This document shows positions 1-64,000 of a stretch of 64,000 nucleotides of DNA, piece after piece. This DNA comes from Rhodobacter sp. NTK016B (GTDB taxonomy: Bacteria; Pseudomonadota; Alphaproteobacteria; Rhodobacterales; Rhodobacteraceae). The translations under genes and the position numbers were made by a program. Within the stretch, counting starts at the first letter, position 1. Each line of letters begins with the position of its first letter. The stretch is from the NCBI RefSeq assembly GCF_017303295.1, contig NZ_JAFKOK010000002.1, forward strand, positions 248,001-312,000. Direction: 5' to 3'. The notes beneath the pieces are model-generated. The model saw nothing but the letters and a program-made list of their open reading frames with translations, did no database searches and was not told where the DNA came from.

Positions 1-1566
1 GACCGCGAAGAACGTCATTTCCTCGAACCGCGCGACCATGCGGCCCTGATCAGCGATCGCGTCGGCAATCGCGCCGGTGTCATCGTTGATCAGCACCTGC
101 CGGGTCACGTCGAAGCGCACGGCATAGGGCACCAGCGTCACCGCTTCCGCCGATTCCCCGATCGTCCCCGCCTTGATCTCGCCGCCCTCGCCCAGCTTTT
201 GCAGCATCGGGAAGTCACCGGGCCGGATGATCGAATGCGCTCGGAAATCCTTGAACGACTTCTCGCGGGCGATCTGGCGATAGATCGACGGGGCCTCGCG
301 GTAACGGTCGGCCAGCGCCTTGTTGAGCGCGTTCGACAGCGCCAGCGGGAAATCCGAGGTCGAATGCATGTCCATGAAGACGCGCAGGCGGTCGTCGGCG
401 GTGCGCAGCGAGCCGCGATAGCCCGAGGCATTCGCCGCCATTTCCACGAGCGACATGGACATGAACGGCCGCGCGCGATCGTCGGTCGGATCGCGGCGGG
501 CAAACTGCGCCGCAAGCGCGGCCGTCATCCCCGCGCGGCGGGTTTCACGCTCATCGCGCAGAATGCGGGTCGAAGGCCCGCGCGTCGGTTTCGGCACGTT
601 GTGTCCTTTCTGTTGGTAATGGGCGATCACGCCGCGCAGGCCGATCCCCTGGGCGATGAAGTCGCCCGCCTGGCTCAGACTGCCGCCGTTCATTTCGACA
701 ATGGCGCAGATCGCCGACGCCTCGGCGGCGGGGCCGGTGTCGTCATCATCCTCGGCCGCGTCGTCGTCGCCCTGGGCGTCGTCGTCATCTTCGGGGGTAT
801 CGCCACCGGCGGGCGGCGTGTCGTCGGCAGCGTCGCCGCCTTCGGTCGTGTCGTCACCCTGCCCCGTGGTCAGGTCGTCGTCGTCTTCCGGGTCCATGTC
901 GGATTCCTTCATTTGCGGTGTTGCGGGCGGTGTCCCGCCAATCCAGGCCATGACGGCCTGCGGTGACGGGCTTGCAGCCCGTGGCCCCGCCAGCAGGTGC
1001 CGGGGGGAATGGTGATAGGTGGCATAGGCGAAGGCCGCGGCGTCCGACGCCACCGAGGCATCGGCGCGGGTCGCGAAACCGGCCGCGACCGCATCCTCGG
1101 CCGTGAACCACGTTTCCGCGCGCATGATCTCGCGCGCGGCCTCGGCGGTGATCCCGGCGCGGGTCGCGTAAACCTCGGCATAGCCCTGCGACATGAGCGC
1201 GAGCGAGTCGGCCATGTCGCGATGTTCGGCCTCGGTGCCGCGTCCTTCGATGAAGGGCACGGCCGGGTCGTGGATCATCATCATTGCGCCGGTCAGCATG
1301 ACGATGTCTTCGCCCGCCATCGCGACCAGACTGCCCGCGCTTGCGGCAATCCCCGACACCACGACCGAGACCTTGCCGGAATAGCCGCTCAGGGCGTGGA
1401 ACACGGCCAAGCCCTCGGTCGCGAGACCGCCGGGGCAGTTCAGATAGACCGTGACGTCATCCCCGCCCGCGCGCGCCAGCTCGGCCCGCACCGTCGCGGC
1501 GGTAAAATGCGGCTCATCGGGCCAAGGCGGCGCCCCGACCATCCCTTCCAGGTAAATTTCAGGCAT
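1..1566 (-). CDS. ClpP-like prohead protease / major capsid protein fusion (partial, runs off left edge)
   Basis: A single open frame with no stop codon over 522 codons from the ATG at 1566 to the window edge. Residues 1 to about 200 are a ClpP-fold serine protease: the GIAASAGS motif gives the nucleophile Ser76 and MMMIHDP gives His99. A very acidic, low-complexity Asp/Gly/Pro linker follows (about 215-270). The rest resembles a phage major head protein of the Mu gpT / HK97-like kind (for example the VRFDVTRQVLINDD stretch). The protease would trim the scaffold and release the capsid domain during prohead maturation; that is family knowledge, not visible here. The ATG overlaps the portal stop by 8 bases and has an AAGGA ribosome site. 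Its C-terminus lies outside the window. Confidence 0.85.
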   Translation of the reverse strand, partial: MPEIYLEGMVGAPPWPDEPHFTAATVRAELARAGGDDVTVYLNCPGGLATEGLAVFHALSGYSGKVSVVVSGIAASAGSLVAMAGEDIVMLTGAMMMIHDPAVPFIEGRGTEAEHRDMADSLALMSQGYAEVYATRAGITAEAAREIMRAETWFTAEDAVAAGFATRADASVASDAAAFAYATYHHSPRHLLAGPRAASPSPQAVMAWIGGTPPATPQMKESDMDPEDDDDLTTGQGDDTTEGGDAADDTPPAGGDTPEDDDDAQGDDDAAEDDDDTGPAAEASAICAIVEMNGGSLSQAGDFIAQGIGLRGVIAHYQQKGHNVPKPTRGPSTRILRDERETRRAGMTAALAAQFARRDPTDDRARPFMSMSLVEMAANASGYRGSLRTADDRLRVFMDMHSTSDFPLALSNALNKALADRYREAPSIYRQIAREKSFKDFRAHSIIRPGDFPMLQKLGEGGEIKAGTIGESAEAVTLVPYAVRFDVTRQVLINDDTGAIADAIADQGRMVARFEEMTFFAV

Positions 1567-3034
1567 CAAGGGTCCTTTCGCTTTCGGAATTTCCGAGCTG
1601 GACGGCCGCGCCGGGCTGTTTCAGCGCGGCCAGATCGCGGCGGCGCTGCATATCGGCGTCGATCTCGCGGTCGATTTCGTCAGGGTCATATCCCGAGGCG
1701 CGGATCTCGCCCCGGCGCGAGGCCAGACCGGCCTCGATGCGCTGCACGGCAACTTGCGTTTCGGTTTTGGGGTCTGCCATGACCGGAGGCGGCGGGGTCC
1801 AGTCGATCCGCGCCTTCGACAGCGCGCGGATCGCGGCGAAGCCGCCCGCGTTGAATGCCCAATCCTTCAAGATCCAGTTGCCAGTCGGGCGACACATGCC
1901 CGGCAAGGCCATGTGCCATTGCCAGCGCTCGACATTCTGGCCCATGTCGATCCGGCCGAGACGCCCCGAGGCGAAATTGACCCCGGTCAGGTCACCTGTC
2001 AGGCTTTCATAGGTGATGCCCATGCCGACCGCGACGCGGCGCAGATGCACCTTCGTGAAATCGTCGTATCCCGTCACCTCGGGCGGGTTGGCAAAGGACA
2101 CTTCGTCGTTTTGGCCGATCGCTTGGATAAGTCCCGGTGCCAGTTCGGAAGGCGGCGGGTTGCCCTGCATGTCGTCGGTGCGCCAGAACACCGAGAAACA
2201 CGCAGCGATCCGCTGGCGCATCAACTGCGCTTCGTCGTTCTCGGCAAGCGCGACCAGATCGTCCAGCACTGGCGCGAACCAGCTCACGCCCCGGCGCTGT
2301 CCCGGCCGGTCAACGCGGTAAAGATGCGCCACGCGCGCTGCATCGACCCTTTCGGACTCCAAGCCCCGCCAGTTCGACCCGAGAACGGGCGACCCCGGAT
2401 GCTCGCCAAACAGATGATAGGCGACGATGCGCCCCCAAGCGTCGCGCTCGATGCCGTCATAGAGTGTGTTGCCCGAGGCCCCGACCGGGCCTTGCATCCG
2501 CGTGTCGAGATAGTCGGCTTCGAGAACCCGCACTTGCCCGTGACGTGCGCCGTGTTCGGGCCAGACGATAAGCGCCTCGCCATCGGCGACCGCCGCCCCG
2601 AACGCGGACGCCTGCAAGCCGCCCAGCGGCAAGACGCCCTCGCCATCGACCGCGACCGAGCTGAGATGCGGCAGCACGTCGTCGCGCCATTCGCGCTGCA
2701 AGCCCTTGTCCGTCGTGACAAGGCGCGGCTCGATGCCCGCGCCGATCACGTTGTTCTGGATCACCGACAAGGCCCGCGACGCCGTCGGGTTGTTGCGGAT
2801 CACGTCGCGGCTTGCCAGGGAAAGACCCCGGCGCGCAAGCTGCGCCACCGCGTCGGCATCGCCGCCGACCGCGCGCAGGCTTTCCGAGCGCCGCGCGAGA
2901 TCGGACGCGCGGTAATGCATCACCACGTCAGCCGCCGCGCGGCGCGCCGCCATCGACTGACGTTCGGCCAGCCGCCGATTGCCCGCCGTGGGCGAGGCCC
3001 AGGCGATCACCCGGTCGAGAAAGGTATCCCTCAT
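1559..3034 (-). CDS. Phage portal protein, lambda type
   Basis: 491 residues, the usual length for lambda gpB-type portals (PF05136). The N-terminal RNNPTASRALSVIQNNVIG stretch is characteristic. The portal forms the dodecameric ring at the head vertex through which DNA is packaged and to which the tail connects. It lies between the gpW-type connector (start overlaps its stop as ATGA) and the protease-capsid fusion, in the standard terminase, gpW, portal, protease, capsid order. The C-terminal region is charged and ends with TGA inside the next gene's start. No truncation is seen. Confidence 0.9.
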   Translation of the reverse strand: MRDTFLDRVIAWASPTAGNRRLAERQSMAARRAAADVVMHYRASDLARRSESLRAVGGDADAVAQLARRGLSLASRDVIRNNPTASRALSVIQNNVIGAGIEPRLVTTDKGLQREWRDDVLPHLSSVAVDGEGVLPLGGLQASAFGAAVADGEALIVWPEHGARHGQVRVLEADYLDTRMQGPVGASGNTLYDGIERDAWGRIVAYHLFGEHPGSPVLGSNWRGLESERVDAARVAHLYRVDRPGQRRGVSWFAPVLDDLVALAENDEAQLMRQRIAACFSVFWRTDDMQGNPPPSELAPGLIQAIGQNDEVSFANPPEVTGYDDFTKVHLRRVAVGMGITYESLTGDLTGVNFASGRLGRIDMGQNVERWQWHMALPGMCRPTGNWILKDWAFNAGGFAAIRALSKARIDWTPPPPVMADPKTETQVAVQRIEAGLASRRGEIRASGYDPDEIDREIDADMQRRRDLAALKQPGAAVQLGNSESERTLDA

Positions 3035-3243
3035 ACCGGGCGCCTCACCAGACGCGGATAAACCTGCCTCGATCGCCCCCCTGCCCCGGCCAGCCCGTCG
3101 CGGATCATGTCGCGGGTCTGACGCATTTCCGACAGCGAGCGGAAAGTGTACTGTTCATCGCCGATGCGCACCGACGACACACCTTTGGCGATCGCCGCTT
3201 CGATCGCGGTCAGATCGTCTTGCGTCCAACTCATTTCAGCCAT
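3031..3243 (-). CDS. gpW-like phage head-tail connector
   Basis: A 70-residue protein of the gpW family: helical N-terminus (WTQDDLTAIEAAIAKG), a short beta segment (SVRIGDEQYTFRS) and a second helix with basic end. gpW-type proteins sit under the portal and stabilise packaged DNA before tail joining. Two starts are possible: ATG at 3243 (MAEMSW) or ATG at 3234, which overlaps the terminase stop as ATGA. The second has better distance to the AAGGG ribosome site. It is coupled to the portal gene by another ATGA overlap. Confidence 0.8.
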   Translation of the reverse strand: MAEMSWTQDDLTAIEAAIAKGVSSVRIGDEQYTFRSLSEMRQTRDMIRDGLAGAGGRSRQVYPRLVRRPV

Positions 3244-5360
3244 TTCCCTTTCGGCTTGATCCAGCGCGCCGGTGCCGGTGCGCCCGATGCGGCGGGCGTC
3301 GTCGCCTCGCCTGTTCCCTGCGGCCCGGTCCAGTCCGCGAAGGGGTTGTCGGCGTCGAGCCGCGCCCAGAACGGCGGGGCCTCGGTTGCGATCGTCTCGC
3401 CCTTGATCTGGATGTGCAGCGCGCGGGCCTGCACCAGGTGGTCAAAGGATTCGTTGCGCACCATGCCCGGCTTCTTGGCCCAGCCCTTCGGCCCGCGCCG
3501 CTCGGCGGTGAACTCCTGCAACTCGGCTTCGCCGAACCATTCCGGCAGGCCGCAATAATTCCGCCCCGGTTCCGGCAGGCGCAGCGACGACGCGACCGCG
3601 TCTTTCAGGCGATCCGTCGCCATGTGCAGGATCTGCACGTCGCTTGCCGCGCGCCGCCGCTTGTTCGCGCTACGCTCGGGCGCGCGCAGCCAAACCCGGT
3701 CCCGGTGTTCGCCACCCTCGCCCCGTGTCAGGAACCACAACTTGCCCTGACCGGCTTTCTTGCGCCCGCGCCAGAATCGATAAGCGTGTTCCGTGGTCGA
3801 GCCGCCGCCGTGCATATCAACGGCCAGCGCGACCGGGCGCAGGGTCCAGTCGGTGCCATCCACCGGCCACGCGCGCAGCGCCAGCGCGTCCAGCACGGCC
3901 CAATCCTCGGCCACGTCGAAGGGCCGGATGCCACGCGACGCGCCACCCGGTGCGCCCTCGGGCGGATTGACCAGGTCGAAGCGGTCAACAGGTTCGTGCC
4001 GGCCATCCAGCCCCCACGCCGTGACCCCGACCGCAAACCGCGATCCTTGCACGTCGATCGACACCGTCAGATACCGCGTCCAGCTCGGGGCCGTGCCCTG
4101 CGCCGTGGCATTGCCCGCCGCCTTGTCGCGCAGGCCCTGCACCGACAGCTCGCCCTCTGCGCCCGCATGGCGCGGCAGGTAGGGCCGTCCAATCGCCGTG
4201 TTCGTCACGGTCTTGATCTGTTCTTCGTCGCCCGTCCGCTCGAAGGCTTGCAGCGCGTTGACCCACAACACGACGATTTCCGCCCAGGTCGCGAACCCTG
4301 CCGCCGCACCGTCCAACCAATGCGACGCAAGGTCTGTCTTGCGGATGGCCGGATCGCCGAGGCGCACCAGCGACTTGCCGTCGCTGGCCTCGTGCAACCA
4401 ATAGCCCGACGCGTTCAACTCGCCTTTCAGCTCATGCCCGAACCCGTCGCGGCAATGCGGACAGATCATGCGCGCCGTCGCCCCGCATTCCGCCGGGTCC
4501 GCGCTGTTCTCCCAGCGCAGCCGGGCAAAGGTCGGCTCGAAGCGAGCCCCGCAAAGCGGGCAATCCCAATACCACCGTCCCCGCGTGCCTTGCGGATAGA
4601 GGCCCAGAACACCGCCCGAGACCGGCGGCGCGTCATGCGGGGTTTGCGCGCGCCAGCTTTCATCCGTGATTGCCCGGCCGGGCGAGGACTCGATCGCCAC
4701 CATGCCGCGCGACCCGAGCGTCCGGGTCCGCGCGCGCATCATCACATATCCCGACCCCTCGCCGTCGATCGAGTCAGGCCAGCGGTCGTAATCGGTCCCC
4801 ATCACAAGACGGCCGGTGAAGCTCGCGAGCTTCGTCGCGGTCGGCCAGTCGAAGCTCAACTCGGTGCCGCCGGTGAAGCGCTTTTGATACTGGTTATCGC
4901 CGCCCCGGCCCTTATCGACGCGCTCGGCCACGTCAGGCGAGTTGCGCACCATCGGCGACCACTTGTTGCGCTCGAATTCCGCCGCCGCCTCGCGCGTCAT
5001 CTGGAACAGCGCCACCCGGCCCGGCTGGCAACAGATCGCGTGGACCGAGGCCCCCAAAAGCATCATCGTCTTGCCGGTCTGCGACGGCCCGGCGAACACC
5101 TCGGCGCGGTAGTCGCGCGAGGCGATCACGTCCTGCGGCTCGGCCATGTACGGCGCATCGCTGCGGCGGAACGGCTGCCATTGCTCGCCCGTGTAGACGT
5201 GCATGTACTTTTCCGCCGCCTCGGTAACCGAGATCAGCTCGGGCGGCGTCAGCGCAGGCAAAGCCCGGCGCAGGGCGTCGCGGGCGCTGGCGAAGGGCGG
5301 TAGCGGCCTGATCCGGTCCAGCGCCCCCGCTTCCGAGACGGCGCGCGGGTCGCCCATCAC
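3231..5360 (-). CDS. Phage terminase large subunit, GpA family
   Basis: 709 residues, typical for lambda GpA-type large terminases (PF05876). Walker A is visible as GPSQTGKT at about residues 91-98. A CxxC / CxxC zinc-ribbon-like pair (CPLC and CPHC) lies mid-protein, followed by the nuclease half with an acidic SIDVQGS strand. The enzyme is the ATP-driven motor and endonuclease that cuts concatemers and fills proheads. Start is GTG at 5360, overlapping the small-subunit stop, or ATG at 5357. The gpW gene overlaps its 3' end. Confidence 0.92.
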   Translation of the reverse strand: MMGDPRAVSEAGALDRIRPLPPFASARDALRRALPALTPPELISVTEAAEKYMHVYTGEQWQPFRRSDAPYMAEPQDVIASRDYRAEVFAGPSQTGKTMMLLGASVHAICCQPGRVALFQMTREAAAEFERNKWSPMVRNSPDVAERVDKGRGGDNQYQKRFTGGTELSFDWPTATKLASFTGRLVMGTDYDRWPDSIDGEGSGYVMMRARTRTLGSRGMVAIESSPGRAITDESWRAQTPHDAPPVSGGVLGLYPQGTRGRWYWDCPLCGARFEPTFARLRWENSADPAECGATARMICPHCRDGFGHELKGELNASGYWLHEASDGKSLVRLGDPAIRKTDLASHWLDGAAAGFATWAEIVVLWVNALQAFERTGDEEQIKTVTNTAIGRPYLPRHAGAEGELSVQGLRDKAAGNATAQGTAPSWTRYLTVSIDVQGSRFAVGVTAWGLDGRHEPVDRFDLVNPPEGAPGGASRGIRPFDVAEDWAVLDALALRAWPVDGTDWTLRPVALAVDMHGGGSTTEHAYRFWRGRKKAGQGKLWFLTRGEGGEHRDRVWLRAPERSANKRRRAASDVQILHMATDRLKDAVASSLRLPEPGRNYCGLPEWFGEAELQEFTAERRGPKGWAKKPGMVRNESFDHLVQARALHIQIKGETIATEAPPFWARLDADNPFADWTGPQGTGEATTPAASGAPAPARWIKPKGKWLK

Positions 5361-6010
5361 AAAAGCCCGTCGTCGTCGTCGCGCTCGACCAGCTCGGCGC
5401 GTTCGATCTTGGCGCGCATGCTCTTGATCGTGTCGGTCGCCGCGCGCTGCACCGCCGAGACCTGCGCCGCACTCAAGCCCAGCTCGCGTTCCAGCCGGTC
5501 GGCAAGGTTGCTCAGCCCCTCGCGCGCCGTGACCAGCAGCGCCTCGGCCAGCTCGACCACGTCATCGAGCGGCACCAGCGAGCGCCGCCCACGCGCGGCT
5601 TGCTGATAGATCAGATCAGCCCGCGCCATTTCCTGCCGGTCTTTCCACGACAGTTGCGCCTCGGGCTGATCCACGTCGAGACCGAGGAAATGCGCCTGTA
5701 AGGCCGAGACCTGTTTCGATGCGTGCGCGGCCTCGGCCTTGAGGCGCGCGTCGCGGTCCTGAAACCAAGCCCAGCAATGCGACAGGCGATAAACATAGGA
5801 CTTGCCCGGCCCGCCCTCTTGCACGAAGGGCATGCCGTCCTTTGTCCATTTCGCGACCGTGTTGACCGTCTTGTTGAACGCCGAGGCGACCCCGTCCTGG
5901 TTGAGGTCCGCATCCTCGACGCCCTCGGGCAAGGGATGCGCGGCGATGAGCGCGGCCAGATCCTCGCCGACCTCGACCGGCAGCAGCGCCGGGCTTTCCG
6001 TTTCAGTCAT
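5357..6010 (-). CDS. Phage terminase small subunit, Nu1-like
   Basis: 217 residues if started at the ATG at 6010 (MTETESP); an upstream in-frame start at 6061 would add 17 residues encoded by the G/C-rich spacer and seems unlikely. Residues about 40-75 (DGVASAFNKTVNTVAKWTKDGMP) form a winged-HTH with a Lys-rich recognition helix as in Nu1-type small terminases; the C-terminal half is a long helix for oligomerisation. It would recognise the packaging site and hand DNA to the large subunit, whose start overlaps its stop. Confidence 0.8.
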   Translation of the reverse strand: MTETESPALLPVEVGEDLAALIAAHPLPEGVEDADLNQDGVASAFNKTVNTVAKWTKDGMPFVQEGGPGKSYVYRLSHCWAWFQDRDARLKAEAAHASKQVSALQAHFLGLDVDQPEAQLSWKDRQEMARADLIYQQAARGRRSLVPLDDVVELAEALLVTAREGLSNLADRLERELGLSAAQVSAVQRAATDTIKSMRAKIERAELVERDDDDGLL

Positions 6011-6133
6011 AGAACAACCACAACCCCAATTCGCACCCTCGACGGATCGACCTGCCCCCACCCCAACCGGGGCGCGAATAACCCGCGTGCGGGGTTTCCG
6101 GGGGAAGGACCCGAACGGGGGGGGGCGGGGGCC
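6011..6133 (-). other. Intergenic region with poly-G tract and inverted repeats ahead of terminase (possible packaging site)
   Basis: The 123 bases upstream of the small terminase contain nine consecutive G (6117-6125) followed by C and five more G, and several CCGGGG/CCCCGG and GCGGGGTT/AACCCCGC-type inverted repeats. No gene is visible. In lambdoid phages the cos or pac site lies just before the small terminase gene, so this is the best position for it here. That is inference from location and structure only. Confidence 0.3.
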
Positions 6134-6850
6134 TTAGCGCGCGGTTGCGAGCGCCCGCTCGAAGGCCCGGCGCAGGTTGATCCCGATCCGGTCGCGATAG
6201 GTGCGGGCGACGACGCCCTCGAAGTGAAAGGCCGCGTCATAGCGCGGCGCGGCCTTGGTGAAATGCGCAACCTTGGACAGATCGCCGCTTGCGGTGCGCT
6301 TCCAGATGCCCGGCGACAGCCCGCCATTGCGCGGCACGAAATAGCTTGCCCTGCCCCGCCTGAGACCCCGCGCCCGCGAGGCATCCGTGGCATTCGCCGC
6401 GCGGTCGCGCTGCGCCCCGATCCCGGATAGCGCCTGATTGCGCTCGCCCGGTGACCAGTTGCCATAGGCATTGAGCCGCGCGCCCTCGGCAGGCACGACC
6501 GAATGCAGGATCTCGGCCGAGACGACACGCTCGGACAAGAGCTTGTCCAACGCGGTCTGCGGTCTCGGCCCGCCTGCGCTTTGGACCTTCAGGTAATGCC
6601 GCCGCGCGACATGGCCCTTTTCCTGCACCGTGGCGACGGGCGCGGTCTTAGTCGCGCGCCAGACATGGAAGGCATTCAGCGTCCAGCGGGTCGGGCGGTC
6701 GAACGTGACCCGCATGTGATCTTTCAGCGCGTCCAGACCATCCTGCGCCGTCCAGTTGACCGCCCAGACCTCGATTTGCGGCAGATGCCGGTTCAGCATG
6801 TCGTCGGCACGGCGCAGGAAATCGGACGCATCGACACCCATATTCAGCAT
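6134..6850 (-). CDS. Phage hypothetical protein, basic, likely virion morphogenesis
   Basis: 238 residues from the ATG at 6850 (MLNMGVDASDF), preceded by a GGGGG ribosome site; the frame is open further upstream but that part overlaps a terminator hairpin. The protein is basic and Arg-rich with a segment reading RASYFVPRNGGLSPGIWKR and an aromatic C-terminal part. I do not recognise a named family. Position immediately upstream of the terminase genes suggests a packaging or morphogenesis role, as in other alphaproteobacterial siphophages, but no catalytic motif is seen. Confidence 0.65.
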   Translation of the reverse strand: MLNMGVDASDFLRRADDMLNRHLPQIEVWAVNWTAQDGLDALKDHMRVTFDRPTRWTLNAFHVWRATKTAPVATVQEKGHVARRHYLKVQSAGGPRPQTALDKLLSERVVSAEILHSVVPAEGARLNAYGNWSPGERNQALSGIGAQRDRAANATDASRARGLRRGRASYFVPRNGGLSPGIWKRTASGDLSKVAHFTKAAPRYDAAFHFEGVVARTYRDRIGINLRRAFERALATAR

Positions 6851-6871
6851 CACGCACCCCCGGAAACGACA

Positions 6872-6902
6872 ACGCCCGCGCCGGAATGTCCGGTGCGGGC
6901 GT
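6872..6902 (-). terminator. Stem-loop terminator/attenuator
   Basis: A 14-bp stem (6872-6885 with 6889-6902, one G-T pair, 3-base loop) followed on the minus strand by the T-rich TTGTCGTTT. It lies after the gene ending at 6972 and before the gene starting at 6850, so it would separate early from late expression. Confidence 0.6.
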
Positions 6903-6971
6903 AATTCGTCATCTTGGTAATAAGTCATGCCTCAGCGGACCTAAGCGGTCAACGGTCAAAATTCGCGGCCG

Positions 6972-7640
6972 CTACCGAAGAACGCCACGCAGGCGCTCTA
7001 GCGCTTCCGCCAAGGCGACCTGCAACGCCGCACGCGATGCGCCTTTGACCCCCCAGCCATGCGCCCGCAAGACGTTGTCCAGCGGCTCGCCATGCAGCGC
7101 GACTGCATCGACCAGCGCGCGATCGGTGATGGCCTTGCGATCCGGCCCGCCGCGATCCGAGGGGCGCACCCGCCGCACCGGCTTAGCGACCCCGCGACCG
7201 ATGGCGATCACGGCCCGGTCCAACTGGCGCGCGGCGTCCAGATGATAGTCCATCGCCGACAGCTCACCGCCACCCGCGCCACCTTGCGGCAAGAGCGCCG
7301 ACAGGGTCGAGCGCGCGGACAGCCCGCTAGCGACACGCTCGACAAGATAGCCGTAGCGCCGCCCGGCCGAGACCTGACCGGGCGTCAGAAAGAAATCGAC
7401 CCTTGCCCGCTGCGCCGCCCATTCCATGCGGTCGAAGACGTCCGCGCGCCGGAACCGTAGCCCGTCATCATCTTCGCCCCGGACATAGCCCGGCCCGGAT
7501 GCCAGCCGCTCGCGCGAGACGGCCTCGGCCCCGCGCGCGGGGGCTTGCGGATCGGCGCGCAGGCGCTCGCCCCCCGACAGCGTGATCGGCTTCGGTCCGC
7601 GCAGGCGCGGCGCGGCTTTCACAGCTTTGCGCTTGCTCAT
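6972..7640 (-). CDS. Phage hypothetical protein (possible regulator)
   Basis: 222 residues from the ATG at 7640, which overlaps the stop of the preceding gene as ATGA; the frame extends upstream but inside that gene. The N-terminus is Lys/Arg-rich (MSKRKAVKAAPRLRGPKP). A central helical part (FDRMEWAAQRARVDFFL, then AGRRYGYLVERVASG) and a C-terminal part (NVLRAHGWGVKGASRAAL) could form a helix-turn-helix. I do not recognise the family with certainty. Its position at the end of the early leftward genes and just before a terminator would suit a late-gene regulator, which is speculation. Confidence 0.6.
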   Translation of the reverse strand: MSKRKAVKAAPRLRGPKPITLSGGERLRADPQAPARGAEAVSRERLASGPGYVRGEDDDGLRFRRADVFDRMEWAAQRARVDFFLTPGQVSAGRRYGYLVERVASGLSARSTLSALLPQGGAGGGELSAMDYHLDAARQLDRAVIAIGRGVAKPVRRVRPSDRGGPDRKAITDRALVDAVALHGEPLDNVLRAHGWGVKGASRAALQVALAEALERLRGVLR

Positions 7641-8227
7641 GCCGCCCCCGTGATCGGCGTCGCGCCGCGTTCTGCCCGAACCTTGTCCAGAAGCCCGATC
7701 AGCCGATCGCGGCGCGCGAGATAGGCGCGCACCCAAGCGGCCTCATTCGGCTCAACGGCCCAGCCCGCCGCCTGTTTCTCGGTCGCGATCTGGACCCGGC
7801 GCGCCGCCTCCTGCGCCCGGCTCAGGACTAGCGCCCGCGCCTGCGGCGTCGCGGGCGGGATCCGCTTGGCCTCAAAGTAATCCCACGTCTCGACCAGCGT
7901 GCCGTCCTGCACCATCCGCTCGCCCTCGACCGAGGCGAACCAGCTCACCAGCTTGGGGTCAGCCTCAAGCGGCAGGGGCTGGCAGACATGCGCGAAGTTG
8001 ATGAAGGTCGCGCGATCTGGCCAGAAGTTGCGCGCCGAACCTTGGCCGTGAACGCGCAGCATCCGCGCCAGCGTGGCGAGCGCCTCGTCGGTCATATAGG
8101 CCAGCTCGTCAGCGATGCGATCCAGCATCGCCCGCCCTTCTGCCTCGGTGATCTTCTTGGGGAACCGAAACCCGAGCGCATCAAGCAACAGCCTGCGCAC
8201 CCGGTCGCGATTGGTTTCTGCGGTCAT
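7637..8227 (-). CDS. Conserved-looking phage hypothetical protein
   Basis: 196 residues beginning MTAETNRDRVRRLLL. Highly helical with a central aromatic segment (ARNFWPDRATFINFA) and another (LVETWDYFEAKRIPP). No signal peptide or membrane segment. It is coupled by ATGA to the next gene. No function can be assigned; the location between a DUF1376-like gene and late genes suggests a replication or regulatory accessory protein. It is preceded by about 215 bases of non-coding DNA with repeats and a terminator. Confidence 0.65.
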   Translation of the reverse strand: MTAETNRDRVRRLLLDALGFRFPKKITEAEGRAMLDRIADELAYMTDEALATLARMLRVHGQGSARNFWPDRATFINFAHVCQPLPLEADPKLVSWFASVEGERMVQDGTLVETWDYFEAKRIPPATPQARALVLSRAQEAARRVQIATEKQAAGWAVEPNEAAWVRAYLARRDRLIGLLDKVRAERGATPITGAA

Positions 8228-8330
8228 GCCCTAGTGCCTCTATTCTAAGCATGGCCCTGTTTTTCCGTTTGCGTTGCCGGTGCCGCTTTTGTCCTAAGAG
8301 ATTTCATTTCTTCTCATGTCCTCTCAGGCC

Positions 8331-8442
8331 GGAAGGTTTTTCCCCAAAGAAAACGGGCAAAGCTGCCCGGATCGTCGGTTTCCTTCCGATTTTGTTCCGA
8401 AAACTTTCCGCCGGAAGGTTTTGGAAGGTTCTGGAAAGTTTT
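8331..8442. repeat. Cluster of 10-bp GGAAGGTTTT-type repeats
   Basis: GGAAGGTTTT occurs at 8331-8340 and 8413-8422, followed without a gap by GGAAGGTTCT (8423-8432) and GGAAAGTTTT (8433-8442). The inverted copy AAAACTTTCC lies at 8400-8409, making an inverted repeat with 8413-8422. The cluster sits in non-coding DNA right after a stop codon at 8444. It could be an iteron-like origin element or protein-binding array. Confidence 0.6.
8346..8369 (-). terminator. Rho-independent terminator after the gene at 8444-9073
   Basis: Stem CGGGCA (8354-8359) with TGCCCG (8364-8369), 4-base loop, followed on the minus strand by TTTTCTTT (8346-8353). It ends the leftward early operon. Confidence 0.65.
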
Positions 8443-8443
8443 G

Positions 8444-9073
8444 CTATTTCGCGAACCGCGTGTCTGCGAGTTCCATTTTTTCCATGGCTTCGCGCACCCG
8501 AGCCGCCGTCCGCGACTTCCCCGGCTCAAGCGTGTCCAAGAGGAACTGATCGAGTCGGCAGATATACGCGAGATCCTGTGCGAGACGCTGAGACCCGCCC
8601 GCGCGCAGGATGCGGTCGGGCAGCTCTTTAAGCCGCTTGCGCTCGCGATCATCGGCCCGGCGCGTCTCGGCCTCGACCTTCATGCGTGCCGCGCCCTCGG
8701 TCACTTGCAGCAATTTCGGATGATAGAACCGCATCCGCCCGTCGCTCACCGTGCAAGGCTTCCAGCCATGCAAGGGCGTGACGTCGCGCGATGTCAGGCG
8801 CAGCCAGTCATCAAGTGACATGCGGGCCACCCAAGCCAATTCCCGATCCGCCATCGGCAACGTACCGACCGGGTCTTCATCCTGCGCCGCACATAGAAGG
8901 TCCAGAAACACCGCCCGCACTTCGCGATCCGCGTCGCGGCGAAACTCGGACGTGCGCCACCACGCATGATGAAACTGAAACCAGCCGTGGGATTCGAGCC
9001 GAACACCCACCGGAATGGGATAGCGAAACAGCTCTTTCGCCTCGACCACTTGGAATGCCGCTTGTGCCGTCAC
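8444..9073 (-). CDS. DUF1376/YdaU-like phage replication-associated protein
   Basis: 209 residues from a GTG at 9073. This start is favoured because a strong AAGGAGG lies eight bases upstream and the GTG overlaps the previous stop as GTGA; longer in-frame starts run through the preceding gene. The N-terminal half (ESHGWFQFHHAWWRTSEF, then VFLDLLCAAQDEDPVGTLP and RELAWVARMSLDDWLRL) follows the layout of DUF1376/YdaU proteins, which accompany phage replication modules. The C-terminal half is charged and helical. The family assignment is by pattern only. Confidence 0.6.
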   Translation of the reverse strand: MTAQAAFQVVEAKELFRYPIPVGVRLESHGWFQFHHAWWRTSEFRRDADREVRAVFLDLLCAAQDEDPVGTLPMADRELAWVARMSLDDWLRLTSRDVTPLHGWKPCTVSDGRMRFYHPKLLQVTEGAARMKVEAETRRADDRERKRLKELPDRILRAGGSQRLAQDLAYICRLDQFLLDTLEPGKSRTAARVREAMEKMELADTRFAK

Positions 9074-9513
9074 TGCCACCGCCTCCTTGAGGCCATCGCC
9101 CGCGCCTTGCGGTCGTGCAGCCATGCACTTTGCAACTGTCCGATGTAGCGGCGGGCCGCAGCCGAAAGGTCGCGGCGCGCGCGCGCCTCGGCGTCCTGTT
9201 CGGCGCTGCGCTTGTCGATGTACTTTCCCAGCCGATGCGCCAGCAAAGCGGGCGCGGCCTTCTGGCCGACCCGCCGCCGCTCGCGTTCGTCGGCCTCGCG
9301 ACAAGCGCGGCTGCAATAGAGTTGCCATTCACGCGCGGCGTTGAACGGTCGGGCGCAATCAGGGTTCGCGCACCGCCCCGGCTCGGACAGCGGGCACGCG
9401 GCCAGCTCGGCAAAGGCGAAATCTACGAAGCTCTCAAAGTCAAAGCCCTCGCCCTGCCCCGCTGCCGAATGCGCCGCCGGTGCATTCCCGACTTGATCCG
9501 CCCGCGTGGTCAT
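9070..9513 (-). CDS. Phage protein with Cys-rich zinc-binding-like motif
   Basis: 147 residues. A cluster of cysteines (ACPLSEPGRCANPDCARPF, then YCSRACREAD) has the spacing of a small zinc-finger or treble clef. The C-terminal 60 residues are strongly basic. Both ends are coupled: its ATG overlaps the DUF1937 stop and its TGA overlaps the next start. It is likely a nucleic-acid-binding early protein, but the exact family is not recognised. Confidence 0.65.
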   Translation of the reverse strand: MTTRADQVGNAPAAHSAAGQGEGFDFESFVDFAFAELAACPLSEPGRCANPDCARPFNAAREWQLYCSRACREADERERRRVGQKAAPALLAHRLGKYIDKRSAEQDAEARARRDLSAAARRYIGQLQSAWLHDRKARAMASRRRWQ

Positions 9514-10010
9514 GGCTGCAAACTCGCAATGCCCAGCCTGCGCGCGTCCCAGCGGCTCGTCTCAAAGATCACCGGCTTGCACCCGGAAAGCGCGTGGGCG
9601 ACCTCGCGAGCGACCCCGTCCGACTCGTGCCAGCCTGCGATTGCGGGCACGTAAACCATGCGCGCAGCATCCAGCAGCGGCGCACACCAGCGGGTCCAGA
9701 ACATGGCATCCAGCGCCGCCCGCTCGGCAAAGCCCGCGTTGACGTGAGTGTGCCACCAGTCGCAAGCCGAATGCGCGATCACGATCGGCGACACAGCCGA
9801 AACCCCGCGCATGGCGAGCATCGCCACCGCGCCCGCCGCCTTGTGCGCGGCGGCATCGGCGCGCGGCCAATCGAAAACGCCGCGCGGCGCGGCGAGTTTG
9901 GTGTAGGGCGTGGCGACATAGACCAGACCGGACAGCCGCCGCGCGGCCTCGGTCGCGTCCTGCCCCCAATGCACAAGCGCCGACCCGGCGGCGTCGGGAA
10001 ACCGTGTCAT
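9510..10010 (-). CDS. DUF1937 family protein (nucleoside 2-deoxyribosyltransferase-like)
   Basis: 166 residues from the ATG at 10010; the upstream in-frame extension runs through a hairpin and is unlikely. Motifs: LVYVATPYTK near the N-terminus, SPIVIAHSACDWWHTH centrally, and VPAIAGWHESDGVAREVAHA. This is the pattern of DUF1937 proteins, which have a nucleoside 2-deoxyribosyltransferase-like fold. In phages they are thought to act in nucleotide metabolism or modification, but the activity is not established from sequence. First gene of an ATGA-coupled string. Confidence 0.75.
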   Translation of the reverse strand: MTRFPDAAGSALVHWGQDATEAARRLSGLVYVATPYTKLAAPRGVFDWPRADAAAHKAAGAVAMLAMRGVSAVSPIVIAHSACDWWHTHVNAGFAERAALDAMFWTRWCAPLLDAARMVYVPAIAGWHESDGVAREVAHALSGCKPVIFETSRWDARRLGIASLQP

Positions 10011-10022
10011 GCTGCACCCCCA

Positions 10023-10048
10023 AAAGCCCCCCGGCACAAGGCCGGGGG
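10023..10048 (-). terminator. Stem-loop ahead of the DUF1937 gene
   Basis: CCCCCGGC (10028-10035) pairs with GCCGGGGG (10041-10048), 5-base loop, followed on the minus strand by G, CTTTT and G. The short T-run makes it a weak terminator or attenuator between the CII-like gene and the DUF1937 operon. Confidence 0.4.
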
Positions 10049-10143
10049 CAGTTGGCAGACGGCCAAGGGCAAGCGCCCCGGCCCGGCAACCCGGCAAGGC
10101 AACAGGATAGCCCTGCCGGAAGTCTGACCGAAGGAACCCGGCA

Positions 10144-10620
10144 TCACGCGCGCCCCTCGGCCTTTGCCACCATCGCCGCGCGAAGGCGCGAGGCGGCGGC
10201 GATCATTTCGTCAATTTCCTTGATTTGCGCGGCGGCTTCGGCGGCGGTGTACCCGGCCGGGTTTTCGCTGGCGTCCGAATGCGCTTCGGCGTGCTTTTGC
10301 AGCACGTCCGAAAACTCGCGCGTGAGGGCGTGAATATCCCCGCTCAGCGGCCCGCCGAGGTCCACAGGCTGGAAGAACCCGCCCGCCAGCGCCGCGAAAT
10401 GCTGCGCCACGGGCAACGCGGCGGCGGCTTCGATCCGGCCGAGGCGGTCGAGATAATTCACCCCCAGCCCGCCAGGGCGATCCTCGCGCAGCTCAGTGCC
10501 ATAAGACAGCACTGACAGGGACACGCCCAGATCGGCGGCGACGGCTTCCAGACCGCCCGCGCCTTTATACGCGGCCCCGATCGCCGCCTGTATCGTGCCG
10601 GGCCTCACCCTGCGCGCCAT
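10144..10620 (-). CDS. Putative phage regulatory protein, CII/CP76-like
   Basis: 158 residues, with a strong AGGAGG site before the ATG at 10620. The N-terminus carries a helix-turn-helix (GGLEAVAADLGVSLSVLSYG), followed by NYLDRLGRIEAAAALPVAQHF and a FFQPVDL segment, the general layout of Phage_CP76 / CII-type regulators in P2-like and mu-like prophages. The C-terminus is a long helix. Located downstream of the Cro-like gene on the same strand, where lambdoid phages keep cII. Family assignment is by resemblance. Confidence 0.6.
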   Translation of the reverse strand: MARRVRPGTIQAAIGAAYKGAGGLEAVAADLGVSLSVLSYGTELREDRPGGLGVNYLDRLGRIEAAAALPVAQHFAALAGGFFQPVDLGGPLSGDIHALTREFSDVLQKHAEAHSDASENPAGYTAAEAAAQIKEIDEMIAAASRLRAAMVAKAEGRA

Positions 10621-10817
10621 TGAGTGACCTCCTGTGAATTGTAACGAGCGCGCGAAGCGGATTCGTGCGATTTCGCGTGATGGGGCGCCGCGCGAAGGGC
10701 ATTGCTTGGGAATGGGAAATCACTTGCCACACCACGAACCACACACGCACCGCTTGCAAAGCTTGGACCTCCCCGCCACCGTGGGCGGAACGTTCGGGCA
10801 GCTTGCAGGAGGAATGC

Positions 10818-11273
10818 GTGGCGAATTTGGGAGTGATGGCAGCAATGGTGACGATGCTCGCCGCCACCGCCGCGCAGGCGCAAGGCAGCTTTATTTCCTT
10901 CGACAGCCGGGAAGTGCGGTCCTACTGCAATACGCTGCGCGGCCCCGGAGCTGGGGCAGACCGTTGTGTCGAGCGCTACCGTGCCGACTTCGACAGTGCA
11001 CGCAACCTTGCGTATCCCGACGGCGAGCATACGCAGATGATCATCTACCCCGCCCTTACGGCGTGCCATCGCACGCACTTCCCCGAGTGGGACCGCATCC
11101 GGTATTGCGCCGAACGTCAGGCCGCGCCTGCCTATCGCTTGAACGCGATGGCGGAGTCGGGAACCGAAGCCGAAAGGGACTTCGTCAACGCCTGCCTGAC
11201 TCAGTACCCCGAAGAGTTGCGGGATGCCGAGAGTTGCGTGCGCACCCTGTTGCGCATCGCCGAACAAGACTGA
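10818..11273 (+). CDS. Secreted Cys-repeat protein, probable prophage moron
   Basis: 151 residues from a GTG at 10818 with AGGAGG five bases upstream. The first 24 residues form a signal peptide (MAAMVTMLAATAAQAQG). The mature part has six cysteines in three C-x(n)-C pairs (YCNTLRG...DRCVER, TACHRTH...RYCAER, NACLTQYPEELRDAESCV). The pairs look like diverged copies of one helical disulfide unit similar to the CxxxWP..Y....C repeats of other alphaproteobacterial exported proteins. It is transcribed against the flanking lytic genes, as morons are. Function unknown; a periplasmic role in the lysogen is inferred. Confidence 0.7.
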   Translation: MANLGVMAAMVTMLAATAAQAQGSFISFDSREVRSYCNTLRGPGAGADRCVERYRADFDSARNLAYPDGEHTQMIIYPALTACHRTHFPEWDRIRYCAERQAAPAYRLNAMAESGTEAERDFVNACLTQYPEELRDAESCVRTLLRIAEQD

Positions 11274-11290
11274 GGAGCTGGGCAGCTTCA

Positions 11291-11560
11291 TCAGGCAACC
11301 CTTTCCCGCACATCCGAGAAGGTCACGGCCGGGGCAGAATGCAGTGCGACGACCAGATCCGCAGTCACTTCGACAAAACCGAGGCTGCGGGCCGCGTCGA
11401 TAAGGCACTTGTGGTAGCGCGCCGGAATAGTCCCAGCCTGCGCCCATTTATGCACCCTCGATTCACTGACACCGATTGCACCGCTCAAGGCGCGGCGAGA
11501 GGGCCAAAGCCCGATCAGCTCGCGCACGCTCGACGGGATAGTGGGGGCATCCTCTGACAT
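11291..11560 (-). CDS. Cro/YdaS-like phage DNA-binding protein
   Basis: 89 residues from the ATG at 11560 (MSEDAPT). The helix-turn-helix is clear: RRALSGAIGVSESRVHKWAQAG, followed by IPARYHKCLIDAA, the arrangement of YdaS/Cro-type regulators. An in-frame ATG at 11590 lies inside the operator/promoter and is rejected: a minus-strand promoter (TTGACG at 11592-11597, TATCAA at 11568-11573) would start RNA at about 11561, so the message is probably leaderless, and no ribosome site is seen. It diverges from the repressor gene and heads the lytic arm. Confidence 0.75.
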   Translation of the reverse strand: MSEDAPTIPSSVRELIGLWPSRRALSGAIGVSESRVHKWAQAGTIPARYHKCLIDAARSLGFVEVTADLVVALHSAPAVTFSDVRERVA

Positions 11561-11567
11561 GGCAAGA

Positions 11568-11629
11568 TTGATAATGGAGAAAATCTCCATTCGTCAAGAT
11601 GGGAAAAACTCCAATGGAGAATCTCTCCA
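11568..11629. promoter_or_regulatory. Prophage switch: operators TGGAGA-N3-TCTCCA and leftward promoter
   Basis: Two palindromes, 11575-11589 (TGGAGAAAATCTCCA) and 11615-11629 (TGGAGAATCTCTCCA), flank a degenerate copy (TGGGAAAAACTCCA, 11600-11613). The first fills the spacer of the leftward promoter (TTGACG 11592-11597; TATCAA 11568-11573). Repressor or Cro bound here would block the leftward lytic operon. Confidence 0.75.
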
Positions 11630-11641
11630 AATAGCCCAAGA

Positions 11642-11962
11642 GTGCGGAATATGAAAAAGCTCGCCGCGTCCCTCATCGAAAGACGGTCTCACCCCGTTCA
11701 GGTTGCCCCTCGCATCTTCGCGATACGCGAGCACCTCGGGCTGCCGAAGGCCCAGTTCGCGGACGCCATTGGCGTTGACCGAAGCTCGCTCACCAAGATC
11801 GAGAAAGGCAGTGCGGGCTTGGATATAGCAGTAGCTGAAAGAATTTCCGCGCTTTATGGGGTTGGGCTTGATTTCATCTATCGCGGCGATCTCGATGACC
11901 TGCCAACCGACTGGCGGCCCAGCATCTTGAGCTTAATGCACGGCCATCGCACCAACCCGTAG
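11642..11962 (+). CDS. XRE-family prophage repressor
   Basis: 106 residues. The HTH_3 domain spans about 25-80: REHLGLPKAQFADAIGVDRS, then LTKIEKGSAGL and ISALYGVGLDFIY. There is no peptidase domain, so it is not a LexA-like cleavable repressor. Start is GTG at 11642 or ATG at 11651. It diverges from the Cro-like gene over the shared operators, the classical place for the lysogeny repressor. A free-standing antitoxin-like regulator would look similar, but the operator layout and the integrase on the same arm favour the repressor role. Confidence 0.75.
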   Translation: MRNMKKLAASLIERRSHPVQVAPRIFAIREHLGLPKAQFADAIGVDRSSLTKIEKGSAGLDIAVAERISALYGVGLDFIYRGDLDDLPTDWRPSILSLMHGHRTNP

Positions 11963-12160
11963 GCGGTCGCGATGCGGCAGCGGGTAAGTCTGGCAACCAC
12001 CAGCACAACCATATCGGTAAACTTGTAAGGCATCGACTCGCCCTCCCCGCGAGACGTTGCCAAGGCAAGCAAGTTGTGTAAATAGATTTTTTCTCCACTT
12101 TATGTTTGACAGTGGAGAAATTCTCCACAATTCTCGCCTCACACAACCAGAGGCGAGGCC
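11963..12160. promoter_or_regulatory. Rightward promoter with operator in its spacer
   Basis: No convincing gene in these 198 bases. TTGACA (12106-12111) and AATTCT (12129-12134) are separated by 17 bases that are a perfect palindrome, GTGGAGAAATTCTCCAC (12112-12128), the same operator as at 11575 and 11615. A further half-site (TCTCCA) lies at 12092-12097. The promoter would drive the gene at 12161 and the rightward arm and be closed by the prophage repressor. Confidence 0.7.
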
Positions 12161-12547
12161 ATGACCACACGCACCGACCTTCCCAAGATCCGCGCGGAAT
12201 TTCGCGCCACCCTAACCGCGCTCGACAATGCGCTGACCCGTGCCGCCGATCAGCGGTTCGCCGTGATCGACGCGCACGCTTACGTCGTCGTGGACGCCAT
12301 CGGCCCGATGACCTTCGATCTGGCCGAGGTCGCCAAGGGCAAAGCCTTTGCCACCGCGACCGGGCACGGCGCGGCGCATCGTGCCAACCGCTTCACCCGC
12401 ACCGATGCCGATCGACTCGCCCGCGCCACCCGTGCCCGCGCGATGCACTGGAAGGATGCGGCGCGCGCTCAGGCCGAAAAGCTACGCCAAACGCTCGCCA
12501 TCCTCGACGACCTGCCCGCTGGCCCGCTCGAAGGGGAAATCGCATGA
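12161..12547 (+). CDS. Prophage hypothetical protein
   Basis: 128 residues, ribosome site GAGGCGAGG just upstream of the ATG. Predominantly helical and soluble, with a beta-rich centre (AVIDAHAYVVVDAIGPMTFDL) and a C-terminal helix. First gene after the operator-controlled rightward promoter. No family recognised. It is coupled by ATGA to the next small gene. Confidence 0.6.
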   Translation: MTTRTDLPKIRAEFRATLTALDNALTRAADQRFAVIDAHAYVVVDAIGPMTFDLAEVAKGKAFATATGHGAAHRANRFTRTDADRLARATRARAMHWKDAARAQAEKLRQTLAILDDLPAGPLEGEIA

Positions 12548-12687
12548 GCGGCGCGAACCCCATCCCCGCCATCATCGCTGACGAGGCTACGCGCGCGGCG
12601 TGGATCGCGTGGCGCGTACGCTTGCACAGAAAGCGCCTCCGCATCGCCGCGCAGGCGCCCTTCCGGTCGGGCCGGGGGGCCGCGTGA
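12544..12687 (+). CDS. Small prophage protein, 47 residues
   Basis: Starts at an ATG overlapping the previous stop (ATGA) and ends overlapping the next start (TGATG). Basic, with a helix WIAWRVRLHRKRLRIAAQA. The tight coupling at both ends supports translation; function unknown. Confidence 0.5.
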   Translation: MSGANPIPAIIADEATRAAWIAWRVRLHRKRLRIAAQAPFRSGRGAA

Positions 12688-13334
12688 TGATCCAGTTTCA
12701 GGGCCTTCACGGCGTCCCGCTTGCCGCCCCGCAATGCCTGCGCCTCGCGCGCGACATTGGCCTCGAACCGCGCCGCTCGCGGGTCTCGGCCGAGGTCGAT
12801 CCCGCCGCCCTAGAGCGCCGCCTGTCTCGCAATGCACTGCGCATCCTTCACGCGCTTTCGCATCGCGACCACCCGGTCGATATGGACACGCTCTTGGCGG
12901 CGATGCGCATCGCCCCGCCGCCCCGTGCCCGAGCGTCCGATTGCCTGTCTCGCATGGTGCACAACGGCTTCGCCCGCGCGATCGCCACCACCAACGGGCG
13001 CAGCATGTGGATTATCACAGCGACCGGCCAAGCGCGCATCGAGCGTGACGCCCAGACTGTATCCCCCGAGGCCGCGTGCCATGCGGTTGCGCAGATCAAC
13101 GCATCGCCCGTCTTCGCATCACAGCGCTGGTGGCCCGCTGAGACGAAGGCGCAGTTGCGCCGCCCGGCGACCATGACCTCGGTCTGCGAATACCTGTTCG
13201 CGAGCCGGAGCGACGCCGCGCAGTCCGCCGTTGCCGCTGCCCTCGACCAGCTTGCCGCAAGCGGTGACCTCATTTCCGCACCGTGGGAACGCCGAGGCAG
13301 GGCCTCGACCATCTACTGGACGCCCGACGCGTAA
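12687..13334 (+). CDS. Prophage hypothetical protein with winged-helix-like segments
   Basis: 215 residues from the ATG at 12687. Residues about 50-110 (LRILHALSHRDHPVDMDTLLAAMRI, then ASDCLSRMVHNGFARAI) and about 165-210 look like two winged-helix or MarR-like DNA-binding units, each ending in a beta hairpin (SMWIITATGQARIE; RASTIYWTPDA). It may be a replication-initiation or regulatory protein, but no named family is recognised. Confidence 0.6.
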   Translation: MIQFQGLHGVPLAAPQCLRLARDIGLEPRRSRVSAEVDPAALERRLSRNALRILHALSHRDHPVDMDTLLAAMRIAPPPRARASDCLSRMVHNGFARAIATTNGRSMWIITATGQARIERDAQTVSPEAACHAVAQINASPVFASQRWWPAETKAQLRRPATMTSVCEYLFASRSDAAQSAVAAALDQLAASGDLISAPWERRGRASTIYWTPDA

Positions 13335-13367
13335 GCGCGGGCGGCACATTTTCAGAAAGGAGAGAGA

Positions 13368-13493
13368 ATGCCTTCCAACTTCATTCTTGAGGCCGTCGCC
13401 GTGTTCTCGCTGGCGCTGCTTGGCGGGTTCGGTGCGGGCCTCGGCTTCTATGTCGCGCGCTGGATCGCCCGCGACACTATCGCGAGGGGCTGA
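13368..13493 (+). CDS. Small single-span membrane protein, 41 residues
   Basis: ATG at 13368 preceded at good spacing by AAAGGAG. One hydrophobic segment (AVAVFSLALLGGFGAGLGFYVA) covers most of the protein, followed by a positive cytoplasmic-type end (RWIARD). It lies two bases before the GapR-like gene. Function unknown. Confidence 0.6.
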   Translation: MPSNFILEAVAVFSLALLGGFGAGLGFYVARWIARDTIARG

Positions 13494-13495
13494 TC

Positions 13496-13786
13496 ATGTC
13501 CCAGACGATGAAGGAAACCGCTGAGGACGTCGCCGTCCGCGAGCGCGTGCATCAGGTCACCGGGCAACAGATCCGCGCCTATATCGAGCGCGCCGAACAG
13601 CTCGAACAGGAAAAGGCGGCGATCGGCGACGACCTGAAAGCGGTTTTCGCCGAGGCCAAATCCCAAGGCTACGACCCGAAGATCCTGCGCCGCCTGATCG
13701 CGGATCGCCGCCGGAATGCCGACGACGTGCAATCCGAGCAAGCCTCGCTCGACCTATACCGCGACGCGCTCGAACAAGCCGCCTGA
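13496..13786 (+). CDS. GapR-like DUF2312 nucleoid protein, phage-encoded
   Basis: 96 residues matching DUF2312 (UPF0335): QIRAYIERAEQLEQEKAAI, then DLKAVFAEAKSQGYDPKIL and a basic RRLIADRRR stretch, all helical. The chromosomal member, GapR of Caulobacter, is a tetrameric clamp that binds overtwisted DNA and stimulates gyrase. A phage copy could help replication or organise DNA. It forms an operon with the small membrane protein upstream. The family call is strong; the role in the phage is inferred. Confidence 0.85.
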   Translation: MSQTMKETAEDVAVRERVHQVTGQQIRAYIERAEQLEQEKAAIGDDLKAVFAEAKSQGYDPKILRRLIADRRRNADDVQSEQASLDLYRDALEQAA

Positions 13787-13845
13787 CGCCTTTTTCTGCC
13801 CCCGCGCACCGGGGGCAGCGATGGACGTCAGGGAAAGGACACACC

Positions 13846-14226
13846 ATGCCGAAAGATACGGTCCCGCCGGGCAAGCCCCGCCGCCACCCGCGCACGCGCC
13901 ACGACGCGCGCCTGCTCTGCGCGCTCGATTGCGGCAAGCCGCCCGACCTTTGCGAATGCCTATCCGAAATGCTCAGCGACCGGGGCATGACCGCTCACGG
14001 CGCTGCGGTGTCTGTCACCAGCGATACCAAGACAGAAGAAGCGACGCGTTCACGCGGCAACCTGGGCGATGAAGGCCCGGAAATTTGTGGCATCCGCCGC
14101 GCACAAGGGGCGCAGGAACGGGGCAGCGCGCCCGTGCCCGCCTTCACGGCAAATGCACCCGGCACGCCCGCGAAACGCCTCTGGCGCGCCATCGTGCGCG
14201 CTCTGACCGGAGGCACGAAGGAATGA
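13846..14226 (+). CDS. Prophage hypothetical protein
   Basis: 126 residues, with a GGGAAAGGA ribosome site before the ATG. The N-terminal 60 residues include four cysteines (LLCALDCGKPPDLCECL); the rest is low complexity. No fold recognised. Its stop overlaps the following ATG (ATGA). Confidence 0.5.
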   Translation: MPKDTVPPGKPRRHPRTRHDARLLCALDCGKPPDLCECLSEMLSDRGMTAHGAAVSVTSDTKTEEATRSRGNLGDEGPEICGIRRAQGAQERGSAPVPAFTANAPGTPAKRLWRAIVRALTGGTKE

Positions 14227-14414
14227 CCGCCCGCGCCATGTTTCACAAACGCGATTTGACCCGAGCTTGGGAAACCGCACAGGCTTGCGGTCTCAACATC
14301 GCGCGGACCGAGATCGGAACAGACGGAAGCATCGTCATCGTCCATGATAGCCCCGCCGAGAAAGGCACCGAACCGAAATCGGCCTATGACGAATGGAGGG
14401 CGAAACGTGGTTAA
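14223..14414 (+). CDS. Small conserved-type prophage protein upstream of integrase
   Basis: 63 residues (MTARAMFHKRDLTRAWETA, then IARTEIGTDGSIVIVHD). Proteins of this type, with an N-terminal helix and a three-strand sheet, are often found directly before integrases in alphaproteobacterial phages, where they might assist excision; this is context-based. Its stop overlaps the integrase GTG by 8 bases. Confidence 0.6.
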   Translation: MTARAMFHKRDLTRAWETAQACGLNIARTEIGTDGSIVIVHDSPAEKGTEPKSAYDEWRAKRG

Positions 14415-15459
14415 GGTCAATCTTGAGGGCGTTGCAAAGGTACGCGCGAAGCTGGCCGACGGAACGCGGCGAACATACTATTATGCATGGCGCGGCGGCC
14501 CCCGCCTTCCGGGAGAACCGGGCAGCGCCGAGTTCATGGAAGCACTGCAAGCCGCACGCGGGCAGAAGCCCAAGCACCACGCGGGCACCCTAACAAGCCT
14601 CTTGATTGATTATCAGGAAAGCCCCCGCTTCACCGATTTGGCAGAGGCCACGCGGCGCGATTACATCCGCCACATTCGTGCAATTGAAACCGAGTTCGGC
14701 GACATGCCGATCGCCGCGTTATCCGATTCTCGCGTCCGTGGCGACTTCCTCAATTGGCGCGACCAGCGCGCACAGACCAGCCGTCGGCAAGCCGACTATG
14801 CGATCACCGTGTTGTCGCTAATCTTAGCATGGGCCGAGGATCGCGGGCACGCACCCGCCAACCCGCTCAAACGACCGGGACGCACGTACCGAGCAAACCG
14901 CGCAGACTCGATTTGGACCTATGACGATGAAGCAGCGTTCCAAGCGGCGGCATCGCCCCAACTCGCGCTGGCGCAGATTCTCGCGGCTGAAACCGGGCAG
15001 AGGCAAGGCGACCTTTTGCGCCTGACTTGGGCTGCTTATGACGGCACGTCGATCCGGCTCAAACAATCCAAGCGGGGGCGCCGCGTTGTCGTGCCCTGCA
15101 CCACTCGATTGCGCACCGTATTGGACGCGGCCAAGGCCAAGCGCGGAAACGCCGTGACTATCCTGACCACGTCACGCGGAACCGCATGGACGTCGAGCGG
15201 CTTTCGGGCAAGTTGGGCCAAGGTCAAATGCGATCTTGCGGGCCTGACTTTCCACGACCTGCGGGGAACCGCCGTCACGCGCTTGGCCGAAGCGGGCAGT
15301 TCGACGCCAGAGATCGCGACCATCACCGGGCACAGCCTCAAAGAAGTCGATGCGATCCTCGACACGCACTATTTGAGCCGCAACCGCACGCTTGCGGAAT
15401 CGGCGATTGCAAAGCTCGACCGACACCGGGCAGAGGCCGAGAAAAAGGCCAAAAAGTGA
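14407..15459 (+). CDS. int: Tyrosine integrase
   Basis: 350 residues from a GTG at 14407, chosen because GGAGGG lies six bases upstream; in-frame ATGs at 14344 and 14386 lie in the previous gene. The core-binding domain covers about 60-160. The catalytic set is complete: Arg199 (TGQRQGD), a Lys near 220-222, His283 and Arg286 (FHDLRG), His309 (TGHS) and the nucleophile Tyr322 (THYLSR). It faces the tRNA-Met gene 85 bases away, the expected attachment site. The prophage should therefore be able to excise if the other end is intact. Confidence 0.92.
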   Translation: MVKVNLEGVAKVRAKLADGTRRTYYYAWRGGPRLPGEPGSAEFMEALQAARGQKPKHHAGTLTSLLIDYQESPRFTDLAEATRRDYIRHIRAIETEFGDMPIAALSDSRVRGDFLNWRDQRAQTSRRQADYAITVLSLILAWAEDRGHAPANPLKRPGRTYRANRADSIWTYDDEAAFQAAASPQLALAQILAAETGQRQGDLLRLTWAAYDGTSIRLKQSKRGRRVVVPCTTRLRTVLDAAKAKRGNAVTILTTSRGTAWTSSGFRASWAKVKCDLAGLTFHDLRGTAVTRLAEAGSSTPEIATITGHSLKEVDAILDTHYLSRNRTLAESAIAKLDRHRAEAEKKAKK

Positions 15460-15544
15460 ACGCTCTTGCAAAATGGCCTGCAAAACGGTCTATGCGCGTC
15501 AAACGACCCGCGACAGGAAAAGCAACAATTTCATGGCTTTAAGG

Positions 15545-15600
15545 TGGTAGCGGAGGAGGGACTTGAACCCCCGACACGCGGATTATGATTCCGCTGCTCT
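15545..15600. other. Probable right attachment site (att) in the 3' half of tRNA-Met
   Basis: The integrase ends at 15459 and the 3' end of the tRNA gene, including encoded CCA, is at 15545. The identity segment regenerated by integration should be the tRNA 3' part. The partner copy lies beyond the left edge and cannot be seen, so the exact core is unknown. Confidence 0.6.
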
Positions 15601-15621
15601 AACCAACTGAGCTACTCCGCC
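15545..15621 (-). tRNA. tRNA-Met (CAU), elongator type
   Basis: 77 bases folding as a full cloverleaf: acceptor GGCGGAG with CTCCGCT, D-arm with AGTTGGTTAGA, anticodon stem GCGGA/TCCGC with loop ATCATAA (anticodon CAT), T-loop GTTCAAG and encoded CCA. The first acceptor pair is G-T. A CAU tRNA could also be Ile2 (lysidine-modified), but the body fits elongator Met of Rhodobacterales. It survives prophage integration intact. Confidence 0.85.
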
Positions 15622-15663
15622 CCGATGCCGATCGGTCGGGGCGCGGCCCCGGTGGCTGGCGGC

Positions 15664-15692
15664 TTCCTAGGCCAGCCCTCGGACAGCGTCAA
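15664..15692 (-). promoter_or_regulatory. Promoter of tRNA-Met
   Basis: On the minus strand TTGACG (15687-15692), a 17-base spacer and TAGGAA (15664-15669) precede the tRNA 5' end by about 40 bases. The remainder of 15622-15801 shows no gene. Confidence 0.55.
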
Positions 15693-15801
15693 GAGGGAAA
15701 TCCACCCGAAACCGCCCCCGGTTGAAAACCCGGTGGCGGCGCTTTGCCGTCTCGCCTGCGCGGGGTTCTGCCGCTACATCTGAGGGAAGACCGGAGGTGC
15801 C

Positions 15802-17961
15802 ATGCAGACCCTGCCCCAGACCCGAGACCTCGTGCTGATCGGCGGCGGCCATGCGCATGCGCTGGTGTTGCTCAAATGGGCGATGAAGCCTCTGGCCGGG
15901 GCGCGGCTGACGCTGATCGACCCCAATCCGACTGCACCCTATACCGGCATGTTGCCGGGCCTGATCGCCGGACATTTTGACCGCGCGGCGCTTGAGATGG
16001 ATCTGGTCGCGCTGGCCCGGCATGCCGGGGCGCGGTTGATTCTGGGGCGCGCGGCGGGGATCTACACACAGGCGCGGCACGTCACGGTGCCGGGCCGTCC
16101 GCCGGTGGCCTATGACGTGCTCTCGGTCGATCTGGGCATCACCTCGGACCTGCCGTCGCTGCCCGGCTTCATGGACCATGCCGTCGCTGCGAAACCCCTC
16201 GCCGCCTATGCCGCGCGCTGGGAGACCTTCGTGCGATCGGCCCCCTCCGCGCCGCATGTCACCGTGCTGGGCGCCGGGGTTGGCGGAGTCGAGCTGGCGC
16301 TGGCGATGCAGCACCGGTTGCCGTCGGCCAAGATCACCGTGATCGAACACTCGGTCGCGCTGCCGCATATGGGCCGGCGGGCGCGGGCGCGGCTGCTGGC
16401 GCTGTTGTCGGAACGCGGCATCGCGCTGATCGAGCAATGCGAGGCCGTTCGGGTCGAGAAGGACGCCGTTCTGTTGTCGGACGGCCGCAGCCTGCGCTCG
16501 GATTTCACGCTGGGCGCGGCCGGAAGCCGCCCGCAGGACTGGCTGACCGGGACCGGGCTGGCGCTGCACGACGGCTATGTGACGGTCGATCCGACGCTGC
16601 GTTCGGTCTCGCATCCCGAGATCTTCGCGGTCGGCGATTGCGCGCATATGTCGGAGAGCCCGCGCCCCAAGGCCGGCGTCTTTGCCGTACGGCAGGCGCC
16701 CTATCTGTACCACAACCTGCGCGCGGCCTTGTCCGGCGGGGCGATGCGCCGCTACCGGCCGCAGCGCGACTACCTCAAGCTGATCTCGCTGGGTGGCAAG
16801 TCCGCGCTGGCCGACAAATGGGGGCTGCCGCTGGCCGGGCGGGCCATGTGGCAGCTGAAAACGCGTATCGACCGCAAATTCATGCGGATGTTCCACGCGC
16901 TGCCCGAGATGGAAATCGCCCCCCTGCCCCGCCTCCATGCGCAGGGTCTGGCCGAGCTTGTGGGCGACAAACCCCTGTGCGGCGGCTGCGGCGCCAAGGT
17001 CGGCCCCGATGCGTTGCGCCATGCGCTGGCCGCCCTGCCGCAGACCTCGGCTCTGGAAAAGGGCGTGGGAGACGATGCGGCGGTGTTGACGATCAACGGC
17101 GCGCGGCAGGTGATTGCGACCGACCATCTGCGCGCGGTGACGGACGATCCGTGGCTGATGGCGAAGATCGCAAGCGTGCATGCGTTGGGGGATGTCTGGG
17201 CGATGGGGGCCACGCCGCAGGCAGCGCTGGCCATGCTCATCCTGCCGCGCCTGTCCGAACCGCTGCAAGCGCGGACGCTGGCCGAAATCATGGCCGGGAT
17301 GACCGAGGTGCTGCGGGACGCTGGCGCCGATCTGGCGGGTGGGCACACGACGCAAGGGGCCGAACTGACGATCGGGCTTACCGTCACCGGCATGGTCGGG
17401 GCGCGGGTGCTGACCAAGGGCGGCGGGCAACCGGGCGACGCGTTGGTGCTGACCAAGCCCATCGGCTCGGGCACGCTGCTGGCCGCCGAGATGCAGAAAA
17501 AGGCGCCGGGCCGGGCGATTGCCGCGCTCTGGCCGTTCCTGACGCAGCCGCAGGGGCGAGCTTCGGCGATCCTGTCGGGCCATGCACGCGCGATGACGGA
17601 TGTGACGGGCTTCGGGCTGGCCGGGCATCTGGACGAGATGCTGCGCGCAAGCGGGCTGGGGGCTGAGATCGCGCTTGATGCAATTCCGCTCTTCGAGGGC
17701 GCGCTGGCGATGGCCGAGGCGGGCGTCACCTCGACCATCATGCCCGCGAACCGAGCCGCGCTGCTGGGCCGAATTGCCGCGCCGACCAGCGCGCAAGCAG
17801 GTCTGCTGTTCGACCCGCAGACAGCGGGGGGCCTTCTGGCCGCAGTGCCAGAGGATTGTGTCGCCGCGCTGCTCGACGAATTGGGCGATGCAGGCTACCG
17901 CGCTGCCTGCATCGGGCATCTGCGCGACACTGACGACAGCCCGGCGCTGCGCGTGGTTTAA
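15802..17961 (+). CDS. selD: Selenide, water dikinase SelD fused to an N-terminal NADH-dehydrogenase-like FAD domain
   Basis: 719 residues. Residues 1 to about 375 are a pyridine-nucleotide-disulfide/NDH-2-type oxidoreductase: LVLIGGGHAHALVL at the FAD site, VTVLGAGVGGVELAL at the NADH site, and FAVGDCAH near the end. Residues about 390-719 are SelD, which makes selenophosphate from selenide and ATP: GGCGAKVGP supplies Cys396 and Lys399 (Cys17 and Lys20 of E. coli SelD), GVGDDAAV is the ATP-binding motif. The second Cys of the E. coli GCGCK motif is Ala here. Such fusions are known in proteobacteria. Start ATG has GGAGG upstream. It ends convergently with the Lrp gene. Confidence 0.93.
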   Translation: MQTLPQTRDLVLIGGGHAHALVLLKWAMKPLAGARLTLIDPNPTAPYTGMLPGLIAGHFDRAALEMDLVALARHAGARLILGRAAGIYTQARHVTVPGRPPVAYDVLSVDLGITSDLPSLPGFMDHAVAAKPLAAYAARWETFVRSAPSAPHVTVLGAGVGGVELALAMQHRLPSAKITVIEHSVALPHMGRRARARLLALLSERGIALIEQCEAVRVEKDAVLLSDGRSLRSDFTLGAAGSRPQDWLTGTGLALHDGYVTVDPTLRSVSHPEIFAVGDCAHMSESPRPKAGVFAVRQAPYLYHNLRAALSGGAMRRYRPQRDYLKLISLGGKSALADKWGLPLAGRAMWQLKTRIDRKFMRMFHALPEMEIAPLPRLHAQGLAELVGDKPLCGGCGAKVGPDALRHALAALPQTSALEKGVGDDAAVLTINGARQVIATDHLRAVTDDPWLMAKIASVHALGDVWAMGATPQAALAMLILPRLSEPLQARTLAEIMAGMTEVLRDAGADLAGGHTTQGAELTIGLTVTGMVGARVLTKGGGQPGDALVLTKPIGSGTLLAAEMQKKAPGRAIAALWPFLTQPQGRASAILSGHARAMTDVTGFGLAGHLDEMLRASGLGAEIALDAIPLFEGALAMAEAGVTSTIMPANRAALLGRIAAPTSAQAGLLFDPQTAGGLLAAVPEDCVAALLDELGDAGYRAACIGHLRDTDDSPALRVV

Positions 17962-18419
17962 AGCGGAATCGGTCGATCCTCGATCATCGCTTCCATGGCG
18001 AAATACGAGGTGACGGCCTCAAGCTCGAGCTTCTCGGTCACGCGCTGATAGACCCGGTCGAACCCGGCGATATCGGGGGTGACGATCTTCAGCATGTAAT
18101 CGAAGTCGCCGCTGATCCGATACAGGCTGACCACTTCGGGGATCGATTCCAGATGCGTGCGGAAACTGCGCAGCCACTCCGCCGAATGCCGCCGCGTCTT
18201 GACCATCGAGAACACGACCAGCGAGGCACCCGCCGCTTCGCGGTCCAGCCGCGCGGCATAGCCCTTGATCACGCCGCTGGCCTCAAGCGCCTTCAGCCGC
18301 CGCCAGAGCGCGTTTTGCGACAGGCCGACATCTTCGGCCAACGCCCGTTGCGAGCGCGAGGATTCGATCTGCAGCTCGCGCAAGATGCGCCGGTCCATTT
18401 CATCGAGTTTATGTGCCAT
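17958..18419 (-). CDS. Lrp/AsnC family transcriptional regulator
   Basis: 153 residues: N-terminal winged HTH (DEMDRRILRELQIESSRSQ, LAEDVGLSQNALWRRLKALEASGVI) and C-terminal RAM ligand domain (SIPEVVSLYRISGDFDYMLKI). Lrp-type proteins bind amino acids and usually regulate the divergent neighbour, here the PLP enzyme at 18533. Its stop codon shares the palindrome TTTAAA with the stop of selD, so the convergent genes overlap by three bases. Confidence 0.9.
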   Translation of the reverse strand: MAHKLDEMDRRILRELQIESSRSQRALAEDVGLSQNALWRRLKALEASGVIKGYAARLDREAAGASLVVFSMVKTRRHSAEWLRSFRTHLESIPEVVSLYRISGDFDYMLKIVTPDIAGFDRVYQRVTEKLELEAVTSYFAMEAMIEDRPIPL

Positions 18420-18532
18420 ATTTCGATCATATGACCCAATTCACTACTCATCAAGCGGGAATACTGTGAACACTTTGCACCAAAAGCGTGAGATTGATTT
18501 CCCAAAGACCACCACCCCGCGAGAGAGCTCCG
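18420..18532. promoter_or_regulatory. Divergent promoter region, Lrp regulator / PLP enzyme
   Basis: 113 AT-richer bases between the two divergent starts. No clear sigma-70 boxes or palindrome were picked out by eye; autoregulation and control of the PLP gene from here is inferred from the layout. Confidence 0.35.
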
Positions 18533-20002
18533 ATGCCCAAGGATATGACCGCCCAGCCCGCCCCCCTGTTCGACCGCTTTGCCCAGACTCTGGCCCAGTC
18601 TCTGGCAGAAGCGGGCGGGGTCGACGCGATCCGCGCGGGCCTGATCGGCGAGGGGCAGGAGATCGTCACGCCCTTCGGCACCAAGACGCTGACCTATGCC
18701 GATTACACCGCGTCGGGCCGGGCGCTGATGCAGATCGAGCAACTGGTCCTGACCGAGATCCTCCCGATCTATTCCAACAGCCATACCGAAGCCTCGCATT
18801 GCGGTAAGCAGATCACCCGGATGCGCGCCGCTGCCCGCGCTGTCGTGGCGCGCGAAACCGGTGCGGATGCGGGCTGTCACGTGATCTTCGGCGGATCGGG
18901 CGCGACCGCGGGTCTGAACCGGCTGGTGGCGCTGGCCGATATTCCGGGCCGCGTCGCGCGGGGCGAGGATGTGCGCGTGATCCATGGCCCCTACGAACAC
19001 CATTCAAACCTGCTGCCGTGGCGCGAAAGCGGCGCCAAGGTGACCGAGATCCCGCGCGCCCCGGCGGGGGGCGTGGATCTGGACGCGCTGGCCGAGGCGC
19101 TGGCGCAGACCAAAGGCGCCGATCTGGTGATCGGGACGTTCTCGGCCGCGTCCAACGTCACGGGCGAGATCACCGATGTGCAGGCGGTGACCCGGATGCT
19201 GAAACAGGCGGGCGCGCTGTCGGTCTGGGACTATGCCTGCGCCGGACCCTATCTGCCGATGCGGATGGTCGAGGATGGGGTGCAGAAGGATGCGATCGTC
19301 TTCTCGCCGCATAAATTCGTGGGCGGGCCGGGGGCCAGCGGCGTGCTGGTCGTGCGCGACACGCTGGTTTGCCGCGATACGCCGACCCAGCCGGGCGGCG
19401 GCACGGTGCAATTCACCTCGCCCTGGACCGAGGTCTACGCGACCCGCGTCGAGGCACGCGAAGAAGCAGGCACGCCGAACGTGCTGGGCGATATCCGCGC
19501 GGCGCTGGCGCTGGAAGTGAAGCGCGTCGTCGGTACCGAGGCGATCGAGGCCCGCGAGCATGAGCTTCGCGCCCGAGCGCTGGCGGCTTGGGCCGATCTG
19601 CCGGGCTTGCGGTTGCTTTCCCCCGGCGGCGAGACACCCGCCCTGCCGATCTTCTCGTTCCAGATCCATGGCGAGCACGGCCACATCCATCCGCAGCTTG
19701 TCACGCGGATGCTGTCGGATGTGCACGGCGTTCAGGCGCGCGGCGGTTGCGCCTGCGCCGGGCCTTTTGCGCACCGGCTTCTGGGCATCGACCGCGCGGC
19801 GTCCGAGGCTTTGCAGGCCCGGCTGGCGGCGGGCGAAGAGATGGCGAAACCGGGCTGGACGCGGCTCAATCTGGGCTGGTGCCACGATGATGCGCAGGCT
19901 GACCAAATCATCGGGGCGGTGCGCGATATCGTGCTGCGCGCGGATGCGCTGGCGCCGCTCTACACGGTCGATCCGGCAACGGCGCGCTGGCGCGCGGCCT
20001 GA
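18533..20002 (+). CDS. Class-V aminotransferase-fold PLP enzyme, cysteine-desulfurase-like
   Basis: 489 residues from the ATG at 18533; the in-frame ATG at 18488 lacks a ribosome site. PLP-binding Lys261 is in FSPHKFVGGPG; SNSHTEASHCG and HGPYEHHSNLLPW are typical of the group-II desulfurase/kynureninase superfamily. RGGCACAGPFAHRLLG places Cys408 (and Cys406) where SufS/CsdA carry the catalytic Cys in RTGHHCAMP. Substrate is not determined: cysteine, selenocysteine or another amino acid. Divergent to an Lrp regulator and downstream of selD on the same strand, which makes a sulfur or selenium-handling role worth considering. About 60 residues longer than SufS. Confidence 0.8.
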   Translation: MPKDMTAQPAPLFDRFAQTLAQSLAEAGGVDAIRAGLIGEGQEIVTPFGTKTLTYADYTASGRALMQIEQLVLTEILPIYSNSHTEASHCGKQITRMRAAARAVVARETGADAGCHVIFGGSGATAGLNRLVALADIPGRVARGEDVRVIHGPYEHHSNLLPWRESGAKVTEIPRAPAGGVDLDALAEALAQTKGADLVIGTFSAASNVTGEITDVQAVTRMLKQAGALSVWDYACAGPYLPMRMVEDGVQKDAIVFSPHKFVGGPGASGVLVVRDTLVCRDTPTQPGGGTVQFTSPWTEVYATRVEAREEAGTPNVLGDIRAALALEVKRVVGTEAIEAREHELRARALAAWADLPGLRLLSPGGETPALPIFSFQIHGEHGHIHPQLVTRMLSDVHGVQARGGCACAGPFAHRLLGIDRAASEALQARLAAGEEMAKPGWTRLNLGWCHDDAQADQIIGAVRDIVLRADALAPLYTVDPATARWRAA

Positions 20003-20010
20003 CCCGAAAC

Positions 20011-20039
20011 CGGCGGGCCGGATCAGATCCGGCCCGCCG
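20011..20039. terminator. Perfect 14-bp stem-loop after the PLP enzyme gene
   Basis: CGGCGGGCCGGATC (20011-20024), one A, GATCCGGCCCGCCG (20026-20039). No T-run follows on either strand. It separates convergent genes and may act as a bidirectional RNA-end or terminator. Confidence 0.5.
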
Positions 20040-20095
20040 TCACCCGGGTTCCGCCCCCCCCCTGAGGGTGCCGTTTTCCCAACCCTGGCTTTCCG

Positions 20096-20794
20096 TCAAC
20101 CCTGCCCGCTGCGGCGCATGTAGATCATCGCGTAGCCGTCGCGGATCGCCTCGGTGATCTGTTCCAGCCGCCCGTCGATATGCGTCTGCAACAGGTCCCG
20201 TGCCTTGGCGGCATCGCCCGACGCGACCGCTTCGAGGATTTCCAGATGCTCGCCCTGCGTATGGCGACGGCGCCCGCGCTCCATATTGACCCAGCGCACG
20301 AAGCGGATACGGGCGTTGATATCCTTGAGAACATGCAGCATCTCGGCATTGCCCGACAGCGCGGCGAGACGCTCGTGGAAGCCTTCGTCCAACCGCACAA
20401 GGTCGTAGACGCTGCGCGTGGGATCGTCGCGGCGGCTGATTTCCAGAAATCCCCGGATCTCTTCGATCGCTTCGGGCGTTGCACGCTCGACCGCGAGTTC
20501 GGCCAGCATCATCTCGAGCCGCTGGCGCATCTCGTAGAGATCGAACACCTCTTTCACTTCGAGATTGCGGCGGAAGAATCCCTTGCCGGCGGTGAAGGTC
20601 AGGAAGCCGTCCGCGACAAGCCGGTTGAGCGCCTCGCGCAGCGGCGTGCGGCTCACGCCGAACCGCTTGGACAGCTCGACTTCGTTGATCCGGTCGCCCG
20701 GCAACAGGTCGAAGCGGATCGCCTGTTCGCGCAGGTCTTCATAAACCCGTTCCACACTGCTCAGCGGCGGCGCGTCTTCCCCACGCGGTGCCAT
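20096..20794 (-). CDS. GntR family (FadR/FCD) transcriptional regulator
   Basis: 232 residues. N-terminal wHTH (LPGDRINEVELSKRFGVSR, TPLREALNRLVADGFL), C-terminal all-helical FCD ligand domain (FDLYEMRQRLEMMLAELA, LDEGFHERLAALSGN, HLEILEAVASGD) with His and Asp positions for a metal-bound carboxylate. Last gene of the hyuAB/transport operon, four bases after the M24 gene, so it probably represses this operon in response to a substrate or product. Confidence 0.9.
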   Translation of the reverse strand: MAPRGEDAPPLSSVERVYEDLREQAIRFDLLPGDRINEVELSKRFGVSRTPLREALNRLVADGFLTFTAGKGFFRRNLEVKEVFDLYEMRQRLEMMLAELAVERATPEAIEEIRGFLEISRRDDPTRSVYDLVRLDEGFHERLAALSGNAEMLHVLKDINARIRFVRWVNMERGRRRHTQGEHLEILEAVASGDAAKARDLLQTHIDGRLEQITEAIRDGYAMIYMRRSGQG

Positions 20795-20797
20795 GAC

Positions 20798-22021
20798 CTA
20801 GACCCTCGCTTTAAGGAAATCGCGGGGCAGCGTGGTAAATCGCCGATGGCCGTCTTTTGTAATCACGAAACACTCCTCCACCTGAAACCCGCCGAGGCCC
20901 CGCACGTAAAGCGGCGTCTCCAGCGCAATCACCATGCCCGGTTCCAAAGACCGTGTCTCGACCGGAGACAGATACGGCCCCTGCTCGCCCATTCCGAGAC
21001 CCATCGTATGCCCGATATGCCCCCGCGTGTACCACCCAAGGCCCGCTGCGCGCACCGCGTCCTGCCCGGCATGGAAAACGTCGCACATGGGCGTGCCGGG
21101 CACCAGAAGCGGAATTGCCGCATCCATGCCCGCGCAGACAGCATCCATGATACGCCGCGCTTCCGGGCCGGGCGCGCCGAAGGTCAGCGTGCGCCCGGTA
21201 TCCGAGCCGTAGCCATGGATCGAGACCGCGCAGTCAAAGAAGACAAGCTCTTCGCCGGTAACGCGCGGCCCGCCCGCGATGACGGGCGACACCGCCCCGC
21301 CGATCGAGGCCGTGACGCGGGTGCCGTTGAAACCGCTGTCGGGATTGCCCCCCAGCGCATCGGTGACGGCCGCATCGTAGATCTGCTTGAGCCCGACGGT
21401 ATCGAGCCCCCTGAGCGGCGCATCCGCGACCGCGAGAAGCCCGATCTCGGCCAGCCGCGTGGCCTCGACCATGCAGGCGATTTCCCAGTCAGTCTTGTAG
21501 AGCCGCAGGTCGGTGAAGACGCCCGCCGCCTCGGAAAACCGGGCCTTAGGCAGGGCCTCGGTCAGCAATGCGAAAGCCTGCGCGCTGACGGCGTTCATCT
21601 CGATCCCGATCCGCCCGGCATCGAGTCCCCGCTCGGCCAGCGCCTGTGCAAGGCTGCGCATGTTGGCTCCCAGATCGAAACGCGGGCTGGGCTTGGACGT
21701 GATCCCGGCCGTGCCTGCGCGGATCTCCTGCAAATCGCCGATCTCGATCCAGATCGGATAGGTCTGGATGGCGCCCAACTGGTTGTCGACCTTCGCAGCA
21801 TCCTCGACCCAGCTTGCGATCAGGATCATCGGTTCCAGCGCGGGATCGGCGGGGATCAGCGCGACCGAGCCGCCGGGATTGTCGAAATAATTCGCAAATC
21901 CGGTGACATAGCGAAAGTTCGCCCCGCCCCAGGCAAGGATCGCATCCATGCCGGCGGCCTGCATGAGCGCACGCAGGCGGTCCATGTCGCAGGGATACTG
22001 GGCGGGGGATACCTTTGTCAT
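20798..22021 (-). CDS. M24 family metallopeptidase, creatinase/Xaa-Pro dipeptidase-like
   Basis: 407 residues from the ATG at 22021 (the TTG at 22033 is less likely). Creatinase N-terminal domain, then the pita-bread domain. The M24 metal ligands appear present: two Asp in DCAVSIHGYGSDTGRT, His in RGHIGHTMG, Glu in IALETPLY and Glu in QVEECFVI. Members cleave Xaa-Pro peptides or, as creatinase, hydrolyse creatine to sarcosine and urea without metals. Sitting in a hydantoinase operon suggests a small amide or ureido substrate rather than peptides. The gene starts nine bases after hyuB. Confidence 0.85.
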   Translation of the reverse strand: MTKVSPAQYPCDMDRLRALMQAAGMDAILAWGGANFRYVTGFANYFDNPGGSVALIPADPALEPMILIASWVEDAAKVDNQLGAIQTYPIWIEIGDLQEIRAGTAGITSKPSPRFDLGANMRSLAQALAERGLDAGRIGIEMNAVSAQAFALLTEALPKARFSEAAGVFTDLRLYKTDWEIACMVEATRLAEIGLLAVADAPLRGLDTVGLKQIYDAAVTDALGGNPDSGFNGTRVTASIGGAVSPVIAGGPRVTGEELVFFDCAVSIHGYGSDTGRTLTFGAPGPEARRIMDAVCAGMDAAIPLLVPGTPMCDVFHAGQDAVRAAGLGWYTRGHIGHTMGLGMGEQGPYLSPVETRSLEPGMVIALETPLYVRGLGGFQVEECFVITKDGHRRFTTLPRDFLKARV

Positions 22022-22029
22022 CGCGGGCC

Positions 22030-23994
22030 TCAATACAGGGTGTCGATCAGCGCATCGATGCGCGCGCGATCGGGCGGATTGCCCGCGCGGGTCTCGGTCA
22101 GGATTGCCGCTTCCAGCGGCCCGCGCAGCGTGTCGCGCTGCGGTGCGGACCGGTCAAGAAGCGCCGCGATCATCGCCGCCTGCACGTCTTCGGGCCAGTC
22201 CCGCTCGAACGCGGCGCGCTTGGCACCCATATCGGTGCCGGTCGCGGCTTCGTGCCCCTGACGCAGCGCCTCGGTCGCGGCGTCGTCCACCGCGCTGTCG
22301 GCGATCACGACGCCGTAGAATGCCTGCGCCGCCTCGGGCGAGACATAACCCTGCATGACATCGGCCAGCACCTGCGCGGGCGGACGCTGGAACGGATCGC
22401 CATAGCCGCCACCGGTGGGCGAAACGAATTCGACCCGGTCACCGCGTTTCAGCTCGACAAGGTCGATCTGGCCCAGATCGCGCGCGCCGTCGCTGCCGGG
22501 GTTCAGCACAACCTGCGTATTCGCGCCTGCCTTGCCGCCATGACTGCCCCAGGCGTTGAACTGGAACCGCTCAAGCCCGCGCGCGGTCAGGGCGGTGCCG
22601 TCCTGCAGGTTGCGCATCCGGAACCGGATTCCCGCCCCGCCCCGCAGCCGCCCGGCGGCGGCGCTGTCGGTAGCGTAACCGTATTCCTCGACGATGAGCG
22701 GCATTTCGGCTTCGAGCACTTCGTTGGGTACGTTGCGCAGCCAGCCGCCGGTAAAGGATGTGCCATCGACGCCATCCTGTGCGGGGCGCCCGCCCGATCC
22801 GCCGGTCAGCGGCTGCGCCACGGTGATCCGGCGCTTGCCGGTTTCCATGTCCATGTTCGACACCAGCACGATGGCAATCGCCCCGGCCGAAGCCGCAGGC
22901 GTCGCTTCGGGCAAAGCCTGTGCGAGACAGGCCATGATGCAATCCATCACCCGGATAAAAGTCGCGGCGCGCACGCCATAAGCGCGACCCGGATCCGGGT
23001 TCAGGATCGTGCCCTGCGGGATCGTCATCTTCATCGGGCGGGTAAGGCCCGAATTATATGGGATCTCGGGGTCGAGCGTGCGGAAATAGTTCAGCATCGC
23101 CAAGGACATCATGTAATGCCCCGGCTGCCCATAGGTGGGCAGGTTGAAGGCCGCGCGCACCTGCAGGTCCGAACCCGTGAAATCGAGCAGGATCTCGTCG
23201 CCCCTGACCTCCATCGTCAGGGCGATGCGGATCGGGCGGTCGACGCCGACCTCGATCTCCATGTAATCGGACGCCGAATAGCGCCCGTCGGGGATCGTCG
23301 CGATGATCTTGCGCGCGCGCTCTTCGGCGCTGGACAGAAGGTCGGCGATACCGTCGCGCACCGCGGCGCGGCCATAGCGGACAGCCAGTTCCTTGACCCG
23401 CCGCTCGGCGGTGGTGAGCGAGGCCAGCTCGGCCTTGATGTCGCCCCAGTTCTGGTCGGGGATGCGGCAATTCAGCAAGATCAGCCTTACCACATCGTCA
23501 TTCATCACGCCCGCCTTGATCAGCTTTAGCGGCGGGATGCGCAGGCCCTCTTCCCAGACATCGCGCGCGACCGGCGTGATCGAGCCCAGAACACGCCCGC
23601 CCACATCCGAGGAATGGATGAAGTTGAAGGCAAAGGCGATGATCTCGCCCTCGATGAAAATCGGCCGCCAGACCCAGATATCGGGCAGGTGCGTGGACAG
23701 GCCGCGCGTAGTGTCGGGATCGTTGGCGATACAGACATCGCCCTCTTCGTAGTGATCGAAGGCACCGATGGCTTCCCAGCCGGGCAGCCCCACCATAAGG
23801 CTGACGGCGGCCTCGGTCGGCGCAGCCAGAACCTCGCCCGTGGGCGCGACGAGGCAGGCGCCGAAATCGCCGGTTTCTTTCACGAAGACGGTGAAGCCGG
23901 TGCGCAGGGTAACGCTGGCCATTTCCTCGACAATCGCCTGAAAGCGGTTGCGGAAGATTTCCAGTTGAACGGGGCTGGTCTTGATCGGGCTCAT
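22030..23994 (-). CDS. hyuB: Hydantoinase B / oxoprolinase beta-type subunit
   Basis: 654 residues, full length for HyuB (PF02538). Typical segments: the N-terminal SPVQLEIFRNRFQAIVEEM, LLDFTGSDLQVRA, and SPTGGGYGDPFQRP near the C-terminus. With HyuA it forms an ATP-dependent cyclic amidase (N-methylhydantoinase, 5-oxoprolinase or related). Substrate cannot be decided from sequence. ATGA-coupled to hyuA. Confidence 0.92.
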   Translation of the reverse strand: MSPIKTSPVQLEIFRNRFQAIVEEMASVTLRTGFTVFVKETGDFGACLVAPTGEVLAAPTEAAVSLMVGLPGWEAIGAFDHYEEGDVCIANDPDTTRGLSTHLPDIWVWRPIFIEGEIIAFAFNFIHSSDVGGRVLGSITPVARDVWEEGLRIPPLKLIKAGVMNDDVVRLILLNCRIPDQNWGDIKAELASLTTAERRVKELAVRYGRAAVRDGIADLLSSAEERARKIIATIPDGRYSASDYMEIEVGVDRPIRIALTMEVRGDEILLDFTGSDLQVRAAFNLPTYGQPGHYMMSLAMLNYFRTLDPEIPYNSGLTRPMKMTIPQGTILNPDPGRAYGVRAATFIRVMDCIMACLAQALPEATPAASAGAIAIVLVSNMDMETGKRRITVAQPLTGGSGGRPAQDGVDGTSFTGGWLRNVPNEVLEAEMPLIVEEYGYATDSAAAGRLRGGAGIRFRMRNLQDGTALTARGLERFQFNAWGSHGGKAGANTQVVLNPGSDGARDLGQIDLVELKRGDRVEFVSPTGGGYGDPFQRPPAQVLADVMQGYVSPEAAQAFYGVVIADSAVDDAATEALRQGHEAATGTDMGAKRAAFERDWPEDVQAAMIAALLDRSAPQRDTLRGPLEAAILTETRAGNPPDRARIDALIDTLY

Positions 23995-26078
23995 GCGCTG
24001 GCCTCCGCGATGCTGTACTCCGCCGCGCCGGTAACGCCGCGCAAGCGTCCGACGAGATTGCCGAACGCGTCCACCTCGGCGGTGAAATCGCCGGGCAGGT
24101 AGATGGTGGTATCGGGCGCCTCGATCACGGCGGGGCCGTCGATGACATGACCGGCCTTCAGCGTGGCGCGGTCGTAGAAGGCTGCATCGACCTCGACGCC
24201 ATCTTCGATCAGCGGGGCTTTCAGGCGCGGTTGCGGGCGGTCGCCCGGCGTCGCTTCGGCGATCCTCGGCACCGCATCGACGCGCGGGATCAGGCCCAGC
24301 ACGGTGACGCGGGCATTGGTGATCTCGACCAGCGCATCGGGGTCGGAAAAGCCGTAGATCCGCTCATAGGCGGCATGGAACGCGGTGAGCAGCGTGTCGA
24401 TGGACACCGCCGCGCCCTCGGGCAGCGGTACGGTCAGATCGAAGCTTTGACCGTGATAGCGCATATCCGCCGAGCGCTGCTGCTCGACCGCAGTGATCCG
24501 CTCGGGCTGCGTTTCGAGCCATGCGTGACCCTCGGCAACCAGCGCGTCCCAGGCGTTGGTCAGCGCGGCGGCATCGGCATGGGCGGGCAAAGTGCGGATG
24601 AAATCCTGCCGCAGGTCCGCCCCCAGACTGCCCTGCGCGCAAAGTGTCCCGGGCGAGGCAGGCACCAGCACCGCGTCGACGCCCACTTCGCGCGCCAGAA
24701 GGAACGCGTGCTGCGCCCCCGCCCCGCCATAAGCAAGAAGCTTGAAGTCGCGTGGATCGAGCCCCTTGCGTGCCATGAGCGGCATGAACTGCGCGAACAT
24801 GTTGGCCGTGGTCACGTCGAGGATCCCCTGCGCGACCTCGGCGGTGCTCAGCCCCATCGGTCCGCCGATGGTCTGCAAGGCGGCTTCGGCCTTGGCGCGA
24901 TCCAGCCGCAGCCCGCCGCCCAGCACGCGGTCAGGGGCATAGAGACCGATGCGGACATAGGCGTCGGTGACGGTGGGTTTCTCACCGCCGTGACCGTAAG
25001 CGGCGGGGCCGGGCATCGCGCCTGCGCTGTGCGGGCCGACCTTCAGGATGCCCGAGGCATCGAGCCACGCGATGGACCCGCCGCCCGCGCCGATGGACGA
25101 GATATCGACGGCGGGCATGATCAGCGGGAAATCCCCGATCCGGCTTTCGGTGGAATAGAGCACATCGCCGTCGATGATCGCCACATCGACCGAGGTGCCG
25201 CCCATATCAAAGCCGATGAGCTTGTCGTAACCGCCCGAGCGTCCCACCATCAGCGCGCCCATCGCCCCTGACGCCGGGCCTGACAGCAGCGTTTCGACCG
25301 GCGCCTCAGCGGCGCTGGCGGCGGCCATGATGCCGCCATTCGACTTGGTGGTCATCAGCCGCGCGGTCAGCCCGGCCTCGGCCATATCGTCGTGCAGCCG
25401 GGCATAATAATGCTTCATCCGGTCGCCGATATGGGCATTGATCGCCGTCACCAGCCCGCGTTCGTATTCGCGCTGCTGGGGCCAGACCTCGTGGCTGGCG
25501 CAGACATAGGTGCTGGGGAAGACTTTTCGCAGATGGGCTGCAAGCGCGGCCTCATGCGCGGGGTTGCGATAGGAATGCAGGAAAACGATGGCCAGCGTCG
25601 TTGCGCCCGCTTCAAGCAGGTCACGCGCGGCGGCCTCGGCCGCGTCCAGATCGAGCGGGGTGATGACCCGGCCATCCACGCCCAGCCGCTCGTCGATCTC
25701 GCGCACATCGTGGCGGGCGATCAGCGGCTTGATGCGCTCGACATAGTAATTGGTCGGATCGGGCAGACGCAGACGACCGATTTCCAGCACGTCGCGAAAA
25801 CCCTTGGTGACCAGAAGCCCCGCGCGGTCGCCGTTGCGTTGCAACAGCGTGTTCAGCCCCAGCGTGGTGCCATGCACGAAATAGCCGATCTGCGCGGCGG
25901 GAATGCCGTGTTCCTCTTCGAGAATCCGCACGCCATTACGCACCGCCTGCGCCGGGTCCGAGGGAACCGAGGGCGTCTTGAAGGACAGCGTCTCGCCGGT
26001 GGTTTCGTCTACCACGAACAGATCGGTGAACGTGCCACCGATATCGATGCCGAGGCGGTAGTGTTTATCGCTCATCAA
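23991..26078 (-). CDS. hyuA: Hydantoinase A / oxoprolinase alpha-type subunit
   Basis: 695 residues, full length for HyuA. The actin-like ATPase signature is at the start (RLGIDIGGTFTDLFVVDE) and again centrally (DKLIGFDMGGTSVDVAIIDG); SIGAGGGSIAW and YGGAGAQHAFLLA are also family motifs. It phosphorylates the ring substrate or drives ring opening with ATP together with HyuB. Start is ATG at 26078 or the adjacent ATG at 26075, overlapping the permease stop. Part of a seven-gene catabolic and uptake operon. Confidence 0.93.
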   Translation of the reverse strand: MMSDKHYRLGIDIGGTFTDLFVVDETTGETLSFKTPSVPSDPAQAVRNGVRILEEEHGIPAAQIGYFVHGTTLGLNTLLQRNGDRAGLLVTKGFRDVLEIGRLRLPDPTNYYVERIKPLIARHDVREIDERLGVDGRVITPLDLDAAEAAARDLLEAGATTLAIVFLHSYRNPAHEAALAAHLRKVFPSTYVCASHEVWPQQREYERGLVTAINAHIGDRMKHYYARLHDDMAEAGLTARLMTTKSNGGIMAAASAAEAPVETLLSGPASGAMGALMVGRSGGYDKLIGFDMGGTSVDVAIIDGDVLYSTESRIGDFPLIMPAVDISSIGAGGGSIAWLDASGILKVGPHSAGAMPGPAAYGHGGEKPTVTDAYVRIGLYAPDRVLGGGLRLDRAKAEAALQTIGGPMGLSTAEVAQGILDVTTANMFAQFMPLMARKGLDPRDFKLLAYGGAGAQHAFLLAREVGVDAVLVPASPGTLCAQGSLGADLRQDFIRTLPAHADAAALTNAWDALVAEGHAWLETQPERITAVEQQRSADMRYHGQSFDLTVPLPEGAAVSIDTLLTAFHAAYERIYGFSDPDALVEITNARVTVLGLIPRVDAVPRIAEATPGDRPQPRLKAPLIEDGVEVDAAFYDRATLKAGHVIDGPAVIEAPDTTIYLPGDFTAEVDAFGNLVGRLRGVTGAAEYSIAEASA

Positions 26079-26896
26079 TGTCTCCCCGACCCCATCATTT
26101 TCATCAGCGCGTTGCCCCGGACCACGAAGGGCACGATCAGGATCACGACGAAGGTGAAGACGATCAGCAGCGTGGACAGGGCGGCCAGCGTGGGGTCCTG
26201 GTATTGTTCAAGGAACAGGTACATCTCGACCGGCAAGGTGTTCACATCGGGCCGGACTATGAAGATGGTGGTTTCCACCTCGTCGAACGAGGTGATGAAG
26301 GCGAAGATCCCCGAGACCAGCAGCGCGCCCTTGAGCTGCGGCAACACCGCAAGGCGGAAGGCCTGCAGCGGGCTTGCGCCCAGATCACGGGCGGCTTCCT
26401 CGACGATGGGATCGACCTCGCCGAAACTGGCGGTGAGGATCGCCACGACGAAAGGCAGCATCAGGATCGAATGCGCCAGCACGACGCCCGCGAAACTGCC
26501 GTAGAGCGGCCGTGCCAGCACGATGAACAGCACGAACAGTGCGAAACCGATGGCCACGCGCGGCACGACCAGCGGCGCGAACAGCACCGCGCGGAACGCA
26601 GCAAGGCCCCTCATGCGGATGCGCGCCAGCGCATAGGCGATGGGGGTGCCAAGGATCAGCACCAGAAGCGTCGACAGCACACCCACCTGCAACGAATTCC
26701 ACGCGCCGCGCCGGAAAGCGGGATTATCCAGCACCCGGCGATACCAGTCCAGCGTGAAGCCTTCGGGCGGCCAAGCGCTGAATTGCGAGGCGTTGAAGCT
26801 GTTGATTACGACGATCAGGATCGGCGACAGCATGAAGACGATGACAAGGATCAGCACCGCCCGCAGCGTCCAGAATTTCAGTCTGGATTCGGGCAT
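26075..26896 (-). CDS. ABC transporter permease, PotC-like
   Basis: 273 residues from the ATG at 26896, with GGGAGAG upstream and one base after the partner permease stop. Six membrane spans and the EAA loop (EEAARDLGASPLQAFRLAVLP). Belongs to the spermidine/putrescine class of importers, whose members in this context often carry amides, opines or quaternary amines. Forms a heterodimer with the next permease. Confidence 0.9.
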   Translation of the reverse strand: MPESRLKFWTLRAVLILVIVFMLSPILIVVINSFNASQFSAWPPEGFTLDWYRRVLDNPAFRRGAWNSLQVGVLSTLLVLILGTPIAYALARIRMRGLAAFRAVLFAPLVVPRVAIGFALFVLFIVLARPLYGSFAGVVLAHSILMLPFVVAILTASFGEVDPIVEEAARDLGASPLQAFRLAVLPQLKGALLVSGIFAFITSFDEVETTIFIVRPDVNTLPVEMYLFLEQYQDPTLAALSTLLIVFTFVVILIVPFVVRGNALMKMMGSGRH

Positions 26897-26897
26897 C

Positions 26898-27785
26898 TCA
26901 GCTCTCCCTCGCGGCATGGGTGGCCCGGTTGACGCGTTCGAGCACGAACAGCACCGCCAAAGCCGTGACCAGCAGCACGATGGCCTGAACGGCGGCCATG
27001 CCCCATTCGATCATGCCGATATTCTCGTAGACGAGCTGCGACAGCGTCAGCACGCGCCCGCCGCCCAGCAGGCTGGGCGTGACAAAGGCCGACGCGGACA
27101 GCGCGAAGATGATCTCGGCGGCGACGATGACACCGGGCAGCGTGAGCGGCAGGGTCACGCGGCGAAACACCGTCCAGCCCGACGCGCCCAGATCCAGCGC
27201 GGCCTCGCGATAAACGGACGGCACCTGCGTCATGTTGTTGAGGATCGGCAGCACCGCATAGGGCAGCACGACATGGACGATGGCGATGATCACGCCGGTC
27301 TCGTTGAAAACCAGCCGGATCGGGTCGATGCCGAACAGCATGCCGAGCGTCTGATTGACGAAACCGTTATCAGACAGCAACAGCAGCCAGCCATAGGCGC
27401 GGCTCACCATGCTCATCAAGAGCGGCGAGAACAGCGCCACATAGCCGAAAGCCAGAAAGGCGCGGCTTTTCACCCGCATCAGCGCGGCGGCGACCGGATA
27501 GGCGAGCGCCACGGCGATGAGGGTCGAGATCGCGGCGATGCGGACGCTGTTCCACAGCACCGACCAGTTGAAGCCATCGGATGCGAAATCCATCCACAGC
27601 GACAGGCCCATGCCCATCCCGTTGGCGTCGCGCAGGTTCAGCGAATAGGTGCCCAGCATCACCATCGCGCCGAAAAAGGGCAGCACGATCAGAAAGAAAC
27701 CCGGCCCGATCAGCAGCGCGAGACGCACCCAGCGCGGCAGGGTGCGGCCGGGCGCCACGAGGGACGAGGCGGCAACACCGCTCAT
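26898..27785 (-). CDS. ABC transporter permease, PotB-like
   Basis: 295 residues, six spans, EAA loop REAALDLGASGWTVFRRVTLP. First membrane span LALLIGPGFFLIVLPFFG. Pairs with the PotC-like permease and with the ATPase, to which it is coupled by ATGA. Inner membrane. Confidence 0.9.
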   Translation of the reverse strand: MSGVAASSLVAPGRTLPRWVRLALLIGPGFFLIVLPFFGAMVMLGTYSLNLRDANGMGMGLSLWMDFASDGFNWSVLWNSVRIAAISTLIAVALAYPVAAALMRVKSRAFLAFGYVALFSPLLMSMVSRAYGWLLLLSDNGFVNQTLGMLFGIDPIRLVFNETGVIIAIVHVVLPYAVLPILNNMTQVPSVYREAALDLGASGWTVFRRVTLPLTLPGVIVAAEIIFALSASAFVTPSLLGGGRVLTLSQLVYENIGMIEWGMAAVQAIVLLVTALAVLFVLERVNRATHAARES

Positions 27786-28858
27786 TCCATGTCCTCCGCG
27801 ACCGAGGTCTGACGGATCTGCACGGCAGCATCGGGCGCCCAGCCGATGCGAGCGCTGTCGCCCTGCCCCAGCGGCGCGCGGTCGGCCAGAGCCTGCACCA
27901 TCAGCGTGCGGTCGGTGGCGGTCTTCATGCGGTAGAGCACCGTCGACCCCATGAACTCGGCCTCGGTCACGGTGGCGTCGATCCCCTCGGCGCCGGGTGC
28001 GCGGATCTCGATCCGTTCGGGGCGCAGCGACAGCAGGGCCGTGTCGCCGGTTTTCAAACCGTCCACCGGGATCGACAGCGTCTGGCCGTCCACGGCCAGC
28101 GCGGCGCTCGGGCCGTCGATGCTGTCGACGCGCGTTTCGATCAGGTTGGTGCGCCCGATGAACGAGGCCACGAAGCTGGTCGCGGGTTTGAGATACATCT
28201 CGGCGGGCGTGCCGATCTGCTCGATCTTGCCGCCATTCATCACCGCCAGCCGGTCGGACATCGACAATGCCTCGGCCTGATTGTGGGTGACGTAGATGAA
28301 GGTCGTGCCGGTCGCCTTCTGAATGCGCCGCAGCTCGCGCTGCAGGTGAAGCTGCAGCTTCAGGTCCAGGGCGCCGAGCGGTTCGTCCAGCAGCAGCACG
28401 GCGGGCTCGTTGACCAGCGCGCGAGCAATCGCCACCCGCTGCTGCTGGCCGCCCGATAGCTGCGACACCGCGCGTTTCTCGAACCCCGTCAGGCTGACGA
28501 CATCGAGGATATCGCCCACCTTGCGCTTGATCTCGGCCCCCGGCAGCCGCTTCAGGCGCAGACCGAAGGCCACGTTTTCAAACACGTCGAGATGCGGAAA
28601 CAGCGCCATTTTCTGAAACACGAGGTTCGTCGGCCGCTTGTTGATCGGCACGTCGTTCATGCGCTGGCCCCGGATCATCACGTCGCCCGATGTCGGCGTC
28701 TCAAGCCCCGCGATCATCCGCAAAGTGGTGGTCTTGCCGCAACCCGACGGGCCGAGAAGCGAAAAGAACTCGCCGTTCTCGACATTGAGATCGACATTGC
28801 TGACGACGCGGTCGGATCCGAAAACCTTGTCGACGGCGGTAAGAACGATATCGGCCAT
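27782..28858 (-). CDS. ABC transporter ATP-binding protein, PotA-like
   Basis: 358 residues from the ATG at 28858; upstream in-frame sequence is hairpin-rich spacer. Walker A GPSGCGKTT, Q-loop VFQKMALFPHL, signature LSGGQQQRVAIARAL, Walker B VLLLDEPLGALD, switch His in YVTHNQAEA. C-terminal TOBE domain (about 270-358). Energises uptake by the permeases. Confidence 0.93.
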   Translation of the reverse strand: MADIVLTAVDKVFGSDRVVSNVDLNVENGEFFSLLGPSGCGKTTTLRMIAGLETPTSGDVMIRGQRMNDVPINKRPTNLVFQKMALFPHLDVFENVAFGLRLKRLPGAEIKRKVGDILDVVSLTGFEKRAVSQLSGGQQQRVAIARALVNEPAVLLLDEPLGALDLKLQLHLQRELRRIQKATGTTFIYVTHNQAEALSMSDRLAVMNGGKIEQIGTPAEMYLKPATSFVASFIGRTNLIETRVDSIDGPSAALAVDGQTLSIPVDGLKTGDTALLSLRPERIEIRAPGAEGIDATVTEAEFMGSTVLYRMKTATDRTLMVQALADRAPLGQGDSARIGWAPDAAVQIRQTSVAEDME

Positions 28859-28883
28859 GAGCCATCCCGTGTTTGGGGCCCGC

Positions 28884-28917
28884 CCTCGTGGCGGCGCCGG
28901 ATCAGCGCGCCACGAAG
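28884..28917 (-). other. Hairpin between binding-protein and ATPase genes
   Basis: TCGTGGCG (28886-28893) pairs with CGCCACGA (28908-28915). Such hairpins 3' of binding-protein genes commonly stabilise the upstream mRNA so that the binding protein is made in excess of the membrane parts. The rest of 28859-28992 is non-coding. Confidence 0.4.
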
Positions 28918-28992
28918 ACGGGACACGCGGCCCGGATCTGGTACAAGGAGAGAGTGAAAACCAGCCCGGACCGCGTTTCTGTTGCACTCAGA

Positions 28993-30078
28993 TCAGAGAT
29001 TCGCCTTCACGCGGCGGTTCCACATCCGGGACCATTCCGGGCCATTGGCGGCGATCTTTGCGTAATCCAGCTTCTGCGCATTGGTGATGGCCTCGGGCGA
29101 GATCGCCGGGTCGGCGGCCATGTCCTCGGGCAGATCGACATTGTCCATCAGTGGCACGACATAGGCGGTCTGGCAGTAATCCAGCACGTTCTCAGGCTCG
29201 AGCGATTTGCTGACGAGATCGTAGCAGACATCGAGCTGCGCCTCGGTCGAGCCGTTGACGATCTGGAAGCCCTCGGGGAAGGCGACCTGCCCCTCTTTCG
29301 GCACCGCGTAATTGACGGGCGCGCCGCCATTGCGCCACGGCAGCGCGACACCGCGGAAATGCGGCATCACCACGACCTCGCCCGAGACCAGAAGTTGCTG
29401 CGCCTGACTGTTCGAGGTGAAGAGCGAATGGATCTGACCATCGCGCGCGGCCTGTTCATAGATCGCCATCGCCGGTTCGATATCGTCTTCCGAACCGCCA
29501 TTGATCAGCGCGGTCGAAACCAGCCCGTTGCCCGGCCAGAAACCGTCGAACATCGCCACCTTGCCGCGCAAAGCCGGATCGAACAGGATCTCCCAGCTGT
29601 CGGGGGCCTCGTCGAAGTAATCGGTGTTGTAGACTAGCCCGCAGACATCCATGCAGAAGAACGCGCCAAGGTCGTTTTCCTGACGGTAATCGGGCAGGAT
29701 ATTCGCCATGGCGGGCACGTTGTCGGGCGTAATCGGCAGCCACATATCGACCAGCTTGCCGCGCTCGGTGGCGTCCATGTTGAAGAAGCCCAGATTCAGC
29801 AACGGGTCCTCGGGGTCGATATCGCGGCTGGCCTGAAGCTGCGGGAAGGTCGCGCCATTGGTCCCGGCGATCATGTCGATCGACACATGCGGATTGGCGG
29901 CGACGTATTCCTCGGCGATCCGGCGCGGGACGGGTTCCTGCGCGCCGGTCCAGATGAACTGGGTGACCGAGACGTTCTGCTGCGCGCGGGCAAGGCCCGG
30001 CAGGGTGCTGGCCAGGCCCAGCCCGGCGGTTCCGGCAAGGAAATGCCGGCGGTTCATCTGAAACTTGGATTGGGACAT
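28993..30078 (-). CDS. Tat-exported ABC solute-binding protein, PotD-like
   Basis: 361 residues from the ATG at 30078, with AAGGAG eight bases upstream (an in-frame GTG at 30087 is less likely). The N-terminus has a twin-arginine signal (NRRHFLAGTAGLGLAST) ending ARAQQ. The mature part has the type-II periplasmic binding fold of the PotD/spermidine class (LGAFFCMDVCGLVYNTDYF, DPALRGKVAMFDGFWPGNG). It delivers the substrate of the hyu operon. First gene of the operon; upstream lies a duplicated CTTGATCGGGGGC (30089-30112). Confidence 0.88.
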   Translation of the reverse strand: MSQSKFQMNRRHFLAGTAGLGLASTLPGLARAQQNVSVTQFIWTGAQEPVPRRIAEEYVAANPHVSIDMIAGTNGATFPQLQASRDIDPEDPLLNLGFFNMDATERGKLVDMWLPITPDNVPAMANILPDYRQENDLGAFFCMDVCGLVYNTDYFDEAPDSWEILFDPALRGKVAMFDGFWPGNGLVSTALINGGSEDDIEPAMAIYEQAARDGQIHSLFTSNSQAQQLLVSGEVVVMPHFRGVALPWRNGGAPVNYAVPKEGQVAFPEGFQIVNGSTEAQLDVCYDLVSKSLEPENVLDYCQTAYVVPLMDNVDLPEDMAADPAISPEAITNAQKLDYAKIAANGPEWSRMWNRRVKANL

Positions 30079-30194
30079 CCCTGTCACTCCTTGATCGGGG
30101 GCCTTGATCGGGGGCGAGGCCCAAGGGTTGGATCGGGCCGGGGTTGGTCCCGGCCAGCTTGTTCGGGCCCCGGATTCTGTGTCCGGGTACCTCC

Positions 30195-30228
30195 GCCCCG
30201 GCGCGCGGCTTGCTACGCGCGCCGGGGC
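30195..30228 (-). terminator. 12-bp stem-loop after the ThDP enzyme gene
   Basis: GCCCCGGCGCGC (30195-30206) with GCGCGCCGGGGC (30217-30228), 10-base loop, just beyond the stop at 30239. No T-run, so termination may need Rho. Confidence 0.45.
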
Positions 30229-30238
30229 GGGTCGTCTG

Positions 30239-31945
30239 TCAGCCCATCCACTGGCTCACCGGGGCGGCGGTATCCTGCAGCGGCTGGCAAATCACATCGA
30301 CTAGCGCCGGGCCGTCATGCGCCAGCGCGGCGCGGATGGTTTCTTCGACCTTGGCGGGGTCATCGACCGTCCAGGCCTCGACCCCGAACGCGCGGGCGAC
30401 GGCGGCGTGATCGGTGCGGTTGAAATCGACCGAGAAATAGCGCTCTTCGTAGCCCGCCTTCTGGCTGGCCTTGATCCAGCCGAATACCGAATTCGAGAAC
30501 ACGATCATCTTCAGCGGCACGTTGAAGCGGCGGATGGTTTCCAGCTCGCCGACCGTGAAGCCGAAACTGCCATCGCCCATCAGCGACAGGACGGTCGCGT
30601 CGGGCCGCCCGAACCACGCACCGACGGCCGCAGACATCGAATAGCCCAGCGCACCCTGCGCGCGGTTGGTGATGACCTGACGGCCCGCCCGCTTCTGGCG
30701 GTAATGGGCCGAGACATAGGGACACGGCGTGCCGGGATCAGCAACCACGATGGCGTCTTCGGGCAGCAGCGTGTTGAGCGCGTCGATCACCGCTTCGGGC
30801 TTCACCGGCGTCTCACGCGATGCGGCGAGCGCGGCAAAGGCCGCCCGCTTGCCGTCGCGCGCCTGTCCGGCCAGCGCTGCGCCGTCGCCGGCACCCGCGA
30901 CACGACTACCGAGCGACGCGGCAACGGCCTCGCCCAGAGCTTCAAGCGCCAGCCGGGCATCGGCGACGATGGCGACGTCGGTCTGGTAGTTGCAGGAAAT
31001 GACCATCGGGTCGATATCGATATGCACGACCGGCACGTCCGGGCCGGGCACGGTGCGATGCTCGGTCGAGGTCGAGCCCGCGCGGCACCCGATGAAGACG
31101 ACCAGATCGGCCTTCGACAGCACCTCGCGCGTCTGCACGACGCCGCCATTCGCCCCGACCACGCCGACCATAAGCGGATGGTCGTCCGACAGCGAGCCCT
31201 GCCCGCTGATCGTGGTGCAGACCGGGGCATTCAGGCTTTCGGCCAGCACGGCCAGCGCGCCCTCGGCGCCCGAAATCACCACGCCGCCGCCGCACACGAA
31301 GACCGGCAGCTTCGCCGACAGGATCGCCTGCGCCGCGCGCTCGATCTCGGCGGGGTTCGCTCCGGGGCGCCAGGCGGGATAGCGGCCATGCTCGGGCTGG
31401 GCCCAGATCTTGGCATCCGGTGCAGGCTGTTTCTGCACGTCATAGGGCAGACCGATATGCGCCGTGCCGGGCTTGCCCGTCGTCATCGCGCGGAAGGCGG
31501 TGCGCATCGTCTGCGGGATCTCGCCCACCGTGTCGATCACCTTGTTCCACTTGGTCAGCGGACGATAGAGCGTGGTCTGATCCAGCTCGGTCAGCGGAAA
31601 ATGGCCCCGCGCGCTGACCGGGACATCGGTGGTGATCGCCAGCACCGGCACCGAGCTTTCGTTGCTTTCCACCAGTCCCGGCAGGATATAGGTCGCCCCA
31701 CCGCCCGAGGGCCCTTCACACACGCCGACCTTGCCGGTCACCCGGGCATACCCATCCGCCATATAGGCCGCGCTGCGTTCGTCGCGGGTCAGCACATGGG
31801 TAATCCCGTGGTCAAGCCGCGCAAGCGCATCGTAAAGCGGCAGCGAGGTATCACCGCACAGCCCGAAGACATGCGTCACCCCGTGCGCTTCAAGCATGCG
31901 CACCACGGCTTCCGCGCCACTGAGCTGGTTGTGAGTCGTGTCCAT
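30239..31945 (-). CDS. Thiamine-diphosphate enzyme, acetolactate-synthase-like
   Basis: 568 residues from the ATG at 31945. Three ThDP-family domains: N-terminal Pyr domain with the catalytic Glu in TRDERSAAYMADGYAR, central domain, and C-terminal PP domain with the ThDP motif from SLMGDGSFGF to about 28 residues later (FSNSVFGW). The FAD-binding loop and the small regulatory subunit of true acetolactate synthase are not evident, so it may be a catabolic decarboxylase, ligase or lyase. It diverges from an IclR regulator, which points to induction by an aromatic or small organic acid. Confidence 0.82.
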   Translation of the reverse strand: MDTTHNQLSGAEAVVRMLEAHGVTHVFGLCGDTSLPLYDALARLDHGITHVLTRDERSAAYMADGYARVTGKVGVCEGPSGGGATYILPGLVESNESSVPVLAITTDVPVSARGHFPLTELDQTTLYRPLTKWNKVIDTVGEIPQTMRTAFRAMTTGKPGTAHIGLPYDVQKQPAPDAKIWAQPEHGRYPAWRPGANPAEIERAAQAILSAKLPVFVCGGGVVISGAEGALAVLAESLNAPVCTTISGQGSLSDDHPLMVGVVGANGGVVQTREVLSKADLVVFIGCRAGSTSTEHRTVPGPDVPVVHIDIDPMVISCNYQTDVAIVADARLALEALGEAVAASLGSRVAGAGDGAALAGQARDGKRAAFAALAASRETPVKPEAVIDALNTLLPEDAIVVADPGTPCPYVSAHYRQKRAGRQVITNRAQGALGYSMSAAVGAWFGRPDATVLSLMGDGSFGFTVGELETIRRFNVPLKMIVFSNSVFGWIKASQKAGYEERYFSVDFNRTDHAAVARAFGVEAWTVDDPAKVEETIRAALAHDGPALVDVICQPLQDTAAPVSQWMG

Positions 31946-31953
31946 TATGCCCT

Positions 31954-31984
31954 CATACAGTCCTGTATACAGTAAGTTATACAG
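31954..31984. promoter_or_regulatory. Phased ATACAG repeats in the ThDP enzyme / IclR divergent region
   Basis: ATACAG occurs three times with exact 12-base spacing (31955, 31967, 31979), the middle copy inside the palindrome CTGTATACAG (31963-31972). Located 10-40 bases upstream of the ThDP gene and 250 bases upstream of the IclR start. Likely operator for the IclR regulator. The rest of 31946-32235 has no gene. Confidence 0.5.
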
Positions 31985-32235
31985 GTATGTTTCTGTGACG
32001 GAAGACCCAAAAAACCTTTTGTTATCAGCTACAATACCTAAGATTGCAGAACCTGATCCGCTCACGACAGCGCCCCGGCGCGGCGATTCGGCCTGCTGGA
32101 TCCTGCGGACCGCCAAGGGCGCGCGGGCCTCATGGGGGTCGCTCGCGCAGCAAGGGTTTTGCCCGCCCGATTGCTGCGCTATCGTCCCGGTCGTCGAAGG
32201 GCGCGGATATCTTGCACGGGGATCACAGGCGTTTC

Positions 32236-32994
32236 ATGGGCATCGAACGGGACCTGATGGGCGGCCTTGCCAAGGGGCTGCGGGTCATCGAAACCTTCAC
32301 CGCCGAGCGGCCCCGCCAGTCGATCAGCGAGGCGGCGGCGGCCTGTGGGCTGGACCGCGCGACCACGCGGCGCTGCCTGCTGACGCTGGCGCATGAAGGC
32401 TATGCCGATTACGACGGCAAGTTCTTCACCCTGAAGCCGCGCGTGCTGAGGCTGGGCACTGCCTGCCTTGCCACCATGCCCCTGCCGCAGATCGTGCAGC
32501 CGATGCTGGACACGCTGTCGGACCGGATTGGCGAAAGCACCTCGGTTTCGATCCTCGACGGGGACGAGATCGTCTATGTCGCCCGTGCCGCACAGCAAAA
32601 GGTGATGTCCATCGCGCTGATGCCCGGCTCGCGGCTACCCGCCTATTGCACCAGTATGGGCCGCGTGCTGCTGGCCGCGCTGCCTGAGGATGAAGCCGCG
32701 GGGATCATCGGCGCGGCCCCCCTGCCCGCGCGGACGCCGCACACGCGGACCGATCCTTCGCGGATCCTCGAAGAACTCGTGCAGGTCCGTGCACAGGGCT
32801 TCGCGCTGATCGACGAAGAGGTCGAGCGCGGCCTGCGCTCGCTTGCCGTGCCACTCTTTGACAGCCACGGGCGCGTGAAAGCCGCGCTGAACGTGGGCCT
32901 TGCGGCTTCGACCCACCCTGCCGCCACGCTGGCGGAACGGTTCCTGCCCGCGCTTCTCGACATGCAACAAAACCTGCGCGGCCTGCTGCGCTGA
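32236..32994 (+). CDS. IclR family transcriptional regulator, PcaR/PobR-like
   Basis: 252 residues from the ATG at 32236. N-terminal wHTH (LAKGLRVIETFTAERPRQS, ISEAAAACGLDRATTRRCLLTL), C-terminal GAF-like IclR effector domain (YCTSMGRVLLAALPEDE, FALIDEEVERGLRSLAVPLFD). The GLRVIETF start resembles regulators of beta-ketoadipate and related pathways. Same strand as and 40 bases from the dienelactone hydrolase gene; divergent from the ThDP enzyme. Confidence 0.88.
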   Translation: MGIERDLMGGLAKGLRVIETFTAERPRQSISEAAAACGLDRATTRRCLLTLAHEGYADYDGKFFTLKPRVLRLGTACLATMPLPQIVQPMLDTLSDRIGESTSVSILDGDEIVYVARAAQQKVMSIALMPGSRLPAYCTSMGRVLLAALPEDEAAGIIGAAPLPARTPHTRTDPSRILEELVQVRAQGFALIDEEVERGLRSLAVPLFDSHGRVKAALNVGLAASTHPAATLAERFLPALLDMQQNLRGLLR

Positions 32995-33034
32995 CCCCTC
33001 ATCGCCCACAACGGGCCCAAAGATCGGAGACATC

Positions 33035-33703
33035 ATGACCGCCATCACCCTTACCGCCAAAGACGGGCACCAACTGGGCGGCTATCTGGCCCTGCCGCAG
33101 GGAACGCCGCGCGGCGGCATCGTCGTCATTCAGGAAATCTTCGGCGTGAACGTCCATATCCGCGACATGTGCGACCGCTTCGCCGCGGCGGGTTACGCGG
33201 CGCTTGCGCCCGCGCTGTTCGACCGGATCGAGCGTGATTTCGAATGCGGCTATGAGCCCGACGATATCGCCATGGCCCGCGCCTTTATCCCCAAGCTGGA
33301 CTGGGACGCGGTGATGCTGGACACCGAGGCCGCGCGCGCCGAGTTGTCGCAATACGGCAAGGTGGGGATCGTAGGCTATTGTCTGGGCGGCTCGGTCGCC
33401 TTCCTTGCCGCCGCCGAGATGGACGGGATTGCCGCCGCCTCGTGCTATTACGGCGGCAAGATCAAGGATTTCGCCGACAAGAAGCCGCATTGCCCGGTGC
33501 AGCTGCATTATGGCGCCCTGGACAAGGGCATTCCGCCCGAGAATTACGAAGCGGTGCGCGCGGCGCGGCCCGATTGCGAATTCCACCTGTATGAAGACGC
33601 TGATCACGGCTTCAACTGCGACCGCCGCGCCAGCTTCCACCCCGAAGCCGCCGCGATGGCCCAGAAACGCACCGAAGAGCTGTTCGCCAAGACCGTCGGC
33701 TGA
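33035..33703 (+). CDS. Dienelactone hydrolase family protein
   Basis: 222 residues, complete alpha/beta hydrolase. The catalytic triad of dienelactone hydrolase is present: Cys116 (GYCLGGS), Asp163 (GALDKGIP), His191 (DADHGFN), with the activating Glu34 (IQEIFGVN). The family opens dienelactones (carboxymethylenebutenolidase) but also other lactones and esters. GGAG precedes the ATG. Expressed probably with the IclR gene. Confidence 0.88.
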   Translation: MTAITLTAKDGHQLGGYLALPQGTPRGGIVVIQEIFGVNVHIRDMCDRFAAAGYAALAPALFDRIERDFECGYEPDDIAMARAFIPKLDWDAVMLDTEAARAELSQYGKVGIVGYCLGGSVAFLAAAEMDGIAAASCYYGGKIKDFADKKPHCPVQLHYGALDKGIPPENYEAVRAARPDCEFHLYEDADHGFNCDRRASFHPEAAAMAQKRTEELFAKTVG

Positions 33704-33727
33704 CCGCGCGCCCGGCGCCCCTGCGCG

Positions 33728-33760
33728 CAAACGCCCCCGCCATGGTCGCGGGGGCGTTTG
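33728..33760. terminator. Bidirectional terminator
   Basis: CAAACGCCCCCGC (33728-33740) with GCGGGGGCGTTTG (33748-33760), between convergent stops at 33703 and 33777. Confidence 0.75.
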
Positions 33761-33776
33761 TCATTGTGGCACTGCC

Positions 33777-34091
33777 TCAGGTATCGAGCTTCATCAGCGT
33801 CATGCCCGCGACGATCAGCACGGCCGCAGCGATGCGGGTCGCATTGAGCGCCTCGCCGTGCAGGATCACCCCGGCGATGAAGGTGCCGACCGCGCCGATC
33901 CCGGTCCAGACCATATAGGACGGCCCGGCGGGCAGTTCCTTCATCGCAACGGCCAGCAGGCTGAGCGAGGCGACGATGCCGACCACGGTGACGATGCTGG
34001 GCACCAGCACGGTGAAGCCGTTTGACGCTTTCATCGTCGTGGCCCAGACGATTTCCAGCAGACCGGCGATTGCCAACAGGATCCATGACAT
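33777..34091 (-). CDS. sugE: SMR-family exporter, SugE/Gdx type
   Basis: 104 residues from the ATG at 34091, the normal size for small multidrug resistance proteins. Four membrane spans, with Glu13 in LLEIVWATTMK and WTGIGAVGTFIAGV; the pattern is SugE/Gdx (guanidinium exporter) rather than EmrE. No guanidine riboswitch is recognisable in the 50 bases upstream, so another inducer or substrate such as quaternary amines is possible. Confidence 0.88.
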   Translation of the reverse strand: MSWILLAIAGLLEIVWATTMKASNGFTVLVPSIVTVVGIVASLSLLAVAMKELPAGPSYMVWTGIGAVGTFIAGVILHGEALNATRIAAAVLIVAGMTLMKLDT

Positions 34092-34141
34092 GAAACAGGC
34101 CTTTATCGTAGGGGCGCGACGCCGATGCGCCGCGCGAGGGT

Positions 34142-34169
34142 AAAAAACCGACGGCGCCGGAGGGCGCCG
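34142..34169 (-). terminator. Rho-independent terminator of the amt operon
   Basis: CGGCGCC (34152-34158) with GGCGCCG (34163-34169), loop GGAG, followed on the minus strand by CGGTTTTTT (34142-34151). Ends the amt plus small membrane protein transcript. Confidence 0.8.
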
Positions 34170-34217
34170 CCGGAAGGGCCGGGCCACGGGCCCGACTCGA
34201 TTGAGCGCCGACAGGCG

Positions 34218-34388
34218 TTACTTCTTCAGCGCCTTGTAGGCATGTTGCTCATGACGCCAGCCAAAGACGATGGCGACGACGACAAGGGCAAGGCTGGCGG
34301 CGATCCACAGCCCCTCGACCGAGCCATAACCGGCATAGATCGGGCCGCTGATGCCGTCCCAGGTGGTGGAGGTGAACGGAGCTTCCAT
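34218..34388 (-). CDS. Small single-span membrane protein downstream of amt
   Basis: 56 residues (MEAPFTSTTWDGISGPIYAG start; KALKK end). One transmembrane helix (LWIAASLALVVVAIVFGW). ATG with AGGGAAGG upstream. It starts 23 bases after the amt stop and shares its terminator, so it is co-expressed and may be an accessory subunit of the ammonium transporter. No family name known to me. Confidence 0.7.
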   Translation of the reverse strand: MEAPFTSTTWDGISGPIYAGYGSVEGLWIAASLALVVVAIVFGWRHEQHAYKALKK

Positions 34389-34411
34389 GGGGTTTTCCTT
34401 CCCTGTGTTGA

Positions 34412-35791
34412 TTATTCAGCCGGGCTGACCGACGGGTGAAGCGCCTCGGGATAGGCCGACGCGGGAACCTTGACCGCATCGAGCCCCCGGATCTCGGCCT
34501 CTTCGGGAACGCGCAGCTGGCCCGTGACCTTCAGCAGGAACGACACGCCATAGCCCGGCACGAAGCCCAGAAGACCCATGACGACGGCACCGATCAGCTG
34601 GCCGGTGAACGAGATCTGGATCACGTCTTCACCGAACAGCGCGGGATAGCCCTGCGCGGCGATGCCGACGGCGATCACGCCCCACATGCCGAGGAACCCG
34701 TGCACCGCGAAGGCGCCGACCGCGTCGTCGATCTTGCGGCGCTCGATGAACGAAGCGACGAAGGGCATCATCGCGGCACCGAGGAAGCCGATCACGAAGG
34801 CCATCGGCGGGTACCACAGGTCAAGCCCGGCCGCGCACGAGATGATCCCGCCCAGCGCGCCCGACATCATCCAGAACGGATCGCGGGTCACCATCCAGGC
34901 ACCGATGATGCCGCCGGCAAAGCCCATCAGCGTGTTGAAGGTCATGCCCGAGATCGTCATCGGCGTGCCGTAGATCGTCGCTTCGATCGCGTTGCCCCAC
35001 GACCAGGCCTCGCCCGGAACGATGACGCAGCCCATCAGGAAGCCCCAGAACCCGGCGATGATCAGCATCAGCCCGATCAGCGTCATCGGCATCGAGTGAC
35101 CGGCGATATGGTTGGCGCTGCCATCGGCATTGAACTTGCCGATCCTCGGCCCGAGATTGATCAGCACGCCCAGCGTGAAGAAGCCCGCGATCATGTGCAC
35201 GACACCCGCCGCGCCGAAATCGTGGTAGCCGAATTGCGTGACCAGCCAGCCATCCGCGTGCCAGCCCCAAGCGCCACCCAGGATCCACACGAACGAGCCC
35301 AGCACGATCGCCAGAACGACGAATCCCGTCAGCTTGATACGCTCGATCACGCCGCCCGACATGATCGACGCGGTGGTCGCGGCAAAGAGCACGAAGGCCC
35401 CCCAGAAGACGCCCGACGAGCGGTCATCGAGATTGGGGCCCATATAGTCGCTCCACGGCAGGGCGACGTCGTTGGCATAGGCCAGCCCCGAGATGCCCAT
35501 CGCGCCCTCGGACAGCGTCAGCCCGGTGGGGAACGCCCAGTAGATCCACCAGCCGATGAAATAGAAGAACGGCACGATCATCGCGAAGGCGAGGATGTTC
35601 TTGATGCCTGAGGCGAGCGCGTTCTTCGACCGCGAAGCGCCCATTTCGTAGGCGAGGAACCCGGCATGGATCAGAACCATGAGCGGGATCGTCAGGTAAT
35701 AGAATGTCTCCGAAAACGTGCCGTTGGTGGCGGCAAGGTTCCCCTGTATCTCGGCGATCGATGCCGCCAAGGATGCGAGTTCCTGTTCCAC
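34412..35791 (-). CDS. amt: Ammonium transporter Amt
   Basis: 459 residues from GTG at 35791 (GGGAG site upstream). Eleven-span Amt fold. The twin pore histidines are present: GVVHMIAGF (His168 of AmtB) and FAVHGFLGMWG (His318), and the FHDFG-type motif YHDFGAAG precedes the first. It passes ammonium or methylammonium into the cell. There is no glnK gene next to it, unusual for amtB, and a longer N-terminus than AmtB. The TTGGT-N4-ACCAA operator lies 43 bases upstream, tying it to the methylated-amine genes. Confidence 0.93.
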   Translation of the reverse strand: MEQELASLAASIAEIQGNLAATNGTFSETFYYLTIPLMVLIHAGFLAYEMGASRSKNALASGIKNILAFAMIVPFFYFIGWWIYWAFPTGLTLSEGAMGISGLAYANDVALPWSDYMGPNLDDRSSGVFWGAFVLFAATTASIMSGGVIERIKLTGFVVLAIVLGSFVWILGGAWGWHADGWLVTQFGYHDFGAAGVVHMIAGFFTLGVLINLGPRIGKFNADGSANHIAGHSMPMTLIGLMLIIAGFWGFLMGCVIVPGEAWSWGNAIEATIYGTPMTISGMTFNTLMGFAGGIIGAWMVTRDPFWMMSGALGGIISCAAGLDLWYPPMAFVIGFLGAAMMPFVASFIERRKIDDAVGAFAVHGFLGMWGVIAVGIAAQGYPALFGEDVIQISFTGQLIGAVVMGLLGFVPGYGVSFLLKVTGQLRVPEEAEIRGLDAVKVPASAYPEALHPSVSPAE

Positions 35792-35833
35792 GTCAGTCTC
35801 CCGTTATGAAGTTGTCGTTTGTCCCGAGCCGCT

Positions 35834-35847
35834 TTGGTTTGAACCAA
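35834..35847. promoter_or_regulatory. GntR-type operator upstream of amt
   Basis: Perfect palindrome TTGGTTTGAACCAA (TTGGT-N4-ACCAA). Same motif as at 42240-42253 and, with one change, 49405-49418. Resembles FadR-subfamily GntR sites. Confidence 0.6.
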
Positions 35848-36279
35848 TTTCTTCTGCTGGCTCACTCAGTGACGACAATCAGAGCGGAGGAAATCACCTC
35901 AGGTCAAAAATTTTTCTTCTAGAGAATTTAGTAGCGCATGAATTTGGACCATGAAAGCGAGCATTGCGACCGGAAAGATGAAAATATGCGCGCCCCACGC
36001 ACATGATGCAGGCTTAAAAACAAGGCCTATGTGGGCCTGGCGGGGATCTTGGCCGCGGAAAAGATGCGCAAGAGATTCGTCCAATCGGTCAGGTCACACG
36101 CCACGGGAAGCAATATTGGTCCATTGGTCCCGTGATGACGCGCACAATCATAGGTAGCAGCACCCGTTTCGCCGCCTGCCCTCTGGCTCGGTGCCCCGAA
36201 CGCCCCCGGTACGCCCCATCCATTGCTTTTCATTTTCGGACATCCTATTCCGATTTTCGGCCCAGTCGGGATACCCGCC
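35848..36279. other. Intergenic region between amt and the GlxA-type regulator
   Basis: AT-richer DNA without a gene. A direct repeat of TTGGTCC (36116-36122 and 36124-36130), half-sites of the amine-gene operator, lies about 150 bases before the regulator start. No riboswitch or RNA gene recognised. Confidence 0.45.
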
Positions 36280-37227
36280 ATGAAACGCATCGCCTTTCTG
36301 CTGATCGACGGACACGCGCTTTTATCGACCGCCTCGGCGCTCGAGCCGTTGCGCGCGGCGAACCTGTTTTCGGATGGCGCGGCCTTCGAGGTGACGCTGC
36401 TGTCGCGCAACGGCGGGGCGGCCTTGTCCTCGGTCGGGGCCAGTTTTCCGACTCGCGCCTATCGCGAGGTCGCGCTCGATTTCGACCTGATCTTCGTGGC
36501 AGCGGGCGGTGATCCCGCGCGGGTCTCCGACCCCGCGCTCTTTGCGTGGCTCAGACAGGCCGACAGGCAGGGGATCGCTCTGGGCGGAATTTCCGGCGGG
36601 GCGGTGATCCTTGCCAAGGCGGGGCTGCTCGACCAGCGCCGGTTCACCGTCCACTGGCACCATTACGAGGATTTCGAGAAGCTGGGCGGCGCATGGCTGC
36701 TGGAGCGGCGGCTCTTCGTCATCGACCGCGACCGCTATACCTGCGCGGGGGGCGCGGCGCCTCTGGACATGATGCATGCAATCATCGCCCGCACGCATGG
36801 CACGGCCTTCGCCCAGCGCATTTCCGACTGGTTCATCCAGACCGAGATCCGCAGCCCCGAAGCGCCGCAGACCGCCTCGATCGAGTCGCGCTACGGCGCC
36901 CTGCCCCGCGCGGTGACGGCGGCGCTTGAGCTGATGGAATCGCATATCGCCGACCCGCTGTCACACGAACAGATCGCGGCGCTGGCCGGTTTGTCGGGAC
37001 GGCAATTGCAGCGCCAATTCAATGCCAGCCTCGGCCGGTCCGTGATGGCCGAGTATCGCCGCATCCGGCTGGAAACCGCGCGCGAGCTGATCGTCTCGAC
37101 GCGCCTGCCCTTGTCCGAAATCGCCCTGATGACGGGTTTCGCGCGGCAGGCGAACTTCACCGAGGCCTTTCGCAGCCAGTTCGGCGCCGCCCCGTCGTCG
37201 CTGCGCCCCCGGAAGGGCGCGGCCTAG
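36280..37227 (+). CDS. GlxA/GbdR-type AraC regulator (DJ-1/PfpI domain plus HTH)
   Basis: 315 residues. N-terminal DJ-1/PfpI-like amidase domain (about 1-190; ALGGISGGAVILAKAGLL) and C-terminal AraC double HTH (about 215-310; LSHEQIAALAGLSGRQLQRQF, LPLSEIALMTGFARQANFTEAF). This class includes GbdR and CdhR, activators for glycine betaine and carnitine catabolism, so regulation by a methylated amine fits the neighbourhood. Inference from class and context. Confidence 0.87.
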   Translation: MKRIAFLLIDGHALLSTASALEPLRAANLFSDGAAFEVTLLSRNGGAALSSVGASFPTRAYREVALDFDLIFVAAGGDPARVSDPALFAWLRQADRQGIALGGISGGAVILAKAGLLDQRRFTVHWHHYEDFEKLGGAWLLERRLFVIDRDRYTCAGGAAPLDMMHAIIARTHGTAFAQRISDWFIQTEIRSPEAPQTASIESRYGALPRAVTAALELMESHIADPLSHEQIAALAGLSGRQLQRQFNASLGRSVMAEYRRIRLETARELIVSTRLPLSEIALMTGFARQANFTEAFRSQFGAAPSSLRPRKGAA

Positions 37228-37416
37228 ACCCCGCATGCCCCCCATGTTGCCCTTCCCCGCAGGAAGACTATTTGCCCCGGCGGAAGAGCTTTCAGTCAGC
37301 CGTTGCGCGCCCTGCGCGGTTCGGCGCGCTTTGCAACGCCTGAAAACTGGGGCACATACACAGCCTCACGGGAATGACCGGCCCACGAGCCGGAACGCGG
37401 AAGAGAGACAATCGTA

Positions 37417-38067
37417 ATGACCAAAGCCGTGGGGACCGAAGCCGTGTCCAAGCTGACGCAAGACCCGCACAGCGTGCGCGAGGAACGCGAGAAGATCCTC
37501 GAGGTGGCCATCGGTCGCGAAGTCCGCGCCTATCGCAAGCAGCAGAACATCACCGTGGCCGAGCTGTCCAAGCTGACCGACCTGTCGATCGGGATGCTGT
37601 CGAAGATCGAGAACGGCAACACCTCGCCCTCGCTGACCACCTTGCAGACGCTGGCCAACGCGCTGTCGGTGCCGCTGACCGCCTTCTTCAAGGGATACGA
37701 GGAACGCAGGCAGGCTGTGCACACCAAGTCCGGTCGCGGGGTCGAGATCGAGCGGGCCGGCACCCGGGCGGGGCATCAATACAAGCTTCTGGGGCATATC
37801 GGCTCGAATTCGAGCGGCGTGATCGTCGAGCCCTACCTGATCCAGCTCGATTCTGAATCGGACGTGTTCAAGACCTTCCAGCACGACGGGATCGAGATGA
37901 TCTACATGCTGGAAGGCAAGATTGATTACCGCCACGGGGCCGAGATGTATCCGCTGGAACCGGGCGACACGCTGTTCTTCGATGCAGACGCGCCGCACGG
38001 GCCCGAACGGCTGGTGCAACTGCCAGCGCGCTATCTGTCGATCATCAGCTATCCGCGCGAGAAATGA
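37417..38067 (+). CDS. XRE-cupin transcriptional regulator
   Basis: 216 residues. HTH_3 at about 35-90 (VAELSKLTDLSIGMLSKIENGNT), cupin_2 at about 145-205 (HDGIEMIYMLEGKIDYRHG, LEPGDTLFFDADAPHGPE). Such regulators sense small metabolites through the cupin barrel, often in amine, polyamine or glutamate catabolism. Convergent with the dimethylamine monooxygenase operon across a terminator. Likely controls it or another amine gene set. Confidence 0.88.
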   Translation: MTKAVGTEAVSKLTQDPHSVREEREKILEVAIGREVRAYRKQQNITVAELSKLTDLSIGMLSKIENGNTSPSLTTLQTLANALSVPLTAFFKGYEERRQAVHTKSGRGVEIERAGTRAGHQYKLLGHIGSNSSGVIVEPYLIQLDSESDVFKTFQHDGIEMIYMLEGKIDYRHGAEMYPLEPGDTLFFDADAPHGPERLVQLPARYLSIISYPREK

Positions 38068-38071
38068 CGAA

Positions 38072-38098
38072 AAAGGCCCCCGGATCGCGGGGGCCTTT
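38072..38098. terminator. Bidirectional terminator between regulator and dimethylamine operon
   Basis: AAAGGCCCCCG (38072-38082) with CGGGGGCCTTT (38088-38098), loop GATCG. Gives a T-run on either strand for the convergent genes ending at 38067 and 38114. Confidence 0.8.
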
Positions 38099-38113
38099 CG
38101 TCATCTCTGCCGG

Positions 38114-39181
38114 TCACTTCTGTAGTGGCGGCTCGGTGTCCAGATCGGGCCAGACGCCGGGCGAGGTGGGCAGCCCGTCGTCGTATTGGCTCAGGTAATC
38201 CAGCATCATGGGCCGGTTGGCGATGAAGCCTTTGTAGGTCGCCAGTTCCTCGGGCAGGTCGCGCACCACCCGGTGGAGGCGACGTCCCCATTTGGGCACC
38301 GTGACCAGATCCTGAAACGCGATCAGGTAGCAGCGAATCGGGAAGACCAGCGCATTCGAACGCGGCAGCCGGTAGAAGGTCTGCAACTCGACCCGCAGAT
38401 GCTGCTTGGCGCCGATATTCTCTGGCGTGAGCTCGGTCTTCTGGATGCCCCATTTGTGGTAATTCTCGGGGCTGGTATCCAAGAGCGGGTTGACCGTCAT
38501 CGTCCAGTTCAGCCGCCGCGCCGGCGCGCCCTGCTGCACGTTCATCAGGAATTTCAGCGCGCGCTTGAAGATCCCCATCTCATGCGCCAGCGGCACCGGC
38601 GCGTGCCATTCGAAGAAATTCATGCCGATGTCGAAATCCAGCGACCAGTCGGCCTGCGTCGTCACCATCCCGGCATCCATCCACAGATTGTCATCGCGCT
38701 GATCCAGCACGGCGAAATCGCCCTGCGTCTGACGGGTGATGTATTCCATCGGGCCGTAAGGCAGCGTGGTTTCGTCCATGAAGGTGAAGGTGTCGTCGAT
38801 CCCCATCGGCCTGTTCACCCAGCGCCAGCGGTCGCCGTCGCGGTGCAGCTCGAACAGGTCGGGATAATCCTCGGATTTCGAGACCATGATGAGTTCCAGC
38901 AGATCCCAGCCGGCCAGCGTCATATGTGGCAGCGACTGGCAGCGCAGGGGATCTTCAGCCAGCACCAGCGCGCGGTCGCGCATCTCGGACACGTAGTGCT
39001 CGTCTACATCGAAGCGCTTCTCGTAGACGGACCCCGCCGGACCGCCGCGATGCTGCTCCATGTTGACCGAGTACATGTAGCTGTCTTCGTGGAACGGAAA
39101 CGGGAAGCGCTTGATCGCCCAAGGCGAATTACGGAAAGAATAATCGCCGCGAAAGGTCTCGTCGTTGAACTGGATGGTCAT
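38114..39181 (-). CDS. Dimethylamine monooxygenase, heme (DUF3445) subunit
   Basis: 355 residues from the ATG at 39181, AGGGAG upstream. DUF3445, the heme-dependent oxidative N-demethylase family (HODM/Dmm large subunit), with the family-like EWHAPVPLAHEMG and LRVELQTFYRLPRSNALVF stretches. It removes one methyl group from dimethylamine with O2 and NADPH to give methylamine and formaldehyde. Grouped with a ferredoxin-reductase and a CxxC small subunit, exactly the three-part enzyme described for DMA degraders. Symbols for the subunits differ in the literature, so none is given. Confidence 0.85.
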   Translation of the reverse strand: MTIQFNDETFRGDYSFRNSPWAIKRFPFPFHEDSYMYSVNMEQHRGGPAGSVYEKRFDVDEHYVSEMRDRALVLAEDPLRCQSLPHMTLAGWDLLELIMVSKSEDYPDLFELHRDGDRWRWVNRPMGIDDTFTFMDETTLPYGPMEYITRQTQGDFAVLDQRDDNLWMDAGMVTTQADWSLDFDIGMNFFEWHAPVPLAHEMGIFKRALKFLMNVQQGAPARRLNWTMTVNPLLDTSPENYHKWGIQKTELTPENIGAKQHLRVELQTFYRLPRSNALVFPIRCYLIAFQDLVTVPKWGRRLHRVVRDLPEELATYKGFIANRPMMLDYLSQYDDGLPTSPGVWPDLDTEPPLQK

Positions 39182-39191
39182 TCGATGCTCC

Positions 39192-40178
39192 CTATCGGTC
39201 CAGAACCAGCGTCGGGCCGACAAAGCGGCTGACGCAGGGCATGATCTTGGTGCCGCTCGCCTGCTGATCGTCTTCCAGCCAGTGGTCGCGGTGGATGAAT
39301 TCGCCTTCATGCTCGACGACATCGGTTTCGCATTGCCCGCAGGCGCCGCCCCGGCACAGGAAGGGCGCGTCGACGCCGCAGCGCTCCATGGCTTCCAGCA
39401 GGCTTTCATTTTCGCCCACCCGGATCGTCATGTCGGATTTGCACAGCCGCACCTCGAAGGGCTTGCCGGGTTGCGGGGCGAGGAATTCCTCGGAATGCAC
39501 GTTGTCTTCGGGCCAGCCATGGTCGGTGGCGGTGCGGTGCACCCACTCGATCATGCCCTTGGGGCCACAGACATAGACATGCGTGCCCAGCGGTTGCCCG
39601 TCGAGCAGATCGCCCAGCGGAATCGCCTGTTTGCGGTCGTCGTAATAGATGCGGACTTTGCCGGGATGGCGGGCGGTCAGAACATCGGCATAGGACGCGA
39701 GTGCCTCGTTGCGACAGGCGTAATGCAGTTCCCACCGCGCGCCGAGCTTCTCAAGCTGCGCGATCATCGCAAGGAAGGGCGTGATGCCGATCCCACCGGC
39801 AAGAAACACATGCTTGCGCCCGCGCAGATCGACCGGGAACAGGTTGACCGGATAGGACAGCGTCATCCGGTCGCCGGGCTTCACGTTGCGATGCAGGAAC
39901 AGCGATCCGCCCCGCCCCTGATCGTCGCGGCGGACCGAGATGGCGTAGGTGCCGGGATCGGCGGGGTCCGACATCAGCGAATAGGGGTTCAGGCGCGTGC
40001 GGCCCGCATCGTTCATCTCGACCACGGTATGCGCCCCGGCCGAAAACGGCGGAAAGGGCGCGCCGTCGGGGCGCTGGAATTCGAAACGGGTGACCAGTTC
40101 GTTGACCGGCACGACGGCGCTGACGATCACTTCGATCTTCTCGGCGCCGGCCTTGGTTTTCTGGGGGGCGGCGCTCAT
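39192..40178 (-). CDS. Dimethylamine monooxygenase reductase subunit (FAD/NADPH, plant-type 2Fe-2S)
   Basis: 328 residues of the phthalate-dioxygenase-reductase/VanB type: FMN/FAD domain (NPYSLMSDP), NAD(P) domain (FLAGGIGITPFLAMI, VYVCGPKGMIEW) and C-terminal 2Fe-2S ferredoxin (CRGGACGQCETDV). It passes electrons from NADPH to the heme subunit. Starts inside the stop of the small-subunit gene (ATGA) and ends ten bases before the heme subunit. Confidence 0.88.
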   Translation of the reverse strand: MSAAPQKTKAGAEKIEVIVSAVVPVNELVTRFEFQRPDGAPFPPFSAGAHTVVEMNDAGRTRLNPYSLMSDPADPGTYAISVRRDDQGRGGSLFLHRNVKPGDRMTLSYPVNLFPVDLRGRKHVFLAGGIGITPFLAMIAQLEKLGARWELHYACRNEALASYADVLTARHPGKVRIYYDDRKQAIPLGDLLDGQPLGTHVYVCGPKGMIEWVHRTATDHGWPEDNVHSEEFLAPQPGKPFEVRLCKSDMTIRVGENESLLEAMERCGVDAPFLCRGGACGQCETDVVEHEGEFIHRDHWLEDDQQASGTKIMPCVSRFVGPTLVLDR

Positions 40179-40783
40179 TTGTACAGCTCCACGGGTTCGG
40201 GGACATTACCGGGATCCTCGGCGTCGATGCAGACGGCCTGAAAGGCGGCAAGGCGGCGCGAATAATGGTCGCGCACGAACAGGTTCAGCCCGCAATGCGA
40301 ACAGGTGAAGGGATCGGTGGTCACGTCCTCGGTGATGCCCTTGCAATGAACGCATTGCATCCGCCGCGCGACCGAGCCGCGATGCTCTGTCTGCACCGCG
40401 CCAAGGGGAATACCCGCCGCCGCGACCTCTGCCGCGGCGCGGCCCATCAGACCTTCAGTTCCAGCCAGATAGACTTGCAGGCCCATATGCGCGTCCGACA
40501 GCACCCGGCGCAGGCGCGGCAGCGCAGCATCGAAGCTGGGGCCCACATAGAACTGCGCGGGTTCAAGCGCGCGCAGCCGGTCGGTATAGGCCTGACCGGT
40601 GGTGCGCGGGATATAGAGGATATGCGCCTTGGCCATCAGGCCCACATCCTGCGCGGCCAGATCGAGCAGCGCCTCGGCCCCTTCGGCATCGGCGATCATC
40701 AGATGCGCCTTTCCCGGTCGCGGCGCGAGGGTGCCATAGACCGGCCGGCTCGCAATGCTCTTGGGGAACTGGAATTTCGACAT
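40175..40783 (-). CDS. Dimethylamine monooxygenase small subunit (DmmA-family-like)
   Basis: 202 residues. The N-terminal 150 residues look like a flavodoxin- or nucleotide-binding alpha/beta domain without clear catalytic motif; the C-terminus has a rubredoxin-like pair CVHC and CSHC (about residues 147-168). Located first in the three-gene monooxygenase set, coupled by ATGA. Matches the third subunit of about 22 kDa reported for bacterial dimethylamine monooxygenase. Assigned mostly from context. Confidence 0.72.
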   Translation of the reverse strand: MSKFQFPKSIASRPVYGTLAPRPGKAHLMIADAEGAEALLDLAAQDVGLMAKAHILYIPRTTGQAYTDRLRALEPAQFYVGPSFDAALPRLRRVLSDAHMGLQVYLAGTEGLMGRAAAEVAAAGIPLGAVQTEHRGSVARRMQCVHCKGITEDVTTDPFTCSHCGLNLFVRDHYSRRLAAFQAVCIDAEDPGNVPEPVELYK

Positions 40784-40810
40784 TGCGGCAGTTACTCCCG
40801 TTGTCCTGTT

Positions 40811-40852
40811 GCCTGTTGCGAAACAGGCGCCACCCGCAGGGGGAGCGCCTGT
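40811..40852 (-). other. Overlapping stem-loops between GcvT-like and monooxygenase genes
   Basis: GCCTGTT (40811-40817) can pair with AACAGGC (40822-40828), and ACAGGCGC (40823-40830) with GCGCCTGT (40845-40852). The two hairpins share bases and exclude each other. Either could tune expression between the genes; no long T-run. Confidence 0.4.
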
Positions 40853-40862
40853 CGTTGTGGGG

Positions 40863-42008
40863 TCAGCCCTTGGCGGTGCGGATGACCTTGTCCTTGTCGT
40901 AGAAGGGCATCTCTTCGGTCACGCAGGGGATTTCGGTCCCGTCCGCGTTGACCACCACCATCTTGGTGCCGGGCACCGCACAATCGACGGGCATCCGGGC
41001 GATGCCGACATTGTGGTTGTTCAGGCTCGAATGCATCCCGAAGGTCACGAGGCCCACTTCCTTGCCGTCCTTGACCAGCTTGGCGCCGATATCGGCCCGG
41101 GTCGTGCCCTCAAGCTTCACGCCGTAGATCTTGAACCGCTCCTTGCCCTTGAGGGCGTAGTGGTTCTCGGCCCCGCGGAAACCGGTCTTGCCCGGCGAGA
41201 CGGTGAAATCGAGGCCCAGCTCCCACAGCGTGTCGCCCGCCGGCTCATCCGCGAAGGGGAAGGTTTCGGAATTGTCGCCGGGGAAGAACAGCAGGTAGCT
41301 TTCCGTGCGCAGCAGATCGAGGGTCGAGAACTGCACGGGCCGGATGCCCATATCCTTGCCCTCGGACAGGATCGTGTCCCACAGCTCGAGCGCATGACGC
41401 CCTTCGCAGAAAATCTCGTAGCCGCGCTCGCCCGTATAGCCGGTGCGCGAGATCATCACCGGCTTGCCGAACAGCTTGGTCTGCATGATGCCGAAATATG
41501 CGAGATCGCGGATACCGGGCACATGCTTGGCCAGAAAATCGACGGCCACCGGCCCCTGAAGCGACATGTCGTGCAGGCTGTCGTCGAAGATCATCGAGAC
41601 ATTCTTGCCGAAGGCGGCCATGGCCATGGATTCGTGGCCCGTACCCGCGCCATGGACGACCATCCAGTGATTGACCGACAGCCGGTAGATCACGCAATCG
41701 TCGATGAACTTGCCCTCGTCATTGAGCATCGAGGCATAGATCGCGCGGCCCGGCATGATCTTGTCGACATTGCGGGTGGTGACGCGGTCAATGACGGCAG
41801 CGGCATGCGGTCCAACCAGATGAACCTTTTTCAGACCAGAGACATCCATCAGGCCCGCTTTGGTCCGAACGGCGAGGTAATCCGCCTCGGCGCGCTCGTC
41901 GCTGTGGTCGTAGAACCACGCGGTGCCCATGCCGTTCCAATCTTCCAGCTCGCCGCCGATCTCGGCATGGCGCTGCGCAAGCGCCGAGGTTCTGTAGATA
42001 ATCGCCAT
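40863..42008 (-). CDS. GcvT-like THF-dependent aminomethyltransferase (DMA cluster)
   Basis: 381 residues from the ATG at 42008, with GGGAGG upstream. Full GcvT/YgfZ fold: VSGLKKVHLVGPHAA, SRTGYTGERGYEIF, TLDLLRTESYLLFF, AENHYALKGKERF. Members bind tetrahydrofolate and take up a methylene group. First gene of the dimethylamine monooxygenase operon, where it probably captures the formaldehyde released by demethylation as methylene-THF (the dmmD position). The paralogous domain in Tdm does the same for TMAO. Confidence 0.82.
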   Translation of the reverse strand: MAIIYRTSALAQRHAEIGGELEDWNGMGTAWFYDHSDERAEADYLAVRTKAGLMDVSGLKKVHLVGPHAAAVIDRVTTRNVDKIMPGRAIYASMLNDEGKFIDDCVIYRLSVNHWMVVHGAGTGHESMAMAAFGKNVSMIFDDSLHDMSLQGPVAVDFLAKHVPGIRDLAYFGIMQTKLFGKPVMISRTGYTGERGYEIFCEGRHALELWDTILSEGKDMGIRPVQFSTLDLLRTESYLLFFPGDNSETFPFADEPAGDTLWELGLDFTVSPGKTGFRGAENHYALKGKERFKIYGVKLEGTTRADIGAKLVKDGKEVGLVTFGMHSSLNNHNVGIARMPVDCAVPGTKMVVVNADGTEIPCVTEEMPFYDKDKVIRTAKG

Positions 42009-42237
42009 GTTTTGACCTCCCAAGGCATCACTGTCTCACCGCATACAGCCGCAGCGCCCACCAAAAATCAACACTTTAGTTCACATTTGTTTCCTGAAGG
42101 GAAATTCCCGCGCAGCCCGATTCAGCGCGCCGAAAGGCTGCGCAAAAGGTTGATCATGCTTTGAAAACCGGGACGATTCAGAAATCCCCCCAAACGACCC
42201 GGTGTCTTCCCGCAAAAAGGATAGCGTCCAAAAAATG

Positions 42238-42255
42238 CATTGGTCCAGACCAATG
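42238..42255. promoter_or_regulatory. GntR-type operator upstream of the dimethylamine operon
   Basis: CATTGGTCCAGACCAATG, an 8-2-8 palindrome with core TTGGT-N4-ACCAA, 230 bases upstream of the GcvT-like start in the 335-base gap 42009-42343. No riboswitch is recognised in the gap. Confidence 0.6.
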
Positions 42256-42343
42256 TTCAAAATCCGGGCAGATTGGATCAACGCGAGGGCGGTTCAGGAA
42301 GCGCCGAGAGGTCACAGAAAAGAATCACCCGGGCGCAATCCGG

Positions 42344-42754
42344 TCAGTCCGCCTCGCCGCGCCAGTCGGGCACGTCGTTGACCAGCTTGTGCGCCGCGCG
42401 GCGCAAGGTGGCGCGCAGGCGCTCGACGACCGGCCCGGTCATCGCGCAATCGTGCAGCGCCGCATCGAATGTCTGCAGCCACAGCTCGGCATCGGCGCTG
42501 CGGATCGGCACATGGGCGTGGATCTCGCGCAGGTTCATGTGCCCGTGCCGCTCGCGGTAATAGGCCCGTCCGCCCAGAAACCCGCACAGGAACTCGAACT
42601 GGGCCTGCCGCGTATGCGACAGACCATGCCCACGGAAATGCAGACGGTGCAGGGCATGCACCGCCGGGTCGGTTTCCATCCGGTCGTAGAACCGGGTGAC
42701 GAGCCGGTGCAAAGCCGCCTCGCCGCCCAGCGCGTCGAGCGGGGTCGCGCTCAC
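42344..42754 (-). CDS. Truncated haemoglobin, group II-like
   Basis: 136 residues from a GTG at 42754 that overlaps the tdm stop (GTGA). 2-on-2 globin: FYDRMETDPAVHALHRLH, FLGGRAYYRERHGHMNLREIH with the proximal His at the end, and a C-terminal helix with WLQTFD. Binds O2 or NO at a heme. Translational coupling to tdm means it is made with the TMAO demethylase and it may supply oxygen to, or protect, the oxygen-using amine enzymes. Role inferred. Confidence 0.82.
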   Translation of the reverse strand: MSATPLDALGGEAALHRLVTRFYDRMETDPAVHALHRLHFRGHGLSHTRQAQFEFLCGFLGGRAYYRERHGHMNLREIHAHVPIRSADAELWLQTFDAALHDCAMTGPVVERLRATLRRAAHKLVNDVPDWRGEAD

Positions 42755-45120
42755 GAGCGCGGGCGCGTCTTCTGCGGGTCGTAATGCGCGAAGGCCACGA
42801 TCCGCGCGGGCAGGCGCTTCTGGTGGCCGTCGAGCTTGCCGATCTCGACCTCGGTTCCCTCGGCGTGATGGGCCACATCGACCCGCGCCAGCGCGATATT
42901 CTTGCCCAGAAGCGGCGAGCGCATGGACGACGTCACCTCGCCGATCTGTGCCCGTCCGATATGGACGCAATCGCCGTGACCCACCGCGACATTGCTGTCG
43001 ATATCCAGCCCCACCAGCTTGCGCGCGGGGTGCTCCTTGCGCCGGATCAGCGCGTCGCGGCCGATGAAATCGTCGGGCTTCGACTTCAGCGGCACGGTGA
43101 AGCCGATCCCCGCCTCGAACGGGTCGGTCTGGTCGCTGAAATCGTAGCCCGCGAAAATCAGCCCGGCCTCGATCCGTAGCATGTCCAGGGCTTCCAGCCC
43201 CATCGGTTTCAGCCCGTGCGGCTGCCCGGCCTCCCACACGGCGTCGAAAACCGCGCTTGCGTGTTTGGGGTGGCAGAAGATCTCATAGCCCAGCTCGCCG
43301 GTGTAGCCGGTGCGCGAGACGACGACGGGCACGCCCTGATCGTCGCCAATGCGCGCGGGGGCAAAGCGGAACCAGTCGAGCGCATCGAAGCGGGGCTGGT
43401 GCGGCGCGGTCCAGATCACCTTTTTCAGGATCTCGCGGCTTTCCGGCCCCTGCACGGCGATGTTGTGCTGCATGTCGGTCGAGGCGCGCACAAGCACCTT
43501 CAGCCCCAGCTCGGTCGCCTTCTCGCGCAGCCATTCGCCGCCGTAATCCGACCCGCCGATCCAGCGGAAATTGTCGCGACCCAGACGGAACACGGTGCCG
43601 TCGTCGATCATCCCGCCATGCGGGTAGCACATCGCGGTATAGACCACGCCGCCCACGGGAAGCGTCTTCATGTTGCGGGTAAAGACATACTGGCACAGCG
43701 CCTCGCTGTCCGGCCCCGTAATCTCGAATTTTCTGAGCGCGCTGAGGTCCATCACCACCGCCTTCTGGCGGCAGGCGTGGTATTCCTCGATCGGGCCGGC
43801 GGTCGACATGCAATTGGCCAGCCAATAGCCGTTATACTCGACGAAATTCTGGGTGAAGCGGGCGAAACTGTCGTGAAAGCCAGTCTGTTTGGTCATTTTC
43901 GGCTCCGAATCGGGCGTCGGGCGATAGGCGATGGCCCGCTGAAAGGTTTCCTTGCCGCTATAGGTGCGGACATGGATGTCGGTCGGGTTCCAGCCATTCG
44001 CGGCCGAGGTGTCATCCGGGCAGGCGGAACTCACGCAGACCAGATCGGTCAACGCTCGCAGCAGGACGTAATCGCCGGGCCGCGACCACGGCTCGTCTGA
44101 ATACATCACGCCGTGCTCATCGAGCCCGGTATTGAAGAAGAAGTTGATCGCCATCCAACCACGCCGCGCCGTCACGCCATGCGGGGCCAGGGCTGCGTTG
44201 AAATTGTCCGAGCAATTGACATGCCCCGGATAGCCGATGTCGTCGTAATACTTCGACGAACAGGCGAGCGCGAAGGCATCGTGGCGCCCGCAGGTATCCT
44301 GCACCACCTCGACAAGCGGCAGCATGTCGTGGTCGTAGTATTTCGCGTGCAGCCCCGGCATCGGATAGGCGTGTTCCATCAGCGTCCGCGTGGTCGTCAC
44401 GTCCAGCGCATGGACCACGCCCTTGTCGAGCTTGCGCGCGGCGAAGCATTGGAAATCCGTGCATTGCCGTCCGTCGACATCAAGGATCTGGATATAATCG
44501 CCCGCCTTGACGAAATAGGCCTCGGCGGTGGCGGAATGGACGCGGATATCGCTGACCGGCTCGGCCAGCGGGTCGGGCAACTCAAAGCGCGGCGCCTGTT
44601 TGATGACCGCACGACGCACCATCACCGTGAGCGGCGTCGCGGTATCCTGCGCTTCGAAATCCATGATCCCGCCCGGTGCGGCAAGGATCGCTACCCCCTC
44701 GCGCGTCGCGGTGAAGCTTTCCGAGGCACCCGCCGGGGTCTGGCTGTCGAAGAGCGTGATGGCCGTGGCGCGGGATAGGTCGATGCCGCGCGCCTCAAGC
44801 CCCAGACGCAGACTGCGAAGCGAGGCATCGCCGCCCGTGACCAGCGCCATCAGCCCCTTTGGCGCAGCCGTCGCCGGAACGCCAAGGATCCCGGGATCGC
44901 TGGCGCCCTTGGGATCGGCGCAGACGATCTCGCAGGGCTGACCGCCCTCGGTATTCTGCACCTCGATCCGGTCGCCCGGTTCAACGCGGATCAGGATCGC
45001 GCCCGCGCCCTCGACGACATAGCGCTCAGTTCCCGGCGGCATCGAGAAGACGCGCGGCTGGATCAGGCCGCTGGGCCGGGGCGGACCGGCTTTCACCGAG
45101 GGGTATTTGTCGTCCAGCAT
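42751..45120 (-). CDS. tdm: Trimethylamine N-oxide demethylase (aldolase) Tdm
   Basis: 789 residues with the two-part Tdm layout. The N-terminal half is DUF1989-like (about 20-385), with metal-site Cys candidates Cys277 (DTCGRHD), Cys303, Cys362 and Cys367 (SSACPDD). The C-terminal half is a GcvT/THF-binding domain (about 415-780; SRTGYTGELGYEIFC, GLEALDMLRIEAGLIF). Tdm splits TMAO into dimethylamine and formaldehyde, which the THF domain captures. It sits 37 bases after folD and is read with fhs-folD and the globin. Ribosome site AAGGG. Confidence 0.9.
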   Translation of the reverse strand: MLDDKYPSVKAGPPRPSGLIQPRVFSMPPGTERYVVEGAGAILIRVEPGDRIEVQNTEGGQPCEIVCADPKGASDPGILGVPATAAPKGLMALVTGGDASLRSLRLGLEARGIDLSRATAITLFDSQTPAGASESFTATREGVAILAAPGGIMDFEAQDTATPLTVMVRRAVIKQAPRFELPDPLAEPVSDIRVHSATAEAYFVKAGDYIQILDVDGRQCTDFQCFAARKLDKGVVHALDVTTTRTLMEHAYPMPGLHAKYYDHDMLPLVEVVQDTCGRHDAFALACSSKYYDDIGYPGHVNCSDNFNAALAPHGVTARRGWMAINFFFNTGLDEHGVMYSDEPWSRPGDYVLLRALTDLVCVSSACPDDTSAANGWNPTDIHVRTYSGKETFQRAIAYRPTPDSEPKMTKQTGFHDSFARFTQNFVEYNGYWLANCMSTAGPIEEYHACRQKAVVMDLSALRKFEITGPDSEALCQYVFTRNMKTLPVGGVVYTAMCYPHGGMIDDGTVFRLGRDNFRWIGGSDYGGEWLREKATELGLKVLVRASTDMQHNIAVQGPESREILKKVIWTAPHQPRFDALDWFRFAPARIGDDQGVPVVVSRTGYTGELGYEIFCHPKHASAVFDAVWEAGQPHGLKPMGLEALDMLRIEAGLIFAGYDFSDQTDPFEAGIGFTVPLKSKPDDFIGRDALIRRKEHPARKLVGLDIDSNVAVGHGDCVHIGRAQIGEVTSSMRSPLLGKNIALARVDVAHHAEGTEVEIGKLDGHQKRLPARIVAFAHYDPQKTRPRS

Positions 45121-45157
45121 GGGATCACCCTTTCGCTTGGCGTTCTGTCTCTGCGTC

Positions 45158-46048
45158 TCAGGCCGTCAGCCCTTCGGGTTCGGGCAGGCCATGCGCGCGG
45201 CAGCAGGCGGTCACGGTATTGGCCAGAAGGCAGGCGATGGTCATCGGCCCTACCCCGCCCGGCACCGGCGTGATCGCGCCCGCGACCGCCGCACAGCTGT
45301 CATAGTCGCAATCGCCCACCAGCTTGGTCTTGCCGTCACGCTCGATCCGGTTGATGCCGACATCGATTACCGTGGCGCCCGGCTTGATCCAGTCCCCCGG
45401 CACCATTTCGGGCCGGCCCACGGCGGCAACCACGATATCGGCGCGGCGGACGGCCTCGGGCAGATCCTTGGTGCGGCTATGCGCGATGGTCACCGTGCAG
45501 CTGTCGCCCAGCAGCAACTGCGCCATCGGCTTGCCGACGATGTTCGAGCGCCCGATCACCACCGCATCCATTCCCGACAGGCTGCCGTGAAGATCACGCA
45601 GCATCATCAGACAGCCCAGCGGCGTGCAGGGGACCATGGATTTCTGCCCCGTGCCCAGCAGCCCGACATTCGAGATATGGAACCCGTCCACATCCTTGGC
45701 CGGGTCGATGGCGTTGATGATCAGATCTTCGTTCAGATGCCCTGGCAGCGGCAATTGCACGAGGATCCCGTGCACCGCCGGATCGGCGTTGAGCCGCGCG
45801 ATCAGTTCCAGCAGCGCCTCTTCGCTGGTCGAGGGCAGAAGCTTGTGCTCGAACGAATTCATGCCCGCCTCGACCGTCTGCTTGCCTTTCGAGCGGACAT
45901 AGACCTGGCTTGCGGGGTCCTCGCCCACCAGAACCACGGCAAGCCCCGGCGTGATCCCATGATCCGCCTGCAGCCGGGCGACATGGGTCGCTACCTCGCC
46001 GCGAATGCGGGCCGCAAAGGCCTTTCCGTCAATGATTTGAGCCGTCAT
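45158..46048 (-). CDS. folD: Methylene-THF dehydrogenase / methenyl-THF cyclohydrolase FolD
   Basis: 296 residues. Family motifs: [14 protein letters not shown] with the catalytic Lys, [10 protein letters not shown], and [18 protein letters not shown]-type Rossmann site. Oxidises methylene-THF from Tdm and the GcvT-like protein to formyl-THF. Between fhs (60 bases upstream) and tdm, forming a dedicated C1-oxidation operon. Confidence 0.96.
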
Positions 46049-46108
46049 TTTCGATCCTCGTTTCGGTCGAAGCGTCGGGGCGACCCGGTGGGGCCGCCCG
46101 TCCCATCC

Positions 46109-47785
46109 TCAGAACAGGCCTTCGATCTGACCGTCATCGTTCAGGCGGATGCTCAATGCGCTGGGTTGGCGCGGCAGGCCCGGCATGGTCATGATCTCGC
46201 CGCAGACCACGACGACGAAGCCCGCCCCGGCGCTGAGCCGCACCTCGCGCACGGGCACCGAATGCCCCGTGGGCGCGCCGCGCAGGTTGGGATCGGTCGA
46301 GAACGAATATTGCGTCTTCGCCATGCAGACCGGCAAATGGCCGTATCCCTGATCTTCCCACAGCTTGAGCTGATCGCGGATTTTCTTGTCCATCAGCGCC
46401 TCGTCGGCCCGGTAGATGCGCTTGCAGATGGTCTGGATCTTGTCGGCCAGCGACATCTCGTCGGGATAGATCGGCGCGAAATTGGCCTGCCCCGCCTCGG
46501 CGATCTCGGCCACCTTGCGGGCGAGATCCTCGGACCCTTCCGAGCCCAGTTCCCAGTGACGCGACAGAACCGCGACGGCGCCCTGCTGGGCCACATAATC
46601 CTTCACCGCCTGAACCTCGGCCTCGGTATCGGTGACGAAATGGTTGATCGCCACCACGACCGGCACGCCAAAGCTTTTCAGGTTCTCGATATGACGGCCC
46701 AGATTGGGGCAGCCCTTTTTCACCGCCTCGACGCTTTCGGCGCCCAGATCGGCCTTGGCCACGCCGCCATTCATCTTCATCGCGCGCACCGTGGCCACGC
46801 AGACCACGACCGAGGGCGCCAGCCCCGCCTTGCGGCACTTGATGTTCATGAATTTCTCGGCACCCAGATCCGCGCCGAAGCCCGCCTCGGTGACCACGTA
46901 ATCCGCAAGCTTCAGCGCCGTCGTCGTGGCGATGACCGAGTTGCAGCCATGGGCGATATTGGCGAAAGGCCCGCCATGCACGAAGGCCGGATTGTTTTCC
47001 AGCGTCTGCACGAGGTTGGGCTGCATCGCGTCCTTCAGCAGGACGGTCATCGCGCCTTCGGCACCGATATCGCGGCAAAAGACCGGGCTGCGGTCGCGGC
47101 GATAGGCCACGATCATGTCGCCCAGCCGCTTTTCCAGATCTTTCAGGTCATTGGCCAGACACAGGATCGCCATCACTTCGGACGCCACGGTGATGTCAAA
47201 GCCCGCCTCGCGCGGGAAACCGTTGGCGACACCGCCCAGCGAACAGGTGATCTGCCGCAGCGCGCGGTCGTTCATGTCGACCACCCGGCGCCAGACGACT
47301 CGGCGGATGTCGATATCCTGCTCGTTGCCCCAGTAGATATGGTTGTCGATCATCGCCGACAGCAGCGAATGCGCGCTGGTGATCGCGTGGAAATCGCCGG
47401 TGAAGTGCAGGTTCATCTCTTCCATCGGCACGATCTGCGCGTATCCGCCGCCCGCGGCGCCGCCCTTCATGCCGAAGTTCGGGCCGAGGCTGGCTTCGCG
47501 GATGCAGACCATCGCTTTCTTGCCGATCCGGTTCAGACCGTCGCCCAGACCTACCGTGGTGGTGGTCTTACCCTCGCCCGCCGGGGTCGGGTTGATTGCG
47601 GTGACAAGGATCAGCTTGCCGTCGTCCCGGCCCTTGACCGAGTTGATGAAGCTCTGGCTGACCTTGGCCTTGTCGTGACCATAGGGCAGCAGGTCGTCGG
47701 CCGGGATGCCCAGCTTTTCGCCGATCTGCATGATCGGCTGTTTCTTGGCTTCGCGGGCGATCTGGATGTCACTCTTGTAGCTCAT
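46109..47785 (-). CDS. fhs: Formate-tetrahydrofolate ligase
   Basis: 558 residues, full length. P-loop [28 protein letters not shown] and [19 protein letters not shown] are characteristic. In methylated-amine users it runs toward formate and ATP from formyl-THF, completing methyl-group oxidation. First gene of the fhs-folD-tdm-globin transcript. Its 5' leader carries a hairpin (47822-47839). Confidence 0.96.
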
Positions 47786-47821
47786 GGTCCTCGCATCCTG
47801 TCGGTTTGTGTGGCTAAGGCA

Positions 47822-47839
47822 CTGCCCGTCATCGGGCAG
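47822..47839 (-). other. Stem-loop in the fhs leader
   Basis: CTGCCCG (47822-47828) with CGGGCAG (47833-47839), 4-base loop, about 37 bases before the fhs ATG. No known folate riboswitch pattern recognised. Confidence 0.3.
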
Positions 47840-47941
47840 AAATATTCCTTATGCTCAATCTTTTTTCTTTTCAGTCAACACAAGAATTGACGCCTCGGCA
47901 GTCGCCGCGTGCCTGCCTACAAGGCGCAACACGCTATTCCC

Positions 47942-47997
47942 GCCCGGAAGCAAAGACTTCCGGGCCGGGGAAAGGGCCGGCATTCAGACCGGCCCTT
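47942..47997 (-). terminator. Tandem stem-loops after tmm
   Basis: AAGGGCCGG (47972-47980) with CCGGCCCTT (47989-47997) lies 20 bases beyond the tmm stop; a second hairpin pairs GCCCGGAAG (47942-47950) with CTTCCGGGC (47957-47965). They separate tmm from the fhs operon on the same strand. Confidence 0.6.
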
Positions 47998-48017
47998 CAG
48001 GTCGAAACTGCGGGCGA

Positions 48018-49367
48018 TCAGTTGCGCAGATAGGCGGTCATGCTGTCGTCCAGCGCATCCTTCCACGGCGTGTGATGCACGGGCGCCATGGTGCCGGTGA
48101 TGACCGATTTGTACGAGTTGTTGCGGAAGCCCATGATGTCTTGCATCTTGTGCTTCTTCCACTCGAAGAAGGCCTGACAGGCGCCGTCGATGTCGAAGCT
48201 GGGATAATCCGTCTCGGCCACGAGTTCCTTTACGTAATCCGCCTGATACTGGATCGCGTATTTGGTGTCGTCGTCGGCTTCCTCGCGCTCTTCGCGCTCT
48301 TTCACATCAGCCAGCATCTGCTCTTTGGAGACCGCCGAAAGGTCGATCTTGCCCATGATCGCGTCCCGCGCCCACCAGGCCTGCGCGTCGAACATGTTGA
48401 AGGTGAACCACTGGTCCTGCATGCCGAGATAGAACAGCTTCGGGTTATGGACCCACGCCACGCCCTTATAGAGATCGGCGGTGGCGAGACGGTTGGCGGT
48501 CTTCAGCCGCAGATCGTCGGGCAGGAAGTTGAAGAAGTGCTTGTAGCCGGTGCACAGGATGATCGCATCGACTTCCTTGCTCGACCCGTCCTTGAAATGC
48601 GCGACGTTGCCGTCGACCTTGACCAGCGCGGGCTTTTCTTCCCAATTGTCGGGCCAGGCGAAGCCCATCGGCGCCGAGCGGTAGCAACTGGTGATCGACT
48701 TGGCGCCGTATTTCCAGCATTGCGACCCGATATCCTCGGCCGAGTAGGACGCCCCCATCACGAGGATGTCCTTGCCCGCGAATTCGCGCGCGTCGCGGAA
48801 GTCGTGGGCATGCAGCAAGCGACCGTTGAAGCGCTCGAACCCTTCGTAATACGGGACGTTCGGCGTCGAGAAATGGCCCGAGGCGACGACGACGTTGTCG
48901 AATTCCTCGCTGTAGACGTAATCCTTCTGGTGGTCGTGCAGCGTCACCGTGAACTTGCCGGTATTGTTGTCGTAGTCGATCCAGCGCACCGCGGTGTTGA
49001 AGCGGATCCAGTCGCGCACATTGGCCTTTTTCACGCGGCCTTCGATATAGTCGAACAGCACGGCACGCGGCGGGTACGAGGCGATCTGCTTGCCGAAATG
49101 CTCCTCAAAGGAATAATCGGCGAATTCCAGCCCCTCCTTGGGGCCGTTGGACCACAGGTAGCGGTACATCGAGCAATGCACCGGCTCGCCGTTTTCATCC
49201 ACCCCGGTGCGCCACGTGTAGTTCCACAGCCCGCCCCAATTGTCCTGCTTCTCGAAGCAGACGATCTCGGGGATTTCCTCGCCATTGGCGGCGGCGGACT
49301 GAAAGGCGCGAAGCTGCGCCAGACCCGACGGCCCGGCACCAATGATCGCGACACGTTTCTTGCTCAT
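48018..49367 (-). CDS. tmm: Trimethylamine monooxygenase Tmm
   Basis: 449 residues from the ATG at 49367 (AAGGGAG upstream). Class-B flavin monooxygenase: FAD site [22 protein letters not shown] site [17 protein letters not shown], and [14 protein letters not shown]. Close in pattern to bacterial Tmm along its whole length ([41 protein letters not shown]). It oxidises trimethylamine with NADPH and O2 to TMAO, the substrate of Tdm. Some related FMOs are broader, so dimethyl sulfide may also be oxidised. The operator lies over the probable -35 region. Confidence 0.93.
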
Positions 49368-49394
49368 GAGTGGCTCCCTTGTCGAATTTTTTAA

Positions 49395-49418
49395 TTGGTT
49401 CCATGTGGTCCGGACCAA
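49395..49418. promoter_or_regulatory. Operator and promoter region of tmm
   Basis: Palindrome TGGTCCGGACCA (49406-49417), i.e. GTGGT-N4-ACCAA, with an extra half-site TTGGTTCC at 49395-49402. On the minus strand TTGGTC, 17 bases and ATTAAA form a possible promoter whose -35 lies within the palindrome. Confidence 0.6.
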
Positions 49419-49598
49419 AGTACGCCGCCAGCAGACCAAAATGTCAACAATAATTCACGGCAGGCATATGTTTTCATTGCCAGGAGCATCATTTCCCTTT
49501 TGACTTCAAAGGGTCCGGTGCTACGAATTGGCATGCTCAACTCCAGTTTCGCGCACCGTATGGCGGTGACCTCGCTGTTTCCCCAGAGCCGAGTCGGC

Positions 49599-50834
49599 AT
49601 GAACGAGCCGGTGAAGATCGGCTTTCTCGCGCCATTGACCGGTCCCGTCAGTTCCTGGGGCCTGCCGGGGCTGCGGGGGTGCCGGTTATGGGAGGAATGG
49701 CTCAATCGCGCGGGCGGCATGTTGATCGGCGGGCGGCGCTATCCGGTGTCGATCATCCCCTTCGATTGCGGCTACGATCCCGAACAGGCGATGGAGGGGG
49801 CTCGCCATCTGGTGCGCACAGAACAGGTGCGGCTGCTGATGATGCTGGGCGGCGACACGTTCACGCCGGTGCGTCAATTCCTGAACGAAAACAAGGTTCT
49901 GACATCAACATTACTGCCATCGGACCTGTCACCCGACACGCGCTATCTGATTGCCCCCGCCGAGGTGCATCCGCTCTATAACGTCACCGCCGTCGACTGG
50001 CTGTCGCGCGCCCGGCCCGGAATCCGCAAGGTCGCGCTGTGCAGCCAGAAGGACGCGCATGGCCTGCCTTCGGTCGCGACCTACCGCGCCGCGTTCGAGG
50101 CCGCGCGAATCGATGTGGTCAAGGATATCCTCTATGATCCGTCGGAAACCGACGTGGCCAGCATCGTGCAGCCGATGCTCGATTCCGAACCTGATCTGCT
50201 GTGCTGGTGTACCAGTTACACACCAATGGTCCACTCAATGACCGAGTACGCCCATAAAATGGGCTACAAAGGTGAAATTCTGTCCTGCACGATGGACAAC
50301 TACCAGCGACTGGTTGCGCGCACCTCGCTGGATTTCATGGACGGCGCGATCTTCCAGTTTCCCGATTTCGACGACCCGAAGCTGGCCAAGAAGGCGTTCT
50401 TCTTCAACCGCCCCAGCACCTTTTTCAAAGAGTACAACGCCCGCTACCCCAACAGCTGGAGCGCGGTGAGCTGGGAATATGTCGCGATCCTCGATCTGTG
50501 GCACGCGGCGGTGGAAAAGGTGGGGTCGGTCAACCCGGTCTCGGTGCTGAACACGATGAAGCACATGGACACGACGACGCATGCATTCGGCGCGGCCCGC
50601 TGGTGGGGCGAAAGCATCTTCGGCATCGACAACGCGCTGGTCGGCGACTGGCCGGTGGTCACGCTTCAGGAAGGCCGCGCGCGGATCGTCGAATTCGGCT
50701 CGGTCCCCGACTGGCTGGAAAAGCACGAACCGCTATTGCAGCGCCATCTCGGCGCGGTCGGCCAGCTCTGGCGACAAAGGCTCGAGACCGGCGATCACAA
50801 GACCGGCCTGACCTCGCGCGTTGTCGAAAGCTGA
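49599..50834 (+). CDS. Orphan periplasmic-binding-fold protein without signal peptide (sensor-like)
   Basis: 411 residues from the ATG at 49599 (MNEPVKIGFLAPLTG); an ATG at 49533 is also possible. It is a type-I periplasmic binding fold of the LivJ/UrtA/AmiC class: LTGPVSSWGLPGLRG, AMEGARHLVRTEQVRLLMM, ISWEY-like AVSWEYVAILDLWHAA. No hydrophobic N-terminus precedes the fold from either start, and there are no permease or ATPase genes nearby. Like AmiC it may be a cytoplasmic ligand sensor. Divergent from tmm and convergent with a GntR regulator, which suggests control of amine genes. Function not established. Confidence 0.72.
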   Translation: MNEPVKIGFLAPLTGPVSSWGLPGLRGCRLWEEWLNRAGGMLIGGRRYPVSIIPFDCGYDPEQAMEGARHLVRTEQVRLLMMLGGDTFTPVRQFLNENKVLTSTLLPSDLSPDTRYLIAPAEVHPLYNVTAVDWLSRARPGIRKVALCSQKDAHGLPSVATYRAAFEAARIDVVKDILYDPSETDVASIVQPMLDSEPDLLCWCTSYTPMVHSMTEYAHKMGYKGEILSCTMDNYQRLVARTSLDFMDGAIFQFPDFDDPKLAKKAFFFNRPSTFFKEYNARYPNSWSAVSWEYVAILDLWHAAVEKVGSVNPVSVLNTMKHMDTTTHAFGAARWWGESIFGIDNALVGDWPVVTLQEGRARIVEFGSVPDWLEKHEPLLQRHLGAVGQLWRQRLETGDHKTGLTSRVVES

Positions 50835-50846
50835 CACGGGCGCCGC

Positions 50847-51566
50847 TTAGCCGTCGTGCAGGAACAGTTTCTGCTCTTCGACCAGATGCAGCTTGGTGAT
50901 CTCGACCGCGGCCTCGACATCGCGGGTGGCGATGGCGTTGAACAGCGAGTTGAAGCGCGTCTGGTATTCCTGAATCCGGTCGGGCGTCAGGTGCTTGCGC
51001 ATCAGCGCGGTGCGGAAGGACTGCCGGCAGACCTCGATCGTCAGCTCATAGCAGGATTCCAGCAGCGGGTTGCGCGTCGCCTTCGCGATGCGGCGATAGA
51101 ATTCTTCTTCGCAGCGAATGAACTCGTTTAGATCGGTGCGCACCGCCTCGATCTGCGCGACGGTCTGGGCCAGCGCATCAAGCTCGCGCGGGGTCATGTT
51201 CATCACCGCCAGCCGCGTCATCTCGGGCTCGATGATCGAGCGCACGATCAGGTGGTCAAGCGGGCTGGTACGCTCGCCGATGGAATCGGGCGAGGGCGTT
51301 TCGGGACGCTCGGATTGATAGATCACGAAACTGCCGCTGCCCTGCCGCCGGCGGATAAGCTTGCGCGTTTCCAGCACATCCAGCGCCTCGCGCACGGTAT
51401 TGCGCGACACCCCAAGCTCGGCCGCCAGCGCGCGTTCGCTGGGCAGGCGGGAATCGGGGGGGTATTCGCCCGAGCGGATCCGCGCATACAGCGTGTCGAT
51501 CACGATGCGGACGGTTTCGCCGACCGTCTGGCCGATGGGCAGCTCCGCTGTGGGCAAAGAGTTCAT
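50847..51566 (-). CDS. GntR family (FadR/FCD) transcriptional regulator
   Basis: 239 residues from the ATG at 51566. wHTH (PPDSRLPSERALAAELGVSR, TVREALDVLETRKLIRRRQ) and FCD domain (LDHLIVRSIIEPEMTRLAVM, FIRCEEEFYRRIAKATRN). The FCD subfamily binds TNGT-Nx-ACNA palindromes, matching the TTGGT-N4-ACCAA sites at amt, the dimethylamine operon and tmm, so it is the prime candidate for their regulator. Its own upstream region has no clear copy. Convergent with the sensor-like gene, 13 bases away. Confidence 0.88.
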   Translation of the reverse strand: MNSLPTAELPIGQTVGETVRIVIDTLYARIRSGEYPPDSRLPSERALAAELGVSRNTVREALDVLETRKLIRRRQGSGSFVIYQSERPETPSPDSIGERTSPLDHLIVRSIIEPEMTRLAVMNMTPRELDALAQTVAQIEAVRTDLNEFIRCEEEFYRRIAKATRNPLLESCYELTIEVCRQSFRTALMRKHLTPDRIQEYQTRFNSLFNAIATRDVEAAVEITKLHLVEEQKLFLHDG

Positions 51567-51658
51567 GAGGGATCTACTTCGAAACGATACGGGTCCAGGG
51601 CTTTTGCCAAGCATAGTGCAGGGGTTGTGCAAGCCACAAGCATGACCCGCTGAATAGT

Positions 51659-51686
51659 GAAGGCCCCGGCACGAACCGGGGCCTTC
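51659..51686 (-). terminator. Terminator of the divergent Amt-like gene
   Basis: GAAGGCCCCGG (51659-51669) with CCGGGGCCTTC (51676-51686), 6-base loop, 16 bases past the stop at 51703. Confidence 0.7.
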
Positions 51687-51702
51687 GGTTCTGGTCTTGC
51701 GA

Positions 51703-53076
51703 TCAGGCCTGTGTCGGTGTGTCGGCGTGGGTGACCACGTCGGGCTCAAGCCCCCAGCGCACCACGTCGAGGCCCTTGATCTGATCCTCGTCCGAGACTT
51801 TCAGCCCGGTCGTCGCGCGCAGAAGGACGGACAGGACAAGCCCCGTAACCACCCCCGCGCCGATGCAGACCACGATCCCGGCCACCTGCATCAGAAGCGA
51901 GATCTCGCCATGCTGGAAGGCATAGGCGCCCTCTTCGATGCCCAGATACCCGCCGCGCGGCGTCCCGGACTTGAAGATACCCACAAGCAGCATGCCCAGC
52001 ACGCCGCTTCCAAGGAACAGCGGGAACAGCTTGTGCTCGTCGATGCCGCGCTTGAGCGTGAACTCGTAGACCGCGTAAGCGGCAAGCGGTCCGGCAAGCC
52101 CGACGATGAAGGCCTGCCACGGCAGCCAGACATCAAAGCCCGACGCCCCCGCCACGTAGCCCGCAAGCGGCCCCAGCAGCGTGTAGGCATAATTGCCCGA
52201 GCGATAGGCCAGCAGGATGCCGGTGATGGCCCCGCCTGCCCAGACCAGCGCGTAATTGTTCAGCGCGATGCCGACGCTGGTATCGGCCATGGTTACGCTG
52301 ACGGCATGCGCCTCGGGGTCGAAGAAGAACAGGCACGACATGATCACCATCGGCAGCCCGGCAAAGATGATCAGCAGCCCCGGTGCGCACAGCCCGATAC
52401 TGGGCGCGAGATAGGCGCGGACCTCGGGATGCGGCTCCATCATGCCCGGGCGCTTGCCCATCTGCGCGTTGAGCACCAGCGCAATACCGGCGGGGAACAT
52501 GTAGACGAAGCCCACGCCGAAGAAGTCGTGAAAGCCGAGATTGGTCAGCGGGCCGACCGAACCCCAGGTCACCCAGCTCAGCACCGACGACCCCAGCGTC
52601 GCCACGATGCAGGTGACGTAATAGGCCGAGGGCTTCATCCGCTCGGAGACCGAGAAATGCAGCAGGATGTTGATGATCCCGGCAAAGACCGCCAGGAAGA
52701 AGATGAAGATCTGGAACGTGTTCAGACCGGGAAAGACCGCCGGATCGACATGCTGCGCCAAGGCATTGGTCAGGTTCCCTCCCAACCACCAATCCTTGAT
52801 CGAATCCATCAGCGTGCCATCGGCCATGATGTAGTATTGCGCGGCCCAGAAGCCGAAGCCGATCCCGTAATAGGTCGCAAAGCCCAGAAAGAAGCCCAGC
52901 ACCTTCTCGATGGTCGAGTTGAACAGGCTGCGGCGGCGCGCGGTACCCGCGTCGATCAGCAGCAACCCGACGACCACCAGCAGCGCCCCCACGGTGCCGG
53001 ATGCGTATAGGATATTTTGTACCAGTGAATTCAATGTCACCTGTTCCGCGTAAAACGCGGTTGTGTCGACGGACAT
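51703..53076 (-). CDS. Divergent Amt/Rh-family membrane protein lacking the pore histidines
   Basis: 457 residues from the ATG at 53076. Eleven to twelve membrane spans and the Amt landmark LGFHDFFGVGFVYMFPAG (Asp184 matches Asp160 of AmtB), but the following His168 position is Tyr192, and IDEHKLFPLFLGSGVLG has Leu355 at the His318 position. So both pore histidines conserved in ammonium channels are absent. In the methylated-amine island a transport role for another amine, or a sensor role, is likely; which one is not determinable. It lies downstream of a gap with AT-rich DNA. Confidence 0.78.
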   Translation of the reverse strand: MSVDTTAFYAEQVTLNSLVQNILYASGTVGALLVVVGLLLIDAGTARRRSLFNSTIEKVLGFFLGFATYYGIGFGFWAAQYYIMADGTLMDSIKDWWLGGNLTNALAQHVDPAVFPGLNTFQIFIFFLAVFAGIINILLHFSVSERMKPSAYYVTCIVATLGSSVLSWVTWGSVGPLTNLGFHDFFGVGFVYMFPAGIALVLNAQMGKRPGMMEPHPEVRAYLAPSIGLCAPGLLIIFAGLPMVIMSCLFFFDPEAHAVSVTMADTSVGIALNNYALVWAGGAITGILLAYRSGNYAYTLLGPLAGYVAGASGFDVWLPWQAFIVGLAGPLAAYAVYEFTLKRGIDEHKLFPLFLGSGVLGMLLVGIFKSGTPRGGYLGIEEGAYAFQHGEISLLMQVAGIVVCIGAGVVTGLVLSVLLRATTGLKVSDEDQIKGLDVVRWGLEPDVVTHADTPTQA

Positions 53077-53428
53077 AAGCTCCTCCCTCTTGTGTCCCTG
53101 AGTCGTTCCGCCGGCTTTTCTTTGCGGCTTTTGGGGCTGCAGAAGGACAAACGTCGGATGGCGCCTGCCGCCGATCGGCACGGGAACCAATTCAGACCGG
53201 TTACAGTCCGCCTTGGCCCCACTGGATCATGTCCGACAATTGGTTCTTTTCAAAGATATTTTTGAATTCAAAATTTACTATCTACTTTCAATGCAATAGG
53301 CCAACATAGTGGAATAATTTTCCTGCAAAGAAAGAACCAGTTATCACCCAGAAACGCTAGATTCAGGCAGAATCACAGGGCCACTTCGCTTGGCCTCAAC
53401 GCCGCGAGGCCGGGATCCGGACACCAAA
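53077..53428. other. Intergenic region upstream of the Amt-like gene
   Basis: No gene. An AT-rich stretch at about 53240-53345 is bounded by GGTTCTTT (53245) and AAAGAACC, an inverted repeat about 85 bases apart. Likely holds the promoter of the Amt-like gene. Confidence 0.4.
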
Positions 53429-53460
53429 ACAGACGCCCCGCGCGGTGGCGGGGCGTCTGT
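53429..53460 (-). terminator. Terminator of the StyA/B-like operon
   Basis: ACAGACGCCCCGC (53429-53441) with GCGGGGCGTCTGT (53448-53460), 6-base loop, followed on the minus strand by TTTT. Lies after the flavin reductase stop at 53495. Confidence 0.75.
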
Positions 53461-53494
53461 GACTGCGGGTGATCTCCTGCGTTTTCGGCGCCGC

Positions 53495-53989
53495 TCAGAG
53501 CGGCGCCAGACGGTGGAAGCGCGATTGCTCGTAGAGCAGTGCGGCGCCCTCGGCCTCGCTGATATCGGTGATCTGTCCGATAAAGACCTGATGCGTTCCG
53601 GCGGTCAGGCTTTCGGCCACCTCGCAGGAAAAGGCCACTCGCGCATCGGCCAGAACAGGCAGGCCCGAAGCGTCGTCGCGCCAGTCACCCAGCGCGAACT
53701 TGTCCTCGCCCGTGGCGCCGCCCGCGCCGGCAAAACGCATCGCCACGTCGCCCGACGGATCGGGCAACAGGTTCACCGCGAAGCGCCCGCTTTCAAGGAT
53801 GCCCTGGCAGGTGCCGGTGGCGCGGTTGACGCAGATCAGCAGGCTGGGCGGGTCCGCCGTTACCGAACAGACCGCCGTCGCGGTGATCCCGCGCCGTCCC
53901 TGCGGGGTGAGCGTGGTGATGATCGTCACCGCGCCCGGAAACCGCGCCATGGCGGACCGGAATTGACCGGGATCGACAGACATGCCCAT
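53495..53989 (-). CDS. Flavin reductase (HpaC/StyB-like)
   Basis: 164 residues. Flavin-reductase-like domain: FRSAMARFPGAVTIITT, GITATAVCSVTADPPSLLICV, GRFAVNLLPD, GTHQVFIGQITDI. Makes FADH2 or FMNH2 from NADH for the companion monooxygenase (18 bases upstream on the same strand). Confidence 0.9.
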   Translation of the reverse strand: MGMSVDPGQFRSAMARFPGAVTIITTLTPQGRRGITATAVCSVTADPPSLLICVNRATGTCQGILESGRFAVNLLPDPSGDVAMRFAGAGGATGEDKFALGDWRDDASGLPVLADARVAFSCEVAESLTAGTHQVFIGQITDISEAEGAALLYEQSRFHRLAPL

Positions 53990-54007
53990 GATCTCTCCTT
54001 TTCTGGC

Positions 54008-55240
54008 TCAGGCCGCTTTCAGCTCGGACAGATAGGCCGAGGCCGCATCGGGATCGGCGAACCACGGGAAGAAATCGCGCGGATCGTCGAACGCATTGGC
54101 GATGCGGTGCGCCAGTCGCGGCTCGACGCAGGCGGTGCCCATGATTTCCAGAATGAAGGGCGGCGGCGGGGCCAGCATCATGTTGGTCCAGTTGACCACC
54201 CATTGCGCATAATCCCAATAGGCATCGAAGGTGCCCTGCATCCACGCGCCGTCAAACGGCCGATCGCCGTGGTCCAGAATGCGCTTCAGATAAACCCGCG
54301 CCGCCTTGGCCGCGTTGTTCGAGCCCTGCCCCGTGATCGGGTCATTCAGGCAGACGGCATCTCCCAGCCCCAGCACCATGGCGCCCGAGGGCAGCGTACC
54401 GATGGGCTTGCGCACCGTCGGCGGGAAGCGGCCTGCAAGGAAGCCGTTATCGTCGGTCAGGGTGACATCGGTACACCGCTCGGCCTCCCACGGCAGGAAG
54501 GTTTTCAGGATGCGCTTCGACGTTTCCAGATGCTGCTCGGGGCTTTTCACCTCGGCCCAGCAATCCATCGGGCCGCCGGGCACGCCTTCGAACACCATGA
54601 TGTCGCAAGGCCCGGTGGTGGTGAGCGCCGGGAAGACAAAATACTCGCCCACGCCGGGGATAAGGTTGAAGTTGACCGCCGAGTATTCGGGCCGCGGCAT
54701 CATGCCCTTCACATAGGTCAGCGCCAGCGCGCGCTGCGGCCGGTCATAGGGCGATTTCGAGGCGTCGCGTTCGAACATCTTGCCCACGTCGCCCTTACCC
54801 GAGGCCACGATCACCAGATCGTCCTCGCGCGCATACATCTCCATATCGGCGATGCCCGCTTCCTTCAGAACCAGACGCCCGCCCAGTTTCTCGAACTCGG
54901 CCATCCAGCGCGGGATTTTCACCCGCTGATCCACGGAATAGGCGTTGCGATCAAGGCGCGACGCCCAGTCGACCACCTTGGCGCCCGGCTGTTCGGGATG
55001 GGGCACTGTGAAGCTGATGCCTTCGACCGGCGGGCAGTGATCGGTCCAGAAGTCGATGCCCAGCGCGCGCTCGGCCTCGATCGCGTCGCCGAACATACAC
55101 TGGCTGGACAGCACCTTGCCGGTCGCCATGTCCTGCGCGTCGCGATTTTGCACCACACGCACCTGATAGCCCTGTTGCAAGAGGCCGATGGCCAGTTGAA
55201 ACCCGGACTGGCCGCCGCCGATAATGGTGATCTTTCTCAT
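54008..55240 (-). CDS. StyA-like FAD monooxygenase (group E)
   Basis: 410 residues from the ATG at 55240; GGGAG lies six bases before it, while an ATG at 55246 is too close. FAD site KITIIGGGQSGFQLAIGLL, DGxxxGP-like LGLGDAVCLNDPITGQGSNN. Full-length resemblance to the styrene monooxygenase oxygenase component StyA, which uses reduced FAD from a reductase to epoxidise styrene or indole. Substrate here is not known; it shares the operon with an SDR and the reductase. Confidence 0.85.
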   Translation of the reverse strand: MRKITIIGGGQSGFQLAIGLLQQGYQVRVVQNRDAQDMATGKVLSSQCMFGDAIEAERALGIDFWTDHCPPVEGISFTVPHPEQPGAKVVDWASRLDRNAYSVDQRVKIPRWMAEFEKLGGRLVLKEAGIADMEMYAREDDLVIVASGKGDVGKMFERDASKSPYDRPQRALALTYVKGMMPRPEYSAVNFNLIPGVGEYFVFPALTTTGPCDIMVFEGVPGGPMDCWAEVKSPEQHLETSKRILKTFLPWEAERCTDVTLTDDNGFLAGRFPPTVRKPIGTLPSGAMVLGLGDAVCLNDPITGQGSNNAAKAARVYLKRILDHGDRPFDGAWMQGTFDAYWDYAQWVVNWTNMMLAPPPPFILEIMGTACVEPRLAHRIANAFDDPRDFFPWFADPDAASAYLSELKAA

Positions 55241-55263
55241 AGTCATCTCCCTGTTTTTCTTTA

Positions 55264-56040
55264 TCATTCCATCAGTTTCGGGATCGCCGGGACGGCCTGT
55301 TCCGGGCCCATGGCGGTATAGCCGCCATCGACGCGGATATCCGTGCCGGTGATGAAGCTGGCCTCGTCCGAACACAGGAAGAGGACAGTATTCGCGACCT
55401 CTTCGGGATGCCCGGTGCGGCCCAGCAGGTGGAAGGGCGCGGCGACGGCATCGGTCTTGGCCCGGTCGCCGCCGGTCAGCTGGTCCATGATGTTCGACCA
55501 TGTCCAGCCGGGGCTGACGGCGTTGACGCGGATGCCGTCGGGCGCAAGGTCCATCGCCTGATTGCGGGTCAGTTGCAGGATCGCGGCCTTGCTGACCGGG
55601 TAGAGCCAGCGCCCGGTCTGCGCCACGCGGGCCGAGATCGAGCCGAAATTGACGATGGCGCCTTTCGTCGCCGCCAGATCCTTGCGCGCGGCCTGCATCA
55701 GCATGACCGAGCCCACGATATTCACATCGAGCGCTTCCAGCCATTCCGCGCGCGGCGACTCCGCCCCGTTATCGAGGTATGAGCAGGCGACATTGACCAG
55801 AAAGTCGATACGCCCATAGGCGTCGCGCGTGGCCTGAACCAGAGCTGCGATATCGGCGTCGCTGCGCAGATCGCAGCGGGTGAAGCCGACGCCGTCGGCT
55901 TCCATCGCGGCGCCGCCCTCGGCGTCGATATCGGCCACCATGACACGCACGCCCGCCGCCCGGAACGCGGCCACCACGGCCCGTCCGATCTTCGTCGCAC
56001 CGCCCGGAACGATGGCAACCTTGCCGTCCAATCCCCGCAT
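55264..56040 (-). CDS. Short-chain dehydrogenase/reductase
   Basis: 258 residues from the ATG at 56040 (AGGGGAAAG upstream). SDR Ser-Tyr-Lys set is present (NFGSISARVAQ, then LYPVSKAAI) and VNAVSPGW. Two motifs are unusual: the nucleotide loop reads VPGGATKIG instead of TGxxxGIG and NNAG is NVACS. First gene of the StyA/B-like operon, divergent from an AraC regulator; probably oxidises an alcohol or diol in the same pathway. Confidence 0.88.
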   Translation of the reverse strand: MRGLDGKVAIVPGGATKIGRAVVAAFRAAGVRVMVADIDAEGGAAMEADGVGFTRCDLRSDADIAALVQATRDAYGRIDFLVNVACSYLDNGAESPRAEWLEALDVNIVGSVMLMQAARKDLAATKGAIVNFGSISARVAQTGRWLYPVSKAAILQLTRNQAMDLAPDGIRVNAVSPGWTWSNIMDQLTGGDRAKTDAVAAPFHLLGRTGHPEEVANTVLFLCSDEASFITGTDIRVDGGYTAMGPEQAVPAIPKLME

Positions 56041-56218
56041 GACTTTCCCCTGTTCTGGCTTGTTTGACAGGCAGTCTGGCAGGGTCGCGGGCACTGACTA
56101 TCCGCGCAGCACGCGGACTATCCGAAAAACGAAAAAACCTTCATCCAAACGTAAAAATATGTGCATTCGCATGTATCGACTGGTATCCTGATCCGGTCAC
56201 CGGCAATGGGAGGCTGCG
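56041..56218. promoter_or_regulatory. Divergent promoter region, SDR operon / AraC regulator
   Basis: 178 bases with an AT-rich middle. Palindrome-like ATGTGCATTCGCATGTAT near 56158. Likely binding region of the AraC protein; no defined boxes. Confidence 0.4.
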
Positions 56219-57226
56219 ATGGCACGCTCCGCGTCGGCTCCGCTGGCCGCACACGCGCTGTTCCATACCCACGACCTTGACGAAGCGCGCGAGCGCGTCG
56301 CGGCGATCTTCTGCCCGCACAGGCTGGATCGGATCGGGCCGGGCGCGTTCGATGCCAGCCATCACCACATGCGCGGCGAGCGGCTGTCGCTGAACTACAT
56401 TTCCTACGGCACGAAGACGCTGATCGCGCCGGGCGAGCTGCGCGATTTCTACCTCTTGCAGATGCCGCTTTCGGGCGCGGCCTCGATCCGCAACGGGTCG
56501 GATTCCTACGTGTCCGATCAAAGGCGGGCGGCGGTGCTGAACCCGCATCACGCGACGACGATGATCTGGGACGAAGAATGCCGGCAGGTGCTGCTGCAAA
56601 TCGACCGCGCGGCGCTGAATACGCATCTGGCGGGTCTGATCGCCGGGCGTCCGGACCGCCCGCTGACCTTTACCGGCGCGCTGGATCTGGGCACGGCGCA
56701 GGGCGCGGCGCTGAAGGCGCTGGTGCTCTATCTGGTGGCCGAGGCCGATGCGGGGCGCTCGGCCCTGCGCCCCGGAAGCCTGTTGGGACGGCAGATCGAA
56801 AGCACGCTGATGACCGGCCTTCTTGAGGCGCATCGGCACAATTTCACCGACGCGCTGAGCCACAGCCGGGGCCATGCCCCCCTGCCCCGGATGGTCCGTC
56901 AGGCCGAGGATTTCATGCGCGCCCATGCCGATCAGCCGCTGGCGATCGAAGATGTGGCGCAGGCGGTCGGCGTCAGCGCCCGCACGCTGCAACTGGCCTT
57001 TCGGCGGTTTTGCGACACCACCCCGATGGCATTCTTGCGCGATGTGCGGCTTGACCGGGCCGATGCCGATTTGCGCGCGGCGATGCCCGGCGAGAGTGTG
57101 ACGGAAATCGCCACGCGCTGGAGCTTTGGCCATTTCGGTCGCTTCGCCGGGATGTATCGCGCGCGCTTCGGCTGCACGCCGCGTCAGACGCTGCAGGACG
57201 CGCTGGCCGACAAATTCGTCAGCTAG
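56219..57226 (+). CDS. AraC family regulator with AraC-binding-like N-terminus
   Basis: 335 residues. N-terminal AraC_binding_2/cupin_6-like domain (LSLNYISYGTKTLIAPGEL, FYLLQMPLSG) as in NphR/AlkR-type activators of aromatic or alkane oxidation, C-terminal double HTH (IEDVAQAVGVSARTLQLAF, EIATRWSFGHFGRFAGMYR). Divergent from the SDR/StyA/StyB operon, which it likely activates. Its 3' end overlaps the convergent ATPase gene by 8 bases. Confidence 0.88.
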   Translation: MARSASAPLAAHALFHTHDLDEARERVAAIFCPHRLDRIGPGAFDASHHHMRGERLSLNYISYGTKTLIAPGELRDFYLLQMPLSGAASIRNGSDSYVSDQRRAAVLNPHHATTMIWDEECRQVLLQIDRAALNTHLAGLIAGRPDRPLTFTGALDLGTAQGAALKALVLYLVAEADAGRSALRPGSLLGRQIESTLMTGLLEAHRHNFTDALSHSRGHAPLPRMVRQAEDFMRAHADQPLAIEDVAQAVGVSARTLQLAFRRFCDTTPMAFLRDVRLDRADADLRAAMPGESVTEIATRWSFGHFGRFAGMYRARFGCTPRQTLQDALADKFVS

Positions 57227-58031
57227 CGCGTTCGAACCACGGCTTCTTCGGATCGGGTTCAGGGATCGCTTCGAGCAATTCGCGCGTATAGGCCGCCTGC
57301 GGGGCGGCAAAGAGCGCCTCGCAGGCGGCATCCTCGACGATCTCGCCCTGATGCAGCACCAGAACCCGGTCGCACAGACGGCGGATCACGCTCAGATCGT
57401 GGCTGATAAAGGCCAGCGTCAGGTTCATCTCGCGCACGAGATTGCGCAGGATCGACAGCACCTGCGCCTGGCTCGACACATCAAGGCCCGAGACGATCTC
57501 ATCCGCCAGGATGAAATCGGGCCTGAGCGCGATGGCGCGGGCGATGCCGATCCGCTGACGCTGACCGCCCGACAACTCATGCGGGAAACGCGCGCCGAAA
57601 CTGCGCGGCAGCCCCACCCGTTCCAGCGCTTCAAGCGCACCTTCGCGCGGGTTCGGGCGACCATGCAGCGACAGAGGTGCTGCGATGATGCGCGCGACGC
57701 TCATACGGGGATTGAGCGATGACATCGGGTCCTGAAAGATCATCTGGAAACGATGGCGCAACGGGCGCAGCGCGGGTTCGGGCAGATGGGTCAGGTCGGT
57801 GCCGTCGAACGTGACGCGCCCGCCCGTCGGTTCCAGCAGACGCACCAGCGCCCGGCCCAGCGTGGACTTGCCCGAGCCCGAGCCGCCGACGATGCCCAGT
57901 ACCTGCCCCTTTGGAATCGTGAAGGACATGCCCTTCAGGATCTCGATCCGGGGAGCTGCGCCGAAAAGCGGTTTGCGGGTCATGTCGGGCAGCGACAGGC
58001 GCAGGTCCTCGACGCGGTAAAGATCGCTCAT
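57219..58031 (-). CDS. Dipeptide-type ABC transporter ATP-binding protein (DppF/OppF)
   Basis: 270 residues from the ATG at 58031 (ATGA with the previous gene). Walker A VGGSGSGKST, signature LSGGQRQRIGIARAI, Walker B ILADEIVSGLD, switch His in FISHDLSV. Partner of the DppD-like ATPase; uptake of peptides or other large solutes. Confidence 0.93.
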   Translation of the reverse strand: MSDLYRVEDLRLSLPDMTRKPLFGAAPRIEILKGMSFTIPKGQVLGIVGGSGSGKSTLGRALVRLLEPTGGRVTFDGTDLTHLPEPALRPLRHRFQMIFQDPMSSLNPRMSVARIIAAPLSLHGRPNPREGALEALERVGLPRSFGARFPHELSGGQRQRIGIARAIALRPDFILADEIVSGLDVSSQAQVLSILRNLVREMNLTLAFISHDLSVIRRLCDRVLVLHQGEIVEDAACEALFAAPQAAYTRELLEAIPEPDPKKPWFERAS

Positions 58032-58897
58032 GTGTGCCACCTCAGATCGGCTTCGGCCACCGCGCGCCGCGCCTCGGCGATCACCGCGTCGGGAACCGGT
58101 GTCAGATCGGCATCGGGATCGGTATGGCGCGGTGTCGCGGCCAGAAGCGCGCGTGAATAGGGATGTTGCGGGGCGTCGAAAAAGGCGCCGACTTCGGCCT
58201 CTTCCATCACCAGCCCGCCATAGAGGACGGTCAGCCGCTGGCAGATCTTGGACACCACGCCCAGATCATGCGTCACGAACAACAGCGCCGTCTCGTGGCG
58301 GGCCTGCATTTCGAAGATCAGCTTCAGGATCTGCTTTTGCACCGTCACATCCAAGGCCGTCGTCGGCTCATCCGCGACGATCAGCCGGGGTTCGGCGGCA
58401 AAGGCCGAGGCGATCAGCACCCGCTGACGCATCCCGCCCGACAGCTCGTGCGGATAGGCGCGCAGCACGCGGTCTGGCTGCGGGATATGCACATCGTGCA
58501 GGATCTCGGCGGCGCGGGTCCGGGCGCGGGCACGGTCCCAGCCGAGGATATCGACCAGCCGGTCGGTGATCTGCGGCTCGATCCGCCGTGCCGGATTGAG
58601 CGCGGTCAGCGGATCTTGCGGGATCAGTGCCGCCTTGCGCCCGACCAGCGTGCGCCGCTTGCGGGGCGGCAGGGTCAGCAGGTCGACGCCGTCAAGCTCG
58701 ATCGAGCCCGAGACGATCCGAGCCGAGCGCGGCAGGATGCCCAGCACCGCCTTGCCGATCATCGACTTGCCCGCCCCGGATTCGCCCACGAGGCCCATCA
58801 CCTCGGTCGCGCTGACATCCAGCGAGACATCACGCAACAGCCTGTGGCGCGTGCCGCGCAAAACGACCGAGAGGTCGCGGATTCGCAGGTAGCTCAT
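58028..58897 (-). CDS. Dipeptide-type ABC transporter ATP-binding protein (DppD/OppD)
   Basis: 289 residues. Walker A VGESGAGKS, signature LSGGMRQRVLIASAF, Walker B LIVADEPTTALDVT, FVTHDLGV. C-terminal end shorter than OppD: the usual Cys cluster for a 4Fe-4S site is not evident. ATPase of the transporter encoded by the following permease and binding-protein genes. Confidence 0.92.
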   Translation of the reverse strand: MSYLRIRDLSVVLRGTRHRLLRDVSLDVSATEVMGLVGESGAGKSMIGKAVLGILPRSARIVSGSIELDGVDLLTLPPRKRRTLVGRKAALIPQDPLTALNPARRIEPQITDRLVDILGWDRARARTRAAEILHDVHIPQPDRVLRAYPHELSGGMRQRVLIASAFAAEPRLIVADEPTTALDVTVQKQILKLIFEMQARHETALLFVTHDLGVVSKICQRLTVLYGGLVMEEAEVGAFFDAPQHPYSRALLAATPRHTDPDADLTPVPDAVIAEARRAVAEADLRWHT

Positions 58898-58907
58898 GCC
58901 CGCCCCC

Positions 58908-59759
58908 TCAATTCAGCACCGGGTCGAAGCGGTCTTTCAGACCCTCGCCCAGTTGCGAAAACGACAGCACTGTCAGGAACAGCGCGACCAGCGGGAACAC
59001 CAGAACCCACCACGCCTGATGGATCGACAGCCGCCCCTCGGCAATCATCCCGCCCCATGTCGGATCGTCGGTCGATACCGACAGGTTCACGAAAGACAGG
59101 ATCGCCTCGACGATCACGGCGATGCCCATTTCCAGCGTCAGAAGAACGGCGATGGTGGACAGGACGTTTGGCAGGATCTCGGTCAGCAGGGTCGACATCC
59201 GCCCCCGCCCCGCCACCTGCGCCGAGGCCACGTAATCCATCGCCCCCTGCGCCATCGCCTCGGCCCGGACGACCCGGGCGAAGCGGGTCCAGTCGATGAC
59301 GATGATCGCCACGACGACCGAGGTCAGCCCGGTGCCCATCACCGCGATCAGCAGGATCGCGAACAGGACCGGCGGGAAAGCCATCCAGATATCGACAAGG
59401 CGCGAAATGACCATATCCGCCCAGCCGCGGAAATACCCCGCGATCAGACCCAGAGTCGCACCGATGAGCGCCGTCGCGGTGCCCGCGATCAGCGCCACGA
59501 TCAGCGCCACGCGCCCACCATACAGGATGCGGCTCAGCACATCGCGGCCCAGACTGTCGGTACCAAGCCAATAGCCCGGCTCGGCGCCGTCCATCCAGAA
59601 GGGCGGCAGGCGGCTGGTGAACAGGTCCTGCATCAACGGATCCTGCGGCGCAATCCACGGCGCGAACACCGCGCCGATCACCAGCGCCGCGATCCAGCCC
59701 GCCGACAGCCAGAGCCGCAGCCCGGCGGTGCGTTTCACAAGCGAACGACCGTCAAGCAT
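58908..59759 (-). CDS. Dipeptide-type ABC transporter permease (DppC)
   Basis: 283 residues. N-terminal span and LGTDSLGRDVLSRILYGGR, the DppC signature; EAA loop near AMAQGAMDYVASAQVAGRG. Start overlaps the DppB gene by 8 bases. Confidence 0.93.
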   Translation of the reverse strand: MLDGRSLVKRTAGLRLWLSAGWIAALVIGAVFAPWIAPQDPLMQDLFTSRLPPFWMDGAEPGYWLGTDSLGRDVLSRILYGGRVALIVALIAGTATALIGATLGLIAGYFRGWADMVISRLVDIWMAFPPVLFAILLIAVMGTGLTSVVVAIIVIDWTRFARVVRAEAMAQGAMDYVASAQVAGRGRMSTLLTEILPNVLSTIAVLLTLEMGIAVIVEAILSFVNLSVSTDDPTWGGMIAEGRLSIHQAWWVLVFPLVALFLTVLSFSQLGEGLKDRFDPVLN

Positions 59760-60759
59760 GGCGCAACCTCGGGTTCAGCACGGCGTAGAGCAGGTCCACG
59801 GCAAGGTTTACCATCGTGAAGAGCAGCGCGAAGAGCAGCACGATCCCCTGAATAAGCGGCAGGTCGCGGTTGATGACGGCGTCGATGGCCATGTTGCCCA
59901 GCCCCTCGTAGGAAAAGAGCCGCTCGATGATGACGGTGCCGCCGATGAGGAAGGTAAACTGCACACCGATCAGCGTCAGCGTCGGCAGGACCGCGTTGCG
60001 CAAGGCCTCGCGCAGGATGACGTGGTTCTCGCTGTAGCCCTTGGTGCGGGCGAGCGTCACATAGTCCAGATGCATGGTTTCCTTGAGGCTCTGCTTGAGC
60101 AATTGGCCGATGATCGCCGCCAGCGGGATCGCCAGCGCCAGCGCGGGCATCAGCATGTGCTGCACGAGGTCCAGCCAGAGATCGAAGCGCAGCCTGACCA
60201 CGCTTTCGAACAGGAAGAACGAGGTGGCGAATTCCGGTGCCAGATTGGGCGAAACGCGCCCCGATATGGTAAAGACCGGCCACAGCACGCCAAAGAGCAG
60301 GATCAGCACAAGGCCCCACAGGAAATCGGGCACGCTGAGCGCCATGCCGTTGGCCACGTCGAGCGCGCCCTCGGTCCGGGTATAGCGCAGCCGCGTGCCG
60401 GTCAGCGCCACCAGACCGCCCAGCGCGACCGCGATGACCAGCGCCATCACCGACAGCTCAAGCGTCGCGGGCAGGCGTGACAGCACCAGCCCCAGCACTG
60501 GCTGACGGGTGGTGATCGACGTGCCGAAATCCCCCTGCACGACACCGCCGAGCCAGATGAAGAATTGTTCGGGAATGGATTTGTCGAGCCCGTAAAAGGC
60601 TTGCAGGCGGGCGATATCGGCCTCGGTCGCGCCCGGGGGCAACATCATGGCGACGGGGTCGCCGGGAACGATACGGATCACGGCAAAGACGATCACCGCC
60701 ACGCCGAACAGCGTAACGAGCGTGGTCGCGATCCGCGAGAGGAGTCGGCGCAGGAACAT
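59752..60759 (-). CDS. Dipeptide-type ABC transporter permease (DppB)
   Basis: 335 residues. DppB layout: ITTLFG-like TTLVTLFGVAVIVF first span, RIVPGDPVAMMLPPGA, YVTLARTKGYSENHV EAA-type loop. Forms the heterodimeric channel with DppC. Confidence 0.93.
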   Translation of the reverse strand: MFLRRLLSRIATTLVTLFGVAVIVFAVIRIVPGDPVAMMLPPGATEADIARLQAFYGLDKSIPEQFFIWLGGVVQGDFGTSITTRQPVLGLVLSRLPATLELSVMALVIAVALGGLVALTGTRLRYTRTEGALDVANGMALSVPDFLWGLVLILLFGVLWPVFTISGRVSPNLAPEFATSFFLFESVVRLRFDLWLDLVQHMLMPALALAIPLAAIIGQLLKQSLKETMHLDYVTLARTKGYSENHVILREALRNAVLPTLTLIGVQFTFLIGGTVIIERLFSYEGLGNMAIDAVINRDLPLIQGIVLLFALLFTMVNLAVDLLYAVLNPRLRHA

Positions 60760-60807
60760 GGGAACCTCGGGCAGCCGGGGGGCAGCAAGTGCCGCCCCCC
60801 GGGGACA

Positions 60808-62331
60808 TTACGCGCGCGTCATCAGATGCGGCAGCAGCGCACCCGAAGCATGCGGCACGACATTGACGCCCGAAGCGTGCAGGATCGGCTGAACGTATTG
60901 CAGCAACGGCAGCACATAGGCGTGCTCGGCGATATAGCGCGAGACGTCCTTCCAGCCCTGGATCCGGGTTTCCTCGTCGGGTTCAGCCCAGAGCGGCGCG
61001 ATCTTCTCGATCAGGTCGGGGCTGTCCCAGACCGAATGCGGCGACGGGCCGAACATCGCGAAGCCGGTCGAGGTAGTCGGATCACCCACCGAGTTGCCCC
61101 AGTTATAGAACGCGGCCGGTGCAAGCTGGTCGGCGGCGCGCAGCTCGTAGTGGCGGGCGACTTCGTAGACCTCGATCTCGGCCTCGATACCGACCCGGCG
61201 CCACATGCCGACGATAGCCTGGATCATCTCGTAATCCTTGGGCTTGAAGCCGCGCGTGGTCTGGATCGTGAAGCGCACCGGGTTGTCGGAGGAATAGCCC
61301 GACTCGGCCAGCAATTCGCGCGCCAGATCGGGGTCATAGGGCACTTCGATCGACGGGTCATAGGCCGCATATTCCGGCGTCTCGAGCGTGCTGATCGCCA
61401 CACCGTAGCCCGAAAGCAGGCGGTCGATGATCAGTTGCTTGTCGACCGCATAGACGGCGGCGCGGCGCACGTTTTCATCAAGCATCACGTCGATATCGTT
61501 GAAGAAGATCATTGCGATATCGCTGACCGGAGCGGCCACGCCCGCAAGGCCCGAACGCTCGCGCAGGCGGTCGTATTCCTCGTAGGGGATTTCCAGCGTG
61601 ACATGGCTGCGGCCCGATTCCACCTCGGCCACGCGGCTGGCGGCATCGGTGACGAAGCGGATGGTGACGCTTTCGAATTCGGGCACGCCGTTCCAGTAAT
61701 CGGGATTGGCCCGCAGCCGGACGAAAGCGTTGCGCTCGTATTGCTCGACCATGTAGGGGCCGGTGCCGATCGGGGCGGCTTCGAAGCCATCGGCGCCGAC
61801 GCGCTCGTAATAGGCTTTGGGCAGGACGTAGCCGGTCAGGAAGTACATCCACTTGAAGATCGTCGGATCGAATTGCTGCACATCGGCGATGACGCGGTTG
61901 CCCTCGACCCGGTGATTGGCCAGCGTGCCCCAGACGAACTGGATCGGGTTGCCGGTGGCGGGATCAGCGGCGCGGGCCAGCGACCACGCGACATCCTCGG
62001 CGGTAAAATCCGAGCCGTCATGCCATTTGACGCCCTCGCGGACATCCATCCAGACCTGCGTGCGGTCCTCGTTCCAGCCCCAGTCGGTCAACAGGCCGGG
62101 CGCGGGCGACAGGTCGGGCTCCTGCAGGATGAACTGATCGAAGACCGACTGATAGATGCCCTGAATCGTCGGGTTGACGGCCGAAGGGCCCACGGTCGGG
62201 TCCCAGCTGGGCAGGTTGACGTTATAGGCGATCACCAGCTCGTCGATGGCCTGCGCAAAGCTGGGCATCGCGACGCTCAGCGTCACGCTGGCGGCGGTCA
62301 TCTTCAAAAGACTGCGGCGTGAGAAGGTCAT
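60808..62331 (-). CDS. Tat-exported family-5 solute-binding protein
   Basis: 507 residues. Tat signal FSRRSLLKMTAASVTLSVA ending SFAQA. SBP_bac_5 fold: REGVKWHDGSDFTAEDVAWSL, GTGPYMVEQYERN, VRRAAVYAVDKQ. Binds a peptide or another organic solute (some family members bind opines, nickel or glutathione). First gene of the transporter operon, 48 bases before dppB. Confidence 0.92.
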   Translation of the reverse strand: MTFSRRSLLKMTAASVTLSVAMPSFAQAIDELVIAYNVNLPSWDPTVGPSAVNPTIQGIYQSVFDQFILQEPDLSPAPGLLTDWGWNEDRTQVWMDVREGVKWHDGSDFTAEDVAWSLARAADPATGNPIQFVWGTLANHRVEGNRVIADVQQFDPTIFKWMYFLTGYVLPKAYYERVGADGFEAAPIGTGPYMVEQYERNAFVRLRANPDYWNGVPEFESVTIRFVTDAASRVAEVESGRSHVTLEIPYEEYDRLRERSGLAGVAAPVSDIAMIFFNDIDVMLDENVRRAAVYAVDKQLIIDRLLSGYGVAISTLETPEYAAYDPSIEVPYDPDLARELLAESGYSSDNPVRFTIQTTRGFKPKDYEMIQAIVGMWRRVGIEAEIEVYEVARHYELRAADQLAPAAFYNWGNSVGDPTTSTGFAMFGPSPHSVWDSPDLIEKIAPLWAEPDEETRIQGWKDVSRYIAEHAYVLPLLQYVQPILHASGVNVVPHASGALLPHLMTRA

Positions 62332-62389
62332 TGTTTGTTTTCCCTGTTGTCGGTGGTTTTGATCGGTGCCCCGTTTGTCGGGGTCTGGT

Positions 62390-63952
62390 TCATGTCAGGC
62401 GTTGCGCAAGCTGATAGCCCGGCCCCGCGCCCGTTCCGCCCCCCGGCCAGACGGCGGCGCCGGTCAGGTGCAGGTTGCGGATCGGCGTGCTGCCATCGGC
62501 ATGGCCGGGGGCAGGACGGAAGAGGAAATGCTGCGCCAGATGGTGACTGCCGCAAACCTGATCGCCGCCCACCAGATTGGGGTTGTCGGCCTCCAGTTCG
62601 GCGGGGGTGACAAGACGGCGGCCAAGGATCTTGGCCCGCGCGCCCGGCGCATAACGCTCGAGGATCTCGAGCGCGCGTTCGGCCATCGGTTCGGCGGCTT
62701 CGGTCCAGTCGCGGGCGGTGATCTGGCCCGCCGCATCGCCCTCGATCGTGCCGGGGACCATGCGGACCTGCATCCACAGCACATGCTTGCCTTCGGGCGC
62801 GCGCGACGGGTCGAACACGGTCGGCTGGCCCACGACGATGATCGGCTCGTCGGGCAGAAGACCGGCCTTGGCCTGCTGATAGGTGCGCGCCATCTGATCG
62901 AGCGAGGGCGCCAGATGCACATAGGCGAAGCCCTTGAGCGCATCGCCCGCCGCCCAGTCCGGCAGGCTGTCCATCGCAAGGTGAATCATCATCGTGCCCG
63001 GCGCGTGGGCGTAGCGTTCCATCCGGCTGTCGAAGCCCGCATCCCCGGTGCCGCCGGTCAGCCGCACCAAGGCCTTCGGCGCCAGATTGGCGATCACCGC
63101 TTTCTTCGCCGCGATCCTCCGTCCATCGGCAAGGATCACGCCGCGGGCGGTGCCGTTCTCATGCTCGATGCGCGTGACCTCGGCCCCGCATTCGACGCGA
63201 CCGCCCCGGGCTTCGATGGCCCTGACCATCGCCTTCGTCACGGTGTCGGCGCCCCCCTGCCCCAGCGCCATGCCGAACGCCTGTCCTGCCATCCCTTCGA
63301 GATAGGGAAACAGCGCGCCGCCCGCGCTGTCGGGCGCGTAATCCAGATGCATCCCCCACGCGGCCAGCATCGCGCGCAGTTTGTCCGAAGCAAACGTCTC
63401 GGTCAGCCAAGCGCGCGGCGAGGCCAGCAAGAAGCGCGTCAGTTCGAGCGACCCATTCAGTCCCCGGCGCCGCCACAGGCCCCACAAGAAATATGCTAAT
63501 GCACGCATTTTCATCGGCGAGCCGAGCAGCGCGAACACGTCTTCGGCCCGCTCGCCAAAGCCTGCCGACAGCGCTTCCCAGGCTTTGGCATCGACCTCGG
63601 ACAGGGCCGCGATGCGCGCGCGGTTGGCGTCGGCATCCTGCTCTATTCCCAGCCATGTGCCATCGGGAAAGGCCGAAGCAAAGGGGCGATCCACCGGCGC
63701 GAAGGAAAGTCCGTGCCCGGCCAATTCTTCAGCGAATTGTTTATGAAACTGGCTTCCGGCGAACAACGACAGGTTCATTGCGCCCCAGTCGTGGCGAAAG
63801 CCCGGCAGGGTATACGCGCCGGATTTCACCGCGCCGCCGGGCTCTGCCGCCCGCTCGAACACCCCGACGCGCCAGCCCTTGGCGGCCAGCATCAATGCAC
63901 AGGCGAGAGAATTGTGTCCGGCGCCGATCAGCACCGCGTCAAGATCGTCCAA
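62390..63952 (-). CDS. CrtI/phytoene-desaturase-like FAD oxidoreductase
   Basis: 520 residues. Start TTG at 63952, supported by GAGGGGG upstream. FAD Rossmann motif AVLIGAGHNSLACALML, second glycine-rich GGTGAGPGYQLAQ end typical of the amine-oxidase/CrtI superfamily, and an internal GQGGADTVTKAMVRAIEARGG. No other carotenoid gene is visible, so it may be a general dehydrogenase or amine oxidase-like enzyme, perhaps for the substrate imported by the Dpp-type system, 58 bases downstream. Upstream sequence to 64000 shows no other gene. Confidence 0.85.
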   Translation of the reverse strand: MDDLDAVLIGAGHNSLACALMLAAKGWRVGVFERAAEPGGAVKSGAYTLPGFRHDWGAMNLSLFAGSQFHKQFAEELAGHGLSFAPVDRPFASAFPDGTWLGIEQDADANRARIAALSEVDAKAWEALSAGFGERAEDVFALLGSPMKMRALAYFLWGLWRRRGLNGSLELTRFLLASPRAWLTETFASDKLRAMLAAWGMHLDYAPDSAGGALFPYLEGMAGQAFGMALGQGGADTVTKAMVRAIEARGGRVECGAEVTRIEHENGTARGVILADGRRIAAKKAVIANLAPKALVRLTGGTGDAGFDSRMERYAHAPGTMMIHLAMDSLPDWAAGDALKGFAYVHLAPSLDQMARTYQQAKAGLLPDEPIIVVGQPTVFDPSRAPEGKHVLWMQVRMVPGTIEGDAAGQITARDWTEAAEPMAERALEILERYAPGARAKILGRRLVTPAELEADNPNLVGGDQVCGSHHLAQHFLFRPAPGHADGSTPIRNLHLTGAAVWPGGGTGAGPGYQLAQRLT

Positions 63953-64000
63953 ATCGAAGCCCCCTCGAGTCGAAATGATATTTGCAAATGCATATAAATC

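Follow-up and report, generated by a model that had tools for sequence, protein, structure and literature searches.

Methylated amines are notable among the nitrogen sources in the sea. In one model strain, two regulators of their breakdown have been reported (PMC13390433). The window (the whole stretch of DNA that we analysed, 64,000 nucleotides long) encodes monooxygenases for trimethylamine and dimethylamine, two members of the ammonium transporter family, and a GntR-type regulator. A sequence-only reading had proposed that this regulator acts on tmm, the dimethylamine operon, and an ammonium transporter gene through a shared palindrome, TTGGT-N4-ACCAA. Is the palindrome the operator of this regulator, and how many of the three targets does it control? 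Our preferred answer, to which we assign a probability of about 0.72, is that TTGGTNYRNACCAA is the operator of TmoR, which would block tmm, would put the transporter gene amt1 under a dimethylamine signal, and may reach the dmm genes. TmoR is already known as a repressor of tmm; the N4 operator and the amt1 link are put forward here. We found no TmoR operator sequence in the literature searched, a scope that did not take in Lidbury 2016, which is said to be the first report of TmoR. A defined operator would make the TmoR regulon readable from genomes, so that departures from the model strain become visible, and at amt1 it would bring a transporter with no specified role to date under the dimethylamine signal.

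The features are as follows.

34412..35791, minus strand: amt1, Ammonium_transp family (domain search), both pore histidines kept (alignment)
35834..35847, minus strand: predicted TmoR operator upstream of amt1, TTGGTTCAAACCAA (exact copy, conservation)
36223..37227, plus strand: GlxA-type AraC regulator with DJ-1/PfpI and HTH_18 domains (domain search)
38114..42008, minus strand: dmmDABC, dimethylamine monooxygenase operon (domain search; dmmD start taken at 42008)
42069..42088, minus strand: second conserved dmmD element, AAATGTGAACTAAAGTGTTG, at about -80 (promoter alignment)
42240..42253, minus strand: possible TmoR operator far upstream of dmmD, TTGGTCTGGACCAA (exact copy; also a terminator-like hairpin with a T run)
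48018..49367, minus strand: tmm, FMO-like trimethylamine monooxygenase (domain search)
49405..49418, minus strand: predicted TmoR operator at tmm, TTGGTCCGGACCAC (alignment, motif counts)
49533..50834, plus strand: gene for a Peripla_BP_6 protein, placed between tmm and tmoR and divergent from tmm; by eye the protein has no signal peptide
50847..51566, minus strand: tmoR, GntR/FCD regulator (GntR and FCD domains; named via synteny with PMC13390433)
51703..53076, minus strand: amt2, divergent Ammonium_transp family protein adjoining tmoR, without both pore histidines (alignment of 5 sequences)

The regulator and the copies of the palindrome

The sequence-only reading had placed a GntR/FCD gene at 50847-51566, and the domain search found both domains. 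By synteny we identify its product as TmoR: tmoR is usually separated from tmm by one gene (PMC13390433), and the order in the window (tmm, the binding-protein gene, tmoR) fits. The protein is 84% identical (local alignment) to the one at the same place in Ruegeria pomeroyi SZCCDBG043, the strain used for this comparison in place of DSS-3. Among 394 genomes of the family (a sample of a larger group), 22 have a tmoR match at E <= 1e-50, our own genome included. In R. pomeroyi DSS-3, TmoR (SPO1553) is a published repressor of tmm; its DNA-binding domain binds the tmm promoter, and its effector is dimethylamine and, weakly, TMAO (PMC13390433). A word search of that paper found no mention of a motif, operator, binding site, or footprint.

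The three palindromes lie where the sequence-only reading had put them, all with the N4 spacing, and the one at 42240-42253 does sit within a longer palindrome, of 18 bp. The amt1 site (TTGGTTTGAACCAA, 35834-35847) has 42 bases between it and the start codon at 35791; the dmmD site (TTGGTCCAGACCAA) lies 231 bases upstream of its gene (ATG at 42008); and the tmm site (GTGGTCCGGACCAA, 49405-49418), which has one mismatch, lies 37 bases upstream of tmm (ATG at 49367). The sites at all three targets, across genomes, also have in common an NYRN centre (36/37 sites). Scanning for consensus sigma-70 promoters gave no match at any of the three sites.

The window holds 3 exact copies of TTGGT-N4-ACCAA; 100 shuffles gave 0.03 on average. 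A motif search of the whole genome (4.84 Mb), a check that the sequence-only reading had suggested, gave 5 exact copies versus 1 for the reversed control pattern; three of the five are in the window, one of them within a selD-like gene. Once the conserved centre is required (TTGGTNYRNACCAA), the genome has exact copies at amt and dmm alone. The pattern TGGTNYRNACCA has 14 genome copies, of which we place just the three reported sites outside genes. The remaining 11 sit within open reading frames according to a simple script, which also covered the 42240 and 49405 sites; we discounted both of those frames manually (one runs antisense to a globin gene and the other is the tmm frame extended upstream of its ATG).

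Could these be chance GT/AC palindromes in intergenic DNA? Exact copies do arise without a regulon, also inside genes: across 12 genomes we counted 1 to 12 exact copies, with 0 to 8 for the reversed control, and several of these genomes have no exact copy at tmm. The excess over shuffles in the window, the conservation of position and spacing across genera, and the absence of the motif from the two sets of comparison promoters described below (0/35 and 0/17) make chance a very improbable explanation. In P. marinus the only exact copies are those at tmm and dmmD, and in CCB-MM2 those at amt1 and dmmD, 34 kb apart.

The operator at tmm

We compared the tmm promoters of 30 genomes with tmoR (11 tmoR-holding loci of 80, the R. 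pomeroyi locus L023, and 18 further family genomes) to those of 35 loci without tmoR. G234, G186, and G282 were counted as the same genomes as G001, G004, and G008, and L176, L177, L178, L179, the 100-base L180, and L181-L183 were left out of the analysis. The motif, with at most one mismatch, is present in 24/30 tmm promoters with tmoR and in 0/35 without it, where absence of tmoR was assessed only within the retrieved stretch and the gene may lie elsewhere in the genome (Fisher 1.5e-12, with relatedness ignored). This makes it very probable that the motif is the TmoR operator. Five of the 30 promoters have only a copy with two mismatches, and G090 has none. The 18 tmoR genomes from the family search alone agree: the site was found in 13 of the 17 with sequence upstream of tmm (tmm of G258 was dropped because the match was at the contig edge or late, with no upstream sequence). 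R. pomeroyi SZCCDBG043 has the tmm site with one mismatch. When we compared spacers from N0 to N10, only N4 was enriched, and TTGGT ranked first of the 1024 five-base half-sites, both at tmm and at amt1.

Promoter alignment also identified a conserved TTGACA; the tmm site starts 23 bases behind it, which places the site directly behind the expected -10 position. A TmoR dimer on the palindrome would thus block initiation, if the -10 position is where we expect it, and dimethylamine (weakly TMAO) would be the effector, as published for R. pomeroyi. The operator at tmm is well supported, and it is here that the proposed assignment of the motif to the GntR protein holds strongly, given the promoter counts and the published binding in R. 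pomeroyi.

The sequence-only reading had likened the palindrome to FadR-type sites. FadR-subfamily operators are TKGT/ACMA palindromes with 3 or 2 bases between GT and AC, and most HutC-type sites have 4 (PMC4494728). TmoR resembles the FadR subfamily in its GntR and FCD domains, its TKGT/ACMA boxes, and an extra half-site near the tmm palindrome; unlike FadR-type operators, the predicted TmoR operator has 4 bases between GT and AC.

We considered and rejected a general TmoR site at tdm: just 5/81 upstream regions (350 bp each, window included) have a copy with at most two mismatches, and two of the regions, those of L051 and L076, have a copy with at most one.

An ammonium-type transporter as a second target

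The same operator lies 55-66 bp upstream of one group of Amt genes. It is found with at most one mismatch in 6/12 promoters, from four genus-level groups (five if a copy with two mismatches is included), and it is exact in G165, G150, G258, and CCB-MM2. TTGGT-N5-CCA is common to the amt1 promoters of seven genomes, and most of the flanking sequence differs. The motif is absent from all 17 other Amt genes (0/17), and amt2 has no copy with at most one mismatch within 350 bp upstream. The window-type Amt occurs in 10 of the 394 family genomes, and all 10 are among the 22 with tmoR; in G150 and G258, tmoR adjoins amt1-dmm, with tmm on another contig. On the other side, G342 and G007 have tmoR, and amt1 with its own upstream region, yet no site. 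In G058, G090, and G146, amt1 follows tdm and has no site of its own. The evidence for an operator at amt1 is good, and it suggests that TmoR also controls this ammonium-type transporter, as the sequence-only reading had supposed, with those two tmoR genomes as exceptions. The transporter would then respond to the same dimethylamine signal as tmm; that TmoR binds at amt1 and at dmmD, and in which direction it would act on the two, is what we infer.

Alternatively, TmoR control might stop at tmm, or perhaps take in the divergent binding-protein gene as well, so that the palindromes at amt1 and dmmD belong to another GntR-type regulator whose site is similar, or to none. Deletion of tmoR in R. 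pomeroyi altered only tmm among the trimethylamine genes tested, and the mutant resembled the wild type at tdm and downstream genes (PMC13390433). Within the pathway, tmm is the only reported target of TmoR; unlike that system, the window has sites at amt1 and dmmD too. SZCCDBG043 likewise carries the tmm site and no copy with at most one mismatch at dmmD, and the Amt encoded next to dmmD there belongs to another subgroup. However, this strain has no Amt of the site-carrying group (best 45%), so it is no test of amt1. The spacing and centre common to all three targets, and the confinement of amt1 to genomes with tmoR, also argue against this alternative, which we consider improbable.

Returning to TmoR control of amt1, what would be transported? 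The protein has the Ammonium_transp domain and the twin pore histidines that have a role in Amt ammonium channels. It may recover released ammonium, or it may equally take up methylated amines.

The dmmD site and the AraC regulators

We rejected one GntR regulon spanning amt, dmm, and tmm throughout the family, as the dmmD site is present in 3/31 tmoR genomes (dmmD upstream regions) and the motif is missing from the other Amt genes. The idea of one regulator, which is strong at tmm and supported at amt, is limited at dmm to three genomes, all Pararhodobacter-type. In these, the copy 231 bp upstream of dmmD may add TmoR control of the dimethylamine operon; we are unsure of an operator role here, and the R. 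pomeroyi deletion disagrees with it.

The 42240 palindrome might instead end the preceding operon as an intrinsic terminator. It scored as terminator-like, with a 7-pair stem, a 4-base loop, and then CATTTTTT on the minus strand, and a gene ends about 90-106 bases ahead of the palindrome (globin in the window, a glyA-like gene in CCB-MM2 as read from its translation). But despite the T run the stem is weak, with only 3 G-C pairs, and its folding is ordinary (z -1.43; 21/200 shuffles were as good); shuffles of the stretch average 0.9 terminator-like hits. Also, in all three genomes the arms are the exact TmoR consensus with an NYRN centre, and the palindrome keeps its position at -245 of dmmD while the preceding gene differs. 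A terminator is a less likely explanation for this one site, though one to be taken seriously.

In R. pomeroyi, the AraC-type master activator of tdm, dmm, gmaS-mgs, and mgd is TmaR (SPO1584); members of the main TmaR clade share more than 44% identity with the R. pomeroyi protein, and another clade is below 35% (PMC13390433). The window also has a GlxA-type AraC gene near dmm, but its product shares just 29% identity with the protein occupying the TmaR position in SZCCDBG043 (rather than DSS-3), too little for the main clade; the best match to that protein in the whole genome is 30%. The window protein could belong to the clade below 35%. Sites at amt1 or dmmD (at most two mismatches) occur in 7/14 genomes without a TmaR-like match (E <= 1e-50), our own included, versus 0/17 with one, a comparison that ignores relatedness.

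Might TmoR have replaced TmaR at dmm? This is weakened because a second AraC type is present, relatedness is uncorrected, and three of the seven site-carrying genomes are one Pararhodobacter-type group. The window type of AraC (at least 46% identity) is found in 10/13 other genomes without TmaR (the G009 copy has an internal stop), and the two types never occur together among the 30 tmoR genomes. More speculatively, and we are doubtful of it, in Rhodobacteraceae without main-clade TmaR, TmoR might be a wider dimethylamine-responsive regulator, acting via an atypical N4 operator on tmm, the tmoR-associated Amt, and the dmm genes of one group, with this Amt as a route for methylated-amine uptake and not a general ammonium channel.

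We also noticed exact copies elsewhere. The one in the selD-like gene (17443-17456), which the sequence-only reading did not list, has the centre GCTG, unlike the other sites. We rejected the extra exact sites in G004, G005, and G011 as new targets, as they are mostly inside genes (translations read) and inseparable from chance. One exact site in G004 lies between gltD- and gltB-like genes.

Palindromes and their gene neighbourhood

From the sequence alone, TTGGT-N4-ACCAA palindromes had been proposed as a shared operator linking amt, dmm and tmm, and a sequence check of the window found all three in place. The sites and the genes concerned are:

34412-35791 (-), amt1
35834-35847, palindrome upstream of amt1
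36223-37227 (+), AraC-type regulator gene
38114-42008 (-), dmmDABC
42069-42088, second element, near -80 of dmmD
42240-42253, palindrome upstream of dmmD
48018-49367 (-), tmm
49405-49418, palindrome upstream of tmm
49533-50834, binding-protein gene
50847-51566 (-), tmoR, a GntR/FCD gene named by synteny with TmoR of Ruegeria pomeroyi (PMC13390433)
51703-53076 (-), amt2

The order is amt1, AraC, XRE-cupin, dmmCBAD, the dmmD site, globin, tdm, folD, fhs, tmm, the tmm site, the binding-protein gene, tmoR and amt2. This grouping is already known because a 2015 legend names a roseobacter neighbourhood of folD, tmm, tdm, fhs, tmoR, amt and a binding-protein gene (PMC4744692), and a passage of a 2020 paper gives amt, fadR, glxA, XRE and a substrate-binding protein as recurrent neighbours of TMA/DMA/MMA genes (PMC7574528).

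The exact motif occurs 5 times in the genome as a whole (4.84 Mb in 86 contigs), versus once for a reversed control pattern. With its conserved centre, TGGTNYRNACCA, it has 14 copies versus 5 for the control, and only the three reported sites were placed outside genes (by an ORF script, with two script ORFs discounted by hand). A further exact copy in the window (17443-17456) is within a selD-like gene, which adjoins a prophage-like stretch (1559-15459) with portal, terminase and integrase genes.

The tmm promoter and tmoR

In R. pomeroyi DSS-3, TmoR is a GntR-family repressor of tmm whose main effector is dimethylamine. Its DNA-binding domain binds the tmm promoter, and on TMA the tmm transcript is about 4.4-fold higher without TmoR, while tdm and downstream genes are comparable; tdm, dmm, gmaS-mgs and mgd are under the control of an AraC-type activator, TmaR (excerpts of PMC13390433). 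The searched parts of that paper mention no motif, operator, binding site, footprint or amt.

We collected 80 loci around tdm, together with tmoR hits in 22 of 394 family genomes. Merging three duplicates left 30 distinct genomes with tmoR, not counting that of the window; all have tmm and dmmD. Of these, 29 have sequence upstream of tmm, and with the window they give 30 tmm promoters. When one mismatch is allowed, 24 of the 30 carry the motif in the 150 bp before tmm, versus 0 of 35 tmm promoters from loci that lack tmoR on the fetched stretch; with two mismatches allowed, the counts are 29/30 and 2/35. The family search alone contributed 18 genomes, 17 of them with upstream sequence, and 13 of these 17 have the motif at tmm. 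Other spacers (N0-N3, N5-N10) occur in at most 3 of the 30 promoters. Among all 1024 half-sites TTGGT scored highest (24), followed by its variant CTGGT (11), and the best unrelated half-site reached 6. A TmoR operator at tmm is a well-supported prediction.

The centre is pyrimidine-purine in 36 of 37 sites. At tmm, 17 of 28 sites start 22 or 23 bases behind TTGAC(A/T), and 15 of these have a further ACCAA 4-6 bases behind the palindrome; the remaining 11 are nearer to the start codon. Extra half-sites beside GntR-family palindromes are described in PMC4494728. In the same paper, GT and AC of FadR-type sites are separated by 3 or 2 bases; for an FCD-domain regulator, a spacer of N4 is therefore unusual.

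In a MAG titled uncultured Sulfitobacter sp., an exact copy (L167:3919-3932) sits about 180 bases ahead of a gltB-like gene, in the stretch between it and a gltD-like gene (names from reading translations), which could be chance.

Sites at amt1 and dmmD

Twelve genomes, including the window's, carry an Amt of the amt1 group (identity of 81% or more). Six of them have the site with no more than one mismatch (the window, Pararhodobacter marinus, CCB-MM2, G165, G150 and G258), and G051 has it with two mismatches; where present, the site starts 55-66 bases upstream of the start. It was not found upstream of amt1 in G342 and G007, nor in G058, G090 and G146, where amt1 comes directly after tdm. None of 17 other Amt genes (42-67% in local alignments) has it with at most one mismatch. 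An amt1-type Amt (E ≤ 1e-240) occurs in 10 of the 394 family genomes, every one of which belongs to the set of 22 that have tmoR. A tmoR relative adjoins amt1-dmm in G150 (57%) and G258 (55%), where tmm is on a separate contig, and in CCB-MM2 the sole two exact genome copies are those at amt1 and dmmD, 34 kb apart. Support for a predicted TmoR operator at amt1 is good. We infer both repression of amt1 by TmoR and the substrate of Amt1.

The window, P. marinus and CCB-MM2 have the site at -245 or -246 of dmmD; no dmmD site with at most one mismatch was found in the other 28 tmoR genomes, and the 42240 palindrome is terminator-like by scan, with an unremarkable fold. A predicted TmoR operator at dmmD is uncertain. 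The R. pomeroyi strain SZCCDBG043 has the site at tmm (one mismatch) and none at dmmD with at most one mismatch, which agrees with the lack of TmoR effect downstream of tmm reported in the excerpts of PMC13390433. The element near -80 (20 bases) is identical in the three genomes and recognisable in others without the distal site; it may be bound by the AraC or the XRE-cupin regulator.

AraC types and flanking genes

As a TmaR-like query we used the SZCCDBG043 protein at the TmaR position, named by position and length. It has matches (E ≤ 1e-50) in 17 of the 30 tmoR genomes; in the window's genome, its relatives reach only 30%. The window AraC type (at least 46%) is in 10 of the 13 other genomes without TmaR and in 0 of the 17 with it, which leaves 3 genomes with neither. 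The two were not found together in these 30 genomes, and the counts, uncorrected for relatedness, suggest two interchangeable types. Sites at amt1 or dmmD (at most two mismatches) occur in 7 of 14 genomes without a TmaR-like match versus 0 of 17 with one, again uncorrected for relatedness.

The binding protein encoded between tmm and tmoR may have an intracellular role, perhaps that of a sensor, because no signal peptide is visible by eye in 19 N-termini (window included) and a stop codon lies just 5' of the start in several of them. Amt2, whose gene adjoins tmoR, is a member of the ammonium transporter family; both pore histidines are missing in an alignment of five sequences, and it may carry another substrate.
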